From contig BLSF01000007.1 of NCBI GenBank assembly GCA_012862575.1, positions 720,077-784,076 of the forward strand: 64,000 nt of DNA, given 5' to 3'. Made by a program: the position numbers and the translations under genes. Each line of letters begins with the position of its first letter. Position 1 is the first letter of the stretch. The DNA comes from Parietichytrium sp. I65-24A (taxonomy: Eukaryota; Sar; Bigyra; Thraustochytrida; Thraustochytriidae). Under the pieces are notes generated by a model. It did no database searches, was not told the origin of the DNA, and was given only the letters and a program-made list of their open reading frames with translations. Positions 1-64,000 of this stretch are shown here, piece by piece.

Positions 1-2061
1 GGTGAATTTGCGTTCGGCTTTGCGCCTCAAATTATGACGGCGATGAATTAGAGCCTCTGCGGCCTCCACAGGTTTATGAGTGGTAAATACTTTCCAACGC
101 GGCACATGTAACGCCTATCGCGCTCTACGGCTAGCCAGCGTGGGGGTTAGCATGCCCCCTTTCGCTCCCAGCACTAGAAGAGAAACGTTTCAGTCCCAGA
201 GACCCAGAGAGAGCATGAGATCCGCCGGTGTTGAGGCCCTGAGGCCCTGAGGCCCACCCACGAGCAGAATGAGCAGAAGATGAGATGGCTGGCTGATGCT
301 CGCCAGGGCCCTACGACGTGCCTGGGCAGCTGCGTAAAGTGCCTGGTGCTGGTGTGAAGACTCTTCAGTAGCCCGCAGCAGTTCTCGGATCCCCCACTTG
401 TGAGCCCTTTTCGGTTTTCTTTGAGGATTGATTGAGATTTCAAGATGATGATTGATTGATCAAGAACAGAGTTTGCAAAGATCAAAACACCCCAGTGCTG
501 GCTGCCCGAGAAAGAGCTCGCTTCGATAAATAACCTCCCTTTCTTCCAATGAATCGCGTCGCTCTAAAAATCGACCGATGGATTGGCAATGTTGTTGTGC
601 CGTGGTATATGATGCTCTAAATGTGCTGCGATGCCAGGTGGTTGGTGATTTTGCCAGGCCTGTTTTGATTCTCTTGGTGGACTGACTGTGAGTGGGCGGA
701 TACTGTGAAGGACACAGCGTGAGTTGACTAGTCGTTTGATCGCATCGAAAGTATCGCCGTCTGCATGCTGCGTGCAACTCCACATGGCGACAAAAAGTTG
801 GCGAAGCACAGTTGAGCGGCTCACTGGATCGGCGTGGCGTTTGTCTCAACTGACAGTGAACAACTAAAGGGATTAATCGCGTCGGACGCGAGTTGAGAAA
901 GACTGGCAAGACGGTAACGAGAAAGGTATGTGCCAAGCTCACTCCTGTTCCGAGGGTAGTCTCGTCGAAGCTTCGACTTGAGATGGCTCCAATACAAAGA
1001 AAAACGAGTGTTCGGATCTCGGAGAAAGTGTTTTCTGGCAGAGATTCTGAACTTGAAATTCTGAGTCTTGAGAATCATCGATGGCATGATGGGACAAAAT
1101 GATTAATTAAAAGCTTATCACCTGACTTGACTGGCAATGGGATGATAGGAATTCGGGGACGCGCAAAGAGATGGTTTCGTTCAGAATTGGAACGTATGTT
1201 CTTCTTGAGCTCCTTGAGCAAACCGAACAGAAGTGCGTGCCACCAATAAATGTGTGTGTTTGCTACCTTCGCAAGGGAAAGAGAGGGGGGGAAAGGAAAA
1301 CGACAAATTTCGACGACCCATCTCCACTGCAGAGCTGGAGCTCACTATGAGAAACAGTTCCCCCTTTCCATCAATGGCGTGGTAAAATCGCCTTGTCTTC
1401 ACCCGCGTTTGTGAACCACGCTTCAAACACTTTTTGACCTATTTCGCGGAATAAATCTCTTTTGCTAAAAACAAGACACTATTTTTTGGATGGCAGAATT
1501 CCATTTTCTTACCTTCTTACGAGTGGGAATCTTGTAAAAAACTCCTAACATGAAGGCGCTCGCATAGGGTGTGTCTGCTTGACCCCTACTCATTGTTCGT
1601 TTGATGATCAGCAGAACAAATGTCCCATGTACACGAAGTCAAAAGAATTGCATCTTCAACTGACTGCTGTTTCTGCGATAGGAAAACGTGGGGCCCGCGC
1701 CTTTCACCATTGTACACCTCCCTCGCGACAAAGATAAACTCGTTCAAAGAGTGGCGGTTGCTCAACAAACAGCACAGGTGCGTCGTCATCACAACGGCCA
1801 TCATCAGCTCGCTTGTGAATTTAGTGAGCACCAAAGATCCCTCTGAATCCTTCAAGCGCAAAATTTGGAAATAACATGATTCTGGAAAAAAGAGCGAGCA
1901 CAGAGTTCGAGTCTTGACAGCCAGAAGAACAGCTCTACACCTCTTTTACGTGTTTATTGGAGCCGCAATTTGAGCCATTCACAGAAGCCGACTTCAAATG
2001 TTCAAGCTCGAAGCTATGTTCTGGCCACAGTATAAATCTCAAACTCCACAAACTTGCTGGT
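1..2061. other. Intergenic, no gene recognised
   Basis: Open frames here are short, overlap on both strands and show no recognisable motif. A small direct repeat of CCCTGAGG lies near 237-254. The lower end probably contains the 3' untranslated region of the minus-strand transporter that stops at 2062. Confidence 0.6.
1953..1958 (-). terminator. Possible poly(A) signal (AATAAA) of the MFS gene
   Basis: TTTATT on the plus strand reads AATAAA on the minus strand, about 105 bases past the stop of the MFS gene. The match is only a hexamer, so this is a weak call. Confidence 0.3.
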
Positions 2062-3642
2062 TCACACTTCACGGGGCGTGGCTTTGTGCCTATAACGGTG
2101 TTTGGGAAAGTAACTATGCAGAAAACTGACAATGACAGCACAAAGCAACCACGGCACTGCAGTGTTGTAAAGCAAAGCTTGACTAATCGCTTCATAATTG
2201 TTCTCGCTGATACAATTTGGGCTTTTTGATCCACTCGCCGATTTAATGCATGCATGTGATGTCGTTGCTTTAACGTCATACCCAAATGCTCTCTCTGCAA
2301 GCATTCCAACGACGGGTCCTGCAAGAACAGCAAAAATTGACTCGAGGGCTAAGTGGTACCCAGAGATGCTCCCTGCAATATCCGCAGGCGCGAGTTCTGT
2401 CAACATAGGCGATATAGCGCCACTCCCAACCAAGGGGATCACAAACCCGAGGACTAGAAGGCCAAGCGCCTGAAATCTTGGGTTGTCTCGTCGCCCAAAA
2501 ACCATGACCGTCAACGGAATCCGCAGTATATCTCCAGCCTGAGCAACAAAGATGCGACCATGATTTGGGGATCGCTTCGAAGCCAAATCGCCCAGGTAAC
2601 CTGCAAAGATATGCCCGAAAACTGTGCCCAGATGAAGACAGTTGGAAAATAGGCCAGCAGATGCGCTCTCCACCCCTGCGCTTTGGAACCAAAGTACCAG
2701 AAACCCGAATCCACTGTATGGGAACGTGCCGAATATGCCGTGCAGCATGATCAGCTGAAAAGTGCGCGTTCGGAATACTTTGGAAACGGAATGCGACCCC
2801 TCCGAACTCTGGCTCTTTGCTTGGTGTAAAGAACTACCCTCGCCTGCTTCAATTTGTTCGCCAGCTTCGCTTGTGACGCGGGCAGTCTTAATAAGTCGAT
2901 AGCTTGGTCTGAAAAACAGGGTAGGGGAGAGTCCGGAGGCTCCTCCCATGCCACCAAAAAGAACGGGCATGAGAGAACCAGCCAAGAATGCTGTCAGACC
3001 AAAGCATATCGACAACTGCCTCCACTGCTGATCAAATTTTGCGCCAATGTAGGTTCCCAGCATTCGACCAATCGCCTGAGACACTCGGAAAGCTCCAAAG
3101 TAACGGCCACGAGATTCGCTCTCATAGCCTTGTGAGATGACGCTCCCACTCAGCGGGCGAACGAGTGCTGAGAATACACCGGTTCCAAATCTGCATAAAG
3201 CAACTTGCCAGAATGAGCCACTGAGTCCGCACAACGCGCTAAACAGCCCCATGCCCAGCAACGATATTCTCAAAAACAGCCCGGGGTCGTTCAACCTGTC
3301 AATTTTTGGGCCCCATAGCACCACGCTGAACTTGATCGCCACTGCTTGTGAGAACGAGAGCCATCCGAGCGCACCTGGCCCTGATTGAAACTCGCTCTGC
3401 CACGCCCCAAAAAAGCTGCTCACAAACGCCAAGTCAGCAGACTCAGCCACAGATACCGCCAAAAGCGCGAGCCATTCTCGCTGCAGCCGCCGCTGCGCAG
3501 CTTGATCTTTCGCCCCCGTTTTGCCGAACAATAAAGTTCCTTTGCGTGCCTCGCTCCTTCTTCCGGCGTCGAACAAGCTCTGGACCTCTCTTTTATAACT
3601 CAAGCAACAGGAATCCACCTCTTCAACCTCACCAAACCACAC
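2062..3642 (-). CDS. Major facilitator superfamily (MFS) transporter
   Basis: A 526-residue, intronless membrane protein. Hydrophobic helices cover about residues 55-235 and 285-515, separated by a hydrophilic loop at about 240-290 (rich in S, E, Q). This is the two-bundle layout of MFS carriers. The loop after the second helix holds GPKIDRLNDP, resembling the family GxxxDRxGRR signature, and RFGTGVFSALVRPLSG resembles the helix 4-5 motif. The only early Met is residue 1 (the next is near 131), so the start at 3642 is well supported. The substrate cannot be read from sequence. The family moves small solutes across plasma or organelle membranes. The C-terminal half carries a Cys-containing insert (about 468-490) before the last helix, which may be luminal or extracellular. 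Confidence 0.8.
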   Translation of the reverse strand: MWFGEVEEVDSCCLSYKREVQSLFDAGRRSEARKGTLLFGKTGAKDQAAQRRLQREWLALLAVSVAESADLAFVSSFFGAWQSEFQSGPGALGWLSFSQAVAIKFSVVLWGPKIDRLNDPGLFLRISLLGMGLFSALCGLSGSFWQVALCRFGTGVFSALVRPLSGSVISQGYESESRGRYFGAFRVSQAIGRMLGTYIGAKFDQQWRQLSICFGLTAFLAGSLMPVLFGGMGGASGLSPTLFFRPSYRLIKTARVTSEAGEQIEAGEGSSLHQAKSQSSEGSHSVSKVFRTRTFQLIMLHGIFGTFPYSGFGFLVLWFQSAGVESASAGLFSNCLHLGTVFGHIFAGYLGDLASKRSPNHGRIFVAQAGDILRIPLTVMVFGRRDNPRFQALGLLVLGFVIPLVGSGAISPMLTELAPADIAGSISGYHLALESIFAVLAGPVVGMLAERAFGYDVKATTSHACIKSASGSKSPNCISENNYEAISQALLYNTAVPWLLCAVIVSFLHSYFPKHRYRHKATPREV

Positions 3643-4680
3643 AATAACAAAATTTGTTCTGATTCACGTAAATCTTTGCAAACGCCCGGAGTCTGGAGCC
3701 AACCAAAGCGAGTCGAAACTGTCAAAACTGTCGAAACACTCTAAACCTCGCTCTCGCAGTGCAGATACCACACGCACTTTGCCACCAGCGCCCACTTTCC
3801 ACTTTCCACTTTCACTTCTGCTCGACCGCCTTACTGGGCAGCCGACTCCCAGCTCTTTCAGTCCGTCCCACCAGCTCCAGTCCCCGGGGACAGCCGAGTA
3901 AGAGTACATACATTGTCCAACATGCCCTACATTGACATTATTCACATGCCCACTATGCCCACTCGCACAAGCCGCTTGGTACTCGAGTACCGGTATCCTT
4001 CGCACCACGCCGAACGAAGGATCAGCTCCTCGGAATTCCGACTTGGCGCTGTCTTCGCTGTCTCCACGTAGCATCGACTACACGCCATGACTGACTCTAG
4101 CTAGCAGCCGCATGTGGAGGAGAGAGAGGAGAGAGGAGAGAGAGGAGAAGACGGGGGAAAGGGGGTGCGCGCGTACGAGACTGCTCGGGGAGAGCAGAAG
4201 GGAGACGAAATTGCGGACACCACAGCCCGAGCTATGTAAGTAAGTCGGGCGAACTCTGTGGCAAAGTGTCTCCGGTCTTTGCGGACAGCAGCACGTCAAG
4301 TGTCTCTCCGCTTTGCTTGAAAGAAGGTACGTGGCACAAAGTTTGCGTTTGCACAACTCAGAGTTAAGGTTTTGGAGTTGGTGTTTGTGTTTGTGATTGT
4401 GATTGTGATTGTGATTGTGATTGTGATTGTGATTGTGATTGTGATTGTGATTGTGATTGTGATTGTGATTGTGATTGTGATTGTGATTGTGATTGTGATG
4501 TTCGGGTCGGCGCTGGTCCTCGCGGAAATGTGCGAGAGGGAGAGAGATGGTGAACATTGATGGCAGAGACGGTTGTGATAGTTGTGATGCTGACTGGGTC
4601 TGTGAATGGAAACGCGCAACAACTCAGAGCCAGTGCCGTGAAAGTGGTGCTGAGAATCGAAACTGCGTTGACGGGGAAAC
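3643..4680. other. Intergenic between divergent MFS and Gdt1 genes
   Basis: About 1 kb separating two divergently transcribed genes, so both promoters should lie here. It contains a purine-rich GAGAG stretch at 4116-4155, a hexanucleotide array (4393-4499) and one TACCGGTA palindrome at 3988-3995. Open frames on the minus strand at 3664-4074 and 4078-4557 are low-complexity and look non-coding. Confidence 0.6.
4393..4499 (+). repeat. GTGATT hexanucleotide array, about 18 copies
   Basis: Near-perfect tandem GTGATT units lying about 180 bases upstream of the Gdt1 start codon. The period of six keeps several frames open on both strands, giving false His-Asn, Ile-Thr and Val-Ile open frames. It is a microsatellite in the likely promoter or leader. 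Confidence 0.95.
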
Positions 4681-5838
4681 ATGTGGAGCCGTGGGGCGGC
4701 GTGGGGCTTGGCCGTGCTAGTTTTTGCGTGGACTGTTGCGCTGGGTCTTGGCGCTGGTGGCGATCGCATTCGTGCTAGGCTCGATCGCGTCGTAGAGAAG
4801 GCCAAGAAGGACGCGTTGCGGGAAGCCGTGGAGGCAGAATTCGAGCTTGCAGATAGTGACGAGGATGGCAAGCTGACGCTGGAAGAGTTCTCAAAGTACC
4901 TGCTGAAAGAGGATCGCTTTGACCCATTTGCTGGAAAAACTGAAGGCAAGTGGCTTGGTGATGAGCAGAATGTTGGAACTCAGACCCAGGTAAAGACGGC
5001 AGCTGCGGCAAACTCTCCTCCCGTGGGTACTGCAGAGCCGCTAGAGATCGACCCCTTGGCGGTCCAATCCGGGGCGGTGAGCGCGGGCACTACAGAGTCT
5101 CGTGACGCGGCCGACCTTTCGCGGTCGGCCGAGATGACAGGACAGAAATCTGGATTTTGGAGCGCTGTCGTCAATGCGATCCTAATGATCATCGTCACCG
5201 AATTAGGCGACAAGACGTTTTTCATTGCTGCGCTCTTAGCCATGAAGAACCCTCGCATCGTAGTGTACACCGGGGCGATGGGAGCGCTCGCTGCAATGAC
5301 AGTTCTCAGCGCAGTGATTGGTTCCGCCTTGCCAGCGCTGATCCCTCGCAAATATACACACTACGGCGCGGCTCTTCTCTTCGTGTTCTTCGGGGTGAAA
5401 ATGCTCAAGGACGCCTACGAACTCTATTTGGAGCCACCAACGTCCAACGAGGAGCTCGAGGAAGCAGAAGAGGAGATCAAAAACAAATTTAAAGGAAGAG
5501 ATGACGATGATTCTCTGGAGTCGGGCCGTGCATCTCCGACCGCCCAGCATGCAAAACAGACTAGAGATCTCAAAATTGCAATGTCAGCCTTTACTATGAC
5601 ATTCCTAGCGGAGTGGGGCGATCGCTCTCAAATCGCAACCTTCGCGATGGCTACAGCTCGTGACCCTTTCGGTGTGACATTTGGAGGTATAATTGGCCAC
5701 GCTATGTGCACAGGTCTGGCTGTCGTAGGTGGCCGTCTACTGGCCGCCAACATCTCCGAGCTGCACATCCAGGGTTCTGGCGGTATTTTGTTCTGTATCT
5801 TTGCCCTGCACTCGTTCATTGTGGGTCCTGAACCTTGA
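4681..5838 (+). CDS. TMEM165/Gdt1 (UPF0016) cation transporter with N-terminal EF-hand
   Basis: A 385-residue protein of the Gdt1/TMEM165 family, which moves Mn2+/Ca2+ (in exchange for H+) across Golgi or plastid-type membranes. Residues 1-25 form a signal peptide. An EF-hand loop with acidic ligands D58, D60, D62 and E69 follows, then a polar linker (75-160) that is not conserved in the family. The two family signatures are present: ELGDKT (174-179) and EWGDRS (311-316), each in the first helix of a three-helix repeat. A charged loop at 255-300 separates the repeats. The protein ends shortly after the last helix (about 366-382). The EF-hand in front of the transporter is not part of the standard family layout and suggests Ca2+ sensing, which is inference. 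The start is the ATG directly preceding the signal peptide. Confidence 0.9.
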   Translation: MWSRGAAWGLAVLVFAWTVALGLGAGGDRIRARLDRVVEKAKKDALREAVEAEFELADSDEDGKLTLEEFSKYLLKEDRFDPFAGKTEGKWLGDEQNVGTQTQVKTAAAANSPPVGTAEPLEIDPLAVQSGAVSAGTTESRDAADLSRSAEMTGQKSGFWSAVVNAILMIIVTELGDKTFFIAALLAMKNPRIVVYTGAMGALAAMTVLSAVIGSALPALIPRKYTHYGAALLFVFFGVKMLKDAYELYLEPPTSNEELEEAEEEIKNKFKGRDDDDSLESGRASPTAQHAKQTRDLKIAMSAFTMTFLAEWGDRSQIATFAMATARDPFGVTFGGIIGHAMCTGLAVVGGRLLAANISELHIQGSGGILFCIFALHSFIVGPEP

Positions 5839-6599
5839 GACCAGCCGTACAAGTATAACCCTGCTCATCGTGGGCTCGACTTGTCCAGCTACAATATAAA
5901 CTACTGTAAACCAATCGATCCAAAGTCCGCGGTCCACCATTTTGCATCATTGAACTCTCCATCCTGAACTGACACAGAGAATTTGCGAATCCATCTGTGT
6001 TCTGCCTCTCTTTCAACAACGATTTTTTTTTTTCGCGTGTTGCAATGAAGCATATTCTGTTCGTGGCCTACACGACACTCGCCAGTAGTATTACATAAGC
6101 TACACGTTTCGCAGAGTTGCCAGAATCACGCCAACGTTTTTCGTGACAACACGTAGAGCTTGGACTAGCGCCACACGAGGAAATCCAACTCGTGAGATGA
6201 GGAAATCGAAGGACTCTTACTACCTTTGTCTGAAAAACTCTACCTAGCAAAGGCGGACAGAGAACGGGATCGTTGCACATCGTTGCACATGGACTTTACA
6301 CTTCGCCTTGGAGCACAGACAGCATAGACTCGTACGAGTTATATCCCCGAGTTGGTCAAGTCCTAGGCGCCTCTCTCGCATCATCTCATATCATCTCCTC
6401 ATCCTCCTCATCCGCTCACACACTTGGCAAAGAGAGCGAAGGTGCAGCAGCGTTTTCTGTCGCAAGTCCACGGTCCACGTTGACACTGACACTGACACTG
6501 ACAGAGAAGACTCGACACGCTCGGAGTCGTGGCTCTCTTAGCGCTTAGAATCGACGGGCGAAGCGACGAAAGCGTCTGTTGGTGCTTTTCTTGGCAAGC
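5839..6599. other. Intergenic between Gdt1 and carotenoid oxygenase genes
   Basis: Two plus-strand genes flank this 760-base spacer. It holds a GACACT repeat at about 6481-6504 and a TCATCTCA-rich stretch at 6382-6412. No coding frame is convincing. Frames that enter the oxygenase reading frame begin at a TTG (6579), not an ATG. Confidence 0.6.
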
Positions 6600-8248
6600 A
6601 TGTTCCGGAAACCAACGAGAGAGGAGGTGGAGGAGGTCTTTCCTTTGGCGAGCAGGGGGTGGGAGTCGCAGCGAAAAGAGACCGAGTTCTGGGTGCAGGA
6701 GAGCGCGATTCAAGGCAAGCTTCCGTCGGAGCTGCAAGGGACGTATATCAGGAATGGCCCGGGGCTGAATGACGTTTTCGGTGTGCCGCTCAAGCACCCA
6801 ATCGATGGTGACGGGATGGTTGTGGCACTGACCTTTTTTGAAGGAAAGGTGCACTTTAAAAATCGCTTTGTTCAGACATTCAGCCACAAGGAAGAAACGG
6901 AGGCTGGAAAAATGCTATACAATGGCAACATGGGATCTCGGGTGCCGCGCCCAGACCGCCCAAAGAGCTTGCGCATGCGGGACCCTGCCCATACCAATGC
7001 CTTCTATTGGGGAGGAAAGATTCTTGCTTGCCACGAATACGCGCTTCCGTCAGCTCTCGACCCTGCCACCCTCCGCACGATTGGGGACGACGACTTGAAT
7101 GGTTCGCTCAAGAAAATCGGTGCTTTTTCTGCACACTACCGCCTGGACCCCGCAAAAGATCTCCTCGTTGGTATTGGCTTCCGAGCTGGAGTTATGGGCC
7201 GTAAGCCCAAACTCGCGATCATGGAGTTTAACAGGCAATGGGAGCCCGTGCAAGACCTCCTGTTGAATGTGCCCGACTTGAATTACGCTCACGACTTTCT
7301 CATGACTCCGAGCTGGTACATTTTCCACATAACTCCCTTTGTCGATGTTAGCGAGAGCGCGACGATGGAAATTTTGTCAGGGAAGAAGGCGCCTGGAGAA
7401 ATGATGCAGTATTCTCCGCACCTTCCGTCAAAGATGGTGCTCATTCAACGCTACTGCAAGGACGGACAGGAGCGCAAGATACTAAGGTTCGACACCGAGC
7501 CTTGCCACATCTACCACTTTCAGAATGCTATCGAGAGGGATGACAACACGATTACGTTTGGAGCAACGGTAAGTTTGCGGGTTCGTTCGCGAATCTCTTC
7601 GCATTGCAAGTTTCGCCTCAAATGTACGAATGACTCACTTTTCAATGTTTCTACTCACGTCAGTGCTTGCCCCCAGGTTTCACCATGGAATGGCAATACA
7701 AGGTGTTTCTCTCAAATTCTGCAGATGCTCCCGGTCAGTATCACGACTACTGCATCAGAATTGACCAAAACACTTGCACGCGAACCCTCTCCCCAAAAGT
7801 TGCTGGAAGGTCGAATGAGTTTCCCATTGCAAACCCATACCGAAGCTGTGTGAAACTGAACGAGAATTCTAAGCGGAAGGTGCTGCCTCCGAGATATGTC
7901 TATCTCATGGCCGGCGCACCCGGTGTCACGATGCCGTTCACCGAGATTGTAAAGTACGATCAGGACGGGGAGCGGGACGATGTCTGGAAGGCAGACGGAA
8001 TCGTTGGCGAGCCTGTATTTGCTCCTCGCCTCGGGCAAGCGAGTGCCTACTACGGCGAGGACGACGATGGTTGGATTATAACCCAGCTTTACAAACCTTC
8101 AGAGCACAAGGTGGAATATGTGATTCTTGATGCCCAAGACCTGTCAAGCGGCCCAGTGTGCCGTATCACCCCTGGATTTCATATTCCGTTTTCATTTCAT
8201 GGCACTTTTACTACAACAGTTTTCAACTTTCCTCCAACAAAACTTTAG
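6600..8248 (+). CDS. Carotenoid cleavage oxygenase (RPE65/CCD family), 2 exons
   Basis: Exons 6600-7568 and 7664-8248 give 517 residues. The family uses a non-heme Fe(II) held by four His to cleave the polyene of carotenoids or apocarotenoids with O2. All four fit: H169 (FSAHYRLDP), H231 (YAHDFL), H306 (HFQNA) and H502 (FHGTF near the C-terminus). The N-terminal RNGPG motif (51-55) is typical. The intron (GTAAGT...TCAG, phase 0) was placed because the frame upstream of 7568 and the frame after 7664 each carry half of the enzyme, and the join reads ITFGAT-CLPPGF. Length suits a single-domain CCD. No clear transit peptide is seen, so a cytosolic or membrane-associated enzyme is likely. Substrate and cleavage position cannot be told from sequence. 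The frame opens earlier only through a TTG, so the ATG at 6600 is chosen. Confidence 0.9.
7569..7663 (+). other. Intron of the carotenoid oxygenase gene (95 bp, phase 0)
   Basis: It begins GTAAGT and ends ACGTCAG. An alternative acceptor AG at 7675-7676 would change the frame and lose the catalytic C-terminal half, so the 7663 boundary is preferred. Confidence 0.85.
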
Positions 8249-9679
8249 AGGTCCCTTATATCTAAGAACCAAGTCCAGATTTTTATATTTCAATCAACCA
8301 ATCAACTATCGTTCGCCAATCATTCGCCCAAACTATTTTTTTTTTTTGTCTTTTTTGGAGAGAGTACGAAGCGTCCCCGCATCATCTTCTTCTATTCTGA
8401 CAACGGCGATTGATGCAACTCCAAGTTTGAGCTAGTAAGGGCGCCTGCCTTCATTCACTTCCACCCGTTCTAGAGTCTTGATGGTGAAGCTAAAAGCGAG
8501 TCTGAGCAAGCTGATGAATTGACCAGAATAGGTCTCTCTTGCTTCGCTTGTAGCTAGCATCATCGATGCGCAAAGCGAGGTGAACCTGGACGAGCACGGC
8601 AAAATTCCATGGTGTATGGAAGGTCTTGACTTTCCAATGAATGAATCCACGTGAGGTAAAACTATTCCGCGTACACAGTACCGGTACGGTACTTCGAAGG
8701 TTTTCGGCAGGGTGTTTCGCACATTTCGTCGTGTCGCCTTGCTGTAAAGATCGGGCAGGGGTAGTTCTGTCTGGAAGTGGTTTCTCACGATGAAGAAGCT
8801 GCCCGTTGATCAATCATGACCGGCCACCACAATTTAAAAGGGCCGCCGTTGTTCCGACATTCCAAGATGATTGATCAGCCGGCTCGGAGCTGTCTACTAA
8901 AATGAATTGCAGACTCGCCACGCAGAAACACGTTTTTCAGTGTTGTTTCCGAGAAATGTATTGGAATTCTTCGCGGCATTCGAGCCTTGAAAGACACGGC
9001 TCTAATTAGCTACAAAGTGATTATCCTCCGGGGCGTCCCTGGGCCTTCCTTTGGAAAAGGCTCTCTCGATGGAGAAGATTCGAGATAGACTGGAAGTACT
9101 ATCTCGAAAGAGAAAGAGAGGGATCAGAAATAACCTGTAATTATCAAGAGAAGAAGCAGAAAGACTGTGCATGATGGGCACTTAAAATGTGAATTCTGAA
9201 AAATTAGCTGTCATTCTATTTCTGATTTCTGTCCTAATTTCAACGAGGGGGTTCAAACTCAAATCCACTACGCAACGACATCTCACTGACACATGCAATT
9301 TCAATTTCAAAATAGCTACTGGAGCTGCGAGAAGGTCAAATGAGCTCCTCACAGCAAAGTTGTACCATGTACCCAACAAACTTATCCAGACGGCCGCGAT
9401 TTTGGTAAGCGAGTCCAAGAAGTCCAAGACCGAAAAAGAACGATGACCCGATCTCGTGCCAAGTACGTGAGGACAATATTTTGATCACCTAGGAGAGCTG
9501 TTGTATAGATGGGCTCAATAAGCTCAATCAGTCTGCAATTCATTTTAGTTCCTCCCTTCGTCGGTCCAGTGACATCCAGTGCCCCTGACGCCAATGCAAG
9601 TAGCCGTCCTTTTTTCTTCGGAATTCACAAATGATGTCGGTACCGGTACTAGTACTAGTAATTGCGTACCCAAATCAAA

Positions 9680-9706
9680 GTTGAGAGTTGAGAGTTGAGA
9701 GTTGAG
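9680..9706 (+). repeat. GTTGAGA tandem repeat (about 4 copies)
   Basis: Seven-base units in head-to-tail order inside the gene-poor spacer. No function is evident. Confidence 0.85.
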
Positions 9707-11680
9707 CAAGATTTGGAAAATCTTCTTTTATGAATTTGACGAAATAATCACAAGAGAGATCGTTTTTTGCACCTCTTCTAAACAGGTAGTGGTGCATTTA
9801 AAATGCTACTCAGGGTGAATTTTGGACATCACACCTATCACACCTTACCAGAAAGGGTAGTCTATCGCGGGACCCAACTTTTTTTTGGAGAACTTTTGCA
9901 ACTTTTGCATTTTTTTGCATCTTTTTTAGCCTAGCTCATGCAACCGATCCATACGAATGGTACCGCAACAAACTATGATAGAAGATGATAGAAGAGCCAT
10001 ACTTCAACTTCCTCCCGGTGTTGATGACTGCGCACAAATGCGTCTGGCGCAAAACGAGTTCGAAAAAGATTTTCTAATGTGATTCTACTTTTAAAAAATA
10101 TCACTACGAGTCACGTGCTACGAGTTACTATAACTTTTACTCTAATTGTGCGTGTTGGGGAATACAGAGTGAATACCGGTACAGTAGGGCCTCTGTCGCG
10201 ACAATCCGCCAACTACTCCTCTTTAACAACCTCTAAACGACTGACAATGACTGACAACGACGACAACGGCCAGAGAAGCTATGCCAGTCAATAATAAATC
10301 CATTTAGTCCCAGTATTCATTTCTTCATTTGTTTGGGTAGCAAATGAACAAGGGGGGGTGAATAAGTTGTACGAATGAATCAATTCTCCAGTGTCCAGTA
10401 TTGAATCTCACAACCAAAAACTCTCAATGACAACACTCAGAATCAATCACGACCATTGGCACTTGAGGACCGCGAAAGCTCCGGTGGGTTTTTCAGCTAG
10501 CTCTTCATGTGGGACGAGCTTTTCAAAGCAGCAAGGCTCAGCAGAACGTTACGAGATGAATGTAGATGAGTAGAGGAGCGTGTCGACTAGGCGGAGCCGT
10601 TTCCAACCTTGCAGTGCTATACATCAAGTTAACAAAAAAAGCAACCCAACGTATGGCCTGGGGACAGCTGGGACACAGGTCGACCGAGCTGAGTCAAGAC
10701 CTGAACTGACGGATGAATTGGGTGAGCTTGGTGACGAGTCAGAAGCTACAAGCACACGCTTTCAGATCCCTGTCGGGTTTATCCGAGAGGCCACATCTCG
10801 CCCTACATTGTAAACCATAATCATAGCATCTCTCACATCTGCCTCTCCGGTGTGAAAGAATAATAATCAAATATTATAAAAATGCCTGGGACGCCCGCCA
10901 AACAAACAAAAACACGAAGAAAAAAAAGTGTCAACTGCGAAATTCGCTCGGGCCGACATTAGGAAGCCGATGTTTAATTTTAACTGTTCTGAAACAATAA
11001 ATTATTATTATTAAAAAAGATTGCAGGTGGGACTATCAACTGCTCTGAAAAGAAAAATCACATTGCAATGAGTGAAAAAAGAAGGGTATTTACAGAATCA
11101 ATGAATATTCAACTCATTGTCAGGGAACTTATGCAGTCTGGAGAGGAACTCACTGCTAGTCGCTCTTCAAAGCTCACTGACAGAAAGTTCGCTCAACTTG
11201 CAGATGGATTGTTGATTTTCTTAGATTTTTAGTTGAAGGAAAAGGACTTCAAGAGAATGCAGTCCAGTGAAGGAGCCTTTTGTAGTGAGACATCGCTACT
11301 TTACCGTTGCCAACTTGCAGGCTTGTCGGGTGAGGGAGGAAGCTCCAAACTCCGCCCCCAAGTAGCAGCCGGCGTTCCCTTGCGAACTCATTTGGGAAAG
11401 TTGCAACTCAAAAGCTACTCTAAGTCAGTTTACTAGAATTCAGAATTTACTGTTAGAACAAGAAAATCTTGAACAGTGTCCCTTTTCGCTTCGAATTTGT
11501 GTGCTGAGAATCTACAGAGCTAACTCAGTTGCAATCACGCACAGCAGATTTCCAGAACAGTTTGATCTCGTGAGTTCGAGCTGTCAACCTTAGAGGGAGT
11601 CTGCTGGCCAGCCATCCCGGTGGTAAAGGACATCTCCAATGAACGAAAGGTGCCAACAAATTGGCACGCACACCAGCAGC

Positions 11681-11683
<3 letters not shown>

Positions 11684-11714
<31 letters not shown>
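11684..11714 (+). repeat. (AG)n microsatellite
   Basis: About 15 uninterrupted AG dinucleotides. They create artefactual Arg-Glu and Leu-Ser open frames on the two strands. Confidence 0.95.
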
Positions 11715-11715
<1 letters not shown>

Positions 11716-12189
11716 GGGGAAAGTGGTGAAGGGGGAGCAAAAAGCTAATCAGTACTTTCTGTTCCAACCGTTGATATTGGAGTCCTTTGACAAACACCTT
11801 CAGGAAGGGGTCCGAATCACGAAGCATGGCAACGAAAAATTGTAAAAGCTGAAGCAAATACTAGTTCGTTGTGAAGCCCCCTTCCCCCCAGTAGTTTTTA
11901 CTTAAGCTGTAAGCTGTAAACGAACTCGGAACTTTCATTGGACAAAAAAGGCGACAGGCAATCAAGAGTTCCAGCCAGTGGTGTGGGGGAGCTGCTCAGC
12001 AATACCAATATGAAGTAGATGGTGCGTAGCCAGTACAGTACTCGGGGCACAACTCTTGCAAGTAGAAGTAGTGAGGGAAGGTAGTCCACTATCTTGAGGC
12101 TTTTTAGCTGACTGCGAACTTGCACATCATCGACCAGGTTCAGACACCAAACGCGCCTGGCAGAGCTCGCAAGCTCCGTGAATTACACC

Positions 12190-13113
12190 ATGCCGTGCTG
12201 CCCAAGTGAGGTGCAACGTCTCAATGACGTTGCCATGCTGGCAGTTAAGAACCCGCGAAAGCTCCCAAGCGGCGGATTTTCTCAGACCTACGCAGGGAGG
12301 GCACAAGTTGGGCAAGTTGCCATCAAGGTGCTCTGCCAGTGTGAGCACCACCACAAATGTGCTAGCGTCGCGAAAGAGTTAGCGTTGTTGAACTCGGCGA
12401 GTCAGTGTCCTTTCATCGTCCACATGCTCTTCTCCACCACGATTGCCTCTAGAGTGGTCATCGGCATGGAATACTGCGAGCAAGGTGACCTGCTCACGTA
12501 CCTCGACTCACACTCGGTTCGATTTGATAATGCGATCGTTGGCCTTGCGGAGATAGGGTTGGCACTGGACTACCTGCACAGTGTCCTTGGGGTGGTTCAT
12601 GAGGATATAAAGCCAGAAAATATCGGGATCACGAAATCCGGCCACATTCGATTGCTAGACTTGGGATCGGCGCGATTCAAGAGCAGCTGTGAGAACGAGA
12701 TTGGCGACTCGCAAGTCCCCGGCACTGTATTCTACGCCTCTCCTGAGAAGCTGAAGAGAGAAGAGTACGGCTTCGACGCGGACTGGTGGGCGTTTGGAGT
12801 TCTCATGTTTGAGCTTTTCCACGGTGAACTACCATGGCGAGCTGAGGACGAGATGAAGACCGCAAGAGCAATATGCACTACTTCAATTAGTACCGTTTTG
12901 ATCTCGTATCCTGAAATGCCAGTCCTGCTTCACTACACAATTTCGAAATTCCTGGAACCCGTGCGCTCGCGCCGATTGAATCACAAGAGTAGTTTCTCTG
13001 ACTTTGCGAAGAGGTCTCTCTTCTCGTCCTTGAACTTGGGCGATATAGCCGATGGGGTGTGCGAGCCTCCTTTCCCGCCAGCTCAATACACCTCTAAAGC
13101 GGCTCAACATTGA
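12190..13113 (+). CDS. Protein kinase, HED-type, paralogue of the kinase at 21718-22635
   Basis: A 307-residue protein that is almost entirely kinase domain. Seen: a short glycine loop (PSGGFSQTYAG, 26-36), K46 in VAIK, E63 of helix C, HED-I-K-P-E-N (137-144) with catalytic D139 and N144, DLG (157-159) in place of DFG, SPE (184-186) and DWWAFGVLMFEL (198-209). The last motif and the overall pattern resemble AGC or CaMK-type Ser/Thr kinases. HED replaces the usual HRD, removing the Arg that contacts the activation-loop phosphate, so loop phosphorylation may not control it. Catalytic Lys, Asp and Asn remain, so activity is plausible. No regulatory domain is attached. The frame runs upstream to a GTG at 12178, and the ATG at 12190 is taken as the start. 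Confidence 0.85.
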   Translation: MPCCPSEVQRLNDVAMLAVKNPRKLPSGGFSQTYAGRAQVGQVAIKVLCQCEHHHKCASVAKELALLNSASQCPFIVHMLFSTTIASRVVIGMEYCEQGDLLTYLDSHSVRFDNAIVGLAEIGLALDYLHSVLGVVHEDIKPENIGITKSGHIRLLDLGSARFKSSCENEIGDSQVPGTVFYASPEKLKREEYGFDADWWAFGVLMFELFHGELPWRAEDEMKTARAICTTSISTVLISYPEMPVLLHYTISKFLEPVRSRRLNHKSSFSDFAKRSLFSSLNLGDIADGVCEPPFPPAQYTSKAAQH

Positions 13114-14841
13114 CCCTTTTTATTTTTGCACTCCCGGTTTACTACCCAGACTCGATTGATAGACACCTCTGGAGAGTAATGTACAGGTATAATCCTGTCC
13201 ATCAGTTGTTGGACCTTTGTCAGCCGAAAACTGATTGCAAATTGAAGCTGCGTGGACAAGGTCAAACATTTTCACGCCACAATTTGTAACCTAGACTTCA
13301 TTTTTGAATTAAAAAAAATTCTGCAGCCTAACCCATTCTTGACTTGCACCTTTCGTAAAACTTTCCAGAAGAACTTTCCAGAAGCCCTTTCCGGGCTGAA
13401 AAGATCTCGAAAAACTTACGAAAATAACCATGAACCACACTTTTTGAAAGTCAAAAAGCAGGTATCACAAAGCCTCTGAGGAGAAAAATCAGGCAACGGT
13501 ATCTCATATTAGCGAAGATGATGTTATCTCAGGAGGTGTGCAGACAGCAAAAGAAGACGAGAGTGCAAATGGCAAAGATTGTCCTTTTAAACGCTGGCTC
13601 GATACTAGATACATTTCTGAGGGTTCTAATCTACGTCGCAAATCGTTGCGAGGGAAATTGGAGTCTCCGACGAAAGTAGAAGAAGCAAAACCGACAAAAA
13701 GAGAAGAAGCGAAACCGGAACTGGCTCGCATTCTTAGTCCTGGAAAACTATCTCTATGCCCGCATCCGAGCTAAGCCTTTACTTAGCCACGAAAGCGAAC
13801 ACCACAACGTCCAAGCTGCGCCAAAGTCTGCAAATTGACTAGGCGATCTAGGCTAGAGTCATGTACAACCTGTTCCATCACATTGCGGAGCAGAATAAAG
13901 CGCATAACATAAAGTGCGTGTGGCTTGTTTACATTTACTTGCAGCCGCTGACAGACTAAATTTAGCGAATGGGCGGTTCTCTCTAATCTGCGCAAAGAGC
14001 ACCATGCCCAAACAAATTGTTTCTTCTATGAAGGAACTTTTCTCATGGCAGCGCCACTGTAATTTCATCTGTCGAATTTACTCAGCCCCCGATTCTTAAA
14101 GCCATCTTGATTGGAAGAAATGTTATAATTTGCAGAGTAGGCTAGATCTAACCAAAATTGTGCAGTAATATTTCGCGGCGAAACAAACGGGAGAACTCAA
14201 CTTGGACAAGGGAGCGCTCGACTTCGTTGTGCGGATTACGAATACAAAATAAACACGTCGTCCTTTGCTACTCGCATTCGAGCAATGCACAGCTTGCACA
14301 CGATTCGGAACTCACCATACGAATCCATAATACAATACATACCAGCTGATACCATCCAAAATTCGTCCAATACTGACAACGATCAGCTCCCTATTCCTTA
14401 CCCAGCGTCTCTCGAGCAAACCTTTCCTGACTCTGCCAAACTCCTAACCAGACTACAAACACAGCACACATTCTCCCACACTCTCCCACTCACCTTCCAC
14501 TCCCGCGCGTGAATCGCAGAATTGCGCCGCGTATGATTCTTTAGGGCCGCCGTACGAGCGCAGCATCACCGAGAGAGACTTTTGCAGGCCCAGCGAGTAC
14601 GACTAGGGGAGGCTGTGAGGGGACAAAGCCGTGTTAGAAACGCAGGAAAATAAGAAGCAGAATAAGAAGAATAAGGAGAGAAGAAGAGTGAGGGAAGGAG
14701 GGAGAAAAGGTGAAAACGCGACTGCGGGCGCTCTTAAAAGAGAGAAAAGAGGGAAAGAAGTTGTTTGTTCAGGCGAACGGAAATATTGAAAAACTCGAAC
14801 TTGGGGAAGCAAGGTGCGACAAAGTGTGAGGAGCGAAAAGT
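13114..14841. other. Intergenic between kinase and Doa10-like genes
   Basis: About 1.7 kb with several short frames, none with recognisable domains. A partial direct repeat around CTTTCCAGAAG occurs near 13360-13390. The promoter of the downstream ligase gene should lie near the right end. Confidence 0.55.
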
Positions 14842-17800
14842 ATGATTGACGACGGTGTCGAAGAAGCGGGACGGTCGCAACATGACCGCAATGCAGAATG
14901 TGGCGCAGCAGAGGCTCCTTCGCACACGGACTTTTTAAGGAATGGAGAAGAAGAAGAAGATGCGAGTAGCAAGGGGGAAGACGAGGAAGAGGAAGAGGAA
15001 GAGGAGATTTGCAGGATATGCAGATGTGGGGAAGAGCCGGACAGGCCGCTCTTTCATCCTTGCATTTGCGCAGGGTCGATTAAGTTTGTGCACGAGGAGT
15101 GCCTCTTGGAATGGTTGTCTCATAGCTCGACTGCCAGCAGTAGGAAATCCCAGTGCGAATTGTGTGGGCACAGGTTCGGGTTCACACCGGTATACGAAGC
15201 TGGGGCTCCATCTGCTTTGTCGTTCGCGGAGATTGCTGCGCTGTCGTCGGTGAGGGTGTTAAGAATAGTGCCATTTGTTGCTAGGCTTGTTTTGGTTGCG
15301 CTCACTTGGGGTCTCTTTATTCCGCTGGCGACTTGCGTCATGTTTCGTATTCTTTCACTTGGAAAATTAGATCGCACAGGGACATATCAGGAGGCTTACG
15401 AGAGCGCTTCGTCCGGTTGGGCCAGCTTTCTCCTTCGGTTGCGAATGGCATTAGAAGGCGGGTACTACTCCAGTTGGGCGGTAGGGCTTTGCGCGTCGGG
15501 ATGCATTTTTCTGTCCTTTTTGACTCTGATATCCATTGTTGACTTTGTTCGGGAGCATGATATGCTTTCAGAACACGCTGATGGGGGGTTTGCGGGCGAA
15601 AATATAGTCCCAGAGGTACCTCAACTGGATCATGAGGTTCCAGCAGACATCGCTCCGCAAGAAATACCTCAGCTGGCTGACGCCGGCGAACCCCCTGTCG
15701 AATTTGCACAAGGTGTGGAGGACGATGCCATTGCTCATCAAGAACAAGCACATGTACAAGCGCATGAACTGGCGCAAGTTGAAGACGACGCTCCGCTGCC
15801 CGAGATAGAGCAGGACGCATTTTTGGAGGAGTTTCCCGAGGCTGCGGAAGACGAGTTTTTACACGATGAGGGCGACTTTGTACCAGGGGACGACGATGAA
15901 AATAACATGGTTGATGACGATGAAAATAACATGGGAGAGATGAATGTCGCACTCGACGAACTGCTCGGTCTGCGCGGTCCAGGCTGGGTGCTTTTCCACA
16001 ATGTACTGTGGCTGCTCACTTTTAACGGGCTCTATCTCTGCGTGGCCCTTTTCGCGCCGACAACGGTCGGAGCAGTTGTTATTTCAGCTGCCGTAAAGTT
16101 GGTTGAGGTTTTTACTGGGCACAGGTTAATCTCTGTCGCTGACGAAGCTTATCTGCTGCGAACGCTGCACAAGCTCAAAAGTGAAGAACAAGCCGAAGAG
16201 CTCCAAAACAAGAGATTCTTTCTTGGACAGAGTGGCAAGTGGTACATTGACGAGCAAACCTTGCAGCCTCCTCAGAAGAGCGCTTATTTGATGGAGGGCT
16301 GCACCCTGGACGGGCAACGGATTGAAGGAAGAGAAAAGTTCTTCGAAGAGCTGCACTGGGCGAGCCTCGAGGGCGGCGCAGTTCTCACAGGTTATATTAC
16401 GGTTGCCTGGGCCCTTGCGATGCTGTACATGGGCGCGAAATTTTTTCGGGACAGAGCAAGTTACACAACCTCTCGTCCTGGGTGGAACCGCATCACCCGT
16501 GTACTAAGGCTCATGAGTCTGACGTTCAAAGTTGTCATTGTCGTGTTTTTAAAAATGGGGATGTTTCCCATTTTGTTGGGAGTGTTGCTGGAGCATGCTG
16601 GCAGGGACCTTGTCGACCTCAGCGACATCAATAGGTACACCTTTGCAACAGAACACCCAGTCTTCGCGGTCATGATTTTGTGGGTAGCCGGAATCACTCA
16701 TATGCTCGTCATCACGGTTATTGTATTGGAGTTGCGCGATGTTCTCCACCCGGATATTTTGCACGGCATCATTCGGCCCAAAGATTTGGATGAAAGCCTC
16801 TTGCGCACAGTCTTGGAAGACTCCATCCTCAAACATATGCGCCGAATGGCCCTCTCGTGCGCCATATACACATTTTTGGTACTAGCGTTCATATATTTGC
16901 CAAAGCGCATTCTCATGAGCACCTCTTATGGCTCCATCTTGCCTTTTCAGCCTAATCTGGAGTACACGATATTAGAGGCACAATTGCCCACCGAGTTGGT
17001 GTGCATTCATATCGGGGTGTTGAATTTACTTGACCAGGGAAAAGACCACATTCGCGTGGTTATTGAGGCGTGGTTTAAATTCATGTGCAAACTCCTTGGC
17101 CTCTCGAATTTTCTACTTCCGCAAAGAGACCCTGAATACGTTGCCGAGTCTCGCGATGCAAGGGGTACCGTAGACGACATGACTGAAGAAGACCGTAAAT
17201 CAAGACTTGGTCTCCTTCCTCGGACCTATCCTACGTTTTGGGGGCTTCGAATTGCAGTCATCTCATTCGCAGCGTGGGTGACCTGTTTGATCGTCACCTA
17301 CGTGAGCCTCGCAGCTCCGCTCTTCGTGGGCCGAGAGACAGTCGCGCTATTCCAGATTCCGATAACCCATGAGCCGCTCGTGTATGGTCTTGGATGCGTC
17401 GTCCTTTGGCGGGCTGGCGTTGGCGCACAGGCGCTCAACCTGCATCGCGCTCCGGCACTCTTGTTGGATCGGCTGGGAAGCATACGTACCCAAGGTTCAA
17501 ACTCTTTTCACATGGCTCGGGCTCATCTCAAGTGGGTGCTATTGTTTCTCTTGGGAGCTATTGTGTCTCCATGGATCATGGGCGTTACAATCCAGCTCAA
17601 CCTGCTCCTCCCTGCCGACCACCCCTCGCTGTCCAGCAAAGCCGGGGAAGGAAGCGGATGGGTATTCCTTGGGCAGTTGCATTCACTCCTTGTGATGCTC
17701 GCAGGCAACTCAAGGCCTGTATCAGCGTCCCAGATCTTAGAAATGGACGAGTTTGCTGGAATTACACCTTCCAAGGCAGAGAGCCTTGCTGCGAGAATGG

Positions 17801-18294
17801 AAGTGTCTGCTTCGCCTCTCCACGACTGGATGATAGGTCTCATTTTTGAGTTGATTGTGTTGCAATTCCTCCTCTTACCCGACCTCATGCGGCAGCGCCA
17901 AGGCTTGGACGACTTTCATACTCGATTGCTAGCCGCCTTCCGAGCACTTGTCGCCCAGTACGATTGCGGCCCAATGCTTTTTGATATTATCCTCCCGGCA
18001 TTCATGGTTCAAAGCGCTGGGTTATTTGTGCCACTTTTGCTGCCTGTGCTCCTGGACTTGTGTCTTTTCCTGGCCACTGGCCACTCCGCATTTGATTCGT
18101 TAGGAATTGTCCACACCTTTCGCAGGTCAAGCCTCGTTTTCGTGCTGACATTGGTCGTGCCGTTTATATTGGCGGAGGCGCAAAAGACCTGGGCTGTAGT
18201 GCACGATGCATTGCGTGACGAACGGTATCTAGTAGGCAAACGGCTTCACAACATGGAGCAAACTCTCTTGCGGAGTAAGCGTAAGAGCGTGTAG
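14842..18294 (+). CDS. Doa10/MARCH6-like RING-CH E3 ubiquitin ligase
   Basis: An 1150-residue, intronless polytopic protein. The RING-CH (C4HC3) zinc site sits close to the N-terminus: C57, C60, C74, C76, H84, C87, C105, C108. It is followed by about a dozen hydrophobic segments, the layout of yeast Doa10 and human MARCH6. These ligases act in the ER and nuclear envelope, sending misfolded or regulated proteins to the proteasome (ERAD-C). An acidic tail precedes the RING. A long acidic, Gln/Pro-rich insert (about 245-370) between early helices includes a tandem DDDENNM pair. The length lies between human (about 910) and yeast (about 1319). The start ATG at 14842 is the first in frame and puts the RING at the usual place. 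The gene converges with the PqiA-like gene, the stops lying under 200 bases apart. Confidence 0.88.
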   Translation: MIDDGVEEAGRSQHDRNAECGAAEAPSHTDFLRNGEEEEDASSKGEDEEEEEEEEICRICRCGEEPDRPLFHPCICAGSIKFVHEECLLEWLSHSSTASSRKSQCELCGHRFGFTPVYEAGAPSALSFAEIAALSSVRVLRIVPFVARLVLVALTWGLFIPLATCVMFRILSLGKLDRTGTYQEAYESASSGWASFLLRLRMALEGGYYSSWAVGLCASGCIFLSFLTLISIVDFVREHDMLSEHADGGFAGENIVPEVPQLDHEVPADIAPQEIPQLADAGEPPVEFAQGVEDDAIAHQEQAHVQAHELAQVEDDAPLPEIEQDAFLEEFPEAAEDEFLHDEGDFVPGDDDENNMVDDDENNMGEMNVALDELLGLRGPGWVLFHNVLWLLTFNGLYLCVALFAPTTVGAVVISAAVKLVEVFTGHRLISVADEAYLLRTLHKLKSEEQAEELQNKRFFLGQSGKWYIDEQTLQPPQKSAYLMEGCTLDGQRIEGREKFFEELHWASLEGGAVLTGYITVAWALAMLYMGAKFFRDRASYTTSRPGWNRITRVLRLMSLTFKVVIVVFLKMGMFPILLGVLLEHAGRDLVDLSDINRYTFATEHPVFAVMILWVAGITHMLVITVIVLELRDVLHPDILHGIIRPKDLDESLLRTVLEDSILKHMRRMALSCAIYTFLVLAFIYLPKRILMSTSYGSILPFQPNLEYTILEAQLPTELVCIHIGVLNLLDQGKDHIRVVIEAWFKFMCKLLGLSNFLLPQRDPEYVAESRDARGTVDDMTEEDRKSRLGLLPRTYPTFWGLRIAVISFAAWVTCLIVTYVSLAAPLFVGRETVALFQIPITHEPLVYGLGCVVLWRAGVGAQALNLHRAPALLLDRLGSIRTQGSNSFHMARAHLKWVLLFLLGAIVSPWIMGVTIQLNLLLPADHPSLSSKAGEGSGWVFLGQLHSLLVMLAGNSRPVSASQILEMDEFAGITPSKAESLAARMEVSASPLHDWMIGLIFELIVLQFLLLPDLMRQRQGLDDFHTRLLAAFRALVAQYDCGPMLFDIILPAFMVQSAGLFVPLLLPVLLDLCLFLATGHSAFDSLGIVHTFRRSSLVFVLTLVVPFILAEAQKTWAVVHDALRDERYLVGKRLHNMEQTLLRSKRKSV

Positions 18295-18478
18295 AGTACT
18301 GCGAAATGTCATGTGCTGAGTGCTTTATAGTATGAAATATTTTTTCTGTGATTATGTTACCGTCACACCTCTGCTCCCAACTGGCAAGAAATTGCTTTTG
18401 TGTTGTGAAGACCAAAAAAAATCACGACACCTGCTTTTTAATGCATAAATGACCTTCCAATCTTCCGGCCAGTTCCTC

Positions 18479-20245
18479 TCAAGCCTTTGAAAGAAACTGC
18501 ACCTCCTCGATCGCACCCGTACCAGCGCTTTTCTCCGCTGCGCCAAATACCTCGGAGTCCCTGTCTTCCAGAGTCACATCGTCATCGTCTTCGTCTTCTT
18601 CAACTATTGTTGGAAAGTATGCCCCACTGGCGTATTCCGATCTCGAGACTCCCAAATTTGCGTCGTTGAAGTCGTCGATGTAGTAGACTAGCTGCATGAG
18701 CCAATAGAGCACACAGCTTATGATTAAAAGAAACGCCCCAGGCTTGAGAGCGGTCTCCATACTCACATAAGCTGGATTCTGCCCGGAAGCCAGTGCGATT
18801 GCGGCTATAACCTTGTCAACCTCACTCGACACAATCAGAAGTGACACCAGGAAAACATCCAGACAAGCAAAGGAGTGGCAAAGGTCGATTGTGGCAATCA
18901 ATTTGCCTGACCCAGAGCGCTCGTAACCCTGTGAGCGATCGCTTTGCAGGGAACACAGTCCTCCGAGCCATCGGGTCTCTGCTAGCCACGGATAAGACCG
19001 CACTGCCCAGAGCTGCATCATACTCAGGCAAACGACTGTTGGAAGCGTCAAGGCTGTAAAAAAAAAGACAAGAAACAAGATAGTGTTCCCAGTCATTGAA
19101 GCATCCGGGTCCGCACATCCCGGAGAAACAATGATGTAGCGCATTACTTCGTCTGCTGTGTATGAATACGAGTTCCGCCCAGGGAGAAAAGACAGCAGCC
19201 CGCCAATGTCAACTTGGATGAGTGGGAAAGAGTAGAAGCCCACCACTAGGAACACAGTCGATAGCAGAGGCAACATGAATCGTGACAACAGTGGCAATTG
19301 GTCGGAGCGGAGTATCGGGGCGCGGTGCACACTTGCCGCAAATGTCTGTCTCCAGTTACTTCGTAGCCTTCCGTCGGTAAGCGAATTCGAAAACCTGCGG
19401 TTTCGAGCAACTTGAATTGCTGCGTGTTCATGCTGGACTCGAAGCCACTCCGTTTGCAATAGCGACAAGGTGGCAGCGATTGCGTAAGCAAAAACTCCCG
19501 GCCGCGAATATGCTTGGATCACAACCGCCATGCTTTTGGAAAGCTCTTTGTCAACGCGTAGAGTAGCATTTAGCAACACCATAACGAAAACATCGACATA
19601 TGACCACTTTCCTACAGCACTGAGACAACGAAGTAGAATTCCTCGACTTCGAAATCGCATTGGCAGATACCATGCAACAAGAATGAGCATATTTTTCAAA
19701 TACGGCCAAATTCCTGAGAAGAATCCCAGCAAGAGCGCCAGCCACTTCGCTCCGCCACCCCAAGCTTTCTTCACCGCGTCCACAAATCGCACCTGATATA
19801 CACTGGCCATCTCTTTGCACCGTTTAGGGCTTTCGACTCCTTGCCCTTCAGAAGGCCTATCTCCTATCTCCCCTCCGCTTTCGTCAACCGCGGACCCTTG
19901 TCGATGCAACCAGCCTTGGTGCCCATCTCCTGCCGACGGAGAGCTCGACAGGCCCATGACGGCTCTAGCCCAGTGATCTTCCAAACCCGATGCACCAGCG
20001 ACACCTGCTCCCCAGCTTCCTTGAACAAGTAATTCTCTACCAAACGTGGGCACTGCTGCTCGCACGTCGGCCCCCGCAACTCCGATGTGCGAAGCAAGAA
20101 GCAGGGCCACGCTACTTACGACCACCAAAAGGTGTACATGGGCGCAACGTTCCGAGGTGGCGAAGTCCTTCAGCGAAGCGAATTCCGAGCCGGAGCTTCC
20201 AGCGCCTCCATTTCTTGTGCCGGATTCCATTCCGAGGGGCCGCAT
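18479..20245 (-). CDS. PqiA-domain (paraquat-inducible protein A-like) membrane protein
   Basis: A 588-residue protein from the ATG at 20245 (a second ATG is at 20230). Residues about 36-58 are a hydrophobic signal or anchor segment, followed by a polar linker. Two PqiA-like units follow: near 160-230 (FFSGIWPYLKNMLILVAWYLP, then GKWSYVDVFVMVLL) and near 440-500 (CLDVFLVSLLIV with two further helices). The W-S-x-x-DVFV signature is characteristic of bacterial PqiA, an inner-membrane partner in MCE-type lipid transport. Related multi-helix proteins occur in protists, with function unknown. The C-terminus is acidic (EEDEDDDDVTLED). The frame continues upstream to a TTG at 20635, but that part is encoded by short tandem repeats and lacks an ATG, so it was left out. 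The cellular membrane is not evident. It is convergent with the Doa10-like gene. Confidence 0.72.
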   Translation of the reverse strand: MRPLGMESGTRNGGAGSSGSEFASLKDFATSERCAHVHLLVVVSSVALLLASHIGVAGADVRAAVPTFGRELLVQGSWGAGVAGASGLEDHWARAVMGLSSSPSAGDGHQGWLHRQGSAVDESGGEIGDRPSEGQGVESPKRCKEMASVYQVRFVDAVKKAWGGGAKWLALLLGFFSGIWPYLKNMLILVAWYLPMRFRSRGILLRCLSAVGKWSYVDVFVMVLLNATLRVDKELSKSMAVVIQAYSRPGVFAYAIAATLSLLQTEWLRVQHEHAAIQVARNRRFSNSLTDGRLRSNWRQTFAASVHRAPILRSDQLPLLSRFMLPLLSTVFLVVGFYSFPLIQVDIGGLLSFLPGRNSYSYTADEVMRYIIVSPGCADPDASMTGNTILFLVFFFTALTLPTVVCLSMMQLWAVRSYPWLAETRWLGGLCSLQSDRSQGYERSGSGKLIATIDLCHSFACLDVFLVSLLIVSSEVDKVIAAIALASGQNPAYVSMETALKPGAFLLIISCVLYWLMQLVYYIDDFNDANLGVSRSEYASGAYFPTIVEEDEDDDDVTLEDRDSEVFGAAEKSAGTGAIEEVQFLSKA

Positions 20246-20504
20246 GTCAATGCGCCTGTGGCTCCCGCCAGTACAACTGTGTCTTCGCAAGCGGTGTCTG
20301 TCCACCAAATGAGTAGACTGACAAACCAATTCCAACAAACCTGACAATTCCTGACCCTCGTTCCTGTTCAGACGGACAACGCAGGCTATAATTTCCCCCC
20401 GGCGCAGATAGCTATTCCAAATCCCCCTTTCTTCACTCGCCGAGCTGCGAATGACCCTCTGGTGTACTTCCCTTGGACCAAGAAAGCAGCCCACTGCGCC
20501 GCCG

Positions 20505-20547
20505 CAATACAAACCTAGCCCGCCGCTGCAATACAAACCTAGCCCGC
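20505..20547 (+). repeat. Tandem pair, 24-base period
   Basis: The 19 bases CAATACAAACCTAGCCCGC occur at 20505-20523 and 20529-20547. They produce the GLGLYC-type duplicated peptide in the rejected upstream extension of the PqiA-like frame. Confidence 0.9.
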
Positions 20548-20627
20548 GAGCTCCCACCGTGATTGATCGAGTACCGTGCGCACTGAACTGCGAGTCCCAA
20601 GTCTCAATCTTCCTTATTTGACTGCCG

Positions 20628-20731
20628 CGAGACAAGACAAGACAAGACGAGATGAGATGAGATGAGATGAGATAAGCTGAGATGATGAGATGAGATGAGA
20701 TGAGATAAGCTGAGATGAGATATGAGATGAG
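20628..20731 (+). repeat. GACAA/GAGAT pentanucleotide array
   Basis: Pentamers GACAA, then GAGAT, interrupted twice by AAGCT, which gives a higher-order period of about 50 bases. It lies upstream of the PqiA-like gene and is probably a minisatellite with no coding role. Confidence 0.9.
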
Positions 20732-21717
20732 AGACAGCTAACTATAACTCGCCCAAGGCACGCGTCTGTGCTGCCGCCTTCCAGCGGAAAGTTGTACTAC
20801 AGCTTCACCTCAACGGTCCCGGGGACCTCCGGCGCGTACCCTTTGGGTCCCTTTTGATCCCTTTTGATGCCTTTGGGTCTTCTTCGCATGCATGTGAAAA
20901 GCATCCTCGCTACCAAACAGCTAGAAGTGGCTATCGACTAGCTAGCTTGCTTGCTGGTTTACCTGAGTAGGTGGAGATGGTATTGTGTATGGATGAGTGA
21001 GTCCCCGGAAGGTGAAGGTCGTCACGATACAAGGCCTGTAAGATGGCGCGAACTGCAAGAAGCGGAAAAGACGGGCCGATAGTGTGAAGCACTTTTTCTT
21101 TTTTTTTTGAAATTCTCTCGCAAGTGATGCAGCTTTTGAGTTTTTAAAGGTGACTGTTTTAACTTCATTTTTGCCAAGTTTCCGCTGGCGACATAGGATA
21201 TAGTAATAGTCATTTAGGTAGAACTGTTTTGGAAGCGTCAGACGTGGGTTCACGGTCAATGCAACTTGAAGATGAGCACAGGTCAGGAAGCTCTGAGCTT
21301 TATTTTATTACCCCGTGACAATTAAATTGATTTCGTAAAACATGCGAGCAAAATTTAAACCACGTTTTGGCTCGAGTTGATTCCTGACTAAGTAATGGAT
21401 ATTCCAAGTCATGATGCTCGTACATGTTCATTGAAATCGGTCTGAGTGATTCGCAGTGAATGCGCTGGTTCCCACTCTTTCTGGAGCATTGGGGAAGGTA
21501 AATGCTGGAGTTGTAGTTGCAGAAAACCGGGATATAGTTTACAGTTTAGGTGATGTTATCCTGAATTCATTTGCCAGCGTTGAACATGTGAAACGAGGCG
21601 GCTAAACTAGGTTTCGGCTATGCAGGGAAAAATTGCACAGACGAGTAATAAGGATTGTGTTGGGAAGAGGCAGTGAAAGGTCATACAGGCAGTACTATTC
21701 AGTGTCAAATTCATCGG

Positions 21718-22635
21718 TCAGTGTTCTGCTTTGTCTTTGTCGTGCTTTGGAAACGGGGGCCGAGCGCCACGAGCTACGGCATCCATGTCCAGAGCTGCAA
21801 AGAAGGGTTCTGACGCAACTTCTGAGTAGCCTGACCTCGCTCCCAACCGCGAAGGCTTGTCCAACTGCAGAAAGCCAAGAACAGCTTTGGCCGACGTCGA
21901 ATTTGTCTGTAGTTTTCGCTCAGAAAAGACTGTCTCAATAGGTGTGCAGCAAATGCGCCGCGCAGTGTCATTGCCATTTTTTCCCCACCATGGCAAGTCA
22001 CCAAACATGAGTTCAAACATCAAAACTCCGAATGCCCACCAGTCAGCCTCGAAACTGTGAGAAATGCGTCTCAACTTTTCAGGTGAAGCATAATAGCAGG
22101 TTCCAGCATATCGTTTTGGAAGTGGTGATACCTTGCCGTCTATCATAACCTCTCCCGACGCACAAGACGAACATCCAAAGTCGAGCAAGCGGATGTGGCC
22201 GTCCCTCGCCACTCCAATGTTCTCGGGCTTAAGATCTTCGTGAATCACATTGCGCGAGTGCAAATGACCAAGCGCAACCGCAATTTCAGCCAAGCACAGC
22301 GCAGCACTTTCTCTTGTGACATCTTCACGCTCCAAGAATGTGTAGAGGTCGCCTCGCTCACAGTACTCCATCCCAATGGCAACAAAGTCAGCTTGTGTGC
22401 TGAAGAAGAGCGCTTTTGCCACAAAAGAGCAGCTCTTGGCTGTTTCCATGAGCCTTATTTCCAGAAATGGGTCCGCGCATTTGGTCTCGTTGCTATTTGA
22501 GCGAATCACCTTGAGCGCGACTTTCCCGTGAGCCGCGACTTTCCCTACGTAGACCTGAGCCATAGTGCCACTGCATACTCGTCGCGGGCGATCGAGCAGC
22601 GCTAACGCGAGCTCGTCAAACTCCTCCACCGGCAT
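21718..22635 (-). CDS. Protein kinase, HED-type, paralogue of the kinase at 12190-13113
   Basis: A 305-residue single-domain kinase. Seen: CSGTMAQVYVG loop (21-31), K42 in VALK, E59, HEDLKPEN (122-129) with D124 and N129, a standard DFG (142-144), SPE (174-176), EADWWAFGVLMFEL, and a C-terminal PSRLGARSGYSEVASEPFF stretch that matches the AGC-kinase end of the C-lobe (SRLG...HPFF). It shares long matched blocks with the other kinase in this window, including GMEYCE-GDL, HED-KPENIG, GHIRLLD and DADWWAFGVLMFEL-like strings, so the two are duplicates that have diverged. HED instead of HRD in both shows this change is a family property. The frame extends to a TTG at 22671, and the ATG at 22635 is taken as start. 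Confidence 0.87.
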   Translation of the reverse strand: MPVEEFDELALALLDRPRRVCSGTMAQVYVGKVAAHGKVALKVIRSNSNETKCADPFLEIRLMETAKSCSFVAKALFFSTQADFVAIGMEYCERGDLYTFLEREDVTRESAALCLAEIAVALGHLHSRNVIHEDLKPENIGVARDGHIRLLDFGCSSCASGEVMIDGKVSPLPKRYAGTCYYASPEKLRRISHSFEADWWAFGVLMFELMFGDLPWWGKNGNDTARRICCTPIETVFSERKLQTNSTSAKAVLGFLQLDKPSRLGARSGYSEVASEPFFAALDMDAVARGARPPFPKHDKDKAEH

Positions 22636-23569
22636 CGTGTGCGTGTGCCTGTCAACTGAGCGCGCTCCCAAACTGTGATTGGAGTTTGGCGATCACCCTT
22701 TTTGTAATGATTGTTCTTGTGAACTAACTCTCAAGAAAACGAAGGCTAATGCTATCTCCTCTCTCACACATGGCAAAGATAACACTCATACTCTGTGGGT
22801 GGTGGCTTCTTCCGCCTCCTCAGCTTCTCAGGACAGCTCTTCTACTAAGAATTGGAAACTTCTCAGACAGCTCTTTTGCTAAGAATTGGAAAGAGAGCGA
22901 AACCCTCATGCAATCCTCGCTGAATCTCCTTCGAAGGTGCACATGAACACATAGTCAAGGAGAAGAAAAGAAGGGGGGGAAAAAAAAGATCACTTCTACT
23001 CCAAGCTACCAGCCACTCCACGCAACTCGCGAGAGCGGCGCTGATTCCGTGCACGATGGCAGGAAGGAGAGCCTTCTGGACTTGAGATCATCAGGGCTAG
23101 ACACTATATCGGAAAACTCTTTTTCTCTCCTCCGATCCCATCAATTGAGCCAACACTCCCCTTCCTCTCCTTCCGTCTTCTTCTCCAAGCTCGAAAAGTT
23201 GCCCATGGCAGTTCAATTTGTAAGCCTCTTTCGTGTGTCTGAAAGAGATGGAGTGAAAAACACACAGAGGGCGAAAGCAAAGAAACAACAAAAGAGTCGT
23301 TTGTGCACCCGATTATAGTACGTCTCACAGTGCACTAGATACTAGAACTCGTTCACCAAGTACACTACACTTCCTGAGAAATTTCCATTCTTACGCCACT
23401 TTCTAAATTAATCTTATGGCGTGTGTAATGCAACTATCCGTTAGCGACACAAGTTTCCAACTTTTCAAGTTGCCAGCCAATGTGTCAAGAGCTCAAGCTC
23501 ACGTTCCACCTTGCTTAGCTTTCAAGTTGTTGACTGCGAATTGCAGTAGATTAACAATGTCGCGCTTGG

Positions 23570-23616
23570 ATGTCTGGGATGTCTGGGGTGTCTGGGGTGT
23601 CTGGGGTGTCTGGGGT
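23570..23616 (+). repeat. Nine-base tandem repeat (ATGTCTGGG/GTGTCTGGG, 5 copies)
   Basis: Head-to-tail nonamers that give a WDVWGVWG-type peptide in one frame. The frame is short and otherwise featureless, so it is read as a minisatellite. Confidence 0.9.
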
Positions 23617-25568
23617 GAGCGCAGAGTTTTAGAGCCTCGCTCTAGGACGCGGGGTTCAAAAGTCCGTAGCTCCGGCTGAGCGAGGCAAAGAGTGATTTCG
23701 AATGCCGCACATGCGCCCAAAGACGACGGCCTCGGCATCACCAGGTGGTGAAAATTTCTGCTACATTGGCCTGCTCAGTAGCAAATGAGCTCCTGTTCGT
23801 TTCAGAACTCTCCTTTTTGGCAGTCCAAAAGTAGCACCACGGTTACAGATTCGCCGACTCAGAGTCTGGCCACCAATCTGCGCTACTGCCTGCGGTGAGC
23901 CAAACAGGCGTGTGTCAAGAGCCAAGCGAGCGTGTGCGTGTGTGTATCTACAACGAGGCGCAGTGTAAAGCCGCTCCAGAAATTTGCTAGCCTTTTATGC
24001 AGGTGCGCTATGCTTGCTCTCCGCCTGCTTCTCGCTTGTGGCGCTTTGCGGCGCCATGCGGCTTGTCCTACCAAAATGGACTGGAACAATACGCTTGCTG
24101 CCAGGAACAAATCTACCGCAGCGAGAATCAAATCCAACTGAATCGCAACGCAGGCTTTCCCTTAACGCTCGGCGCTAATGTGGAAAAGGTTTACGGTCCG
24201 CCAGGCCTGCACCTACCTCGTTGCGAGCGCGCCTCGACTTTGACCGCGAAAAGTGGAAAGGAGCCTCTGAGAGAGTGAAACAGATCGTCTCTTTTTTCCA
24301 GCATGGCTTTCTTTCTCTTTTGATCAGATAGAAATAGATAGAACGCCGTCAACTTTCGACCCACAGTCCAGGACTCGTATGCGTTTAGTGTATATACTAT
24401 TATCAGATAAAGAAAATGGATTTCTTTCGATTAGTCTCAGCTATCGCCATTACTGAGTTAGTAGAGTTTTGAGGGTTTTGCTCTTCTGCAAATGTAATGC
24501 AGTGCAATGCCATCATGGTCAAATAGAAGTCCAGAATTTTGAGATTGAAAAACCCGGAACGCAGAAACCTAGAAATGAAAAAAAGTAAGAATCTTAGAAC
24601 TCGGGCTCGCAGCAATCGGTAAGAAAAAGCAAATTGCGGGCGCCCCTCTGGGTTCGTATTGTCTGCTTCTCGGGAAGCCGGCTCTTCAAGCAACGAGGAC
24701 TTACGACAAATAATTGAGGCTTGGTTGGCCACGACTTTGCACTGACAGTGCGTACTGGCCTGGGAGAAGCAGAGCAACAGCGGGTTATTTCAGCAACTTT
24801 CCTTGAGTTAACTTCAGTTGCTGAACCTGGGAACGAAGTGGATCCACTTCAGTAAACTCTACATCGTTGAGAGGACTTTCGTTCATTATCTTGGCCTTCA
24901 GAGAAGGACCACGCAGGTTGTGAGCTGCTCAAAGCGGGTCTCGGGTATTGGCACAAGTTACCGCGCTACAGCACTTTCACTTGGCGCCTCCATGGATTAA
25001 GTTCGTTACACGCCACGGACCGGTGCGTGTGCCAACCGTTACGAAACGTTTTGAGGGAAATCGCCTGAAGCTTTAGGCTTTCAAAGATGAGAATGTGAAA
25101 AGAAAGAGATCCGGGAAAGAGAGAGTTTCGAGGTTGTTTAAAGATTTCGTTTGCCTGGCTTCGATCTTTCCAAAGCGACCCCGACCCTTTCACTTGAGAA
25201 CATAAAGTGGGAAGATTACTCAGCTGAGTATGGACTCGTAGCTCGTCGCTTTAAGAGACATTGACTTGCTTCTGGTTGCACTGCTTCGAGCTCTTTCGAG
25301 ACCCACAGAAATGAAAATCACTGCGGTGAGGGGAAGAAAAATGGATTGCCGCACTTGATGTCTTCAGTTTGAACTTTCTTTTTTTTTGCACCAACGGTGA
25401 AGGTTGAAGGGAATATTGAGCAGGTCGGACTTCCTCTGGCGATTCACTTTCCATCACAAACAAGAAGAGCTATTTCGTACATATGGGAAAGAGATTCAAT
25501 CGGAATTTTGCTTTGCTTCTCGCAAGCCATACATTATCCCGCTTTTTTTTTTTTTTGGGGGGGGGGGG

Positions 25569-25586
25569 NNNNNNNNNNNNNNNNNN
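25569..25586. other. Assembly gap of 18 N
   Basis: The gap is preceded by about 14 T and 12 G and followed by 7 G. Homopolymer tracts of this type commonly stop sequencing or assembly. The true length is unknown. Confidence 0.98.
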
Positions 25587-26032
25587 GGGGGGGTCCTCAG
25601 TGGAATGGGTCCTACGTGCAAAATTAATCAGGCCAACAACCAGATCAATTTCGATTTCAATCCTGCCTGAGGAAGAGTGGATTCGCCGAGCGAATTATTA
25701 GCTTTTTCTTGCTTTTAATGCGCAAATAGACCGCTGCAGTACACTTGGGCGGGAAATAGATCTACCTACTCGATGACAACTCGTCATCTCAGCAAATTTA
25801 CCGAGTCCTCAGACTGTTGTGTGTTGGAGATTATATAATTTATCATGCTCACGTTGACACCCTTGAGACAGCGAGTGGAAAGAATCTTCGCTTGCTTTCA
25901 TATAGAATGAAGGAAGGAATTAAATTTTACCATTTGTGATCTTCAAGCAGAGTCAACTCTTTCAAAACAAGATTCACTATGCCTTCCGGGGCGCCGAGAC
26001 ATCCGTGAAGAAATGTGTTTGGATTGATTGTG

Positions 26033-26172
26033 AGCTGCCGAGCACCGATTGCGATTGTGCTCCCCGCGTCAAGAATCCGGGAGACAAGGCAAATGAAACC
26101 AAAATAACGTCAAACTTGCGCAACAGCGCGCTTTTGTTGGAAATGATTCCAAGCTGCCGAGCACCGATTGCG
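26033..26172 (+). repeat. Diverged direct repeat, 119-base spacing
   Basis: A 21-base identical core runs at 26033-26053 and again at 26152-26172. Flanking similarity (GTCAAGAnnC, GACAAGGCAAA/GGCAAGGCAAAA, ATGAAAC) extends past the core to about 26105 and 26215. It may be an old tandem duplication or a remnant of a mobile element. Confidence 0.7.
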
Positions 26173-29044
26173 TCTGCTGTGTCAAGACCCTGAAAGGCAA
26201 GGCAAAATGAAACATAAAAGCCGTTGCAAATTATGTTTAATACAGACTTTGTTGGATTGGATCATTGCAAAAACGAGGGGACTGCAAGGGGTGCCATTTC
26301 CCGTAACAAGTACGCATGGTAACGAGCTCTGTCATAAAGAACATGCACGATGCGTAGGTAACTCCAAAATTTAATCAAATGCGGAGCAACGAAAAGTCCG
26401 TTTCTAAATTTGCTTTAGATTGTTGTTGAATTTTCAACTGAAATCTCAGTGTCTCGCTCGCCTTTAAACTCTGTTACATTTTTTATAAGTCGATTCGAGT
26501 TCTTCACGCAGACTTGAAGCTATTCAACCTAATCCTTGAAATTCATGGATGGAAGAACTCCTTTGTGGAGACACAAAATCCTTTTCACCATTATTTGTAC
26601 TAAACGGGCCAAGAAATCCTGGACTTGCTGTTTATTGGTCATGCTTGTGCTCTGACACGGCTCTTGGAAGCAAGATCCCTCTTCGTGTTACCAACATCAA
26701 TTCGCCCGACACTAAGATGATTTAAGATCAGTCACTAATTTGCTTCCGGCGACCTTGCTACTGATACGACACAGAGAGGAAATGTCCACTTTCAATAGTA
26801 TGCTTCTTGTGACCATTCTTCATGACCATGGATTGTCTGAGTTCGGGATCGCTACTCATTGCTTTGCATCTTACGCCCCAATCCAGTTGAGATCAGCCCC
26901 GATGTGCGTGAATTTGTCCGCTTGCCATTCCCGAAGAGTGAGCGGAAATGTTGATCCAATGAAGTCTGCGTCCTGCTTGGCGCAACGAAGGAATCAGAGT
27001 CCGGATTCCAAATTTAACCTGCCTTAATGATGAGTTGGGACTCGGAATTCCAAACTTGAAAGAACTTTAAATACGCTTACTTTTATAATATGTATTTGAA
27101 ACTTATATTTTATATTTGAGAATTTAGGCATCGTTGACGAAATGTTCCCTGCACGTGAACACGACTGAACTTCTTTGACTAGTCCCTGTATACTAATTTT
27201 GGTAAGGGTAGGCGGATATTCTCGAAGGGAAACGGGAAAATAGAAATTGACCCGAATGGAACTACTATTACAGGCTATTATTGTAAAACGTAGTTTGCTC
27301 TTTGCGCAACTTGTTCACTGAATTCCTTCAGTCTCTCAAATACAGGACCTAATGTTTTTTTATATTATTCATACCAATACTTCTTGTAGTTCTGTATTCA
27401 AGAAGCGCATGTCGTGTGATAGGATTTATTATGGGACTTTCTAGTCTCTTGGGTTGCTCGGTGATTGTCAGTACTATTGGCTTGAAATACAGTCAAAACT
27501 GTAGAAGTGCGGGGTTCTTCGGACGGAATAAATTCGAAGCCCTCACTTTCCCATTCATTAGTGTCATACCCTCTCAAGAGTCGTCACTTTCGCAAACCTG
27601 AAAACACTTTCCCTCAGTTGGGCCACTTAACGTATAATTAGCTCATACGGTAATACTCTCTAGTTTTAAGGATTACAATATCATACTCATAGTGGAGAAA
27701 AACGAGGGCAGATATAGATTTTTCGGAGGAGAAATAAGCTGCCTATTCAAGGCATAGTAAACCTTACGCTAATTTCCCCCCTCCTGGGTCCCCAAACTCT
27801 ATCCACCCCCTATTACCTCCTACCAAGTGGGTTGCGACAGGAGATGGACACATAGTTCGTCCTTACTCTTAACCTTAATCGACACAGAGTTCTTCCTCGA
27901 CTACTAGTCCCGTTTAACGCTCTGTTAGTCATATTTATATTTTCTGCTAACACAGTTAGGTCGAAGAACGGTCCACGTAATTTTCGAGTGTGAAAAAGTG
28001 CCAACGTGTATAGAATTAAAAAGAGAAAAGAGAGAAAAGAAAGCAATTTATGGGTTGATTGTGTGCGCTTTGGCGTTTTAGCCAGAGTGTGCAAAAAGCA
28101 CAACAGACCCCAAACGCGAAGGGCGGCAGAGAGAGTGCTCGATCGTCCCGTGAAAGAATTGTTGTGGCTAAAGCTGCTAAAGCAATTAGGTCCATCAGAA
28201 TTCAGGTGCAAATAAACTTAGTCGGAATCGAGATACATCGAGGTAGAGCGCGCTGAAAGATAAGATTAAATCGTCATCAAGGCGTATCAAGGCACGGCAG
28301 AGTGTAGGAAAGAGGTTCTGAACTTGCTGGGATACGTTTGTGGTGTCTCTCGTTCATTTTGGCATTTTGAGCATTTGAGCATTTTGGACATCCATCTTTC
28401 GCGCGGTCGATCTCCAGGTTTCCCCACCCCTGCTCCAGCACTACGCGGAAGGTAGTCTCGGAAATCAAGCTCGGTTTGGAGCGGAAAGAAGGAAGCTAAA
28501 AGGCGAGGTTCGAAGGAAGGAAGAAAGGAAGAAAGAAGACAGCGTTGTAGGTATTTGTAGGTGAGGGAAGAAGGCGTAGCGGTTCATAGCGCAGTTGCAC
28601 ATTCAACTTCTTGTTCGGCTTGTTCTGGAACAGTCATCGAACAAAGTATTCGGAGCATCGGCTAACAAGCATTTAGAGCTTTCCCTTTGACGTCGAAACT
28701 CGCATTCTCCGAACGCTCCGAGGCAGCAAGCAGGTGCACGGTGACTTTTACTTCACAGAGAGAGAACAAAGAGCGCGAGGATCTAAAGGATAAGCACACA
28801 CACACACGCATACACGCGAATCGCTTGCGCACCTGTGCATCACAGTTTACGAGAGACACCAGTGTACTTTTGTTTTTCTTTTCTTCTCGCTTGAGTTGGC
28901 AGAATTTGTAGATTCTGTTGAAAAGCTTCGCGAGACAAAGCAAGCTACAGCAGCGACATCGCAGGGCGGGCGCAGCAAAGTAAGGGCGGCGAGTGGCGAG
29001 GGCTGGGCCCGAAAGGAAGTTCGTTCAAGTCGCTGACTGCGACG

Positions 29045-30184
29045 ATGATGATGATGCCGCAACAGCAGCAACAACAGCAGGCGGTGCACCTGGAGCGGCT
29101 GAAGCTCGCAGGGAGCATCGCGAAATTGACAGGACGCGATCTCGCGGATGTTTTGGATGTTATTCGGCAGGAGCAGCCGTCGGCGCTGCAATATACTGAC
29201 CAGAATTGGGTGTTCGACACGGCGGTGCTGGAGAGCTTTGTGGTGCTCAAGCTGCAGAAACTCGTGGAGCATCGCCTGCACAACGCCCATCAGCGCGGCG
29301 CGGGCGAGCTGCAATTTGTGCATCACGGCAAGGACAAGGACACGGAGGATCCTTTGCACGGTCTCGACCCAGAAACGTTCGCCACATCTTCGCCGCTTCA
29401 GCGCGCTTCTCGGCAGGAGAGTGAGAACATGGCTGGCGGTTCAAACGTTTGTGACAAGAATCCGCCCGCAGAAGGCCCGGAGGATGAGGTTGATGACTCT
29501 GTCTTTCCTCTGAACGTGTCCCACCAGGTGCTTGGCAAACGCTCGGCAGCGCCATTAGACCTGGAAGCGCCATTAGAGCCAAAGGACTCTTCCATGTATT
29601 CAACCCCGAATCGCTCAGATAGTCACAAACGCCAAAGAACTGAGCCTATTTCACCTGCTAGCGCGCCTTCAAACGCGGGTAGCAGTAGCTCAAAAGCAGC
29701 AGGAGCGGAACAGACGGTAAATGGCATGCAAGTTGCGGATGTAATCTCCGATATTAACGTGTATGCCAACCCAGATAGAAAATCAAACTTACGCCTCATT
29801 TGCGGCAAATGCAACAAGTACTTTCGCAAAAAGACGGAGATTGTAACTCATATTCGCACCCATACAGGAGAAAAGCCCCTCAAGTGCCAGTTTTGCGACA
29901 GGCGGTACGCGCATCCATCAAACTTGCGCGTGCACGAACGCAGTCATGCCGGCGCGAAGCCGTTTCCTTGCAAGGTTGAAGGCTGCAAGAAGGCTTTTGC
30001 AAAATCTACAGCACTGAAGGCACACATGAACGATCAACACTATGTTGGTCCTGTGCGATGCTCCGTGTGTAGAAAGTCGTACAAGAATAAGGTGACGCTC
30101 TTGCGACATGAGGAACAAGCTCATCCCGAAAAAGCACGAACCAGCAAGGGATCCTGGAAGTCTGGGTCGACGAAAGCATTGTAA
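29045..30184 (+). CDS. NET-like domain plus four C2H2 zinc fingers, nuclear protein
   Basis: A 379-residue, intronless protein. A Met/Gln-rich start (PQQQQQQQ) leads into residues 16-79, which match the NET (extra-terminal) pattern of BET proteins: IAKLTGRDLADVLDVIRQ, then an acidic-hydrophobic strand and a final helix (VVLKLQKLVEHRL). A disordered middle (80-245) holds a KRQR basic patch that may be a nuclear localisation signal. Four C2H2 fingers follow: C253/C256/H269/H273, C281/C284/H297/H301, C309/C314/H327/H332 and C339/C342/H355/H360, with a canonical TGEKP linker between the first two. It is likely a DNA-binding regulator that recruits chromatin partners through the NET-like part. No bromodomain is present. 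The ATG is the first of four consecutive Met codons. Confidence 0.85.
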   Translation: MMMMPQQQQQQQAVHLERLKLAGSIAKLTGRDLADVLDVIRQEQPSALQYTDQNWVFDTAVLESFVVLKLQKLVEHRLHNAHQRGAGELQFVHHGKDKDTEDPLHGLDPETFATSSPLQRASRQESENMAGGSNVCDKNPPAEGPEDEVDDSVFPLNVSHQVLGKRSAAPLDLEAPLEPKDSSMYSTPNRSDSHKRQRTEPISPASAPSNAGSSSSKAAGAEQTVNGMQVADVISDINVYANPDRKSNLRLICGKCNKYFRKKTEIVTHIRTHTGEKPLKCQFCDRRYAHPSNLRVHERSHAGAKPFPCKVEGCKKAFAKSTALKAHMNDQHYVGPVRCSVCRKSYKNKVTLLRHEEQAHPEKARTSKGSWKSGSTKAL

Positions 30185-30567
30185 CGGGTTTTGCACTTGC
30201 ATCCTGCCTGTTGTAAATAAAATAGGATTTCAATTTACCGCGGCCGTTCGCCCGGAAGGATAGTATCAGTATCAATTGCAGGTGTTTAGGTACCTTGCAC
30301 AATAGGAAATTTTGGTGCTTTAATTATTGAGGATAACTTCTATGCGTTCGCTCGCAGGTGCGTATTGCGTTCGCAGGAGTGTATAAAAAAACCCTGTAAA
30401 TATTTTTATTTCCAGATTGCTTACTGAATTCTGCATTTTCTTTCTTTGGGGCAGTGTCTAAAAATATATTCCTCTTCCCGATTATACCTACTCGCACAGG
30501 CTGTCGTATTGGTGTGAGATTAGGTAAGCCCGACATCTTTAAACGGTGCGCACCGAAGGCCACTTGT
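30185..30567. other. Convergent intergenic spacer
   Basis: About 380 bases between the stops of the zinc-finger gene (+) and the K+ channel gene (-). It should hold both 3' ends. A TTTATT at 30405-30410 reads AATAAA for the minus-strand gene. No frame of interest is seen. Confidence 0.6.
30216..30221 (+). terminator. Possible poly(A) signal of the zinc-finger gene
   Basis: AATAAA lies 32 bases after the stop codon, inside TGTAAATAAAATAGG. It is a hexamer match only. Confidence 0.4.
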
Positions 30568-32764
30568 TTAAAACGGCGGCTCCGGAGAGCGTGAGATGGT
30601 GTCTTTGTCGCTCTTCATGCTCTGCAACAACCATGGCATCTTGCTACTATCCGCGTCGAGTGATATGGAGCTCCTTCGTCGATCCGTTTGATTTTCCTCC
30701 ACAGATGTCAAGATAAAATCCTCTCGGCGGAATCTACGTTGAGAGAAGGGAGCAAGCGTTTCGACACAATTGTTCAAAATACAGTCACTGTCAGCTGGGT
30801 ATTGCATCGTCAACGTGTAGAATGCATCCAACGCAACGTAGAGCAGGTCGCAGTAAGTCACTGCCTGAACACTTGCACTGCGAATCGATCCCGTCAAGAG
30901 TCCAATCTCGCCAAAAGTTTCACCTGGTGAAAGGACTCGGACAACAGCTTCTTGACCAGTCGGGCCAGCATGAACGACGTGGCAGGTTCCACATTGAAGC
31001 AAAAACCATGCATCGGCATGATCTCCCTGATTTATAATCACTTCAGTCGGAACGCATGCCATAGTGTTCATTCGATTGCAGAGTTCAACCATGAAGCTAA
31101 GGCTGCAACCATGCAAAAAGAATACTTTCTCCACTTTCTTCAAGTACAGAGACGACTTGATGTAAGCTTTCGTGTTAGGGTGCATGCCCTCGAAGAACTC
31201 TTCAACGCTTGTGTCTGCCTTTCGATGCTTGGTATAAATATATTCGTAATAGTTGAATATTTTGCGCTGAAGTTCTGGAGGGAACCGGAGATATCTCATC
31301 GAGGAGGCCACCTCTTCTATTTGGCAGGCGTACTGGTTCGAAACGCTATCGGCACTCTCAATCACGCGGACCTGCACGCAAAAACTCGTCAGAAACGTCT
31401 ATGCCGACAAGTGACCAACCTTTTCTTTCGACCTTCTTGAACGTCTGTCAACTTACGATGATGGAGAAAAAGTTGGCATATGCCCCCGCGCCAATCATGA
31501 TGACGATTATGTAAAACATGAACTCCATCCACCCGACTGGAACGTACTCGCCATATCCGACTGTCATAACAGTAGTGATAGCCCAATGCAGAGACTTGAG
31601 GTACTTTGAGATTGGAGACATTGTGCCACTTTGAAGGCCTCCAAGCTTGAGCCACGAACAATATTGACTCCTGAGCGCCGCTGCATTCGTTTGTTGTGAG
31701 GTCATTTGCATAATAGCGTCAGTGCACCCGCTTTCGTTCAACCACGTGGCGCCAACAAAGTACCAAAAGCAAGCGATCCAATGGCACAACAAGAGGATTG
31801 CAGTAACCAGCCGAAACAAGCGCGAAAAGATCCCGAGCTCGAATTTTTCCAAAAACCGCATAACCTTGGACAATCTCAATAGCCTGATACACTTGGACAT
31901 TCTCGTCGCAATCTCCCAGGTGGTGGGTAGGAAAAGCTCCATCGGCAGACAGGCAAGGAGGTCAAAGAAAAACCAAGTGCCCAAGTACTGACGAAAGATA
32001 GCTCTCCGACTCGTATGCAATTGACCATACTCATCAACGTATGCACAGAAAAATTGCTGGGCCATATCTGCCCAGAAGAATATATCACAAACAATGTCCA
32101 TGTTTTTCACTGCAGAAGGGATATCCGCCCAGAACGCGAGTGCGTAAGGTAATATTGCAGCATTGTAAAGGACGAGTGCGACCATAGTGAATTCCCACAC
32201 CCGATACGGCGCCCACCATGGCATAATGACAAAGTTGGTCAAAATATGACTCAGATGCTGTGCAAGACTTGGAGCGACTTCAGCGTTTTGCATCTTTTGC
32301 GAGGCTGCCGAGCTGGCTGTTGTGGTTCCCCCTTCGGCTTGGGACTCACTGTTTGGCTTAATATTATACATATTGAACCAGTTGGCCCCATTTGTCACCA
32401 ACTCAAGCTCCTCAGACGTAAGACCGCTTCCAACGAGTGGTAATTGCTCCTTTTCCTCCCAGGTAATAGTTTTCTCACTCTCAGTTCTCGAAAATGTTAG
32501 CCCGGAGCTATTCCTCCTCCGCAACAAAGGCATCAGAGGGATCAAAGACGTGATGCTGCTCGACTTTATTGGCGGAACAATCTTCATTTGTGTCCTTCGC
32601 CCGCCCGTGCTCCATATATTTGGTGTTCCCCCGTTCATGTCCATGACGCTCTTTGACCTTGAGTCACTGCCTCGAAGCATGGATTTGTCCGGCAGAGGCG
32701 TGCGCCGCTTGAAACTCGTCGACGAGGGCGAGAAAGATCGCCGCGAAGTCGCAATGTTCAACAT
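30568..32764 (-). CDS. Voltage-gated-type K+ channel with cyclic-nucleotide-binding domain, 2 exons
   Basis: Exons 32764-31457 and 31371-30568 give about 703 residues. Order: basic, Ser-rich N-terminus, S1-S6 helices, an S4 with spaced Arg/Lys (RLLRLSKVMRFLEKF, about 290-305), pore with TVMTVGYGEYVPVG (GYG near 403, the K+ filter), C-linker (MRYLRFPPELQRKIFNYYEY) and a CNBD whose phosphate-binding cassette reads FGEIGLLTGSIRSASVQA, keeping the E and R that bind cyclic nucleotides. This is the EAG/HCN/plant Shaker-type plan, and the channel may be gated by voltage and cAMP/cGMP. The intron join restores the S6-to-C-linker junction. In exon 1 the frame extends upstream to a TTG at 32875 without an ATG, so the start at 32764 is tentative and an extra 5' exon is possible. 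Confidence 0.85.
31372..31456 (-). other. Intron of the K+ channel gene (85 bp, phase 0)
   Basis: On the minus strand it starts GTAAGT (after ATC) and ends TTTTTGCGTGCAG. Retention would stop translation two codons into the intron, right after S6. Confidence 0.88.
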
Positions 32765-33623
32765 TTTGCCAGCTTTTTTTTGTTTCTCTCTCCTTCGAAA
32801 CGAGCCACGTGATAGCCTGCGTTTCAGGCCACGATTCAAGTTGCTTCGACCAGACTTTTGCACGTTAAGCTCCAAGCCTCGACGGAACTGGACTCCTCAC
32901 AGCGCAATTTAGCTCAGATCGCGCCGCCCGTGCATGCCACGTCGTACTCTTGTTCATGAGCCGATCTGAGGCAGAAACCAATTCACACTAGAGCCTGAAC
33001 GCTCTCCGCGACCGTCCAAAACGAGACAGAAATCAACTAGAGCAAGACACCTCTCAGATCCGCTCTCTACGACCTCCCAAATTCGCCAGAGAGCAGCGCC
33101 AAGGCTTTTGAACGGCCCTGCTCAACAGCGGCTGGGTCCTGTGTTCTCCGTACCTCTCTGTGCCTCTCTGCGCGAATCTGCTCCTGCATGCGTGTACCGG
33201 CAGTGAGTACACAAGCTTGCACATCACTCACAGCAATTCTGGCTCACCAGTCTCGCTTATATAAAGCCGTATTCGCAGGCGTGGTGTCACTAACACTCAC
33301 TCACACTTCAAAGGCACTCGTCCAAGTCCAAGTCCAAGTATACATTACCGGTACCGGATATATCTCGACAGAAACGAGCTACGAGCCGGCTAGCCGGCAG
33401 ATAAAGGAGCTAAGCGCTGAGTCTTGCGGGACATCGCGAAAAGGAAAGCAGTAACGCGAAGTGGAAAGCGTAGCCCTCAACTCCCGCCAAAGCGGGAAGA
33501 ATCGTCTGTGTGGATCTAAATTGATTGATTGATGATTGATTGATTGATTGATTGTTGGAGTTTACATGCATTCGAACACTGATGAAGCGACTTGGTGAAT
33601 GAGAAAGGGTACATGGCAGGGTT
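32765..33623. other. Intergenic between K+ channel and coiled-coil genes
   Basis: An 860-base spacer between two minus-strand genes. It contains the channel promoter, a small perfect hairpin (CCCGC-CAAA-GCGGG, 33483-33496), an ATTG array and one TACCGGTA palindrome (33346-33353). No coding frame is supported. Confidence 0.6.
33520..33555 (+). repeat. (ATTG)n tetranucleotide array
   Basis: About nine TGAT/ATTG units with one interruption, lying just past the end of the coiled-coil gene. Confidence 0.9.
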
Positions 33624-36285
33624 TTAACGAGAGCTTTTCAGAGCCGGTTTAGTGACTTTGAAGGAGTCCACCATGGATGCGAAGAAGTTCTTCGTTTCAG
33701 GCCGCCTTCGAACAGACCGGCGCGTGTCGCCAGCAGGAGCCGCACGGGTCCGCTTGGCCGGAGCTGGCTTGGCTTCGCCCCTGTCAGCACCAAGAGCGAC
33801 ATTGTCTGCGACGCCCGAGATTCCTAAAGCCCTTCGCGGAGACGTTCGAAGAGGAGCTGGGGCTGTTTGCACATCCTCATGATTAGGCTGAGTGGCATCT
33901 TCGGCCACTGAACTTCTCAACTTCCGAGTGCTTGCTGGTGTTTCGACACTTCTGCTTCGTGTTACCTTTGGTGGAGTCGTATTCTTTTCGGCCGCAGCAT
34001 TGGCAGCTTTGCTTCGTGTTGCTTTTGGGGACGTTTTAGTGCTCTCAGCCACTGTTTCGGCAGGTCTGCTTCGCAATCGTCTCGAAGGAGTTTCCTCGAG
34101 AGCGCGAACTGCTACGGGTTCTAAACTCTCGGCGCTAGCTCTGGAATTCCTCAACTTTCGTGTCGGCGTTTCTACTGCGTGGGACTTTTCTGCAAGCCCT
34201 GTGTCCCCAGTTTCATTTGCTTTCGAGCCTCGGAGTTGTCTGGTGCTTGCTGAAGTTCCCCCGACACTTGTCCCTCTCGTGGATCGCCTTGGGGTGCCAG
34301 CGGGGAGATTTTCATTCGCCTTTTCGAGATCGCCTAAAACGTCGTTTGCCAGCAGTGGTGTGCGAGAAGGAGTTTCAGTCCTGGCACTGCTTCTCGTCAC
34401 TCTTGCCGGTGACTCAGTAACGCTACTAGCATTGTTTCGTGTCGAATGCCCTGCTGGTGACGGACTTGCTTCGTTTTGAGTTTCGCCGACATTTTCACTG
34501 TCGTCTTCAGACATGCTGTTCTTCGCAGGAGACACCTGTTCGACTGTTGTGCGCCGTCGAGATCTACGAGGCGAAAGTAGACTCGAATCGACTCTACCTT
34601 CGGCGCGAAGACGTGCGATTGCCCTTGGAAGTAGTGGTGGAGTCGGCTCCGCTGCATGCTCCCCTTGTTGAGTTGCGGGCGCCGGAGATGCCGATTCTTG
34701 ACCATCCTCTTCACTGCTCACATGGCTTTCAACTTGTGCGATGGCATCAGTACGATGTGGCTCTTCAGTCTTTTCATCGGACTTCTTTGCGCCTCGCTTT
34801 GCGCGTGGTGCCTTCTGAGCGACGGCTTTCGAATCCTTACTGGTTCCTTTCTTCTTTGTCACGGGCTTTTTCTTCTCATCCTCGCTCTGAGAAGGCTCGG
34901 ACGCAGCTTTCGTTCCTCGTCGAGCTACCTTAGACTCAACAACTTCAGTTGTGGCCTCCATGGGAGGAACATCGAGGAGAGACTCCCGCCCACTATGTCC
35001 GCCCTTCTGAGAAGACGCTGATTCTTGAGATGGTGTAGATATCCTCCCCTGGATAGCCTTGTTTGACGACATCACCTTGGTCAGCTCCCCTACGTCAAGG
35101 CTCGGCTTGCGCTTGCTTTCCTTCCTCCACTCATGATGGAATGCTTCGATCACTCTGTCCGTCGTTAGCTTCACTGCTGCGTTGATTTCATCGCTATTAG
35201 CACCTTTATTCGATTCGGCGATCGTGGGCAGTTTGTTCACCAAATCATGTATGAGGCCTTCAAACTTGTTGAGCGTCAAGCCTATGTTCTCCTCTGACTG
35301 GGTCTTTGAGCCAGCAAACTCGCTACTTAGTTTGTCAAACAGTCGATTGGATTCGTTCAACCGCTCGTTTAAAAGATCGATCTCTCTTTCCCGGTTGACA
35401 ACGGTTTCCCCCAAAGTTTGGTTCCTTTTACCCAAGTCTGCGCATTCCTGTTCCATACTTCCCAAGCGGGCACAGGTTTCCGCAAGCTTCTCATTCGTAT
35501 CAAGGAGTTCCTTTGTCAGTCCATCCTTGTCATTTTCCAAGCGCGAAATTTGCTCTGTCATAATCCTGTTGTCAAGCGTTGCCTGATCGCGTTCATCACA
35601 GATTCTGCGAAGTACCTGAGCACCCTCGCTCAGGCGGTTCACGTACTCCTCCCCCTTTTCAAGTAGGCTATTCCGTTGCTCTGTGCAGGCCGCAAGTGCC
35701 GATTCGAGCTCGCCACACTTGAATTCTGCCAGGTTGAGGTCTTTCTTGGTTTGGTTGAGCTGATATCCCAACTGCAGACGCTCCACCTTGAGGGTTCGTA
35801 TCTGGTTCTGCGCCTGCAACAGCTCGTCTTGGTGCGTGAGAGCTGCGACCTTTGCGTTGGAGAAGTCGAGTCTTCTGCTCATCGATTGCGCGTGAAGCAG
35901 CTCCAGGCTCTCCTTCTTCTGTGCATTGTACAGCTCTGCCCGATCCGTCAAAGCCCCGATGCAAGCCTTCTGGTACTCGTGGGAATCTTTCGCCTTCTCG
36001 ATCTCCTGCTGATAGGCCTCAATCTGCTGAACGGCGCATTCTAGCTCGGACGTTAGCTCGCTCCTCTTCAGTTCTCCCTCGTGCACTTTCGCCTGCAAGA
36101 ACACACGCACACCCAAAATACCGTCAGCCGACATTTCCAACCTCAGTCACAACCTCAATTTCAGCCGTTTTTTTTTGAAAACAATTGACACTTACGAGCG
36201 CCTCCTCATACCGTCTACCAAGCTCAGGGTCGGCCAGCAGCTCTGCTCGTCTCAGCTTCTCTTTAAGCTTGGCAACTTCCGCCAT
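33624..36285 (-). CDS. Coiled-coil protein with basic TPxRxLRxSR repeat tail, 2 exons
   Basis: Exons 36285-36196 (30 codons) and 36092-33624 give about 852 residues. The first exon starts at the ATG at 36285 (MAEVAKLKEKLRRAEL) and is joined because its donor (GTAAGT) and the downstream acceptor (TTGCAG) keep phase 0 and continue the helix. Residues about 1-330 form a long coiled coil rich in E, Q, L and K. The C-terminal half (about 390-850) is disordered and basic, with repeated short motifs such as ETPTRKLRNSRA, ETPSRRLRSRPA, TSPKATRSKA and TPPKVTRSRS about 20-30 residues apart. Ser/Thr-Pro sites next to Arg/Lys clusters resemble CDK-site-rich DNA- or microtubule-binding tails. No named family was recognised. 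A chromatin or cytoskeletal scaffold is a guess. Confidence 0.75.
36093..36195 (-). other. Intron of the coiled-coil gene (103 bp, phase 0)
   Basis: It begins GTAAGTGTC after the 30th codon and ends GTGTTCTTGCAG. The frame runs open through the 3' part of the intron to an internal ATG at 36140, which gives a misleading alternative start. Confidence 0.8.
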
Positions 36286-37368
36286 ATTGAGTCTCCACGC
36301 CGGCTATTTCAACCCTGCCAAACACCTCGGTCCAAGTCCCCACAACTGCGCGCTGGCAACAGCAAAAGCAAACCTAATGCCAATGATAAAGTCTCTTAAG
36401 CTGTACTAGTCTTCCAACTTGATCGTATGCGGAAGGTCCGCGAGGACAGTCGAACTTGAACTTGTGTCACTTGTGTCCGCGTCCTTGAGTGTCTCCAGTG
36501 CACTGACAGTTGATGTTGGGGGTGTTGCTTGCTAGTGATGATATGGTGTAAACAATAAGAGCCATGTGGAAAAGCTGTTCGTGCTGTGGTTGCACTTCGA
36601 TGATGTTTCCCTTGTTAGTACGCTTTTTTCGTTTTGTTTGGTTTTGCTGTTTTTCGAGTTGGTTTGTTTATGTTTATGTTTGGTTGGTTGATATATGTTG
36701 ATTTGGTGTGCTTGTGAGTCTCTTTGTGTGACTGTGAACTTTGATCTTGATCATTTTGCTTTCACCGTCGATACGATCGATCATTTATTGGCTGTGACCC
36801 ACTTTTCTGATATTCCCACTTGCAGTTCAACATTTTCTTATTCTATAGTACTGACCACCACTCCCCTAATAATATTTCGTAAATCTAATGAAGTAGCTAA
36901 GGTAGCTAAGGATAAGAATTTGAATTGGGTTCCGGAACTGACGGTTTGAGTTGTTTGAGTGGTTTATTTTTTAAATATTTGAATTGGGTTCCGCATGCAG
37001 CGATGGAGCAAGGAGGGTAAGGAGGACATCATGGTCGAGAAAGGTCTGGTCGCGGAAGAGAGAGCGTCAAAAGATGTGATGTGTGATGCAGGGGAAAGAG
37101 CAGCAAAGATATGGAAAACGATATGAAAATCAGTCAAAAGCTATTAGCTAGAGAGAACTAATACGCGGGGCGTGAGGATAAGTGAGGATGTGTGAGGACA
37201 AAGCACACGGTTGTTCAGGCAGATTTCTCGGAGACCCACAAATTCGAATTGGTCTACCTGAACGAGTGTGTGGACGCCTGATTTGCCATACGTCGCTGAG
37301 AAGCAGACGAATGGCGATGGAGAGCTAGCTTCTTCTTCTCCTCCAATCTCGGCTGAGCAATAATCTTT
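36286..37368. other. Intergenic, no gene recognised
   Basis: About 1.1 kb, T/G-rich on the plus strand (GTTTGTTTATGTTTATG near 36661). A 16-base direct repeat TTTGAATTGGGTTCCG occurs near 36919 and 36979. It should hold the promoter of the coiled-coil gene and the trailer of the PT-rich gene. Confidence 0.6.
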
Positions 37369-40246
37369 TTAGTGTTTGGAGTCAACCCGCAAATGTTTGT
37401 GTTCTGCCTGATCCGAACCAGAAGACTTAATCGTGACAGCAGACTCGATTTGGCTTTGCGCAGATTGGACGAGGGCACTCTCTTCCTCCTCCGTCAGCTC
37501 TGGGGAGCAGCATATCACACTCCGTGTCTCTGATGGGGAAGCACAGAACTCAACACCGGCCAAGTCAAATGACGAGTAGCTCCCAGAAGCGCAGTTCTCG
37601 CTACTAGAGCTAGTCCAGAGCATTGAACCCGAGGCACCTGCGAAGCAAGCAAACTCGTCGTCATACGCTGCCTCCCGAATCTCCTGCTCAGGAGACTGTA
37701 AAAACTTTTGCAGCGTCTTGAGCTTCGAACGGAGTTGCTCCGCAGTGCAAACATCAAGATCCATGACGTCATTGCAAAAGCTCTTTGCTGATGCGAACGT
37801 AAGGGAAGTTGCTTGGCACGCAGAGGTGAGGCACGAGCTGTTCACCGTAGGAGAAGCGAGCGTAGGGGATCCGGTGACAGGAAATGTCGGCGCAGAAGTC
37901 AGTACCACAGGGCTAGTCGGGGCATCGGTAGGTGCGCGAGTCGGTGAACCTGTAAGCGCGCTGGTTGGGTTTCTCGTCGGTAAACTTGTTGGAGCATCCG
38001 TCACGTAAGGGCTGTCTGAAGTAGACGGTGCCTGAGTTGCGTTGGAGCTACCCGATGATGGTGCCTGGGTTGCGTTCCAGCTATCCGATGATGATGGTGC
38101 CTGGGTTGCGTTCCAGCTATTCGATGATGATGGTGCCTGCGTTCCGTTGAACACTGGGGTGGCCGATGGCTTTTCTGTTGGAGACAGAGTTGGGTTGAAT
38201 GTGGCCTCCGTTGGGGAAGCCGTTGGCTCAGTCGGGGCGTTTGTTGGCTGGAGTGTTGGCGATGCTGATGGGGTCTTGGTCTCTCCCATGATCGTCGGCT
38301 TTGCAGTTGGGGTGTGCGTTGGATCACTAGTCGGTTGGGGAGTCGGAGAGAGACTTGGCGCAGACGTGGGGGCATTTGACGGAGCCTCTGAGGGCTCAGC
38401 AGTCGGGACATGTGAAGGCGCATTCGACGGAGAACTAGTCGTCGGCCCATTTGTTGGTGCGACAGAGGGAGTTTTAGTTGGGCTGGTACTCGGCGTTGCA
38501 GTTGGGGTGCTCGTGGTTGGCGATGCAGTAGGTGCTCCAGTGGGAGGGCACGGGACGCAAATTCCCCAGAGCAAATTGCTATGCCGGGGGACGGTTCCGT
38601 CACTCTTCTGCTTCCGGTACTCTGGCAAGTCTTCTCGAGGGCACCATAGAAGGTCGTCAAACTCTTCAATGTGAGGGTAAAGAGTGTTATCCAAAAGCTC
38701 GCGGAGTTCCATAGATTGTTTCGGCTGATAATCTTTGAGGCTGGCGCAGCCAGTAAAAGGGATGTTCTCCTGATCTCCTTGTTCTGTTAAAACAAAAAAG
38801 TCCCGAGTTGTCGAGTTAGCGAACGCATCACAAATTGCTGCACGAAGAAGCTGCCTTGCGCTTTATAGAAATAAACTTACCATCCGTGTAGGTCCATGAG
38901 CTTGCGCACCGCGGATATGGAGTCCCCGTGTATGGCTCGGACTGATATCGATAATTGGAGCTGTCTGTCAAACTGCCTCCCCATGCATTCCCAGGGCCTC
39001 CTACAGTAATATTTTCACCCTGGGTGGAACTGGACTTAGACTCTACGTAGGTCACAAATCTGAATGTGATATTGCCGATGCAGGCCGGTTCGCTCAAGCC
39101 ATCGATGTTTTCTGGGTCAATGTATGATTCGCTGCTCACTTGAGACGAAACATCTTCTGCCCTGGGTTCGCTATCCAGTTCAGATGTGGTGGAGATGCAC
39201 TGAAACTCCGTTGCACTCATTCGGAACCCGGCATCGCAGATACACTCGGTATCTTGTGCATGCGAGTTTGCTGGGCACTCCACGCACTTTGAAGCTGATG
39301 CGGAGGTCTCCGCGAATGCCTCCCCAACGTGCACCTTGAAAAAAGCGCCGTCTCGCTCGTACAATACCTGAGTCCCCTCTTTGCGCTTCTCATCGATGAT
39401 GAGTTTGCTTCCGGAGGCGAAGTAAAGCGTAGTCACGGTCTCGTCACTGCTCCTTGAAGAGGAGGCGACCTTCTCCGACATCACGACCCAGTCCCCATCT
39501 TGGTGCACACTCAGTCGAATCGACTCAATGGACTGCAGGTCTTCGGTGCTCATGTCATGTACATCCAAGACACTAGACTTTGACGTGCCATAAAGGCTCA
39601 CCTGCAGTGGAACGTCAAAGTCTGTAGCGTCGCTGATTCCAAAAGGATCTTTCATGGCTTCCAGGACTCCGCCGGAAGAGACCTTGATCGGCGATGCCAC
39701 GCGTACTCCAATCTGGAAAAAAATAAAGATCAATAACAGAATCACGGCCAACGTCAAGCAGTGAACGGCGCACTTGAGTTTCGCAACACGGTTTTTCGAC
39801 TGCGAGGAAGTCACGGGGACTTCGTTTGTGAGAGTTGTGCCCTCGAACGGCTTCTCGAAAAGTTTGTCGTCGTCTTTTCTGTTGACCACACCGTGCTGAA
39901 AGGAGGATGACAAACCTGCATTTTGGGCTGTTCCAGGCATGGTCACAACTTTCTCCACTTTGGGAAGGGCGTTCCCGTCTTCCCATTGAGTTTTGCTCTC
40001 GAAATCGAATGCGGCAGCTCTTTCACGTTCTTTGCGGAGCTTTTTTGCCTCTTTCTTCTCCTTTCTCCTTCGTTCCTTTTCTTCATTCTTTTTCATTTTC
40101 TTCTCCTCCTTGTTTTCCTTGCTCTTCTTGTGTTTTGGGGATTGGTGCCGATGGCGGTGGCGGCTGTGTTCGCCATGTTGGCCCTCTCGTCCATCCTTAC
40201 TTTCGTCGCCATGGAATGCGAGCGCATTTTCGGCGTCGGACATCAT
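37369..40246 (-). CDS. PT-rich type II membrane surface protein, 2 exons
   Basis: Exons 40246-38881 and 38783-37369 give 926 residues. Order: a cytosolic Lys/Glu/Arg-rich segment (about 10-80, with HRHRH), one transmembrane helix (about 157-181, AVILLLIFIFFQIGV), then an exterior part with a Cys cluster (CVECPANSHAQDTECICDAGF, EGF/GCC2-like), a predicted beta domain, a long PT-rich stalk of SPTxxPTxxPT repeats, four 12-residue units with N-glycosylation sequons (NATQAPSSSDSW type), and a Cys-rich C-terminal domain. PT-rich stalks of this kind are frequent on secreted proteins of diatoms and other stramenopiles. No hydrophobic signal peptide exists, so a type II orientation is inferred. The intron join (phase 1) reads WTYTDEQGDQENIPFTGCASL. 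The TTG at 40261 was rejected in favour of ATG 40246. The function is unknown. It may be a cell-wall or adhesion protein. Confidence 0.8.
38008..38148 (-). repeat. Four 33-36-base coding repeats (N-glycosylation units)
   Basis: In-frame units of NATQAPSSSDSW type, one shortened to 11 residues and one starting NGT. Each has an N-x-T sequon and a Ser cluster. Nucleotide identity between the middle copies is high, indicating recent duplication. Confidence 0.9.
38784..38880 (-). other. Intron of the PT-rich gene (97 bp, phase 1)
   Basis: It begins GTAAGTTTA and ends TTTTTTGTTTTAACAG. Without splicing the first exon stops within about 20 codons, and the second exon lacks the membrane anchor. Confidence 0.85.
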
Positions 40247-40816
40247 CTCCACGTCCCACAATCACGCTGTACTTGATACCGACCTGTGCAGGTGTATGCC
40301 GGATAACTTTGAAAAGCAGGGGCGGAATCTTTCGACTTGAACGCGCGCTTGGAGTCGCTCGCTCGCTCGAGTCGCAGGTCAGGTCACCCCGTCAAGATCT
40401 ACCGATCGATCCCCGATCCGTCGAGCACCACGGGCGAGCACAGTCCCTTTCACAGGCAAATTCCGTGTTTATGAGCTACTTTGACTGGCGCTCTCTCAAC
40501 AACGCTTTTGATCCAGAGACCAAATATTTTCTCTTGGTTGAAAGAAAGGATCCGTTGTCCCAGCAACGTTCAACTTGTCCAAGGTTTGGCTTGCACTTTT
40601 GCTTTTGCCCTCCGTGCAGTGACACCCGGCTCCAATTTAGATCCACGTGCTCTCGTCATAGGTTGCAACTCCGTAGCACTATTATTGAGGGACAAGTTTT
40701 GCTCGATTTGCTTTCCTTCGGCATTCCTCGAAAGATCCGTTTGGCCAAAGGGTTCATAGGGTTACTAGTACAGCTAATTTGCAATTCGCTGTATAGATCA
40801 CAGAGAAATTCCTCAC

Positions 40817-41380
40817 CTACTTGACGATGCTGGCGACCACGCCTTCCATTCTTCTCTCAACAGCTTTCACGCTTTTCGCGTTTGGATCATTGTTTGAAGC
40901 ACTTTGTTTGCTAGCGAGACTGATGTGAACTTTGAACTCTAAATTTCTGAACCGTCGACAGATTTCAGAAACTGCTCGGCTTGAGCGCAGAGCTGGCGGA
41001 GGCTTTCTTTTCAGAAGAGCTGTGAGAAAAGCAAATACGATCACAATTGCAGTCGCTTTTTGAAGCTTCCCGGATTGTGCACAGGCCAGAGGGTTCGCGT
41101 AATGCAATTCGCCTCGCAACCCCAATTCATCTGGAAGTGCGCACACAGAGCAAGGTTTTTTCGGTTCAAAGGTCCAATTTGCAGAATTGGAAACGTAAGA
41201 GCGTTGAACCACAGCTGGCTTAGCGCACAGATGTAGTCGTGTAAGCACTAGGCACGAGCGATATATGGAAGCACATGTACCCCCAGCAGCGGTACCGTTT
41301 CCGAACGGAAAGATGTACGTTGGTCTGATTCGAGTCGGGGCCAAGGTCATTGAATTCTTTACGATTTCTGAGTTCTGCAT
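40817..41380 (-). CDS. Doubtful hypothetical ORF (187 codons)
   Basis: It begins with ATG and ends in a stop, with one hydrophobic segment (ATAIVIVFAFLTALL, about 109-123) and a basic C-terminus. No family is recognised. About one frame of this length could arise by chance in the non-coding part of this window, so coding status is unproven. Confidence 0.18.
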   Translation of the reverse strand: MQNSEIVKNSMTLAPTRIRPTYIFPFGNGTAAGGTCASIYRSCLVLTRLHLCAKPAVVQRSYVSNSANWTFEPKKPCSVCALPDELGLRGELHYANPLACAQSGKLQKATAIVIVFAFLTALLKRKPPPALRSSRAVSEICRRFRNLEFKVHISLASKQSASNNDPNAKSVKAVERRMEGVVASIVK

Positions 41381-41672
41381 TTCGCCTGTGCGGCTCTTTC
41401 GGCTCTAAGGATTCTTCTCCTTGAGCAGTTGTACTTGCACCGACACAATTCTGCAAAGTGTTTTTATGGCTCATAATTCACCAGCATTCGTGTTCCACTC
41501 CAAGCCAGCAATAGGTCCGGGCAGAACAAAAGATAACAGAACAGACTTTTGTGTCCAGCCACAATGTGCGCAATTCGAAGCTGCAAACTCTCGCAACGCC
41601 ATGCAGGTCATGCCACCACCTTGAAATTCACTACGTTCCCCATACCTCCGATCATCGGATGAAGGACCCCTG

Positions 41673-41714
41673 AACAGCAAAGAGCGAACAGCGAACAGCA
41701 AAGAGCGAACAGCG
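41673..41714 (+). repeat. 21-base tandem duplication (AACAGCAAAGAGCGAACAGCG x2)
   Basis: Two identical head-to-tail copies in the intergenic region, itself built from smaller GCGAACAGC-like parts. Confidence 0.92.
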
Positions 41715-42666
41715 AGCCTTGTCTCATGGTTCTCGTTTTCTCATTTGAAATTATCTCATTCTTGACAAGCCCGCATTGAAGAGTCAAAGGTTCCCCGAGC
41801 TAGCTAGTTTCTCAGAGCTGCTTGGAAACCCTGTGTCATCCTTTATCTGTGCAATCTGTTCACTAACTAACTACAGAATCAGTAAACATCTTTAATAGTC
41901 TTTATAATAACCTATCTGTATGTCTATCATATCTAATAGTTGGTAGAAGATAGTACCGGTCAGCGACTAGTCGTAGGAGTAGGAGTTCAACTGTCCAGTC
42001 GAAAGTACTGAGGATTAGCATAACATAAGGTATACTCTACCAATATTTGAGAGCTTTTCGAATCGTTTTCACTGCATCCTCGTTAGCTGTACGCCTAAAT
42101 GATTCTCACTAGCCATGAACCAAAATATCAGACCTAAGACTACATCATCGTTTACAATATAGGTAACACCATATATTAAGTACGACTATCATTAACACTA
42201 GCACCAGCCACTGTAGCGCTCCGTGCCACTCATAACAGTAAGATAGATGAGATATTTACCCAGGAACACCGCCAAGCGTACCACTAAGCTTAGTAATCTC
42301 ATCTACCGCCAAGTACTACCACCAGCTACTCGCACACTTACTGGCCCTGAGTACGCTTCTGCGCCTGCCTGGCCTAGCCCTCCATACTACAAACACTAAC
42401 CGTCCAACTTTCAACCAATGTATAAAAACAGAGAGAGAGACAGAGAGATGGAGCGGACCCACAGACCCACTGCGTTCCATTCCCATTAGCACCGCCTAAA
42501 CGAACCTTACGTTACTCGGCGGTTACTGCGCTAGGTAAGCGCCGAAGGGGGTACTCGCAGCCAGTGCCGTGGTACTCGCGCTCTTAGCCATAAGCGTAGA
42601 AGTGCATAAGTGCATAAGTGCAGTGCAGCTGGTGTACTCACGTGGTTTCAGGCTGTACTCAGAGAT

Positions 42667-42690
42667 ACTCACTCACTCACTCACTCACTC
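42667..42690 (+). repeat. (ACTC)n microsatellite
   Basis: Six uninterrupted tetramers, upstream of the sirtuin gene. Confidence 0.92.
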
Positions 42691-43010
42691 AGAGCGCAGC
42701 AAAGGAACTCCGAACTTTGAAACAACACTATCAAACAGATAGCTGGCTGGCTACTCACTCTCTGGAGCTAACTAGAGAGAGCGACAGAGCGACAGAGTGA
42801 CAGAGAAGGCAGACTAGGCAGACCCGAAACGCTTGGGACGCAGGGAGGGAATGCCATCTTGGATGCCATTTTGATGCCATCTTGATCGCTGTGCTTTGTG
42901 CTTTGTGCTCTTTGGAGGTCTGGGCTGTCTGGGCGAGTGCATTGAAAGGTGGTTTGTTGGCGGACGTTTGTTTGTCTCTGATTCATTCATTGAATGTTGA
43001 ATATTGAGTA

Positions 43011-43043
43011 TTGAACAATTGAACAATTGAACAATTGAACAAT
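43011..43043 (+). repeat. TTGAACAA nine-base tandem repeat
   Basis: Nearly four copies of TTGAACAAT just upstream of the GCAGCAGGA array and the sirtuin gene. Confidence 0.9.
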
Positions 43044-43063
43044 AGCTGAGGGTGAAAGGCGGC

Positions 43064-43104
43064 GCAGCAGGAGCAGCAGGAGCAGCAGGAGCAGCAGGAG
43101 CAGA
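43064..43104 (+). repeat. GCAGCAGGA nine-base tandem repeat
   Basis: About four and a half copies. In the sirtuin frame they would encode Gly-Ala-Ala, but no ATG precedes them in frame (only a GTG at 43052), so they are probably leader sequence. Confidence 0.88.
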
Positions 43105-43369
43105 AGGCAGATTCAGAGAAAGAGTCGGGAAGATGAAGGCGGAGTCGAAGAAACGCGAAAGGGAAAGGGAAAGCGGCATGGATGTGCGCAAGGGGAGGCC
43201 GCGGAGGGGCAGGAAAGCCAGCCGCNCAGCAGGAGCAGCAGGAGCAGAAGGCAGATTCAGAGAAAGAGTCGGGAAGATGAAGGCGGAGTCGAAGAAACGC
43301 GAAAGGGAAAGGGAAAGCGGCATGGATGTGCGCAAGGGGAGGCCGCGGAGGGGCAGGAAAGCCAGCCGC
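43083..43369 (+). repeat. 143-base exact duplication around a single N (likely assembly artefact)
   Basis: Bases 43083-43225 and 43227-43369 are identical and separated by one N at 43226. Contig ends that overlap but were joined with a placeholder give this pattern. The real locus very probably has one copy. Confidence 0.9.
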
Positions 43370-44257
43370 GAATTGCCCTTGAATGAGACATTGATGCAAC
43401 TGGCAGAAGCAGTCGTGGAGGGCAAGAATGTGGTTTTCATCACTGGAGCGGGGCTGAGCGTGGCATCTGGCATCCCTCCTTTCAGGGGCAGGGGCGACGC
43501 GGTTTGGGAGCAGAGTATACATGCTTGGGGCACCAAGGAAAAGTTTCAAGAGGACCCTCTGGAATGGTACAACAAGTTTTGGCTGAAACACTTCGATGAA
43601 CTCAAGGCCGAGGGGTACTTGCCGAACAAAGGCCACGAGGCCATTGCCCTGCTCTCCAAAACCTTCTCCAATGTTAAAGTCATGACGCAAAATGTGGACC
43701 GCCTGCACCTTCACAGTATCGGGAAAGTCCCGGAAGAACAACTAATCGAGATCCATGGGTACGCGGGCGGGTACAAGTGCTACCGGGAAATATGTAAATA
43801 CGCATCCGAGGACGTCCATTTTGCGTCCCTCAAGGACAAAATCCTGAAGAATGAGGAGGGTAACTCCACTATCCGCTCTGCCTTGGACCTACCCAAGTGC
43901 CCGGACTGCTCGGATGTAATGGCGCCCAATTGTTTGCTCTTCGATGAGGAGTACACGGATCATTCCTCCTATCAATTCAAGAAAGCTAAACGGTGGCTCA
44001 GGTCTGCAGATATCATTGTCTTTGTTGGCACCTCTTTCTCTGTACAAATCACCCAAATGGCGTTCTGCGCTGCCTCCTCGAGGGGCTCGCCGGTGTACAA
44101 CTTTAACATCGACGATAACGTACCGGCGCAGTACCACAACCGCGTTCATGTGTATCCCGTGAATGGTCCATGCGAGGAAACGCTCAACCAACTCGCGGAA
44201 ATGCTCTCCTTGCGGCCCCCTTCAGAAAAGTCTGAACACAAGGCCGCAGAGCCTTAA
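43277..44257 (+). CDS. Sirtuin (SIR2-family NAD+-dependent deacylase)
   Basis: A 326-residue protein from the ATG at 43277. The copy of this ATG at 43133 belongs to the duplicated block and should be ignored if the duplication is artefactual. Seen: NAD+ site GAGLSVASGIPPFR (57-70), TQNVDRLH (137-144), catalytic H160 in EIHG, zinc Cys C168, C173, C208, C211, then GTSFSVQ (251-257) and YNFNID near the nucleotide ribose. These are the core sirtuin motifs. The family removes acyl groups from lysine using NAD+. The zinc pairs are CxxxxC and CxxC rather than CxxC twice. The N-terminal about 30 residues are strongly basic (KKRERERES, RKGRPRRGRK), suggesting nuclear localisation. The subclass is not clear by eye. 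Confidence 0.9.
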   Translation: MKAESKKRERERESGMDVRKGRPRRGRKASRELPLNETLMQLAEAVVEGKNVVFITGAGLSVASGIPPFRGRGDAVWEQSIHAWGTKEKFQEDPLEWYNKFWLKHFDELKAEGYLPNKGHEAIALLSKTFSNVKVMTQNVDRLHLHSIGKVPEEQLIEIHGYAGGYKCYREICKYASEDVHFASLKDKILKNEEGNSTIRSALDLPKCPDCSDVMAPNCLLFDEEYTDHSSYQFKKAKRWLRSADIIVFVGTSFSVQITQMAFCAASSRGSPVYNFNIDDNVPAQYHNRVHVYPVNGPCEETLNQLAEMLSLRPPSEKSEHKAAEP

Positions 44258-44687
44258 ACAACCGTCTGTCTTGCTGTGGCTGCTTCTGAGTGAAAACTCT
44301 CTTTTAGCCGCGTGTAGCCGGGTCGGCTTCAACTGAACCAACATCAATGAATGCAATATCACTTTTGTTTTTGCTTTGGGGAGATTCCTCCTCTTTGTTT
44401 GCTTGCTCTCTCTTCATTCGAAAGGCAGGCGCATTCTGCGGCGACCACGAATTATTATTTTTTTCCTTTTCCTAATTGTTGATGAGAATTCTCGATAATA
44501 TTTTTTCTTTTCTCTACAAGATTATTTTCATTGAACAAGTTCAGTGTTAGTGAACACAACTGTAAATTTTAAGTTTTTCTTTGTTCAATGGAAAGACTCT
44601 GTACCGGTAAACATCTGCTCCCTGGACTAGATCTCTGGAGCACGCAAACTCTAACACTCTATTTCAATTGACTGTGAAATCGATTCA
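44258..44687. other. Convergent intergenic spacer
   Basis: About 430 AT-rich bases between the stops of the sirtuin (+) and RhoGEF (-) genes, with one TACCGGTA palindrome (44602-44609). Only 3' untranslated sequence is expected. Confidence 0.6.
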
Positions 44688-46805
44688 TCAGCTTTGAATC
44701 GCCCTATTGATTTGCGAAGCCAAATCTTTAATCGAGGCAAACACCTCCTCCACCTGGCCATCGCTTCCCTTGGCAAGTTTGGAGAGCTCTTTAAACAGCA
44801 GCTCGTAGCGAGGGATTCGCTGGATTGGCATGATCAGAACAGCCGAAAGGCGCTGGGAACGCAAACGATTATCCGACTGCATCGACCTTTTCCAAATGTC
44901 CTCAAACGATCCATGTGTTGACTCCTTCACGCGACCGTTGCGCTTCTTCTGCTTTTTGAGCCTCTGCGAAGCCGCGATGAGCAGATCCAAACTGGGCCGA
45001 TACTCATTTGCGTACTGAGAGTAGACCTCGCTCGCTTCCTTCAAGAACGACTGCATAGCCTCCGAGGCGATGGTCACTCGGTCTGATTTGATGGTGGGGG
45101 TGCGCACCAAATCGATAATTTCGAGGTTGCTGAGTAGCAAGGTGCTGATGGACAGGATATCTTCTGCCCTGTGGCCAAAGATTTTGTCCACCTCGTGCTT
45201 CGTCAGCCCCAGCTGTTTCTTGGATTGACTTCCGTGAGCTCCCACAGCAACGTCCCGGATGTGCTTTACAAAGTCCGTGATTGCCAAGAGACTCTCCTGA
45301 TAAAAGTGCTCGGTCTCGATAAGCTCGTCTATGACTTTGTCGACTGCAGTGCGGGTGTCGCCAGCGCCCTTCTTCAATTTCTTGCCCTTCTCCAAGAGCC
45401 TCTGAGACAGTCTTTTCTTCTTGTACCACTCCACACCTGGCGCTCCGCTCTCGACCATAGCGCCAATCTCACCCTTCCACTGAGGTGGGAGCCCCCCGCA
45501 ATACTGTTGATAGGTCGCCTTTGCGATGCTGATAAAGGTGTGGTACTCGAACAACAGATGCGCGCTCTCGCCCTTCTCCGGGTCTCGCCAGTCGTAAAAG
45601 CTCTTGAGCTCTGCCGCTCGCTCCGTCGCAGCGTCTTGGAACCCTCTCGGTGTTGGAGGTGGCGGCGGTCCCTGCTGCTGGGGCACACTTTTGGCCTGCG
45701 TCAAAACCTTCGTCTTCGGGTCACGTTCCACGGGCTGGTCAAGCATGGACGTTTTGACCTTGGCCTTGGCCAAGCCTTTGCTTTTGTCTTTCTCCTGACC
45801 TTTGCTTTGACTCCGATGTTTAGACTTGCGCTTACTGGACGTGGAACCGGAAGAGTCAGACTGCGCCGCGGAGACAAAAGATGGCGTAGATACGTCGGAG
45901 TCCACGCTGTTCGCCTGTGCCCGATTGTCCAGGTCCAAGTTGCGGCCAAACTCCTCGTTCCCGCTTCCATTCCCAACTCCGTCCACGCTCGAGGCTGCCA
46001 GGCGCGGGCTCTCGGCCGGTGCGTACTTTCCGCTGGTGACGAAGGCCTTGCGCCTGCGAACTACGTCCTTGCGAGCAAGCGTGAGTTTCTGCTCTTTCCT
46101 GCGCAGCGTCTCGGCCCTATTGACCTTCTCCAGCTGGCCGATGTCCTGCGACCGCTGGCCGAGTGGGTCCACACTGCAGCTAGCGCCTCCCGCGGCCGCC
46201 CCAAACACCTCGTGGCAGTGCTGCACCAACCCATGGAGCGCTGCCACTGCGCCCGCGTACGACGTGGAGCTGCGACTCTCGAACGTCACGAACAGCGCAG
46301 GCCCCACCAGCGCGGCCACCTCGTCAGCTTCCATCGCCGCGCTCTCCTTCAAGGCACCGCACAATGCACCCAATGCCAGGTAGCTCCGCAGGCCCAAAGC
46401 ATCCAGAGCAGGGCCCAATTCTTCGCGTGTGGCGCTGGCCGAGCCGCTGCGTCCCGATGCGGAGAGCTTTTCTGCCGCGCAGCACAGCTGCATTCCTGCA
46501 GCACCTGACACGATCCCCGGCGAGCTTTCCACCACAATCTTGCGCACGGCCCCGGCCAACGCCTCGGCAGACGCTTTCGCCACCGAGTATCGAAGCTGAG
46601 CCATGCTCACGTCGCCGGAAGCGTCCAGCGCGGCCAGCAACTCGTCCACCAATCCGTCCGCCTCGCCATTCACCCCGCCGCTTACATCGCCGCTGCTCTC
46701 CACGAACAGCTCTCCGGCTCGACCGGGAACTCGACGCCGAAGGCTCTGGACAAGTACGGGCACAGTGCTCTGCAGCCGCTCAAGCTGCGCCCCGCGGGAG
46801 GACAT
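44688..46805 (-). CDS. RhoGEF (DH domain) with possible RhoGAP-like N-terminal region
   Basis: A 705-residue, intronless, GC-rich gene. The C-terminal about 215 residues are a DH domain: first helix VIDELIETEHFYQESLLAI (about 487) and the conserved region 3 LSAVLIMPIQRIPRYELLFK (about 650-670), which contacts the GTPase. DH domains catalyse GDP/GTP exchange on Rho-family GTPases that drive actin. The protein ends right after the DH helix bundle, so the usual PH domain is missing. Residues about 95-205 (LRSYLALGALCGALKESA, then EVAALVGPALF) resemble the second half of a RhoGAP fold, without a clear arginine finger. The middle (220-400) is disordered, with Ser/Lys-rich and polyproline (GPPPPPTP) segments that may bind SH3- or profilin-type partners. 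The ATG at 46805 is taken as start. Confidence 0.83.
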   Translation of the reverse strand: MSSRGAQLERLQSTVPVLVQSLRRRVPGRAGELFVESSGDVSGGVNGEADGLVDELLAALDASGDVSMAQLRYSVAKASAEALAGAVRKIVVESSPGIVSGAAGMQLCCAAEKLSASGRSGSASATREELGPALDALGLRSYLALGALCGALKESAAMEADEVAALVGPALFVTFESRSSTSYAGAVAALHGLVQHCHEVFGAAAGGASCSVDPLGQRSQDIGQLEKVNRAETLRRKEQKLTLARKDVVRRRKAFVTSGKYAPAESPRLAASSVDGVGNGSGNEEFGRNLDLDNRAQANSVDSDVSTPSFVSAAQSDSSGSTSSKRKSKHRSQSKGQEKDKSKGLAKAKVKTSMLDQPVERDPKTKVLTQAKSVPQQQGPPPPPTPRGFQDAATERAAELKSFYDWRDPEKGESAHLLFEYHTFISIAKATYQQYCGGLPPQWKGEIGAMVESGAPGVEWYKKKRLSQRLLEKGKKLKKGAGDTRTAVDKVIDELIETEHFYQESLLAITDFVKHIRDVAVGAHGSQSKKQLGLTKHEVDKIFGHRAEDILSISTLLLSNLEIIDLVRTPTIKSDRVTIASEAMQSFLKEASEVYSQYANEYRPSLDLLIAASQRLKKQKKRNGRVKESTHGSFEDIWKRSMQSDNRLRSQRLSAVLIMPIQRIPRYELLFKELSKLAKGSDGQVEEVFASIKDLASQINRAIQS

Positions 46806-47712
46806 GTGGCCTCTGTCCTTCTATGCCGCGGCCAACCCTGCCACCTCGCACGCGGGCACGAACTAATTGTTGCAGGTTGCCGCCGTGCCAGTGCAAAGTG
46901 CAAAGTGCAAAATGCAAAGTGCAAGTGCAAGTGCAAATGCAATTGCAAATGCGATTGCAAGTGCAAGTGGGGTTGCAGATGGTTGCAAGTTACTTCTGCA
47001 CATTTTATACATTAACTGGACAGGGCGATGGCACAGTAACTGATGAGTGCATTACGAGATACTACGCACTACGAGAGCTCGCTCTCACTGTCCTTCCTTT
47101 CCTTTCTCCTTTCTTCCCTCATTGTCCTCATTGTCCTCATTCCCTCTTTCCCTCCTTCCTTCCTTGCTTCCTTCCTTCCCTCGTGAGAAAACCTCTCCCC
47201 GTAGACAGCGCTTTAGCCAGACTTGGGGAAGATGGAGCTGATGTACATTGAGGATGAAAGGAAGTGATGTAAGTGATGAAATGATGGCGCGTTTGCCACT
47301 CTGGCGCAGTGGCTCAGACTGTGTATGCAGACGGCAGACGAAGGAGACGGAGGAGACGGAGGATGGGAAAGAGACTCGAAAGCGAACCTCATTGACCGCG
47401 ATCGTTTTGAAATGAATAACTTGGAGAGCGAGGGGTCATGTCACGTCCATGGACGGAGTGCACACAGTGATCTATGGGAGGCTTATCGGACAGACTAGCG
47501 TTTGCTGCGATGCTCGCACTTTTGCATCTGTTTGCACCTGTTTAGTTTGACACAGCCAAAGATCTATACTTCTTTCTTTACAAGCTACTAGTACTTGAGT
47601 CCATGAGACCATTGAGACCATTGAGACCGAACGAACCCAAGTGTGCACAGATTTACACACAAGCTGATAAGAGGTGTTAACTCACTGTGAGTGCCAGTAG
47701 GATCGAGTGAAG
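46806..47712. other. Intergenic between RhoGEF and giant gene
   Basis: About 900 bases between two minus-strand genes. It contains a GTGCAA-type array next to the RhoGEF start and a long pyrimidine tract (about 47085-47185, CCTT units). Plus-strand frames here come from the repeats and from the GC-rich opposite strand. Confidence 0.6.
46891..46970 (+). repeat. GTGCAA/GTGCAAA-type array
   Basis: Imperfect six- and seven-base units of GTGCAA, shading into TTGCAAATGC, 85 bases upstream of the RhoGEF start codon. Confidence 0.85.
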
Positions 47713-50700
47713 CTAGGTAGAATCGAGTTTGGAGGCATAGGAAGTGCAGAAATCCGCGAAAGACACCTGCCCCAGTCCCGTGGAGTCTCTTTCACGAATC
47801 CATTTGAACAGCTCCCTGTCTGGCACATGGGATCTGCCAAGCTCATTAAAGGCCGTCCGCAGCTCCACGAAGCGAATCCCGTCCATGTCTCGGCCGCCGC
47901 CGTAACGCAAGAAGGTCTTCCATAAGCCGCTCACCTTCGTCCCTATGGCTTCGCGAACCGCAGGCGAAATGGTTTCAACGGCGTCTTCGAGCGAGATTAG
48001 CTCTGAACGCCGCTCTCGCTTTGGCACCCCCATTCTCGCGAATGCCGCCAGAGGATCGTTCTTGTGAACTGATGGGGTATACTCGTCGCTTACAGTCTCG
48101 CTCCGTGCTGCCTTCTTCAACTTTCCATCTCTAGCAGCGCTGTCGCCGTTTTTAAGGTGTTCGACCAAGTCCTTGCACTGCTCAAAGTCAAGGTCGGCCC
48201 CCGATTCTTTATGCGAAGACAACCCAAGCTCCACAAGAGCGTTCGAAACGGATTCAGCGTCAAAGGCTTTCGATGAGAGAACTTCCGATACGAATCCCGC
48301 AATGCGGGAAACGCCGTGGATCAGAAACCCACCATTACTGTAAGCCTGGAATGCAGACTTCATTCGACTGCTTTGTGATGCACCCCTGCCTTTCCTCAAA
48401 GCAGCCGTCTCTGACCTCGATTTAGTGCCATTCGAGCGAACATTTTCATCCGCAGACTTTGACAGCCTGGCCTCCTTCTCGTTTCTAGACATCCACTCGC
48501 CGTGCACCTTTTCAAACTCTTGAAATGTAAGCCCGTGAGCGTATCGTAGCCCGAGGCTACGAACTATCATCTTTACCTCATCAAGCAGCACAGTTCTTGA
48601 GCCGGCAAGAGCGCTTAAAGCGACCTGCAGCTCCTCGATCTGCAATCGCCCGTCCGTGTCACGGTCATATTTTTCAAAAATTCTAGACAGCAGTGACGCC
48701 TCCGCTCGGCTTTGGTGTTGCTCTGAAGCGTCCTTTTGCGCCAAGGCTGGAGCAATCATAGTGTTAAAAAAGCTGCAAAATTGATAAAAGTCGAGCTCCT
48801 TGTAATCAGCGCAAAACTCTTTGACAGCTTTGCGTGAGCCTTCCACCCCAACCTCTTTCAGGAGCAGTACTAGTTCGGCGAGATTAATGGTTTCCCTTCT
48901 GCCACCCTTTTTGGAGAATCGATTAAAATACTCTCGCGCGAGAACAATGTTCTCCCCTAGCAAGTCAATCACTTCGCCGGCATCCTCCGCATTGCTCTCC
49001 AAAATGCGGCTCTCCATTTTCGAAGATTTGTCAAGGTTGAGTCTACTCGGGCGAATGACACCCCGACCGGAAGCGCCAAAGACGGATCGAGATTCGCGGG
49101 ACTTCCCCATTGGCTCACTATAGTTGCTGGGCGATGAGCCTGCAGTTCGGCGCTTGCCGAATCCTGCCCGCTCCCTTTGGTCTTCGTGTTCCTCGGAGTA
49201 CGCCTTTACGGAAATTAAATTCGCCCCACCCACTCGCCGAGCTCTAACTTGTGCCTCCCACTCGTCCCATAAGTGCCCCAATACCGCATTTTCCTTCTCA
49301 ACAGAAGATCCAGAGGCTAAAACTGTGGGCAAATCAGCATCTCTCTCAAGTTCAGTTGCAAGAGGTGACCCTGCGAACCCGGCTAGAAGTTGAATCAACC
49401 ACTTCGTCATCTTCACTTCCCGCAACCGCTTTGTTTTCCAGATCCTTTCCCTTTGCAAAGCAATGAGACCGGAAGATTTAACGATACCGACTAGTTCCGA
49501 CACAATGAGAGCGTTCCACTCCTGATACCGCAATACATCCCGAACCATATAGATCGCGTCCTCGCGCAATAAGTACGCCTGACGATACGGGCTCAAATTT
49601 GCGCTCAGCACGTGCCGCACCTTGTTCTCGTCGAAAAAGGTGTCATCCATCAAAAGATCTCTCACGATAAAATGAACCAAGCCGCATTTGATCGCACTCC
49701 GCTGAACTTCCTCTCGTCCCATACTCATCATTGAGGCCCAAACTTGCCGGGCTGTCTCACTGCGACCGGGCCAAGCGTTCAAAATTTCAACAGCACGTGC
49801 GACATCTGGACGACTTATGGCCGAGTTAAGGACTCCTTTATTTGTTCGGAGATAAGCTGCAAATCGTTCCGAGAATGCAGGTCCCACATGGGGAAATAGA
49901 GCCGAGTACAGACTTTCTTCTTTCAGACAAACCGAACCTAAAAAGCTGCACAGGGAGGCTTGCTGCTGAAGTATTTCACGAGTCAAGCAAGAGAGCTCAA
50001 ATGTCTCATCACCCACTATGTCAGAGTAAGCCCCTATCATCCCAGTATCTGTTATCAGTCTAATCAAAGTGAAGCCAGGCTTGGATGCTTCTCCGACTGC
50101 ACGATGATTTCGCAATGTGTCAGTCCCAAGAGTGCACAACTCGGTGAGTACAGCACGCTTTTCTGGGGAGAGACTTTCGGACAATTTAGCGCTCTCCCAT
50201 ACCCGAGGAAGCCATTTGGACCAAACCTCCTCCAACAAAGTAATTGTTTGGCCGAAAGAGTCGGCCTGTATGCCTGGCTCTTCAGAGCCACCGTCCCCAA
50301 ACATACGTGAAAAGTGCTCTCGTGTACAGACCATCTTGATGCGTGGCAGCACCTTACGAATGTCTCGAACGGTGTTTGCGAAACGAGCCTCTTCAGCAAG
50401 CTCTTCTAGCCCTGCAATTGTGCTGAGCGCGGCCAAGTCGGGAAATACCATGTCTTGCTCGGCCTCCAGAGCGTCAGGCAGTCCACTACATGCAAGCAAG
50501 ATTTCAAGCATCCAAACAGATCCATGCAAAACAATCTTTTCAAGAATCTGCGCAGCTTGTTTGTTCTGTTTTCGAATCAACATCTTTGCAAGAGTTGGCA
50601 GCACATCGCAAGATGGCCACGCCATGACGAACTCCGGCCCTGCGCTAACTTGAGCATCAAGAAGGGAAAACGCGGAGTCTCTTACTTGTTGGTCTGGATG

Positions 50701-53700
50701 GTGCAGGTGCTGCACAATAGCGACAGTGCAACTTGGGCACGAAAACTCCTCGCAAAGCTCTCGGACAGAATCTTTCGAGACCGGAACGATAGAGTAATCT
50801 GCGACAGTCCGAAACATTGTTTCAACAGCTGCAAATGCACTCAGAGTAATTTCCGCGTCAGGATCCCCGAGCAAGTGCTTGATTTTGGGAACCAAGCGAA
50901 GATCAATGCACACCTGCAATCTCTCCATCGACGACGGCACAAGCATATCAAGCATCTGACGAGCTGCGACAAGGCGGCCCCTAGAGCCCCTCTTGGCGCT
51001 GAATAATTGAGTCAGAGCCGACCCCACCGGAACAACATGGCCAAAATATTGCATAGGCCGGTAAAACCTTGGCTTCACAAGCTCGCCCCCGGGTGTGGAC
51101 ATATTATACTTGAAACCGTTAGATATATACCTTCGAACAACCTCCGCGTTTGTGGACCCCAGACCATCGTCACCTAGGAGATCTCGTATCACAGGGGAGA
51201 TCAGTTTTTCTTCACTTGGGAACCAAAGTTCTCGCCCATTCCCATAATACAATTTCAAGCACGCTTCTGTCAGCTCAGGGACGAAAGGCTCCAGCGAGCA
51301 GCCGGGCTTGGCAAGATCTGCGATCATCAACTTGAATCCATGTGCCAACCGCTTCAAAAGTCGCAAACCCATGTGCTCTTCCTGGTTCGGAGCACCACTC
51401 GAACCTTGCGCCCTTTGTGAGGCGGAAAACTGCAAGCAAATGTCAACAATGTCCAGGAGCCCTGATGCTCTTACTAAGACCTGGCACTCAGAGATCCAGC
51501 CCGCGTCAACGGCTTCCCTCGTTCCCGAGGATACAGGGGCAGGCGCAGTACATATACGAACGATCTCTTCAATCACATCCAACAGCAAGCGGGCATCTAT
51601 TCTATTGGCCAGAGCCTGCACCTTGAGAATCTCAATTTGCTCTATTGCGCCAAAGCTATCTCCATGCAGGGCAGTTTTCGCTGAAACGCCGGAAAGAATT
51701 AACTGTGACGCAATCTCCTCCGCTACCAGAATATCTCGCTCGGACAAGCAAAAGTAAGGAAGCTTCATCAAGTCGCTGATTAGAGGCCGAGCTTCGCTAT
51801 CGCAACTTAGACACTGGAGGATAACGTCTAGTACCTCCTTGCACCAGTGGGAATTTACATCATCGCCTTCAAGTGTTGATCCGAACGAAGATGTTGCGAG
51901 TGAGTCCACCAGAAGACTCAAATCAGCGGTTTCTCTGCCCACACCGCCCATCTGCACTGGAGCGACGATTTGTAGCTCCCCTCTTGGTCCTACTGACAAC
52001 TTTGTCTTAGAGCATTCAGCATGCGAAGTCATTGTCCGAAGGGAAGCAAAGATTCTCTCAGCACCTGTGCAACTACTTCTTTCATGAAGGATACCCCCCA
52101 CTGACTCAAGAAGAAACTCTCCAAAGCACCAGGAGTCATACTCTTGAGTGAGAGAGTCGCAGTCCGGGGGATCGTACAAAAGCTCGCTCGGCCCACAGAC
52201 TTCAGATAGATCTGCACCACTGACCAGCCTTCCGCTCGTGTCTCCATCGATACCTACCAGTCCGGCAGTTACTAAGCTTGCCAGTCGCACGTATCGCCCG
52301 CAGGGAGAAATCAACACTTGGCGAGGCCTTGGTCCACGCAAAATTATACCGTGGTTGTGCAGTGCTTCTAACTGCTGCAGGAGCTGAGCTCCCCAAAACC
52401 TTAACAGCTTTATTCGAGCCGGGGCACCCAGATAGCCGTACCGATCAAACGCGTCGCGAGCTGTGATCCAACCTTCCTGTGTATAGAAGACAATATGACG
52501 GCCATCTCTCTTTGCATCAGAGACGCTGGTCGCGTGCTTGGCATTTTCCACCAAATAGAAACCAATTGCATGCTCGTGTTGCAGCAGTCTGTACATGGAT
52601 AGCTCTCGCTCCACATGGCCTTCATATATCCCGCCTGAGGTCAATTGTTGACGATCAAGTTTGTTGTCGCTAATGACATGAATGCATAGAGGAATGGGCT
52701 GATCGCTTGCGGAAGGGTGCCAGCCTCTACCGTGATACACCAGCCGCCCAGGAGAACTTTGGGACTTGTCCAGTGCAAACTCGTGGATGCGGTACGAGAG
52801 CGGGTTTACATGCCCAACGAGTCGATCGTAGGTGCCTTTGAATTCGGAACCCGGTACCTCGCTAAACACAAAGCTTTGTTGGTGTACAAAGCCCGACGTG
52901 CTTGTTTTCTCTTCATCCGTTTGGATTTGCATGTTTGCCGAGAGAAATTCAGAAGCATGTTTCTGGAGCAGTGATCCTAGCTTTGCAAGTGCCTGATTAG
53001 TCAATATTACCTTTTCCTGCATCATGACGGCTTCGGCAGCTAACACGAAGCGCTCAAAACCCGATATGTTTGCCATCTCTTGCTCTGTCTTCAAGGTTAA
53101 TGAAGTCGGGGCTCTAGCAATCCTACTCAGGTTCTCGCTTACAAGGCGCAGAGGATCAAGAGCGTCAACAATTCTCAGGAAAACCTTCTCTGGGATTTGA
53201 CCGGTCCATAAGCTGGAAGGGCCTTCGCCGTTTTCAAGGACCAGGTCAGAGCATAACTTTTGTATAGCTTCTACGCTTGCGAGCCCTCGGTGAAGGAAGT
53301 GTGTCCTCCTCAAGACTTCGTATAGATGCTCGACAGAGCAAGATTGAGCATGGAATCTTGTGCAGGCTTCAAGCAGCTGATCCATTCTAATGCTCACCAT
53401 CGCACCCCCGCCACTCAAAAGATTCCTAAATTCGCTCAAATCAGCTCCAAGACCAAGCTGGAGCGCGAATGTTGTAACGTGATCTCCAGTCAGTAGCTCA
53501 TGCTTGACTTCTTTGATTAGGTCGTCCACACTGGCATGTTGCCCGATTGCAACCCTATCATGCAGAGCCGCAAAGCTTGCAAGCATGTCAAAGTATCGGT
53601 CACCCCAATTCATTGGGAGGCATCGCATCGCTTGATAGGCATCAACTAGGCTTTTCTCGGTGTCAAACCCACTTTGTGGAGAGTGGTCCAGGGTTGCACA

Positions 53701-56700
53701 TCGCAATAGACTTCCGATCGAGTCTACAGCGTTTGCTTCACCCTCGTCGACATCGTGCGCAATTTTTCGAGCGGTTTCGCAAGACACTCGAAGGTCAATC
53801 GTAGCAATTGCGAGCTGGTGCCGATTTGCCTTTTCCAGCTTTTGAAGTATTTGCTGTGGCAACGGGCTGTCAAAGTGAAGAGCTGGAACGAATACATTGC
53901 AGCGCGATATTGAGTAGGCATGGATTTGAAGCCTTCTGGAACTATTTGATGCAACAACCCAGAGCATTTCTAGCCCATCCTGGCCAGTCCGCGACGCCCT
54001 CCCTCTCTTTCGATAAAGTTCCAACGGTGAATGGTACGGTGAAGCACTCTCCATCTCCAGCTCAGGGACCGAGCTTGAAGCAGGAATAGCATCGCTCAGC
54101 AACTTGACTCTGTCTCCTGGCTTAAGGCCTTTCTCTCCCGCGCCGGAACCGTGAATGAGGCTTCTCAATCTTGACCCCGGTACCTTAAGCAGCAGCTCGC
54201 TCTCGTCGAAAGCCACTTCGAACAAGTTTTCTTTGTGATATTTTCTCGTCACGATTCCTATCTCATCAGACAGGGCCTTTCTCTGTGTCGCTCTGTGATG
54301 ACTTGGTTTACCAAGGATCTGCAGAGGGCCATCGCCTTCACAGAAGAATGGAAAAACTTCAACAGACGGCCTCGCAAGCGCTCTTTGCATGGAATCGAAA
54401 TCCATTTCGCCTATGTTGCGCGAGTTGAATAGTCTCTGGACCTCGTCGACATCTCCAACCTCCGTGGTCACGAAGAAGACGACGCGAGAAACGAGCTCGC
54501 AGAGCTGAAAAACTCGACGAATATTATCGGAAGAAGATTTCCACCCTGCGGTATGAAACATTGGCCCAAGATGTTCAAAAAACGCCGCATCCCGAAGCCG
54601 GAGGAATTCGTCTTCAAACTCGTCGCTGGCAACACATATGGTGAATCCGTTCTCGAGCACATACGCGAAGCCCGACACAATTAAATTCCGGTCACGCGAC
54701 GCGTGTCGCGACAGTGATGCAATCGCAGACTGCATCATGGCTTCGTCAACCTCAATACCTGTTCCCCAAGCCTGCTGCTGGGAAGCAAAATAAGGAACCT
54801 CTAGACCAACCAGGGTGCTGTTGGTCCTCAGGCGATGTACTTGACAGTACTGCTCCTCAGAATTCGTCCACTCGGAGACAGAGCCGGTGTAATGCCTTGA
54901 AAACATCGGGTGTGTGAGTCGATGAGGTCGGGAAATTGGGTCAATAAGGTAAACATTGCCCGCACCGGTTGCGATTGCAATCAAGGCGGCGTGCCGCAAA
55001 AATCTAATTGCTATTGCGTCCCCGGAGTCCCCCGAATAAAGTTTCAGAGACATAGCTTTCCTGCAAGCGAGCGGCCGGACTCTTGTCCTCCCATGAACAA
55101 ACTCGTCCGACTGCAATCCACGGGAAAGCTCTCGCTTCGAAACAAGCTGATCACCGTTAAAATCCAGCTCTCTGAAGAAGCGCTCCAGGTCGGTAGCGTC
55201 GATTGGCAATGCCAATTTGTGAAGAATGAACCCTTTAAACTCCTCCAAAGACACGTTTCCGTCACCGTTAGTGTCGAGGGCCTCGAACAGACCTCTGACA
55301 TCTACATACTCCTCTGGAATCTGAATACTGATTACCTGCCCTGTCGCAGGTTTCCCTAGCTCTTCAAGGTCTAAAGGAACCCGTGCCCAAGCCTCTCCTG
55401 TTTCAACTACGCTTACATCAGCAATTTGTCCACCTTTGTATAGATGCGTAATCCTCACAGCTACCTTTCTCGCCGCATGCACGTGAACAAGTGACCCCGG
55501 AACCATCGAAAGCACCCCTGAGTCACCGTCAGGCACGCTCAAACGGGTCATTTTGACACCTTGCTCAACTCCCCCCAAATCGTCCAGATACCGAATGGTG
55601 ACACTGTCGCTTGTAGGCTTGCTCACAATCTTTGCCAATCGGTACGCTTGAGACATCGTTGACTTGACGCAGAGTAGTTTGTATATCTGCTGCCGAATAG
55701 CGCCCAAAGAACCCTCGATTCCTACGCCGTTCATTCCTCTTTGTCGCCAAATGAGCTGATCGGAGAGGTCATAAAATTGGATTTTACCTTCACGCCCTGC
55801 AACAACGACAAACTCCGCGCCGGAAATATATGTCAGAGCAGCTCGATTGAAATCAACTTGTTTTTCTGTTCCGGAAAAACTTGCGACAGTGTTTCCATGT
55901 CGACCACACAACAGTTGAACACATGGCGCGCCATTTCGAACGCCGCACAAGAATGCGTCCCATCTTGCCAAGTAGAATGTTGAATAAACAGAGCACGTCT
56001 CTTGACCATTGACCGGAATTGGTTTTAACCTGGTTTCCCGAAGTTTGAAGTAGGTTAACCCATCATAGAAAGTCACGCTGTTGTTCAGTGGAGACGTATC
56101 CAGCAGGACCATGCCTTTCCCGTGGATAACGGACAATATTTGACCAATATCCTGACCATCGAGAAGTTTGGATCTTGCCACGCTTCCCTTTTCAAGGAGC
56201 TGAACGGAACAAATTACGTGAGTCAGATCTGATTGCCATGCTTGCAGCTCTCCGCCTGTAGTTAGCACGAGCACCCGCCGCTGATCAGCATCAAAGCAAA
56301 TTTCATAGATATCGGACCCATCGCTGTTTCCCATCTTCTGTTCTCTTGCGCTGGAAATATTCCAGAATACCCCACGCTGAGAACTTTTAGGCATCGTTGT
56401 GCAACCCACAAGATCTGCCCAGTGGATGACATCATGCCTGGGCCTATTAAAAAGCTCGTTAAGACCATCGCCAAAAGTCGAATCTGACCGCATCCGTACG
56501 TCGAGAGCAGAGAGAGTCTGAGCGTCCTGGTAGATTGCTTTCATAAGAGAAGATTTTGACACCCCTTCGACATGCTGACCGTCAGCCTCCTGCAACCTGT
56601 TCTGCCGAACATGGTTGAAAACATTTCGTAAAATGGCTCTCAAAGATTCCAGAACCCCAATTTCGCCCCCCACACGGGTGCCGCCCCCTCTCGGGGCTGG

Positions 56701-59700
56701 CCTGTGGCGTGCAAGCATCGCTCGAAGGTGGCAAAACTCCTCAAACCCAAAAGGCTTGCGAAAAACTGATTGGTCCAGATTCTCCTGCTCTGCCTCTTCA
56801 TAGTATCCGTCCAAGTACTCGCACGCCATTTTCCAGCTAGCTGAGTTCATCCGACCGTTCTTCTCGCTCTGGTGAACACTGAAGGCAACGTGAAGACTTC
56901 GTATATCATCATCAGTCAGCGAGCTGGCCCATGGGCGTGCGCGCCAAGAGGAAATGCTTTCCCACCACTGCGCAGATTTGCGATCTTGGTTAGCTTTTCG
57001 CACTCCCTGCACAAAAAAGCCCAAAAATTCCTCCCAGGAAAACGATTCTCTCGGATCCAGCAATATTGCTTCCAGTGTTGGACAGAGCTTTGTGATGCTT
57101 CGATTCGCGCTTGAAGACATCAAAACTGTCTGTGATTTGAGAAGCGCAGCAAGTCGAGGGTCCGACTTTCCCGCTGCAACAAAGTCATCTTTGGTGACCT
57201 TCCCGTCACCTTTGACATCAATGACCTCGAAGAGTTCTCTCAACTCCCTAAAGTCAAGGCCCTCCTCCGCCAGTGCAATAGTGTTGCCTTTAGTCACTAC
57301 GTATGCTCGACAAGATTTTGCATCAAAAGCAACGAGGTTTTTCGGATTGGAGACCCTTCTTTTTGCATCGACACTGAGTGGCGTCGAGGACAGAGCTGCG
57401 TTCATAACCTCAGCTTCAAGAAATACAGGTTTCGGAAGTGGCCGCATCTCAAATTTTCGCTGAAGTTCTCTTCCCAACAATCCCTCTTCCCCAAGTTGCA
57501 CTGCGGATGACACAATATCCGATATGATTTCGGATCGGATGAAATTGACTGCTTCTCGCTTACGAAACTGAGCGCGCTCAAGCTTGCTGGACTCAACTAC
57601 GACGACAGACTCCCCTCCGTCATGGCCGTGGACAAGGGCAGAGTCAAGAACTATGCCCGAATCTTGCAACCCAACCACAAATCGCGTCTCGCTGTTTAGT
57701 TGCCCAAGCTCGCCAATTCGAACAGAATCCCCATACGCAAAACCGCTTAGGCTGGACACTACGATCGTATTGTCTCCTGGGACGCAAGATGTAGCAAGAT
57801 CCGAAGTAACAACCTTGCCGGCACTAGTTCCGCCGGTTGCACTTCGAGCGTACGGCGCGCCACCGTTTCCAGACCCGCGCTTGAGCAACTGCTTTCCATG
57901 CGTCCCGACCAACTTCAATGCAGCCTGAGGGTCAACGTCAGGGACGTTGAGAATTTGCTTTGGAGGCGCGGCATTTACCCGATCTAGCTTCTCCTTCAGA
58001 ACCTGAACTTGAGCCTCGAGCTCTTTGACTTTGAGGTCCTCGATTCTCCGCGTAGAGAGGTTGTCATTGGGTGCCGAGGTCCCGGCATTCTTCAAGTGGT
58101 CCTTTTGCCCTGCATCTTGGCTCGTTGTTTCGCGGGCTTTGGAGCTTCGACCCGCTCTGCTCAGATCGTTAGCCAGCTTATCATCTTTCGATCGTTTTCG
58201 CAATCGTGGTAATCCGCTTTGACATTCCACCAACCTTGCCTTTATGAAACGCAAATTACAGCTTTCAGGAAGCACAAGTTCCCCATCCTCCGTCTCATGA
58301 AACCCAGCGGCAACAAAGAGCTCAATACCCCCACTTAACCTCCCGACGCGACGACGAAAATTGTCATTTTGCAAACTAATATGCCGATAGCGAACACTTT
58401 TCGGCTCCTTTGTTATATTTTCCAGGTATCGCACAAATGTCTCGACGCCTGTGAGCCAAGAGCTCGAAGCGTTTAATTTGGTGCAGTACGTGTTGCCTAG
58501 TTCTCCGATTGCTGCGCCGACTGCGGCAGCATCAGGCAGTTCCAGGAAATGCAAGGTTTGGCGCCGAAGCTTCAGTTCTCGAAAAGCGTCACGAACGTGT
58601 TTGAAGCGTCTTTTCGAATCAATCTCAAGCATATAGCCAGAGCTGCTCTCGCTGTACGCCCAGCCAATGCTTGACATGAGCTCGACGACCCCTTTAAAGT
58701 TCCCGAGCAACTTCCGCGGTCCTTCGGCAAGCTTACTACGTATTGGTTTCCCTTCCTCCAGATTTGCAACGTACTTGCCACTAAGCAATGCTTCCGTGCA
58801 AGATAATGCTGTGTCACAGATGGACTGGACTAATGTCGGGCCATTGAAAAGCTTCAGCAGCCCAAACGCTTTTGTAAGCGGTGATACTGATTGAGACTCG
58901 TCAACAATCGCTTTTGCATCAGCTGCCGGACCTGAAGTGGTTTGAGGGACAGCTCGGATTTGATCAATCCGAGCTTCCACTTTTGGAACTGTATGCGCAT
59001 ACGAGGCAACAAATTCTGGGAGCGAAACAATACCGTCCTGGTCGATGTCATGATCTTTAATCCATTGTGCAATTGCGGCATCGCTATGGTCGCGCCCCTT
59101 CTCCCGGAATGCTACGGCGAGGTCTGCGGCTGTCAACCACCCATCACCATCCTTGTCCAGCTCACGAAATGTAGTCTCGAGTAACTTTATTTGTAGAGTT
59201 TCGGCAGCAGTTCCTTTTTGCATCAACGCCTGAACTTCTAATTCTGCGTCTCTCTGCTTGGCTTTGTGTCTTTTCAAGAGCGTTTGAGCGTCCGCATAGG
59301 AAGGCTTTCCTTCACCCTTAGGTTTGCCTCTCTGGTCCGCAATCTTCGACTCGCTCACAGCAGCAATCGCACTGGCCTTGCCTGTGATGATGGAAACTTC
59401 TAGTGCTCGAAGAGCGGCCTCTAGATCAGCTTTTCGTCGCCACAAAAAGGACTCAGCTTCCCTCGTAAGCTCAGGGAACTTAAAAGTTGCTTCCGTTTCA
59501 ACAGCCTGAACTGTGCTCTGCAATACAAAGACATTCGCGGCTTTGTCAAGCTGAAATCCAATAGATCCCATCAAAGATTGGCCGTACTTCCACTTTCCAA
59601 TCTTTTTGAGATATGCGGAGTTTGATGCTCGAACTCGCCAAAGCCTGCTGTCTTTTGGGTTGGTCAGAATGTTACTCACCATTGAAAGCGCTGTTTCCAC

Positions 59701-62700
59701 AGCCACTCGAAGTTCGACTAGTGTGCACTCAGACTGAAGCAGTCTGACCGCTTCGCCAATGCTCAAAAATCCGCTGTCAAGGACGCGGAGCTCCTGCTCA
59801 ACTTCTTCTCGCCTAACGTTGAGAGTCACCAGAGTCTCCTTTGATAGACCTTGTACCATTGACCGGCCGAATTTGTCTAAGGTGCCTTTTAAGCTAAGAA
59901 TTTGAACCGAATTGCGCAACTCCTCGGGTTTTCCAAGCCCAAGTGCTTTTTCCCGTTGCGGAACTACGCTTTGGCCGCGCCGCGGCTCAAAGCCAACGGC
60001 GTGCATAAGCTCAATACCGCCTCTGTGTCGGCCAATATTGCTCTGGAATAATTCCTCTTTGACCCGAATCTGCCATAGGGACGAGTCATCGGGGCGTGAT
60101 ATCGCACTATTCAGATATCGCAGCACGCTCTCTCCAACGATACGAGCGTCCTTGGCGTCAACATGTAGTCGAAGCATTGCAAATGCTGCTGGAACAGTCG
60201 GAGCTGAAGAAATGGTTTCGAAGACAAATCCAAATGCCGCGAGGATCTCAGGAAGGCTAGCTCTACTGTGCATTTTTCCAAACTCTTCAATTGTGGACAT
60301 CAAATGTTGCGTGGATCTTCCGGCTGCCCGCAAAATCTGTTCGACACTGGCGGTCTCCACTTCGCCTGTTTCCGCGTGATCCAATGTCTCAAACTCCCGA
60401 ATTGCGAGTTTAAGGGCGTCAATTTGCTCCACGTCCCTGCCGATGGCGAGTTTTCGAAGGAGCAACTCGTTCTCTTTCCGAGTGCCTTTCCACTCTCCGG
60501 AGCGAAAGACTTGAGCTGCGACGACGGCAATCGTTTCGGAGTCCCCTCGGCTTGAAAGCACGCCGAGCGTTGCCGACGGTGCCTTTCCAGCAATCCCTTT
60601 GCCCCATAGCTTATCGTAATATGACCCGACGCGGCCAAATTCGTCGCGCTCTGGGTCTGCAAACATATACGAGAATGCATGCGCAAATTCTCCGAGAGTA
60701 ACTGCATCAGTCTTTTTCAGTCCCATTACTCGCATGTACTCGCCGACTTGATTAACTGAAGGCTCTTTCCCAGTTGCTCCAAGAGCCACTCGAATGTACT
60801 TTGCTGGGAGAATTTGCCGGCCACGACGTGTTTTAATGCAATAATCAAAGTACGCATCCTCTATCGCGTTCAGGTTTTCTGCGCCCAAGTTAACCGCCCA
60901 ACCCTCTTTCCTCCAAAGTGCATTAGGACCAGAGTCATCAGGGCCATCATCGCTCTCCAAGGAAGAATCAGAAAAGTCAGACGAGTCGGAGGAGGAACCT
61001 CTTCTCCCCCTCCTCCTCGATCGCCCCACTTTGCTTGACCGCCGAGATCCGTTCCTTGTTCCATCGTCATCACTTGAGTCTGAAACGGAAACTCCTGCGT
61101 ACGCTTGCACAAACTCTACAAAGTCAACCTTGCCGTCTTCGTTGGAATCAAGCTCTCGGACCCACCTATCGATGGTCTGCCTGTCAAAGCGCTTCCCCAT
61201 GTCTCGAAAGACGGATGCAACCTCGCGATGGGTGATGAAACCATCTCCATTCCGGTCATATTTTTTGAAATTGGCTCTGATTTTGCGGTATTGGGTTGCT
61301 CCAAGAGCTTTCTTGACGCGCAATTTCAGATCTTCTTCGGCCATCAATTCTCTCAATGACGGGGGGCGATAGTCGTCCTCTGCCTCTTTTCTAGCAACTG
61401 TTCTAAGCTTCGACCAAATTGCGTCATCGCCCTTGCGCGAGTTGCGATCTCCGTCGCTCCCGGAGGTCATCTTACGGACTTTGTCCAATGGTTTGAATTC
61501 CTCGTGGTCTCCGTCGTCATAGTCAACGTCCACTCGCCCATCCTGATGGATACGTGTCACGCGCCCGGGGTACCATGTCGATCCATTGGCAAAGAGACCC
61601 TCTACTCGATCCCCTACCCTCAGATCCGCTTCCGAGCGTCTTCTGCTTCGCGCCCCCCTGGAGGAAGCTTGACGAGGAGACGTGGATCTTCTAGGAGATC
61701 TAGACCTAGATCTTGATCTGGATTTTCTTTGTGCAGTTCGCGAAGACCCACGGCCCCTGGAGTCGGAGTCGTCTTTACCGACATCTAAGCCGAGTTTGGA
61801 GCAAAGCCCTTTAAAATCTTCGAATGCCAATTTATCATTCGGGCCGATGCCTTTCGCTTTGCAAAATAGATAAATTTCTTTTCGATGCGACGACTCAACT
61901 TCGAGATTGAAGAGCTTGAGCAAGACCTGCGAAACGTTCGTCGGCTTGACATCACCTTCTTGCTCGAATTTGCTCCTCAAGCCGCCTCCGGATCCGTCAA
62001 GGTCACTGCTACTGCCGCCGTCTGCAGGAAATATGGCGTCTGGAGGAACTGCAAGATCTCGATCACCGTCATCAAATGCAACTGCAAAAGTCCCATCCCT
62101 GTTTACTGCAGATACTTCCCCCGGATAGAGCTCGGTGGAGCCCTCAAATCTCGCTTGGACACGACTTCCTCGTTTGTAGGTTGGGCCTGACCCCCGTGGA
62201 CTGCGTGAGCGAGTACGCCTGGTACTTGCAGTATTTCGAGCGTAACTGCCACCTTCCGGCTTCATTAAGGAAGCCGGAACCCTGCTTTCGAAGTCTCCAT
62301 CATCGTAGTTGATATCATACGTGTCGTCCATATGGACCTTGGACACCTTGCCTTTAAACCAATTTGACCCTCCTCCGAATTTGGCCTCCACGGGGTCGCC
62401 CCGCCTGTACTTTGCAACTGATTCTTCTGCCGCGCTGCTCTCCCCATCCATCAACCTTATCAATGCAGCTTTGACTCTTCGCTCTTTGTCACCGTCATCG
62501 TAGTCTATGGCATAGGTTCCATCTGTATTTACTTTCACAATTCGGCCAGTAAACCAAGTCTCCCCTCCCTTGAATAGAGCTTCGACTTTATTGCCCACTC
62601 TAAAAGTTGAGCCTTTTGGTCGTACTGATTTCTTGTTTCCCGTTGCAAGGACCTTGATATCTCTCCGGTCGACCCGTTCTTCAAAGTCTCCGTCGTCGTA

Positions 62701-64000
62701 CTGAATATCGAACTTGTTTCCCCTGTGAGCTTTGTCAATGCGACCTGTGTAAAAGGTGCCTGTCTGCTTGTAGTTTGCTTCAACTGCAGTACCTTCGCGA
62801 AGCTCTTCCGCATCAACCTCGCTATCGCTTGTTGCAGCGGATTTTCCACCTGAGGCGACACCGAGGAGCTCGCAAAGATCTTCGAAGTCCTCAAGCTCAA
62901 GGGCTTCTGAACTCCGGATCCGCCTTGAGCGGGCAAAATCGCGAATTTTGTCCCTCTCCGCGGAAGTGACTGCTTTACCGGATATTCGGCGAAGCAAGAG
63001 GGGGACAGAGCTTAAGGTGACACGATTCCCAGCGCCTTCGAATACCTCTCGCACCTTACTATTAGCGGAATCATGTCGACCCTTCGAAACTGGTGAGCGT
63101 CGGTTCCCAGCACTAAGACTTCGGATTAGCTCCGGATCAACAGCGCGCTCCTTGTCTCCATCTTCGTAGTCAATAGCAAAGGTACCGTCCCCATTCTCCC
63201 GAACAATGGTGCCTTTGAACCATGTGTTCCCTCCTTGAAAGCGTGCTTCTACGGAATCTCCTCGACGAAATCCTTTGACTACTCCCCTCGTCTCTGGACC
63301 TTTTGCCCCGCCTATCCCAAGTTCCTCGCAAAGAGCTTCAAAGTCTTCGAATTCAAATGCGTCGCGGACGCCTATATTTCGAGATTTGGCAAAGTTCATG
63401 ATTTTTCTTCGATCCGTTGATGCTACAGGGCTGCCAGAAACTTGCTGCAGTAGGTCAGAAACATTGCTCACTGTGACCCTTGATTCTTTATCAAATATTG
63501 CTTGTAAATTGCTTCCCGGCTCTGAACGTTTTCGAGATCCTTTCGATCTAGTTCCCCCTTTTGTTCGAATGAGTTCCTTTGGAACATACTGCTCTTTGTC
63601 TCCGTCATCGTAGTCGATGTCAAAGGTTCCGTCTCTGTGCTTTCTGACAATTCGCCCAGAGAACCACTTAGGGCCGCCGTTGAACTTGGCTTCAACCTCA
63701 TCGTCAACATTGAATTCTTCAATAGCTTCGTCACTCTCAGTGTCGTTGCCATCATTTACAGCAATGCCAAGATCACCACAGAGGTCCTCAAATTGGCTAA
63801 TTGTGAAAGTATCACGAATCCCAATTCGATTTGCTTTACAAAAGTCCATGATTTGCTTGCGCTGAGACGACACGATTGGCTTTCCAGACACGCTGCGAAG
63901 CACGTTCGAAACATTGCTCATCGTAACCTTTGTCTCGGATTCGAAAGCTTGTTGGACTTTGCTCTTCGACCTACCATCGCGGTTTTGGCTTTTGCCTCCA
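47713..64000 (-). CDS. Giant multidomain EF-hand/Tudor/PUB/pseudokinase protein, 5' end outside window
   Basis: One uninterrupted frame of more than 5,420 codons. It stays open to the window edge, and the repeat homology continues upstream of the first Met in view (63921), so the true start lies beyond. Residues below count from that Met. Order: 1-820 helical plus Tudor/Agenet-like repeats; 880-935 EF-hand pair; 1245-1320 and 1395-1470 PUB-like; 1580-1645 EF-hand pair; 1690-1760 and 1815-1885 PUB-like; 1935-1980 coiled coil; about 2244 EF-hand; 2528-3025 propeller-like with an EF-hand pair at 2878-2935; 3720-3945 kinase-like, lacking HRD and DFG; 4200-4840 helical repeats; 4975-5140 and 5325-5395 EF-hands. 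PUB domains bind p97/VCP-type tails and EF-hands bind Ca2+. A Ca2+-regulated scaffold is inferred. No family name is known to me. Confidence 0.85.
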   Translation of the reverse strand, partial: GGKSQNRDGRSKSKVQQAFESETKVTMSNVSNVLRSVSGKPIVSSQRKQIMDFCKANRIGIRDTFTISQFEDLCGDLGIAVNDGNDTESDEAIEEFNVDDEVEAKFNGGPKWFSGRIVRKHRDGTFDIDYDDGDKEQYVPKELIRTKGGTRSKGSRKRSEPGSNLQAIFDKESRVTVSNVSDLLQQVSGSPVASTDRRKIMNFAKSRNIGVRDAFEFEDFEALCEELGIGGAKGPETRGVVKGFRRGDSVEARFQGGNTWFKGTIVRENGDGTFAIDYEDGDKERAVDPELIRSLSAGNRRSPVSKGRHDSANSKVREVFEGAGNRVTLSSVPLLLRRISGKAVTSAERDKIRDFARSRRIRSSEALELEDFEDLCELLGVASGGKSAATSDSEVDAEELREGTAVEANYKQTGTFYTGRIDKAHRGNKFDIQYDDGDFEERVDRRDIKVLATGNKKSVRPKGSTFRVGNKVEALFKGGETWFTGRIVKVNTDGTYAIDYDDGDKERRVKAALIRLMDGESSAAEESVAKYRRGDPVEAKFGGGSNWFKGKVSKVHMDDTYDINYDDGDFESRVPASLMKPEGGSYARNTASTRRTRSRSPRGSGPTYKRGSRVQARFEGSTELYPGEVSAVNRDGTFAVAFDDGDRDLAVPPDAIFPADGGSSSDLDGSGGGLRSKFEQEGDVKPTNVSQVLLKLFNLEVESSHRKEIYLFCKAKGIGPNDKLAFEDFKGLCSKLGLDVGKDDSDSRGRGSSRTAQRKSRSRSRSRSPRRSTSPRQASSRGARSRRRSEADLRVGDRVEGLFANGSTWYPGRVTRIHQDGRVDVDYDDGDHEEFKPLDKVRKMTSGSDGDRNSRKGDDAIWSKLRTVARKEAEDDYRPPSLRELMAEEDLKLRVKKALGATQYRKIRANFKKYDRNGDGFITHREVASVFRDMGKRFDRQTIDRWVRELDSNEDGKVDFVEFVQAYAGVSVSDSSDDDGTRNGSRRSSKVGRSRRRGRRGSSSDSSDFSDSSLESDDGPDDSGPNALWRKEGWAVNLGAENLNAIEDAYFDYCIKTRRGRQILPAKYIRVALGATGKEPSVNQVGEYMRVMGLKKTDAVTLGEFAHAFSYMFADPERDEFGRVGSYYDKLWGKGIAGKAPSATLGVLSSRGDSETIAVVAAQVFRSGEWKGTRKENELLLRKLAIGRDVEQIDALKLAIREFETLDHAETGEVETASVEQILRAAGRSTQHLMSTIEEFGKMHSRASLPEILAAFGFVFETISSAPTVPAAFAMLRLHVDAKDARIVGESVLRYLNSAISRPDDSSLWQIRVKEELFQSNIGRHRGGIELMHAVGFEPRRGQSVVPQREKALGLGKPEELRNSVQILSLKGTLDKFGRSMVQGLSKETLVTLNVRREEVEQELRVLDSGFLSIGEAVRLLQSECTLVELRVAVETALSMVSNILTNPKDSRLWRVRASNSAYLKKIGKWKYGQSLMGSIGFQLDKAANVFVLQSTVQAVETEATFKFPELTREAESFLWRRKADLEAALRALEVSIITGKASAIAAVSESKIADQRGKPKGEGKPSYADAQTLLKRHKAKQRDAELEVQALMQKGTAAETLQIKLLETTFRELDKDGDGWLTAADLAVAFREKGRDHSDAAIAQWIKDHDIDQDGIVSLPEFVASYAHTVPKVEARIDQIRAVPQTTSGPAADAKAIVDESQSVSPLTKAFGLLKLFNGPTLVQSICDTALSCTEALLSGKYVANLEEGKPIRSKLAEGPRKLLGNFKGVVELMSSIGWAYSESSSGYMLEIDSKRRFKHVRDAFRELKLRRQTLHFLELPDAAAVGAAIGELGNTYCTKLNASSSWLTGVETFVRYLENITKEPKSVRYRHISLQNDNFRRRVGRLSGGIELFVAAGFHETEDGELVLPESCNLRFIKARLVECQSGLPRLRKRSKDDKLANDLSRAGRSSKARETTSQDAGQKDHLKNAGTSAPNDNLSTRRIEDLKVKELEAQVQVLKEKLDRVNAAPPKQILNVPDVDPQAALKLVGTHGKQLLKRGSGNGGAPYARSATGGTSAGKVVTSDLATSCVPGDNTIVVSSLSGFAYGDSVRIGELGQLNSETRFVVGLQDSGIVLDSALVHGHDGGESVVVVESSKLERAQFRKREAVNFIRSEIISDIVSSAVQLGEEGLLGRELQRKFEMRPLPKPVFLEAEVMNAALSSTPLSVDAKRRVSNPKNLVAFDAKSCRAYVVTKGNTIALAEEGLDFRELRELFEVIDVKGDGKVTKDDFVAAGKSDPRLAALLKSQTVLMSSSANRSITKLCPTLEAILLDPRESFSWEEFLGFFVQGVRKANQDRKSAQWWESISSWRARPWASSLTDDDIRSLHVAFSVHQSEKNGRMNSASWKMACEYLDGYYEEAEQENLDQSVFRKPFGFEEFCHLRAMLARHRPAPRGGGTRVGGEIGVLESLRAILRNVFNHVRQNRLQEADGQHVEGVSKSSLMKAIYQDAQTLSALDVRMRSDSTFGDGLNELFNRPRHDVIHWADLVGCTTMPKSSQRGVFWNISSAREQKMGNSDGSDIYEICFDADQRRVLVLTTGGELQAWQSDLTHVICSVQLLEKGSVARSKLLDGQDIGQILSVIHGKGMVLLDTSPLNNSVTFYDGLTYFKLRETRLKPIPVNGQETCSVYSTFYLARWDAFLCGVRNGAPCVQLLCGRHGNTVASFSGTEKQVDFNRAALTYISGAEFVVVAGREGKIQFYDLSDQLIWRQRGMNGVGIEGSLGAIRQQIYKLLCVKSTMSQAYRLAKIVSKPTSDSVTIRYLDDLGGVEQGVKMTRLSVPDGDSGVLSMVPGSLVHVHAARKVAVRITHLYKGGQIADVSVVETGEAWARVPLDLEELGKPATGQVISIQIPEEYVDVRGLFEALDTNGDGNVSLEEFKGFILHKLALPIDATDLERFFRELDFNGDQLVSKRELSRGLQSDEFVHGRTRVRPLACRKAMSLKLYSGDSGDAIAIRFLRHAALIAIATGAGNVYLIDPISRPHRLTHPMFSRHYTGSVSEWTNSEEQYCQVHRLRTNSTLVGLEVPYFASQQQAWGTGIEVDEAMMQSAIASLSRHASRDRNLIVSGFAYVLENGFTICVASDEFEDEFLRLRDAAFFEHLGPMFHTAGWKSSSDNIRRVFQLCELVSRVVFFVTTEVGDVDEVQRLFNSRNIGEMDFDSMQRALARPSVEVFPFFCEGDGPLQILGKPSHHRATQRKALSDEIGIVTRKYHKENLFEVAFDESELLLKVPGSRLRSLIHGSGAGEKGLKPGDRVKLLSDAIPASSSVPELEMESASPYHSPLELYRKRGRASRTGQDGLEMLWVVASNSSRRLQIHAYSISRCNVFVPALHFDSPLPQQILQKLEKANRHQLAIATIDLRVSCETARKIAHDVDEGEANAVDSIGSLLRCATLDHSPQSGFDTEKSLVDAYQAMRCLPMNWGDRYFDMLASFAALHDRVAIGQHASVDDLIKEVKHELLTGDHVTTFALQLGLGADLSEFRNLLSGGGAMVSIRMDQLLEACTRFHAQSCSVEHLYEVLRRTHFLHRGLASVEAIQKLCSDLVLENGEGPSSLWTGQIPEKVFLRIVDALDPLRLVSENLSRIARAPTSLTLKTEQEMANISGFERFVLAAEAVMMQEKVILTNQALAKLGSLLQKHASEFLSANMQIQTDEEKTSTSGFVHQQSFVFSEVPGSEFKGTYDRLVGHVNPLSYRIHEFALDKSQSSPGRLVYHGRGWHPSASDQPIPLCIHVISDNKLDRQQLTSGGIYEGHVERELSMYRLLQHEHAIGFYLVENAKHATSVSDAKRDGRHIVFYTQEGWITARDAFDRYGYLGAPARIKLLRFWGAQLLQQLEALHNHGIILRGPRPRQVLISPCGRYVRLASLVTAGLVGIDGDTSGRLVSGADLSEVCGPSELLYDPPDCDSLTQEYDSWCFGEFLLESVGGILHERSSCTGAERIFASLRTMTSHAECSKTKLSVGPRGELQIVAPVQMGGVGRETADLSLLVDSLATSSFGSTLEGDDVNSHWCKEVLDVILQCLSCDSEARPLISDLMKLPYFCLSERDILVAEEIASQLILSGVSAKTALHGDSFGAIEQIEILKVQALANRIDARLLLDVIEEIVRICTAPAPVSSGTREAVDAGWISECQVLVRASGLLDIVDICLQFSASQRAQGSSGAPNQEEHMGLRLLKRLAHGFKLMIADLAKPGCSLEPFVPELTEACLKLYYGNGRELWFPSEEKLISPVIRDLLGDDGLGSTNAEVVRRYISNGFKYNMSTPGGELVKPRFYRPMQYFGHVVPVGSALTQLFSAKRGSRGRLVAARQMLDMLVPSSMERLQVCIDLRLVPKIKHLLGDPDAEITLSAFAAVETMFRTVADYSIVPVSKDSVRELCEEFSCPSCTVAIVQHLHHPDQQVRDSAFSLLDAQVSAGPEFVMAWPSCDVLPTLAKMLIRKQNKQAAQILEKIVLHGSVWMLEILLACSGLPDALEAEQDMVFPDLAALSTIAGLEELAEEARFANTVRDIRKVLPRIKMVCTREHFSRMFGDGGSEEPGIQADSFGQTITLLEEVWSKWLPRVWESAKLSESLSPEKRAVLTELCTLGTDTLRNHRAVGEASKPGFTLIRLITDTGMIGAYSDIVGDETFELSCLTREILQQQASLCSFLGSVCLKEESLYSALFPHVGPAFSERFAAYLRTNKGVLNSAISRPDVARAVEILNAWPGRSETARQVWASMMSMGREEVQRSAIKCGLVHFIVRDLLMDDTFFDENKVRHVLSANLSPYRQAYLLREDAIYMVRDVLRYQEWNALIVSELVGIVKSSGLIALQRERIWKTKRLREVKMTKWLIQLLAGFAGSPLATELERDADLPTVLASGSSVEKENAVLGHLWDEWEAQVRARRVGGANLISVKAYSEEHEDQRERAGFGKRRTAGSSPSNYSEPMGKSRESRSVFGASGRGVIRPSRLNLDKSSKMESRILESNAEDAGEVIDLLGENIVLAREYFNRFSKKGGRRETINLAELVLLLKEVGVEGSRKAVKEFCADYKELDFYQFCSFFNTMIAPALAQKDASEQHQSRAEASLLSRIFEKYDRDTDGRLQIEELQVALSALAGSRTVLLDEVKMIVRSLGLRYAHGLTFQEFEKVHGEWMSRNEKEARLSKSADENVRSNGTKSRSETAALRKGRGASQSSRMKSAFQAYSNGGFLIHGVSRIAGFVSEVLSSKAFDAESVSNALVELGLSSHKESGADLDFEQCKDLVEHLKNGDSAARDGKLKKAARSETVSDEYTPSVHKNDPLAAFARMGVPKRERRSELISLEDAVETISPAVREAIGTKVSGLWKTFLRYGGGRDMDGIRFVELRTAFNELGRSHVPDRELFKWIRERDSTGLGQVSFADFCTSYASKLDST
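52080..52760 (-). other. Pseudokinase-like segment in the giant protein
   Basis: It resembles a kinase C-lobe: LLRFWGAQLLQQLEALHNHG precedes ILRGPRPRQVLIS where HRDLKPxN would be, then YVRLASL where DFG would be, and YDSWCFGEFLLES as the DxWxxG helix. The catalytic Asp of HRD and the DFG Asp are absent. The fold call is by eye and could be wrong. Confidence 0.55.
58260..60190 (-). other. Four PUB-like domains with an EF-hand pair between them
   Basis: The units lie at about 60190-59950, 59745-59515, 58850-58640 and 58480-58260. Three carry the PUB pattern of a helix (VLRYLNSAIS, VETFVRYLENIT), then a Lys/Arg turn, a second helix and GGIEL-hxxxGF before a final strand. The EF-hand pair (DKDGDGWLT and DIDQDGIVS loops) lies at about 59190-58985. 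The third unit is the most divergent. Confidence 0.7.
61475..64000 (-). repeat. Tandem helical + Tudor/Agenet-like modules in the giant protein
   Basis: Seven copies of a Tudor-like unit with the pattern VEAxFxGGxxWFxGxI, then DGTFxIDYDDGDKExxV, and at least four copies of a helical unit with SNVSxLLxxxSG, xxRxxIxxF and FExLCxxLG. The first helical copy begins before the window edge. In the middle, Tudor-like units follow each other without the helical partner. Confidence 0.85.

Follow-up and report, generated by a model that had tools for sequence, protein, structure and literature searches.

Several described systems come close to parts of the locus reported here. The p97 cofactors UBXD1/UBXN6 and PNGase share the PUB domain, whose PIM pocket in UBXD1 consists of YxxN(x)9Y with K/RxxN (PMC6995525), and a second paper shows that a change of HOIP Asn102 abolishes OTULIN binding (PMC4017264). 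According to PMC10565251, the Fused kinase CdaH carries an armadillo domain at its C-terminus, Stk36 has a related HEAT domain, and Ulk4 is a pseudokinase. For calpains of unicellular eukaryotes, a PUB domain and EF-hand modules are listed separately (PMC3563603).

The window analyzed here, a stretch of 64,000 nucleotides from Parietichytrium sp. I65-24A, contains an open frame that shares parts with these systems. Like UBXD1/UBXN6 and PNGase, the encoded protein carries the PUB domain, and its fourth copy (PUB4) shares YxxN(x)9Y with UBXD1; it is nevertheless far larger, has four PUB domains, two of them with most of the pocket lost, and shows no UBX domain and, as its only enzyme family, a weak kinase match in its Pfam scan, which was run as four overlapping slices. 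The arrangement of a kinase-like domain followed by ARM/HEAT-type repeats is shared with ULK4/Fused (STK36), and ULK4, too, is described as a pseudokinase, but the giant protein adds Tudor, PUB, EF-hand, and propeller-type parts. The Pfam scan listed no calpain domain. We read the locus as one gene for a giant (>5,400 amino acids), catalytically dead scaffold that senses Ca2+ and perhaps docks CDC48, a function that we infer from its parts, and we give this reading a probability of roughly one half. No description of the Tudor/PUB/EF-hand/pseudokinase combination was found in the open-access literature (most subscription papers lie outside this scope), in agreement with a preliminary description of the DNA, which knew of no family that joins PUB domains, EF-hands, Tudor-like arrays, and a dead kinase.

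A giant open frame at a contig end

On the minus strand, a single frame of 5,428 amino acids runs from window position 63999 to the stop at 47713 with zero internal stops (Table 1). GC content follows the order GC1 > GC3 > GC2 in 12 of 13 blocks of 400 codons (residues 1-5200), the exception being block 401-800, where GC2 lies above GC3 by 0.01, and each of the other five frames contains 4 to 34 stops per 400-codon block. Both observations indicate that the giant frame is coding sequence and not a product of chance, so that the earlier claim of more than 16 kb open in one frame is borne out. With respect to the proposed single-exon gene, the unbroken frame agrees with it, but the gene runs off the end of its contig. 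The last base of contig C7 (784,076 bp) is window base 64000, so that the 5' end of the frame is cut off; hence, translation probably does not begin at the listed ATG at 63921.

The true gene start probably sits on a second contig, at C66:1-483(-), a link made by sequence between two unjoined contigs. A 161-codon frame opens C66; its Met closely follows an upstream stop, and it carries the same helical-plus-Tudor module as the gene on C7. This frame has 61 listed matches in the genome, and its first 38 residues are reached by C66 itself and four stretches of the giant gene only, with the remaining listed matches starting at its residue 39 or later; this confinement of the first 38 residues to the giant gene makes C7 and C66 probable neighbors. 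We found no second copy of the giant gene in its genome, where matches elsewhere are short and partial (one for the kinase slice, four for the PUB core, and two for the propeller slice).

Table 1. Features of the giant open frame, in order along the protein (positions are those of the window)
Feature	Residues	Window positions	Strand	Basis or remark
Giant open frame	1-5428 + stop	47713..63999	(-)	5' end beyond contig
Tudor/Agenet array, about 7 copies	97-842	61474..63711	(-)	Pfam Tudor_5 8.6e-34, Agenet 2.4e-28
RS/SR-dipeptide-rich linker	about 731-810	61570..61809	(-)	Dipeptide count
EF-hand pair 1	906-967	61099..61284	(-)	Pfam EF-hand_7 1.1e-16; two Ca2+-pattern loops (915, 951)
PUB1	1293-1353	59941..60123	(-)	28.2 bits, below 34.3 cut-off; PIM-pocket residues 2/5
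PUB2	1430-1494	59518..59712	(-)	37.2 bits, over cut-off; pocket 3/5
EF-hand pair 2	1607-1667	58999..59181	(-)	Pfam; two pattern-fitting loops
PUB3	about 1720-1795	58615..58842	(-)	Collinearity with P0003 (four PUB stretches); pocket 1/5
PUB4	1850-1916	58252..58452	(-)	57.4 bits, over cut-off; pocket 4/5
Probable coiled coil	1985-2007	57979..58047	(-)	By eye; near start of P0002 homology
Conserved stretch, beta-rich by eye	2075-2140	57580..57777	(-)	No Pfam match
EF-hand 3	2252-2276	57172..57246	(-)	Pfam
WD40/propeller-type region	2543-3385	53845..56373	(-)	WD40 repeat in P0003; summed profile score
EF-hand pair 4, inside propeller-type region	2901-2958	55126..55299	(-)	Pfam, loop pattern
Pseudokinase slice	3735-4135	51595..52797	(-)	Pfam match below cut-off, CDKL3 profile, motif loss
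ARM-type helical repeats	about 4120-4900	49300..51642	(-)	AlphaFold and Foldseek
EF-hand pair 5	5106-5164	48508..48684	(-)	Pfam EF-hand_7 1e-9; one pattern-fitting loop
C-terminal EF-hand-like pair 6	5370-5424	47728..47892	(-)	Weak Pfam E 0.17; aligns with P0002/P0003 EF-hand loops

Two distant relatives

The protein search returned two relatives among 5,251 candidates scored. P0002, a 3,617-amino-acid open frame from an MMETSP transcriptome that is labeled complete, aligns by BLASTP with residues 1979-5424 of the giant protein (31%), and P0003, a 4,864-amino-acid frame in an ENA record, derived from an 18,948-base contig, aligns with residues 807-3570 (24%), 3746-3946 (27%), and 4025-4924 (21%). 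Tudor, PUB, EF-hand, WD40, kinase-like, ARM-type, and C-terminal EF-hand parts follow in P0003 in the same order as in the giant protein; P0003 differs in showing a single Tudor match where the giant protein has an array and in having an EF-hand pair within its kinase-like part. A second search with P0003 region 130-2500 scored 1,260 candidates and recovered nothing but P0003, and a search with the kinase-ARM alignment found no relative among 7,993 scored. The same alignment gave 10 pattern matches and no confirmed relative in bacterial and archaeal contigs, and the propeller alignment gave 106 pattern matches and no confirmed relative in viral contigs. This looks like a real, old scaffold protein whose architecture, apparently undescribed, has been retained in part by the two distant relatives. 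Even without the CDC48 step, an arrangement of this size (more than 5,400 residues), shared in part by proteins at just about 21-32% identity, is an unexplored scaffold family.

The coiled-coil junction lies close to residue 1979, where P0002 starts, so that P0002 provides single-transcript support for the C-terminal part only. Its label as complete would fit two genes or transcripts that share one frame by chance, one for a Tudor-EF-PUB protein and one for a propeller-pseudokinase-ARM protein, which we consider very improbable given that the junction shows neither a stop nor a drop in coding bias and that P0003 reads across it without a break in frame, being homologous on either side.

Tudor array, EF-hands, and propeller-type region

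Tudor/Agenet, EF-hand, and PUB domains each have matches over the curated Pfam cut-offs in the giant protein, confirming that parts of these three kinds, earlier read by eye, lie in one frame. The Tudor copies partly alternate with a helical module of ~66 amino acids (module alignment), which, among the listed genome matches, recurs only in the giant gene and C66. This module may be a degenerate EF-hand pair, for which the comparison was weak (hhalign probability of 46%, best PDB match at E 0.42).

The Tudor array also has chromo-like Pfam matches to chromatin-reader families, and together with the RS-rich stretch near residues 731-810 this would suit a nuclear scaffold, whose Tudor array recognizes methylated histones or RNA-binding proteins, whose RS linker leads it to nuclear bodies, and which uses CDC48 for chromatin extraction. 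We regard this as quite improbable: the four Pfam slices contain no chromatin-type domain beyond the Tudor array, and the RS/SR count per 60 residues, at most 15 here, reaches only 4 in P0002 and 5 in P0003. Furthermore, Tudor arrays elsewhere in the genome occur with EF-hands (frame C5), with EF-hands and SAM (C1), with SAM (C16), and with the tubulin-cofactor-C domain TBCC (C34), C5 having been scanned whole and the other three in part; because of this company of TBCC, SAM, and EF-hand domains, a chromatin-only reading ranks lower. The same frames bear on how unusual the locus is. C5 and C1, like the giant gene, combine Tudor arrays with EF-hands over cut-off, so the idea that giants with both are unique does not hold, and the Tudor-EF part of the giant gene is in keeping with what this genome does elsewhere. 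The distinctive trait is the joining of Tudor-EF to PUB, propeller-type, pseudokinase, and ARM parts: in contrast to the giant gene, C5 (whole) and C16, C1, and C34 (in part) list no PUB or kinase family at E <= 1e-5. Two further open frames with Tudor-type matches, of 6,929 and 8,245 amino acids (G000:C128 and C50), show that single frames of giant size are no rarity here.

With a 12-residue loop pattern that we take to be the PROSITE-type EF-hand pattern, we count seven loops in the giant protein, where 500 shuffles of the residues gave 0.018 on average and never more than 1; canonical-type Ca2+ loops of this kind are what is expected of an EF-hand sensor. Conservation differs between the sites. 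The loops of pair 1 miss the Ca2+ pattern in P0003, pair 2 is identical to P0003 at 32 of 61 aligned positions, and the loop of EF-hand 3 has K at position 3 in the giant protein and fits the pattern in P0002 and P0003. In the specific case of pair 4, two loops match the pattern in the giant protein, P0002, and P0003 alike.

For the propeller-type region, P0003 contains one WD40 repeat over cut-off (35.4 versus 27 bits), and a profile of the three sequences matches a WD40 protein at 3.4e-19, a summed score that comes mainly from one stretch matched to its 13 repeats. The sequence evidence for the propeller-like part proposed earlier is the repeat in the relative and the summed scores, and no single repeat match of the three-sequence profile passes alone. 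From a reading of the sequence, a full propeller is likely.

PUB domains and docking to CDC48

The domain typical of p97/CDC48 cofactors is present, with Pfam PUB reaching 4.8e-32 for the slice of residues 1301-2800 and two of three giant-gene matches over cut-off in a genome-wide PUB search. PUB4 retains YxxN(x)9Y (Y181, N184, Y194) and N201, with S at the K198 position, and its closest solved relative is the PUB domain of UBXD1 (6sap, 4.4e-8). PUB2 retains the equivalents of N184, R198, and N201, and a PDB search with the PUB2 slice alone gave no match at E <= 0.1. In P0003, four of five pocket residues are kept in PUB2, and one, none, and one in the other three; the best PIM pocket therefore differs by protein, being PUB4 in the giant protein and PUB2 in P0003. 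The same organism has a PIM-bearing CDC48, encoded by a frame of 815 amino acids that lies over its family cut-off and has the tail DDDDEDLYG, with the DLYG end.

The partly retained pockets of PUB4 and PUB2, together with the DLYG tail of CDC48, make docking by one or two PUB domains plausible, in a form that is not conserved PUB by PUB. Of the earlier proposal of a Ca2+-responsive scaffold tied to p97, the pockets and the tail give limited support, and the shift of the best pocket to PUB2 in the relative speaks against.

Ten other PUB frames occur in the genome, with the N201 equivalent in all ten and that of N184 in eight, where one frame (L014) has an incomplete sequence and another (L019) has a PUB match below cut-off. 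Half of them carry ubiquitin-pathway or p97-type domains, namely PPPDE peptidase plus ubiquitin-like, thioredoxin plus ubiquitin-like, UBX, WLM, and UBA; of the remaining five, one has PEX14-like KPWE, one a sub-cut-off CW zinc finger, and three have nothing else. EF-hands at E <= 0.001 were not listed for any of the ten. Frames L008, L010, L011, and L014 are those with PPPDE plus ubiquitin-like, thioredoxin plus ubiquitin-like, UBX plus TUG, and WLM.

Kinase-like part and ARM-type repeats

Kinase Pfam scores are 21.3 bits in the giant protein, 15.3 in P0002, and 32.8 in P0003, with a cut-off of 31.7; P0003 thus clears the cut-off by 1.1 bits, and none of its stretches does so individually. 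The three-sequence profile matches CDKL3 at 5.2e-8, the best kinase in the 60 PDB matches shown, out of 915, and the slice of the giant protein alone reaches only E 0.0048 (DMPK) as its best PDB match. In the register of the CDKL3 alignment, HRD reads LRG, LRG, and LRC and DFG reads SLV, TLN, and SLS in the giant protein, P0002, and P0003, respectively; the Lys of VAIK reads H, E, and H, as placed by eye, with no tool alignment over the N-lobe. The VAIK Lys, HRD Asp, and DFG Asp of active kinases are therefore absent from all three proteins, and by alignment the kinase-like part appears to be catalytically dead.

Structure prediction gives a divided result. AlphaFold models the kinase slice alone at pLDDT 33, and all 50 listed Foldseek matches of this model are kinase entries by title (a few being complexes with no chain named), the best at E 3.7e-3 and none at E <= 0.001. 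With three sequences, residues 3700-4650 reach a mean pLDDT of 51. Values stay below 50 over 3700-4118; in the ARM part, ten-residue blocks span 39 to 90, with the highest at slice residues 621-860. Foldseek with this kinase-ARM model returns 224 matches at E <= 0.001, the best at 2.0e-5. Among the 50 of them listed, 46 are importin-alpha, beta-catenin, or designed armadillo proteins, and 4 are chains of one "Engineered Protein" entry, with TM-scores among those listed of at most 0.18 by query and 0.50 by target.

Modeling thus lends moderate support to ARM repeats, and the helical-repeat part of the preliminary description can be named as ARM type within the same chain, its armadillo fold matches lying at E <= 0.001. 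The dead kinase suggested there stands as regards the missing catalytic residues, but not as a fold, since the Pfam score is below cut-off and the model is poor; the structure check yielded armadillo matches for the kinase-ARM slice and kinase-titled ones for the kinase slice, the latter without one at E <= 0.001. Pseudokinase is therefore the best label, not a proven fold.

We do not adopt membership in ULK4/Fused: the kinase-like part precedes the ARM-type repeats, but it occupies residues 3735-4135, whereas the ULK4/Fused kinase is N-terminal. A broader likeness, in the form of a cytoskeletal or flagellar scaffold with a pseudokinase-ARM part acting as in ULK4/Fused, EF-hands that are structural or tune microtubule contacts, and PUB partners other than CDC48, seems rather unlikely to us, given the position of the kinase-like domain and the presence of PUB and Tudor parts, which we do not know from ULK4/Fused. 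In addition, the Pfam scan lists no ULK4-named family, and no ULK4 structure is found among the 60 PDB matches shown, where CDKL3 is the best kinase. The order of a kinase-like domain and then ARM-type repeats does favor such a scaffold, as do the flagellar roles given for Stk36 and Ulk4 in PMC10565251 and the occurrence of another Tudor frame with a tubulin-cofactor-C domain and two with SAM.

Proposed working of the scaffold

In our preferred reading of a Ca2+-sensing, dead scaffold, a rise in Ca2+ would be sensed by the EF-hand pairs, foremost pair 4 in the propeller-type region, and would change the shape of the scaffold, while the Tudor array and the propeller-type, pseudokinase, and ARM parts would hold client proteins. 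PUB4, and perhaps PUB2, could bind the DLYG tail at the CDC48 C-terminus, which would deliver the unfoldase to these clients, and the other PUB domains might be structural or bind something else. An extension of this reading, which we hold to be doubtful, is that of a conserved, undescribed eukaryotic family of giant scaffolds that place CDC48 under Ca2+ control, with EF-hands that sense, PUB domains that dock, and pseudokinase-ARM and Tudor parts that select clients. If true, this would define a new p97/CDC48-linked protein class, uniting calcium signaling and protein unfolding in one chain.

Neighboring frames

Near the start of C66, and hence probably close to the giant gene, lies a frame of 5,583 amino acids (L039, G000:C66:8562-22499), in which four stretches match the first part of the PfaA model, presumably its ketosynthase part, with none over the family cut-off; in all, 13 matches to this model were obtained, none of which reaches the cut-off. 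In the window, an 838-amino-acid frame at 33624-36140 (-) shows no Pfam match at E <= 0.01 and sits in strong AT skew (-0.305 at 34001-36000). An RPE65/carotenoid-oxygenase frame at 6579-7853 (+) covers profile positions 3-284 of 469 only, so the rest of that gene may sit past an intron or a frame change.
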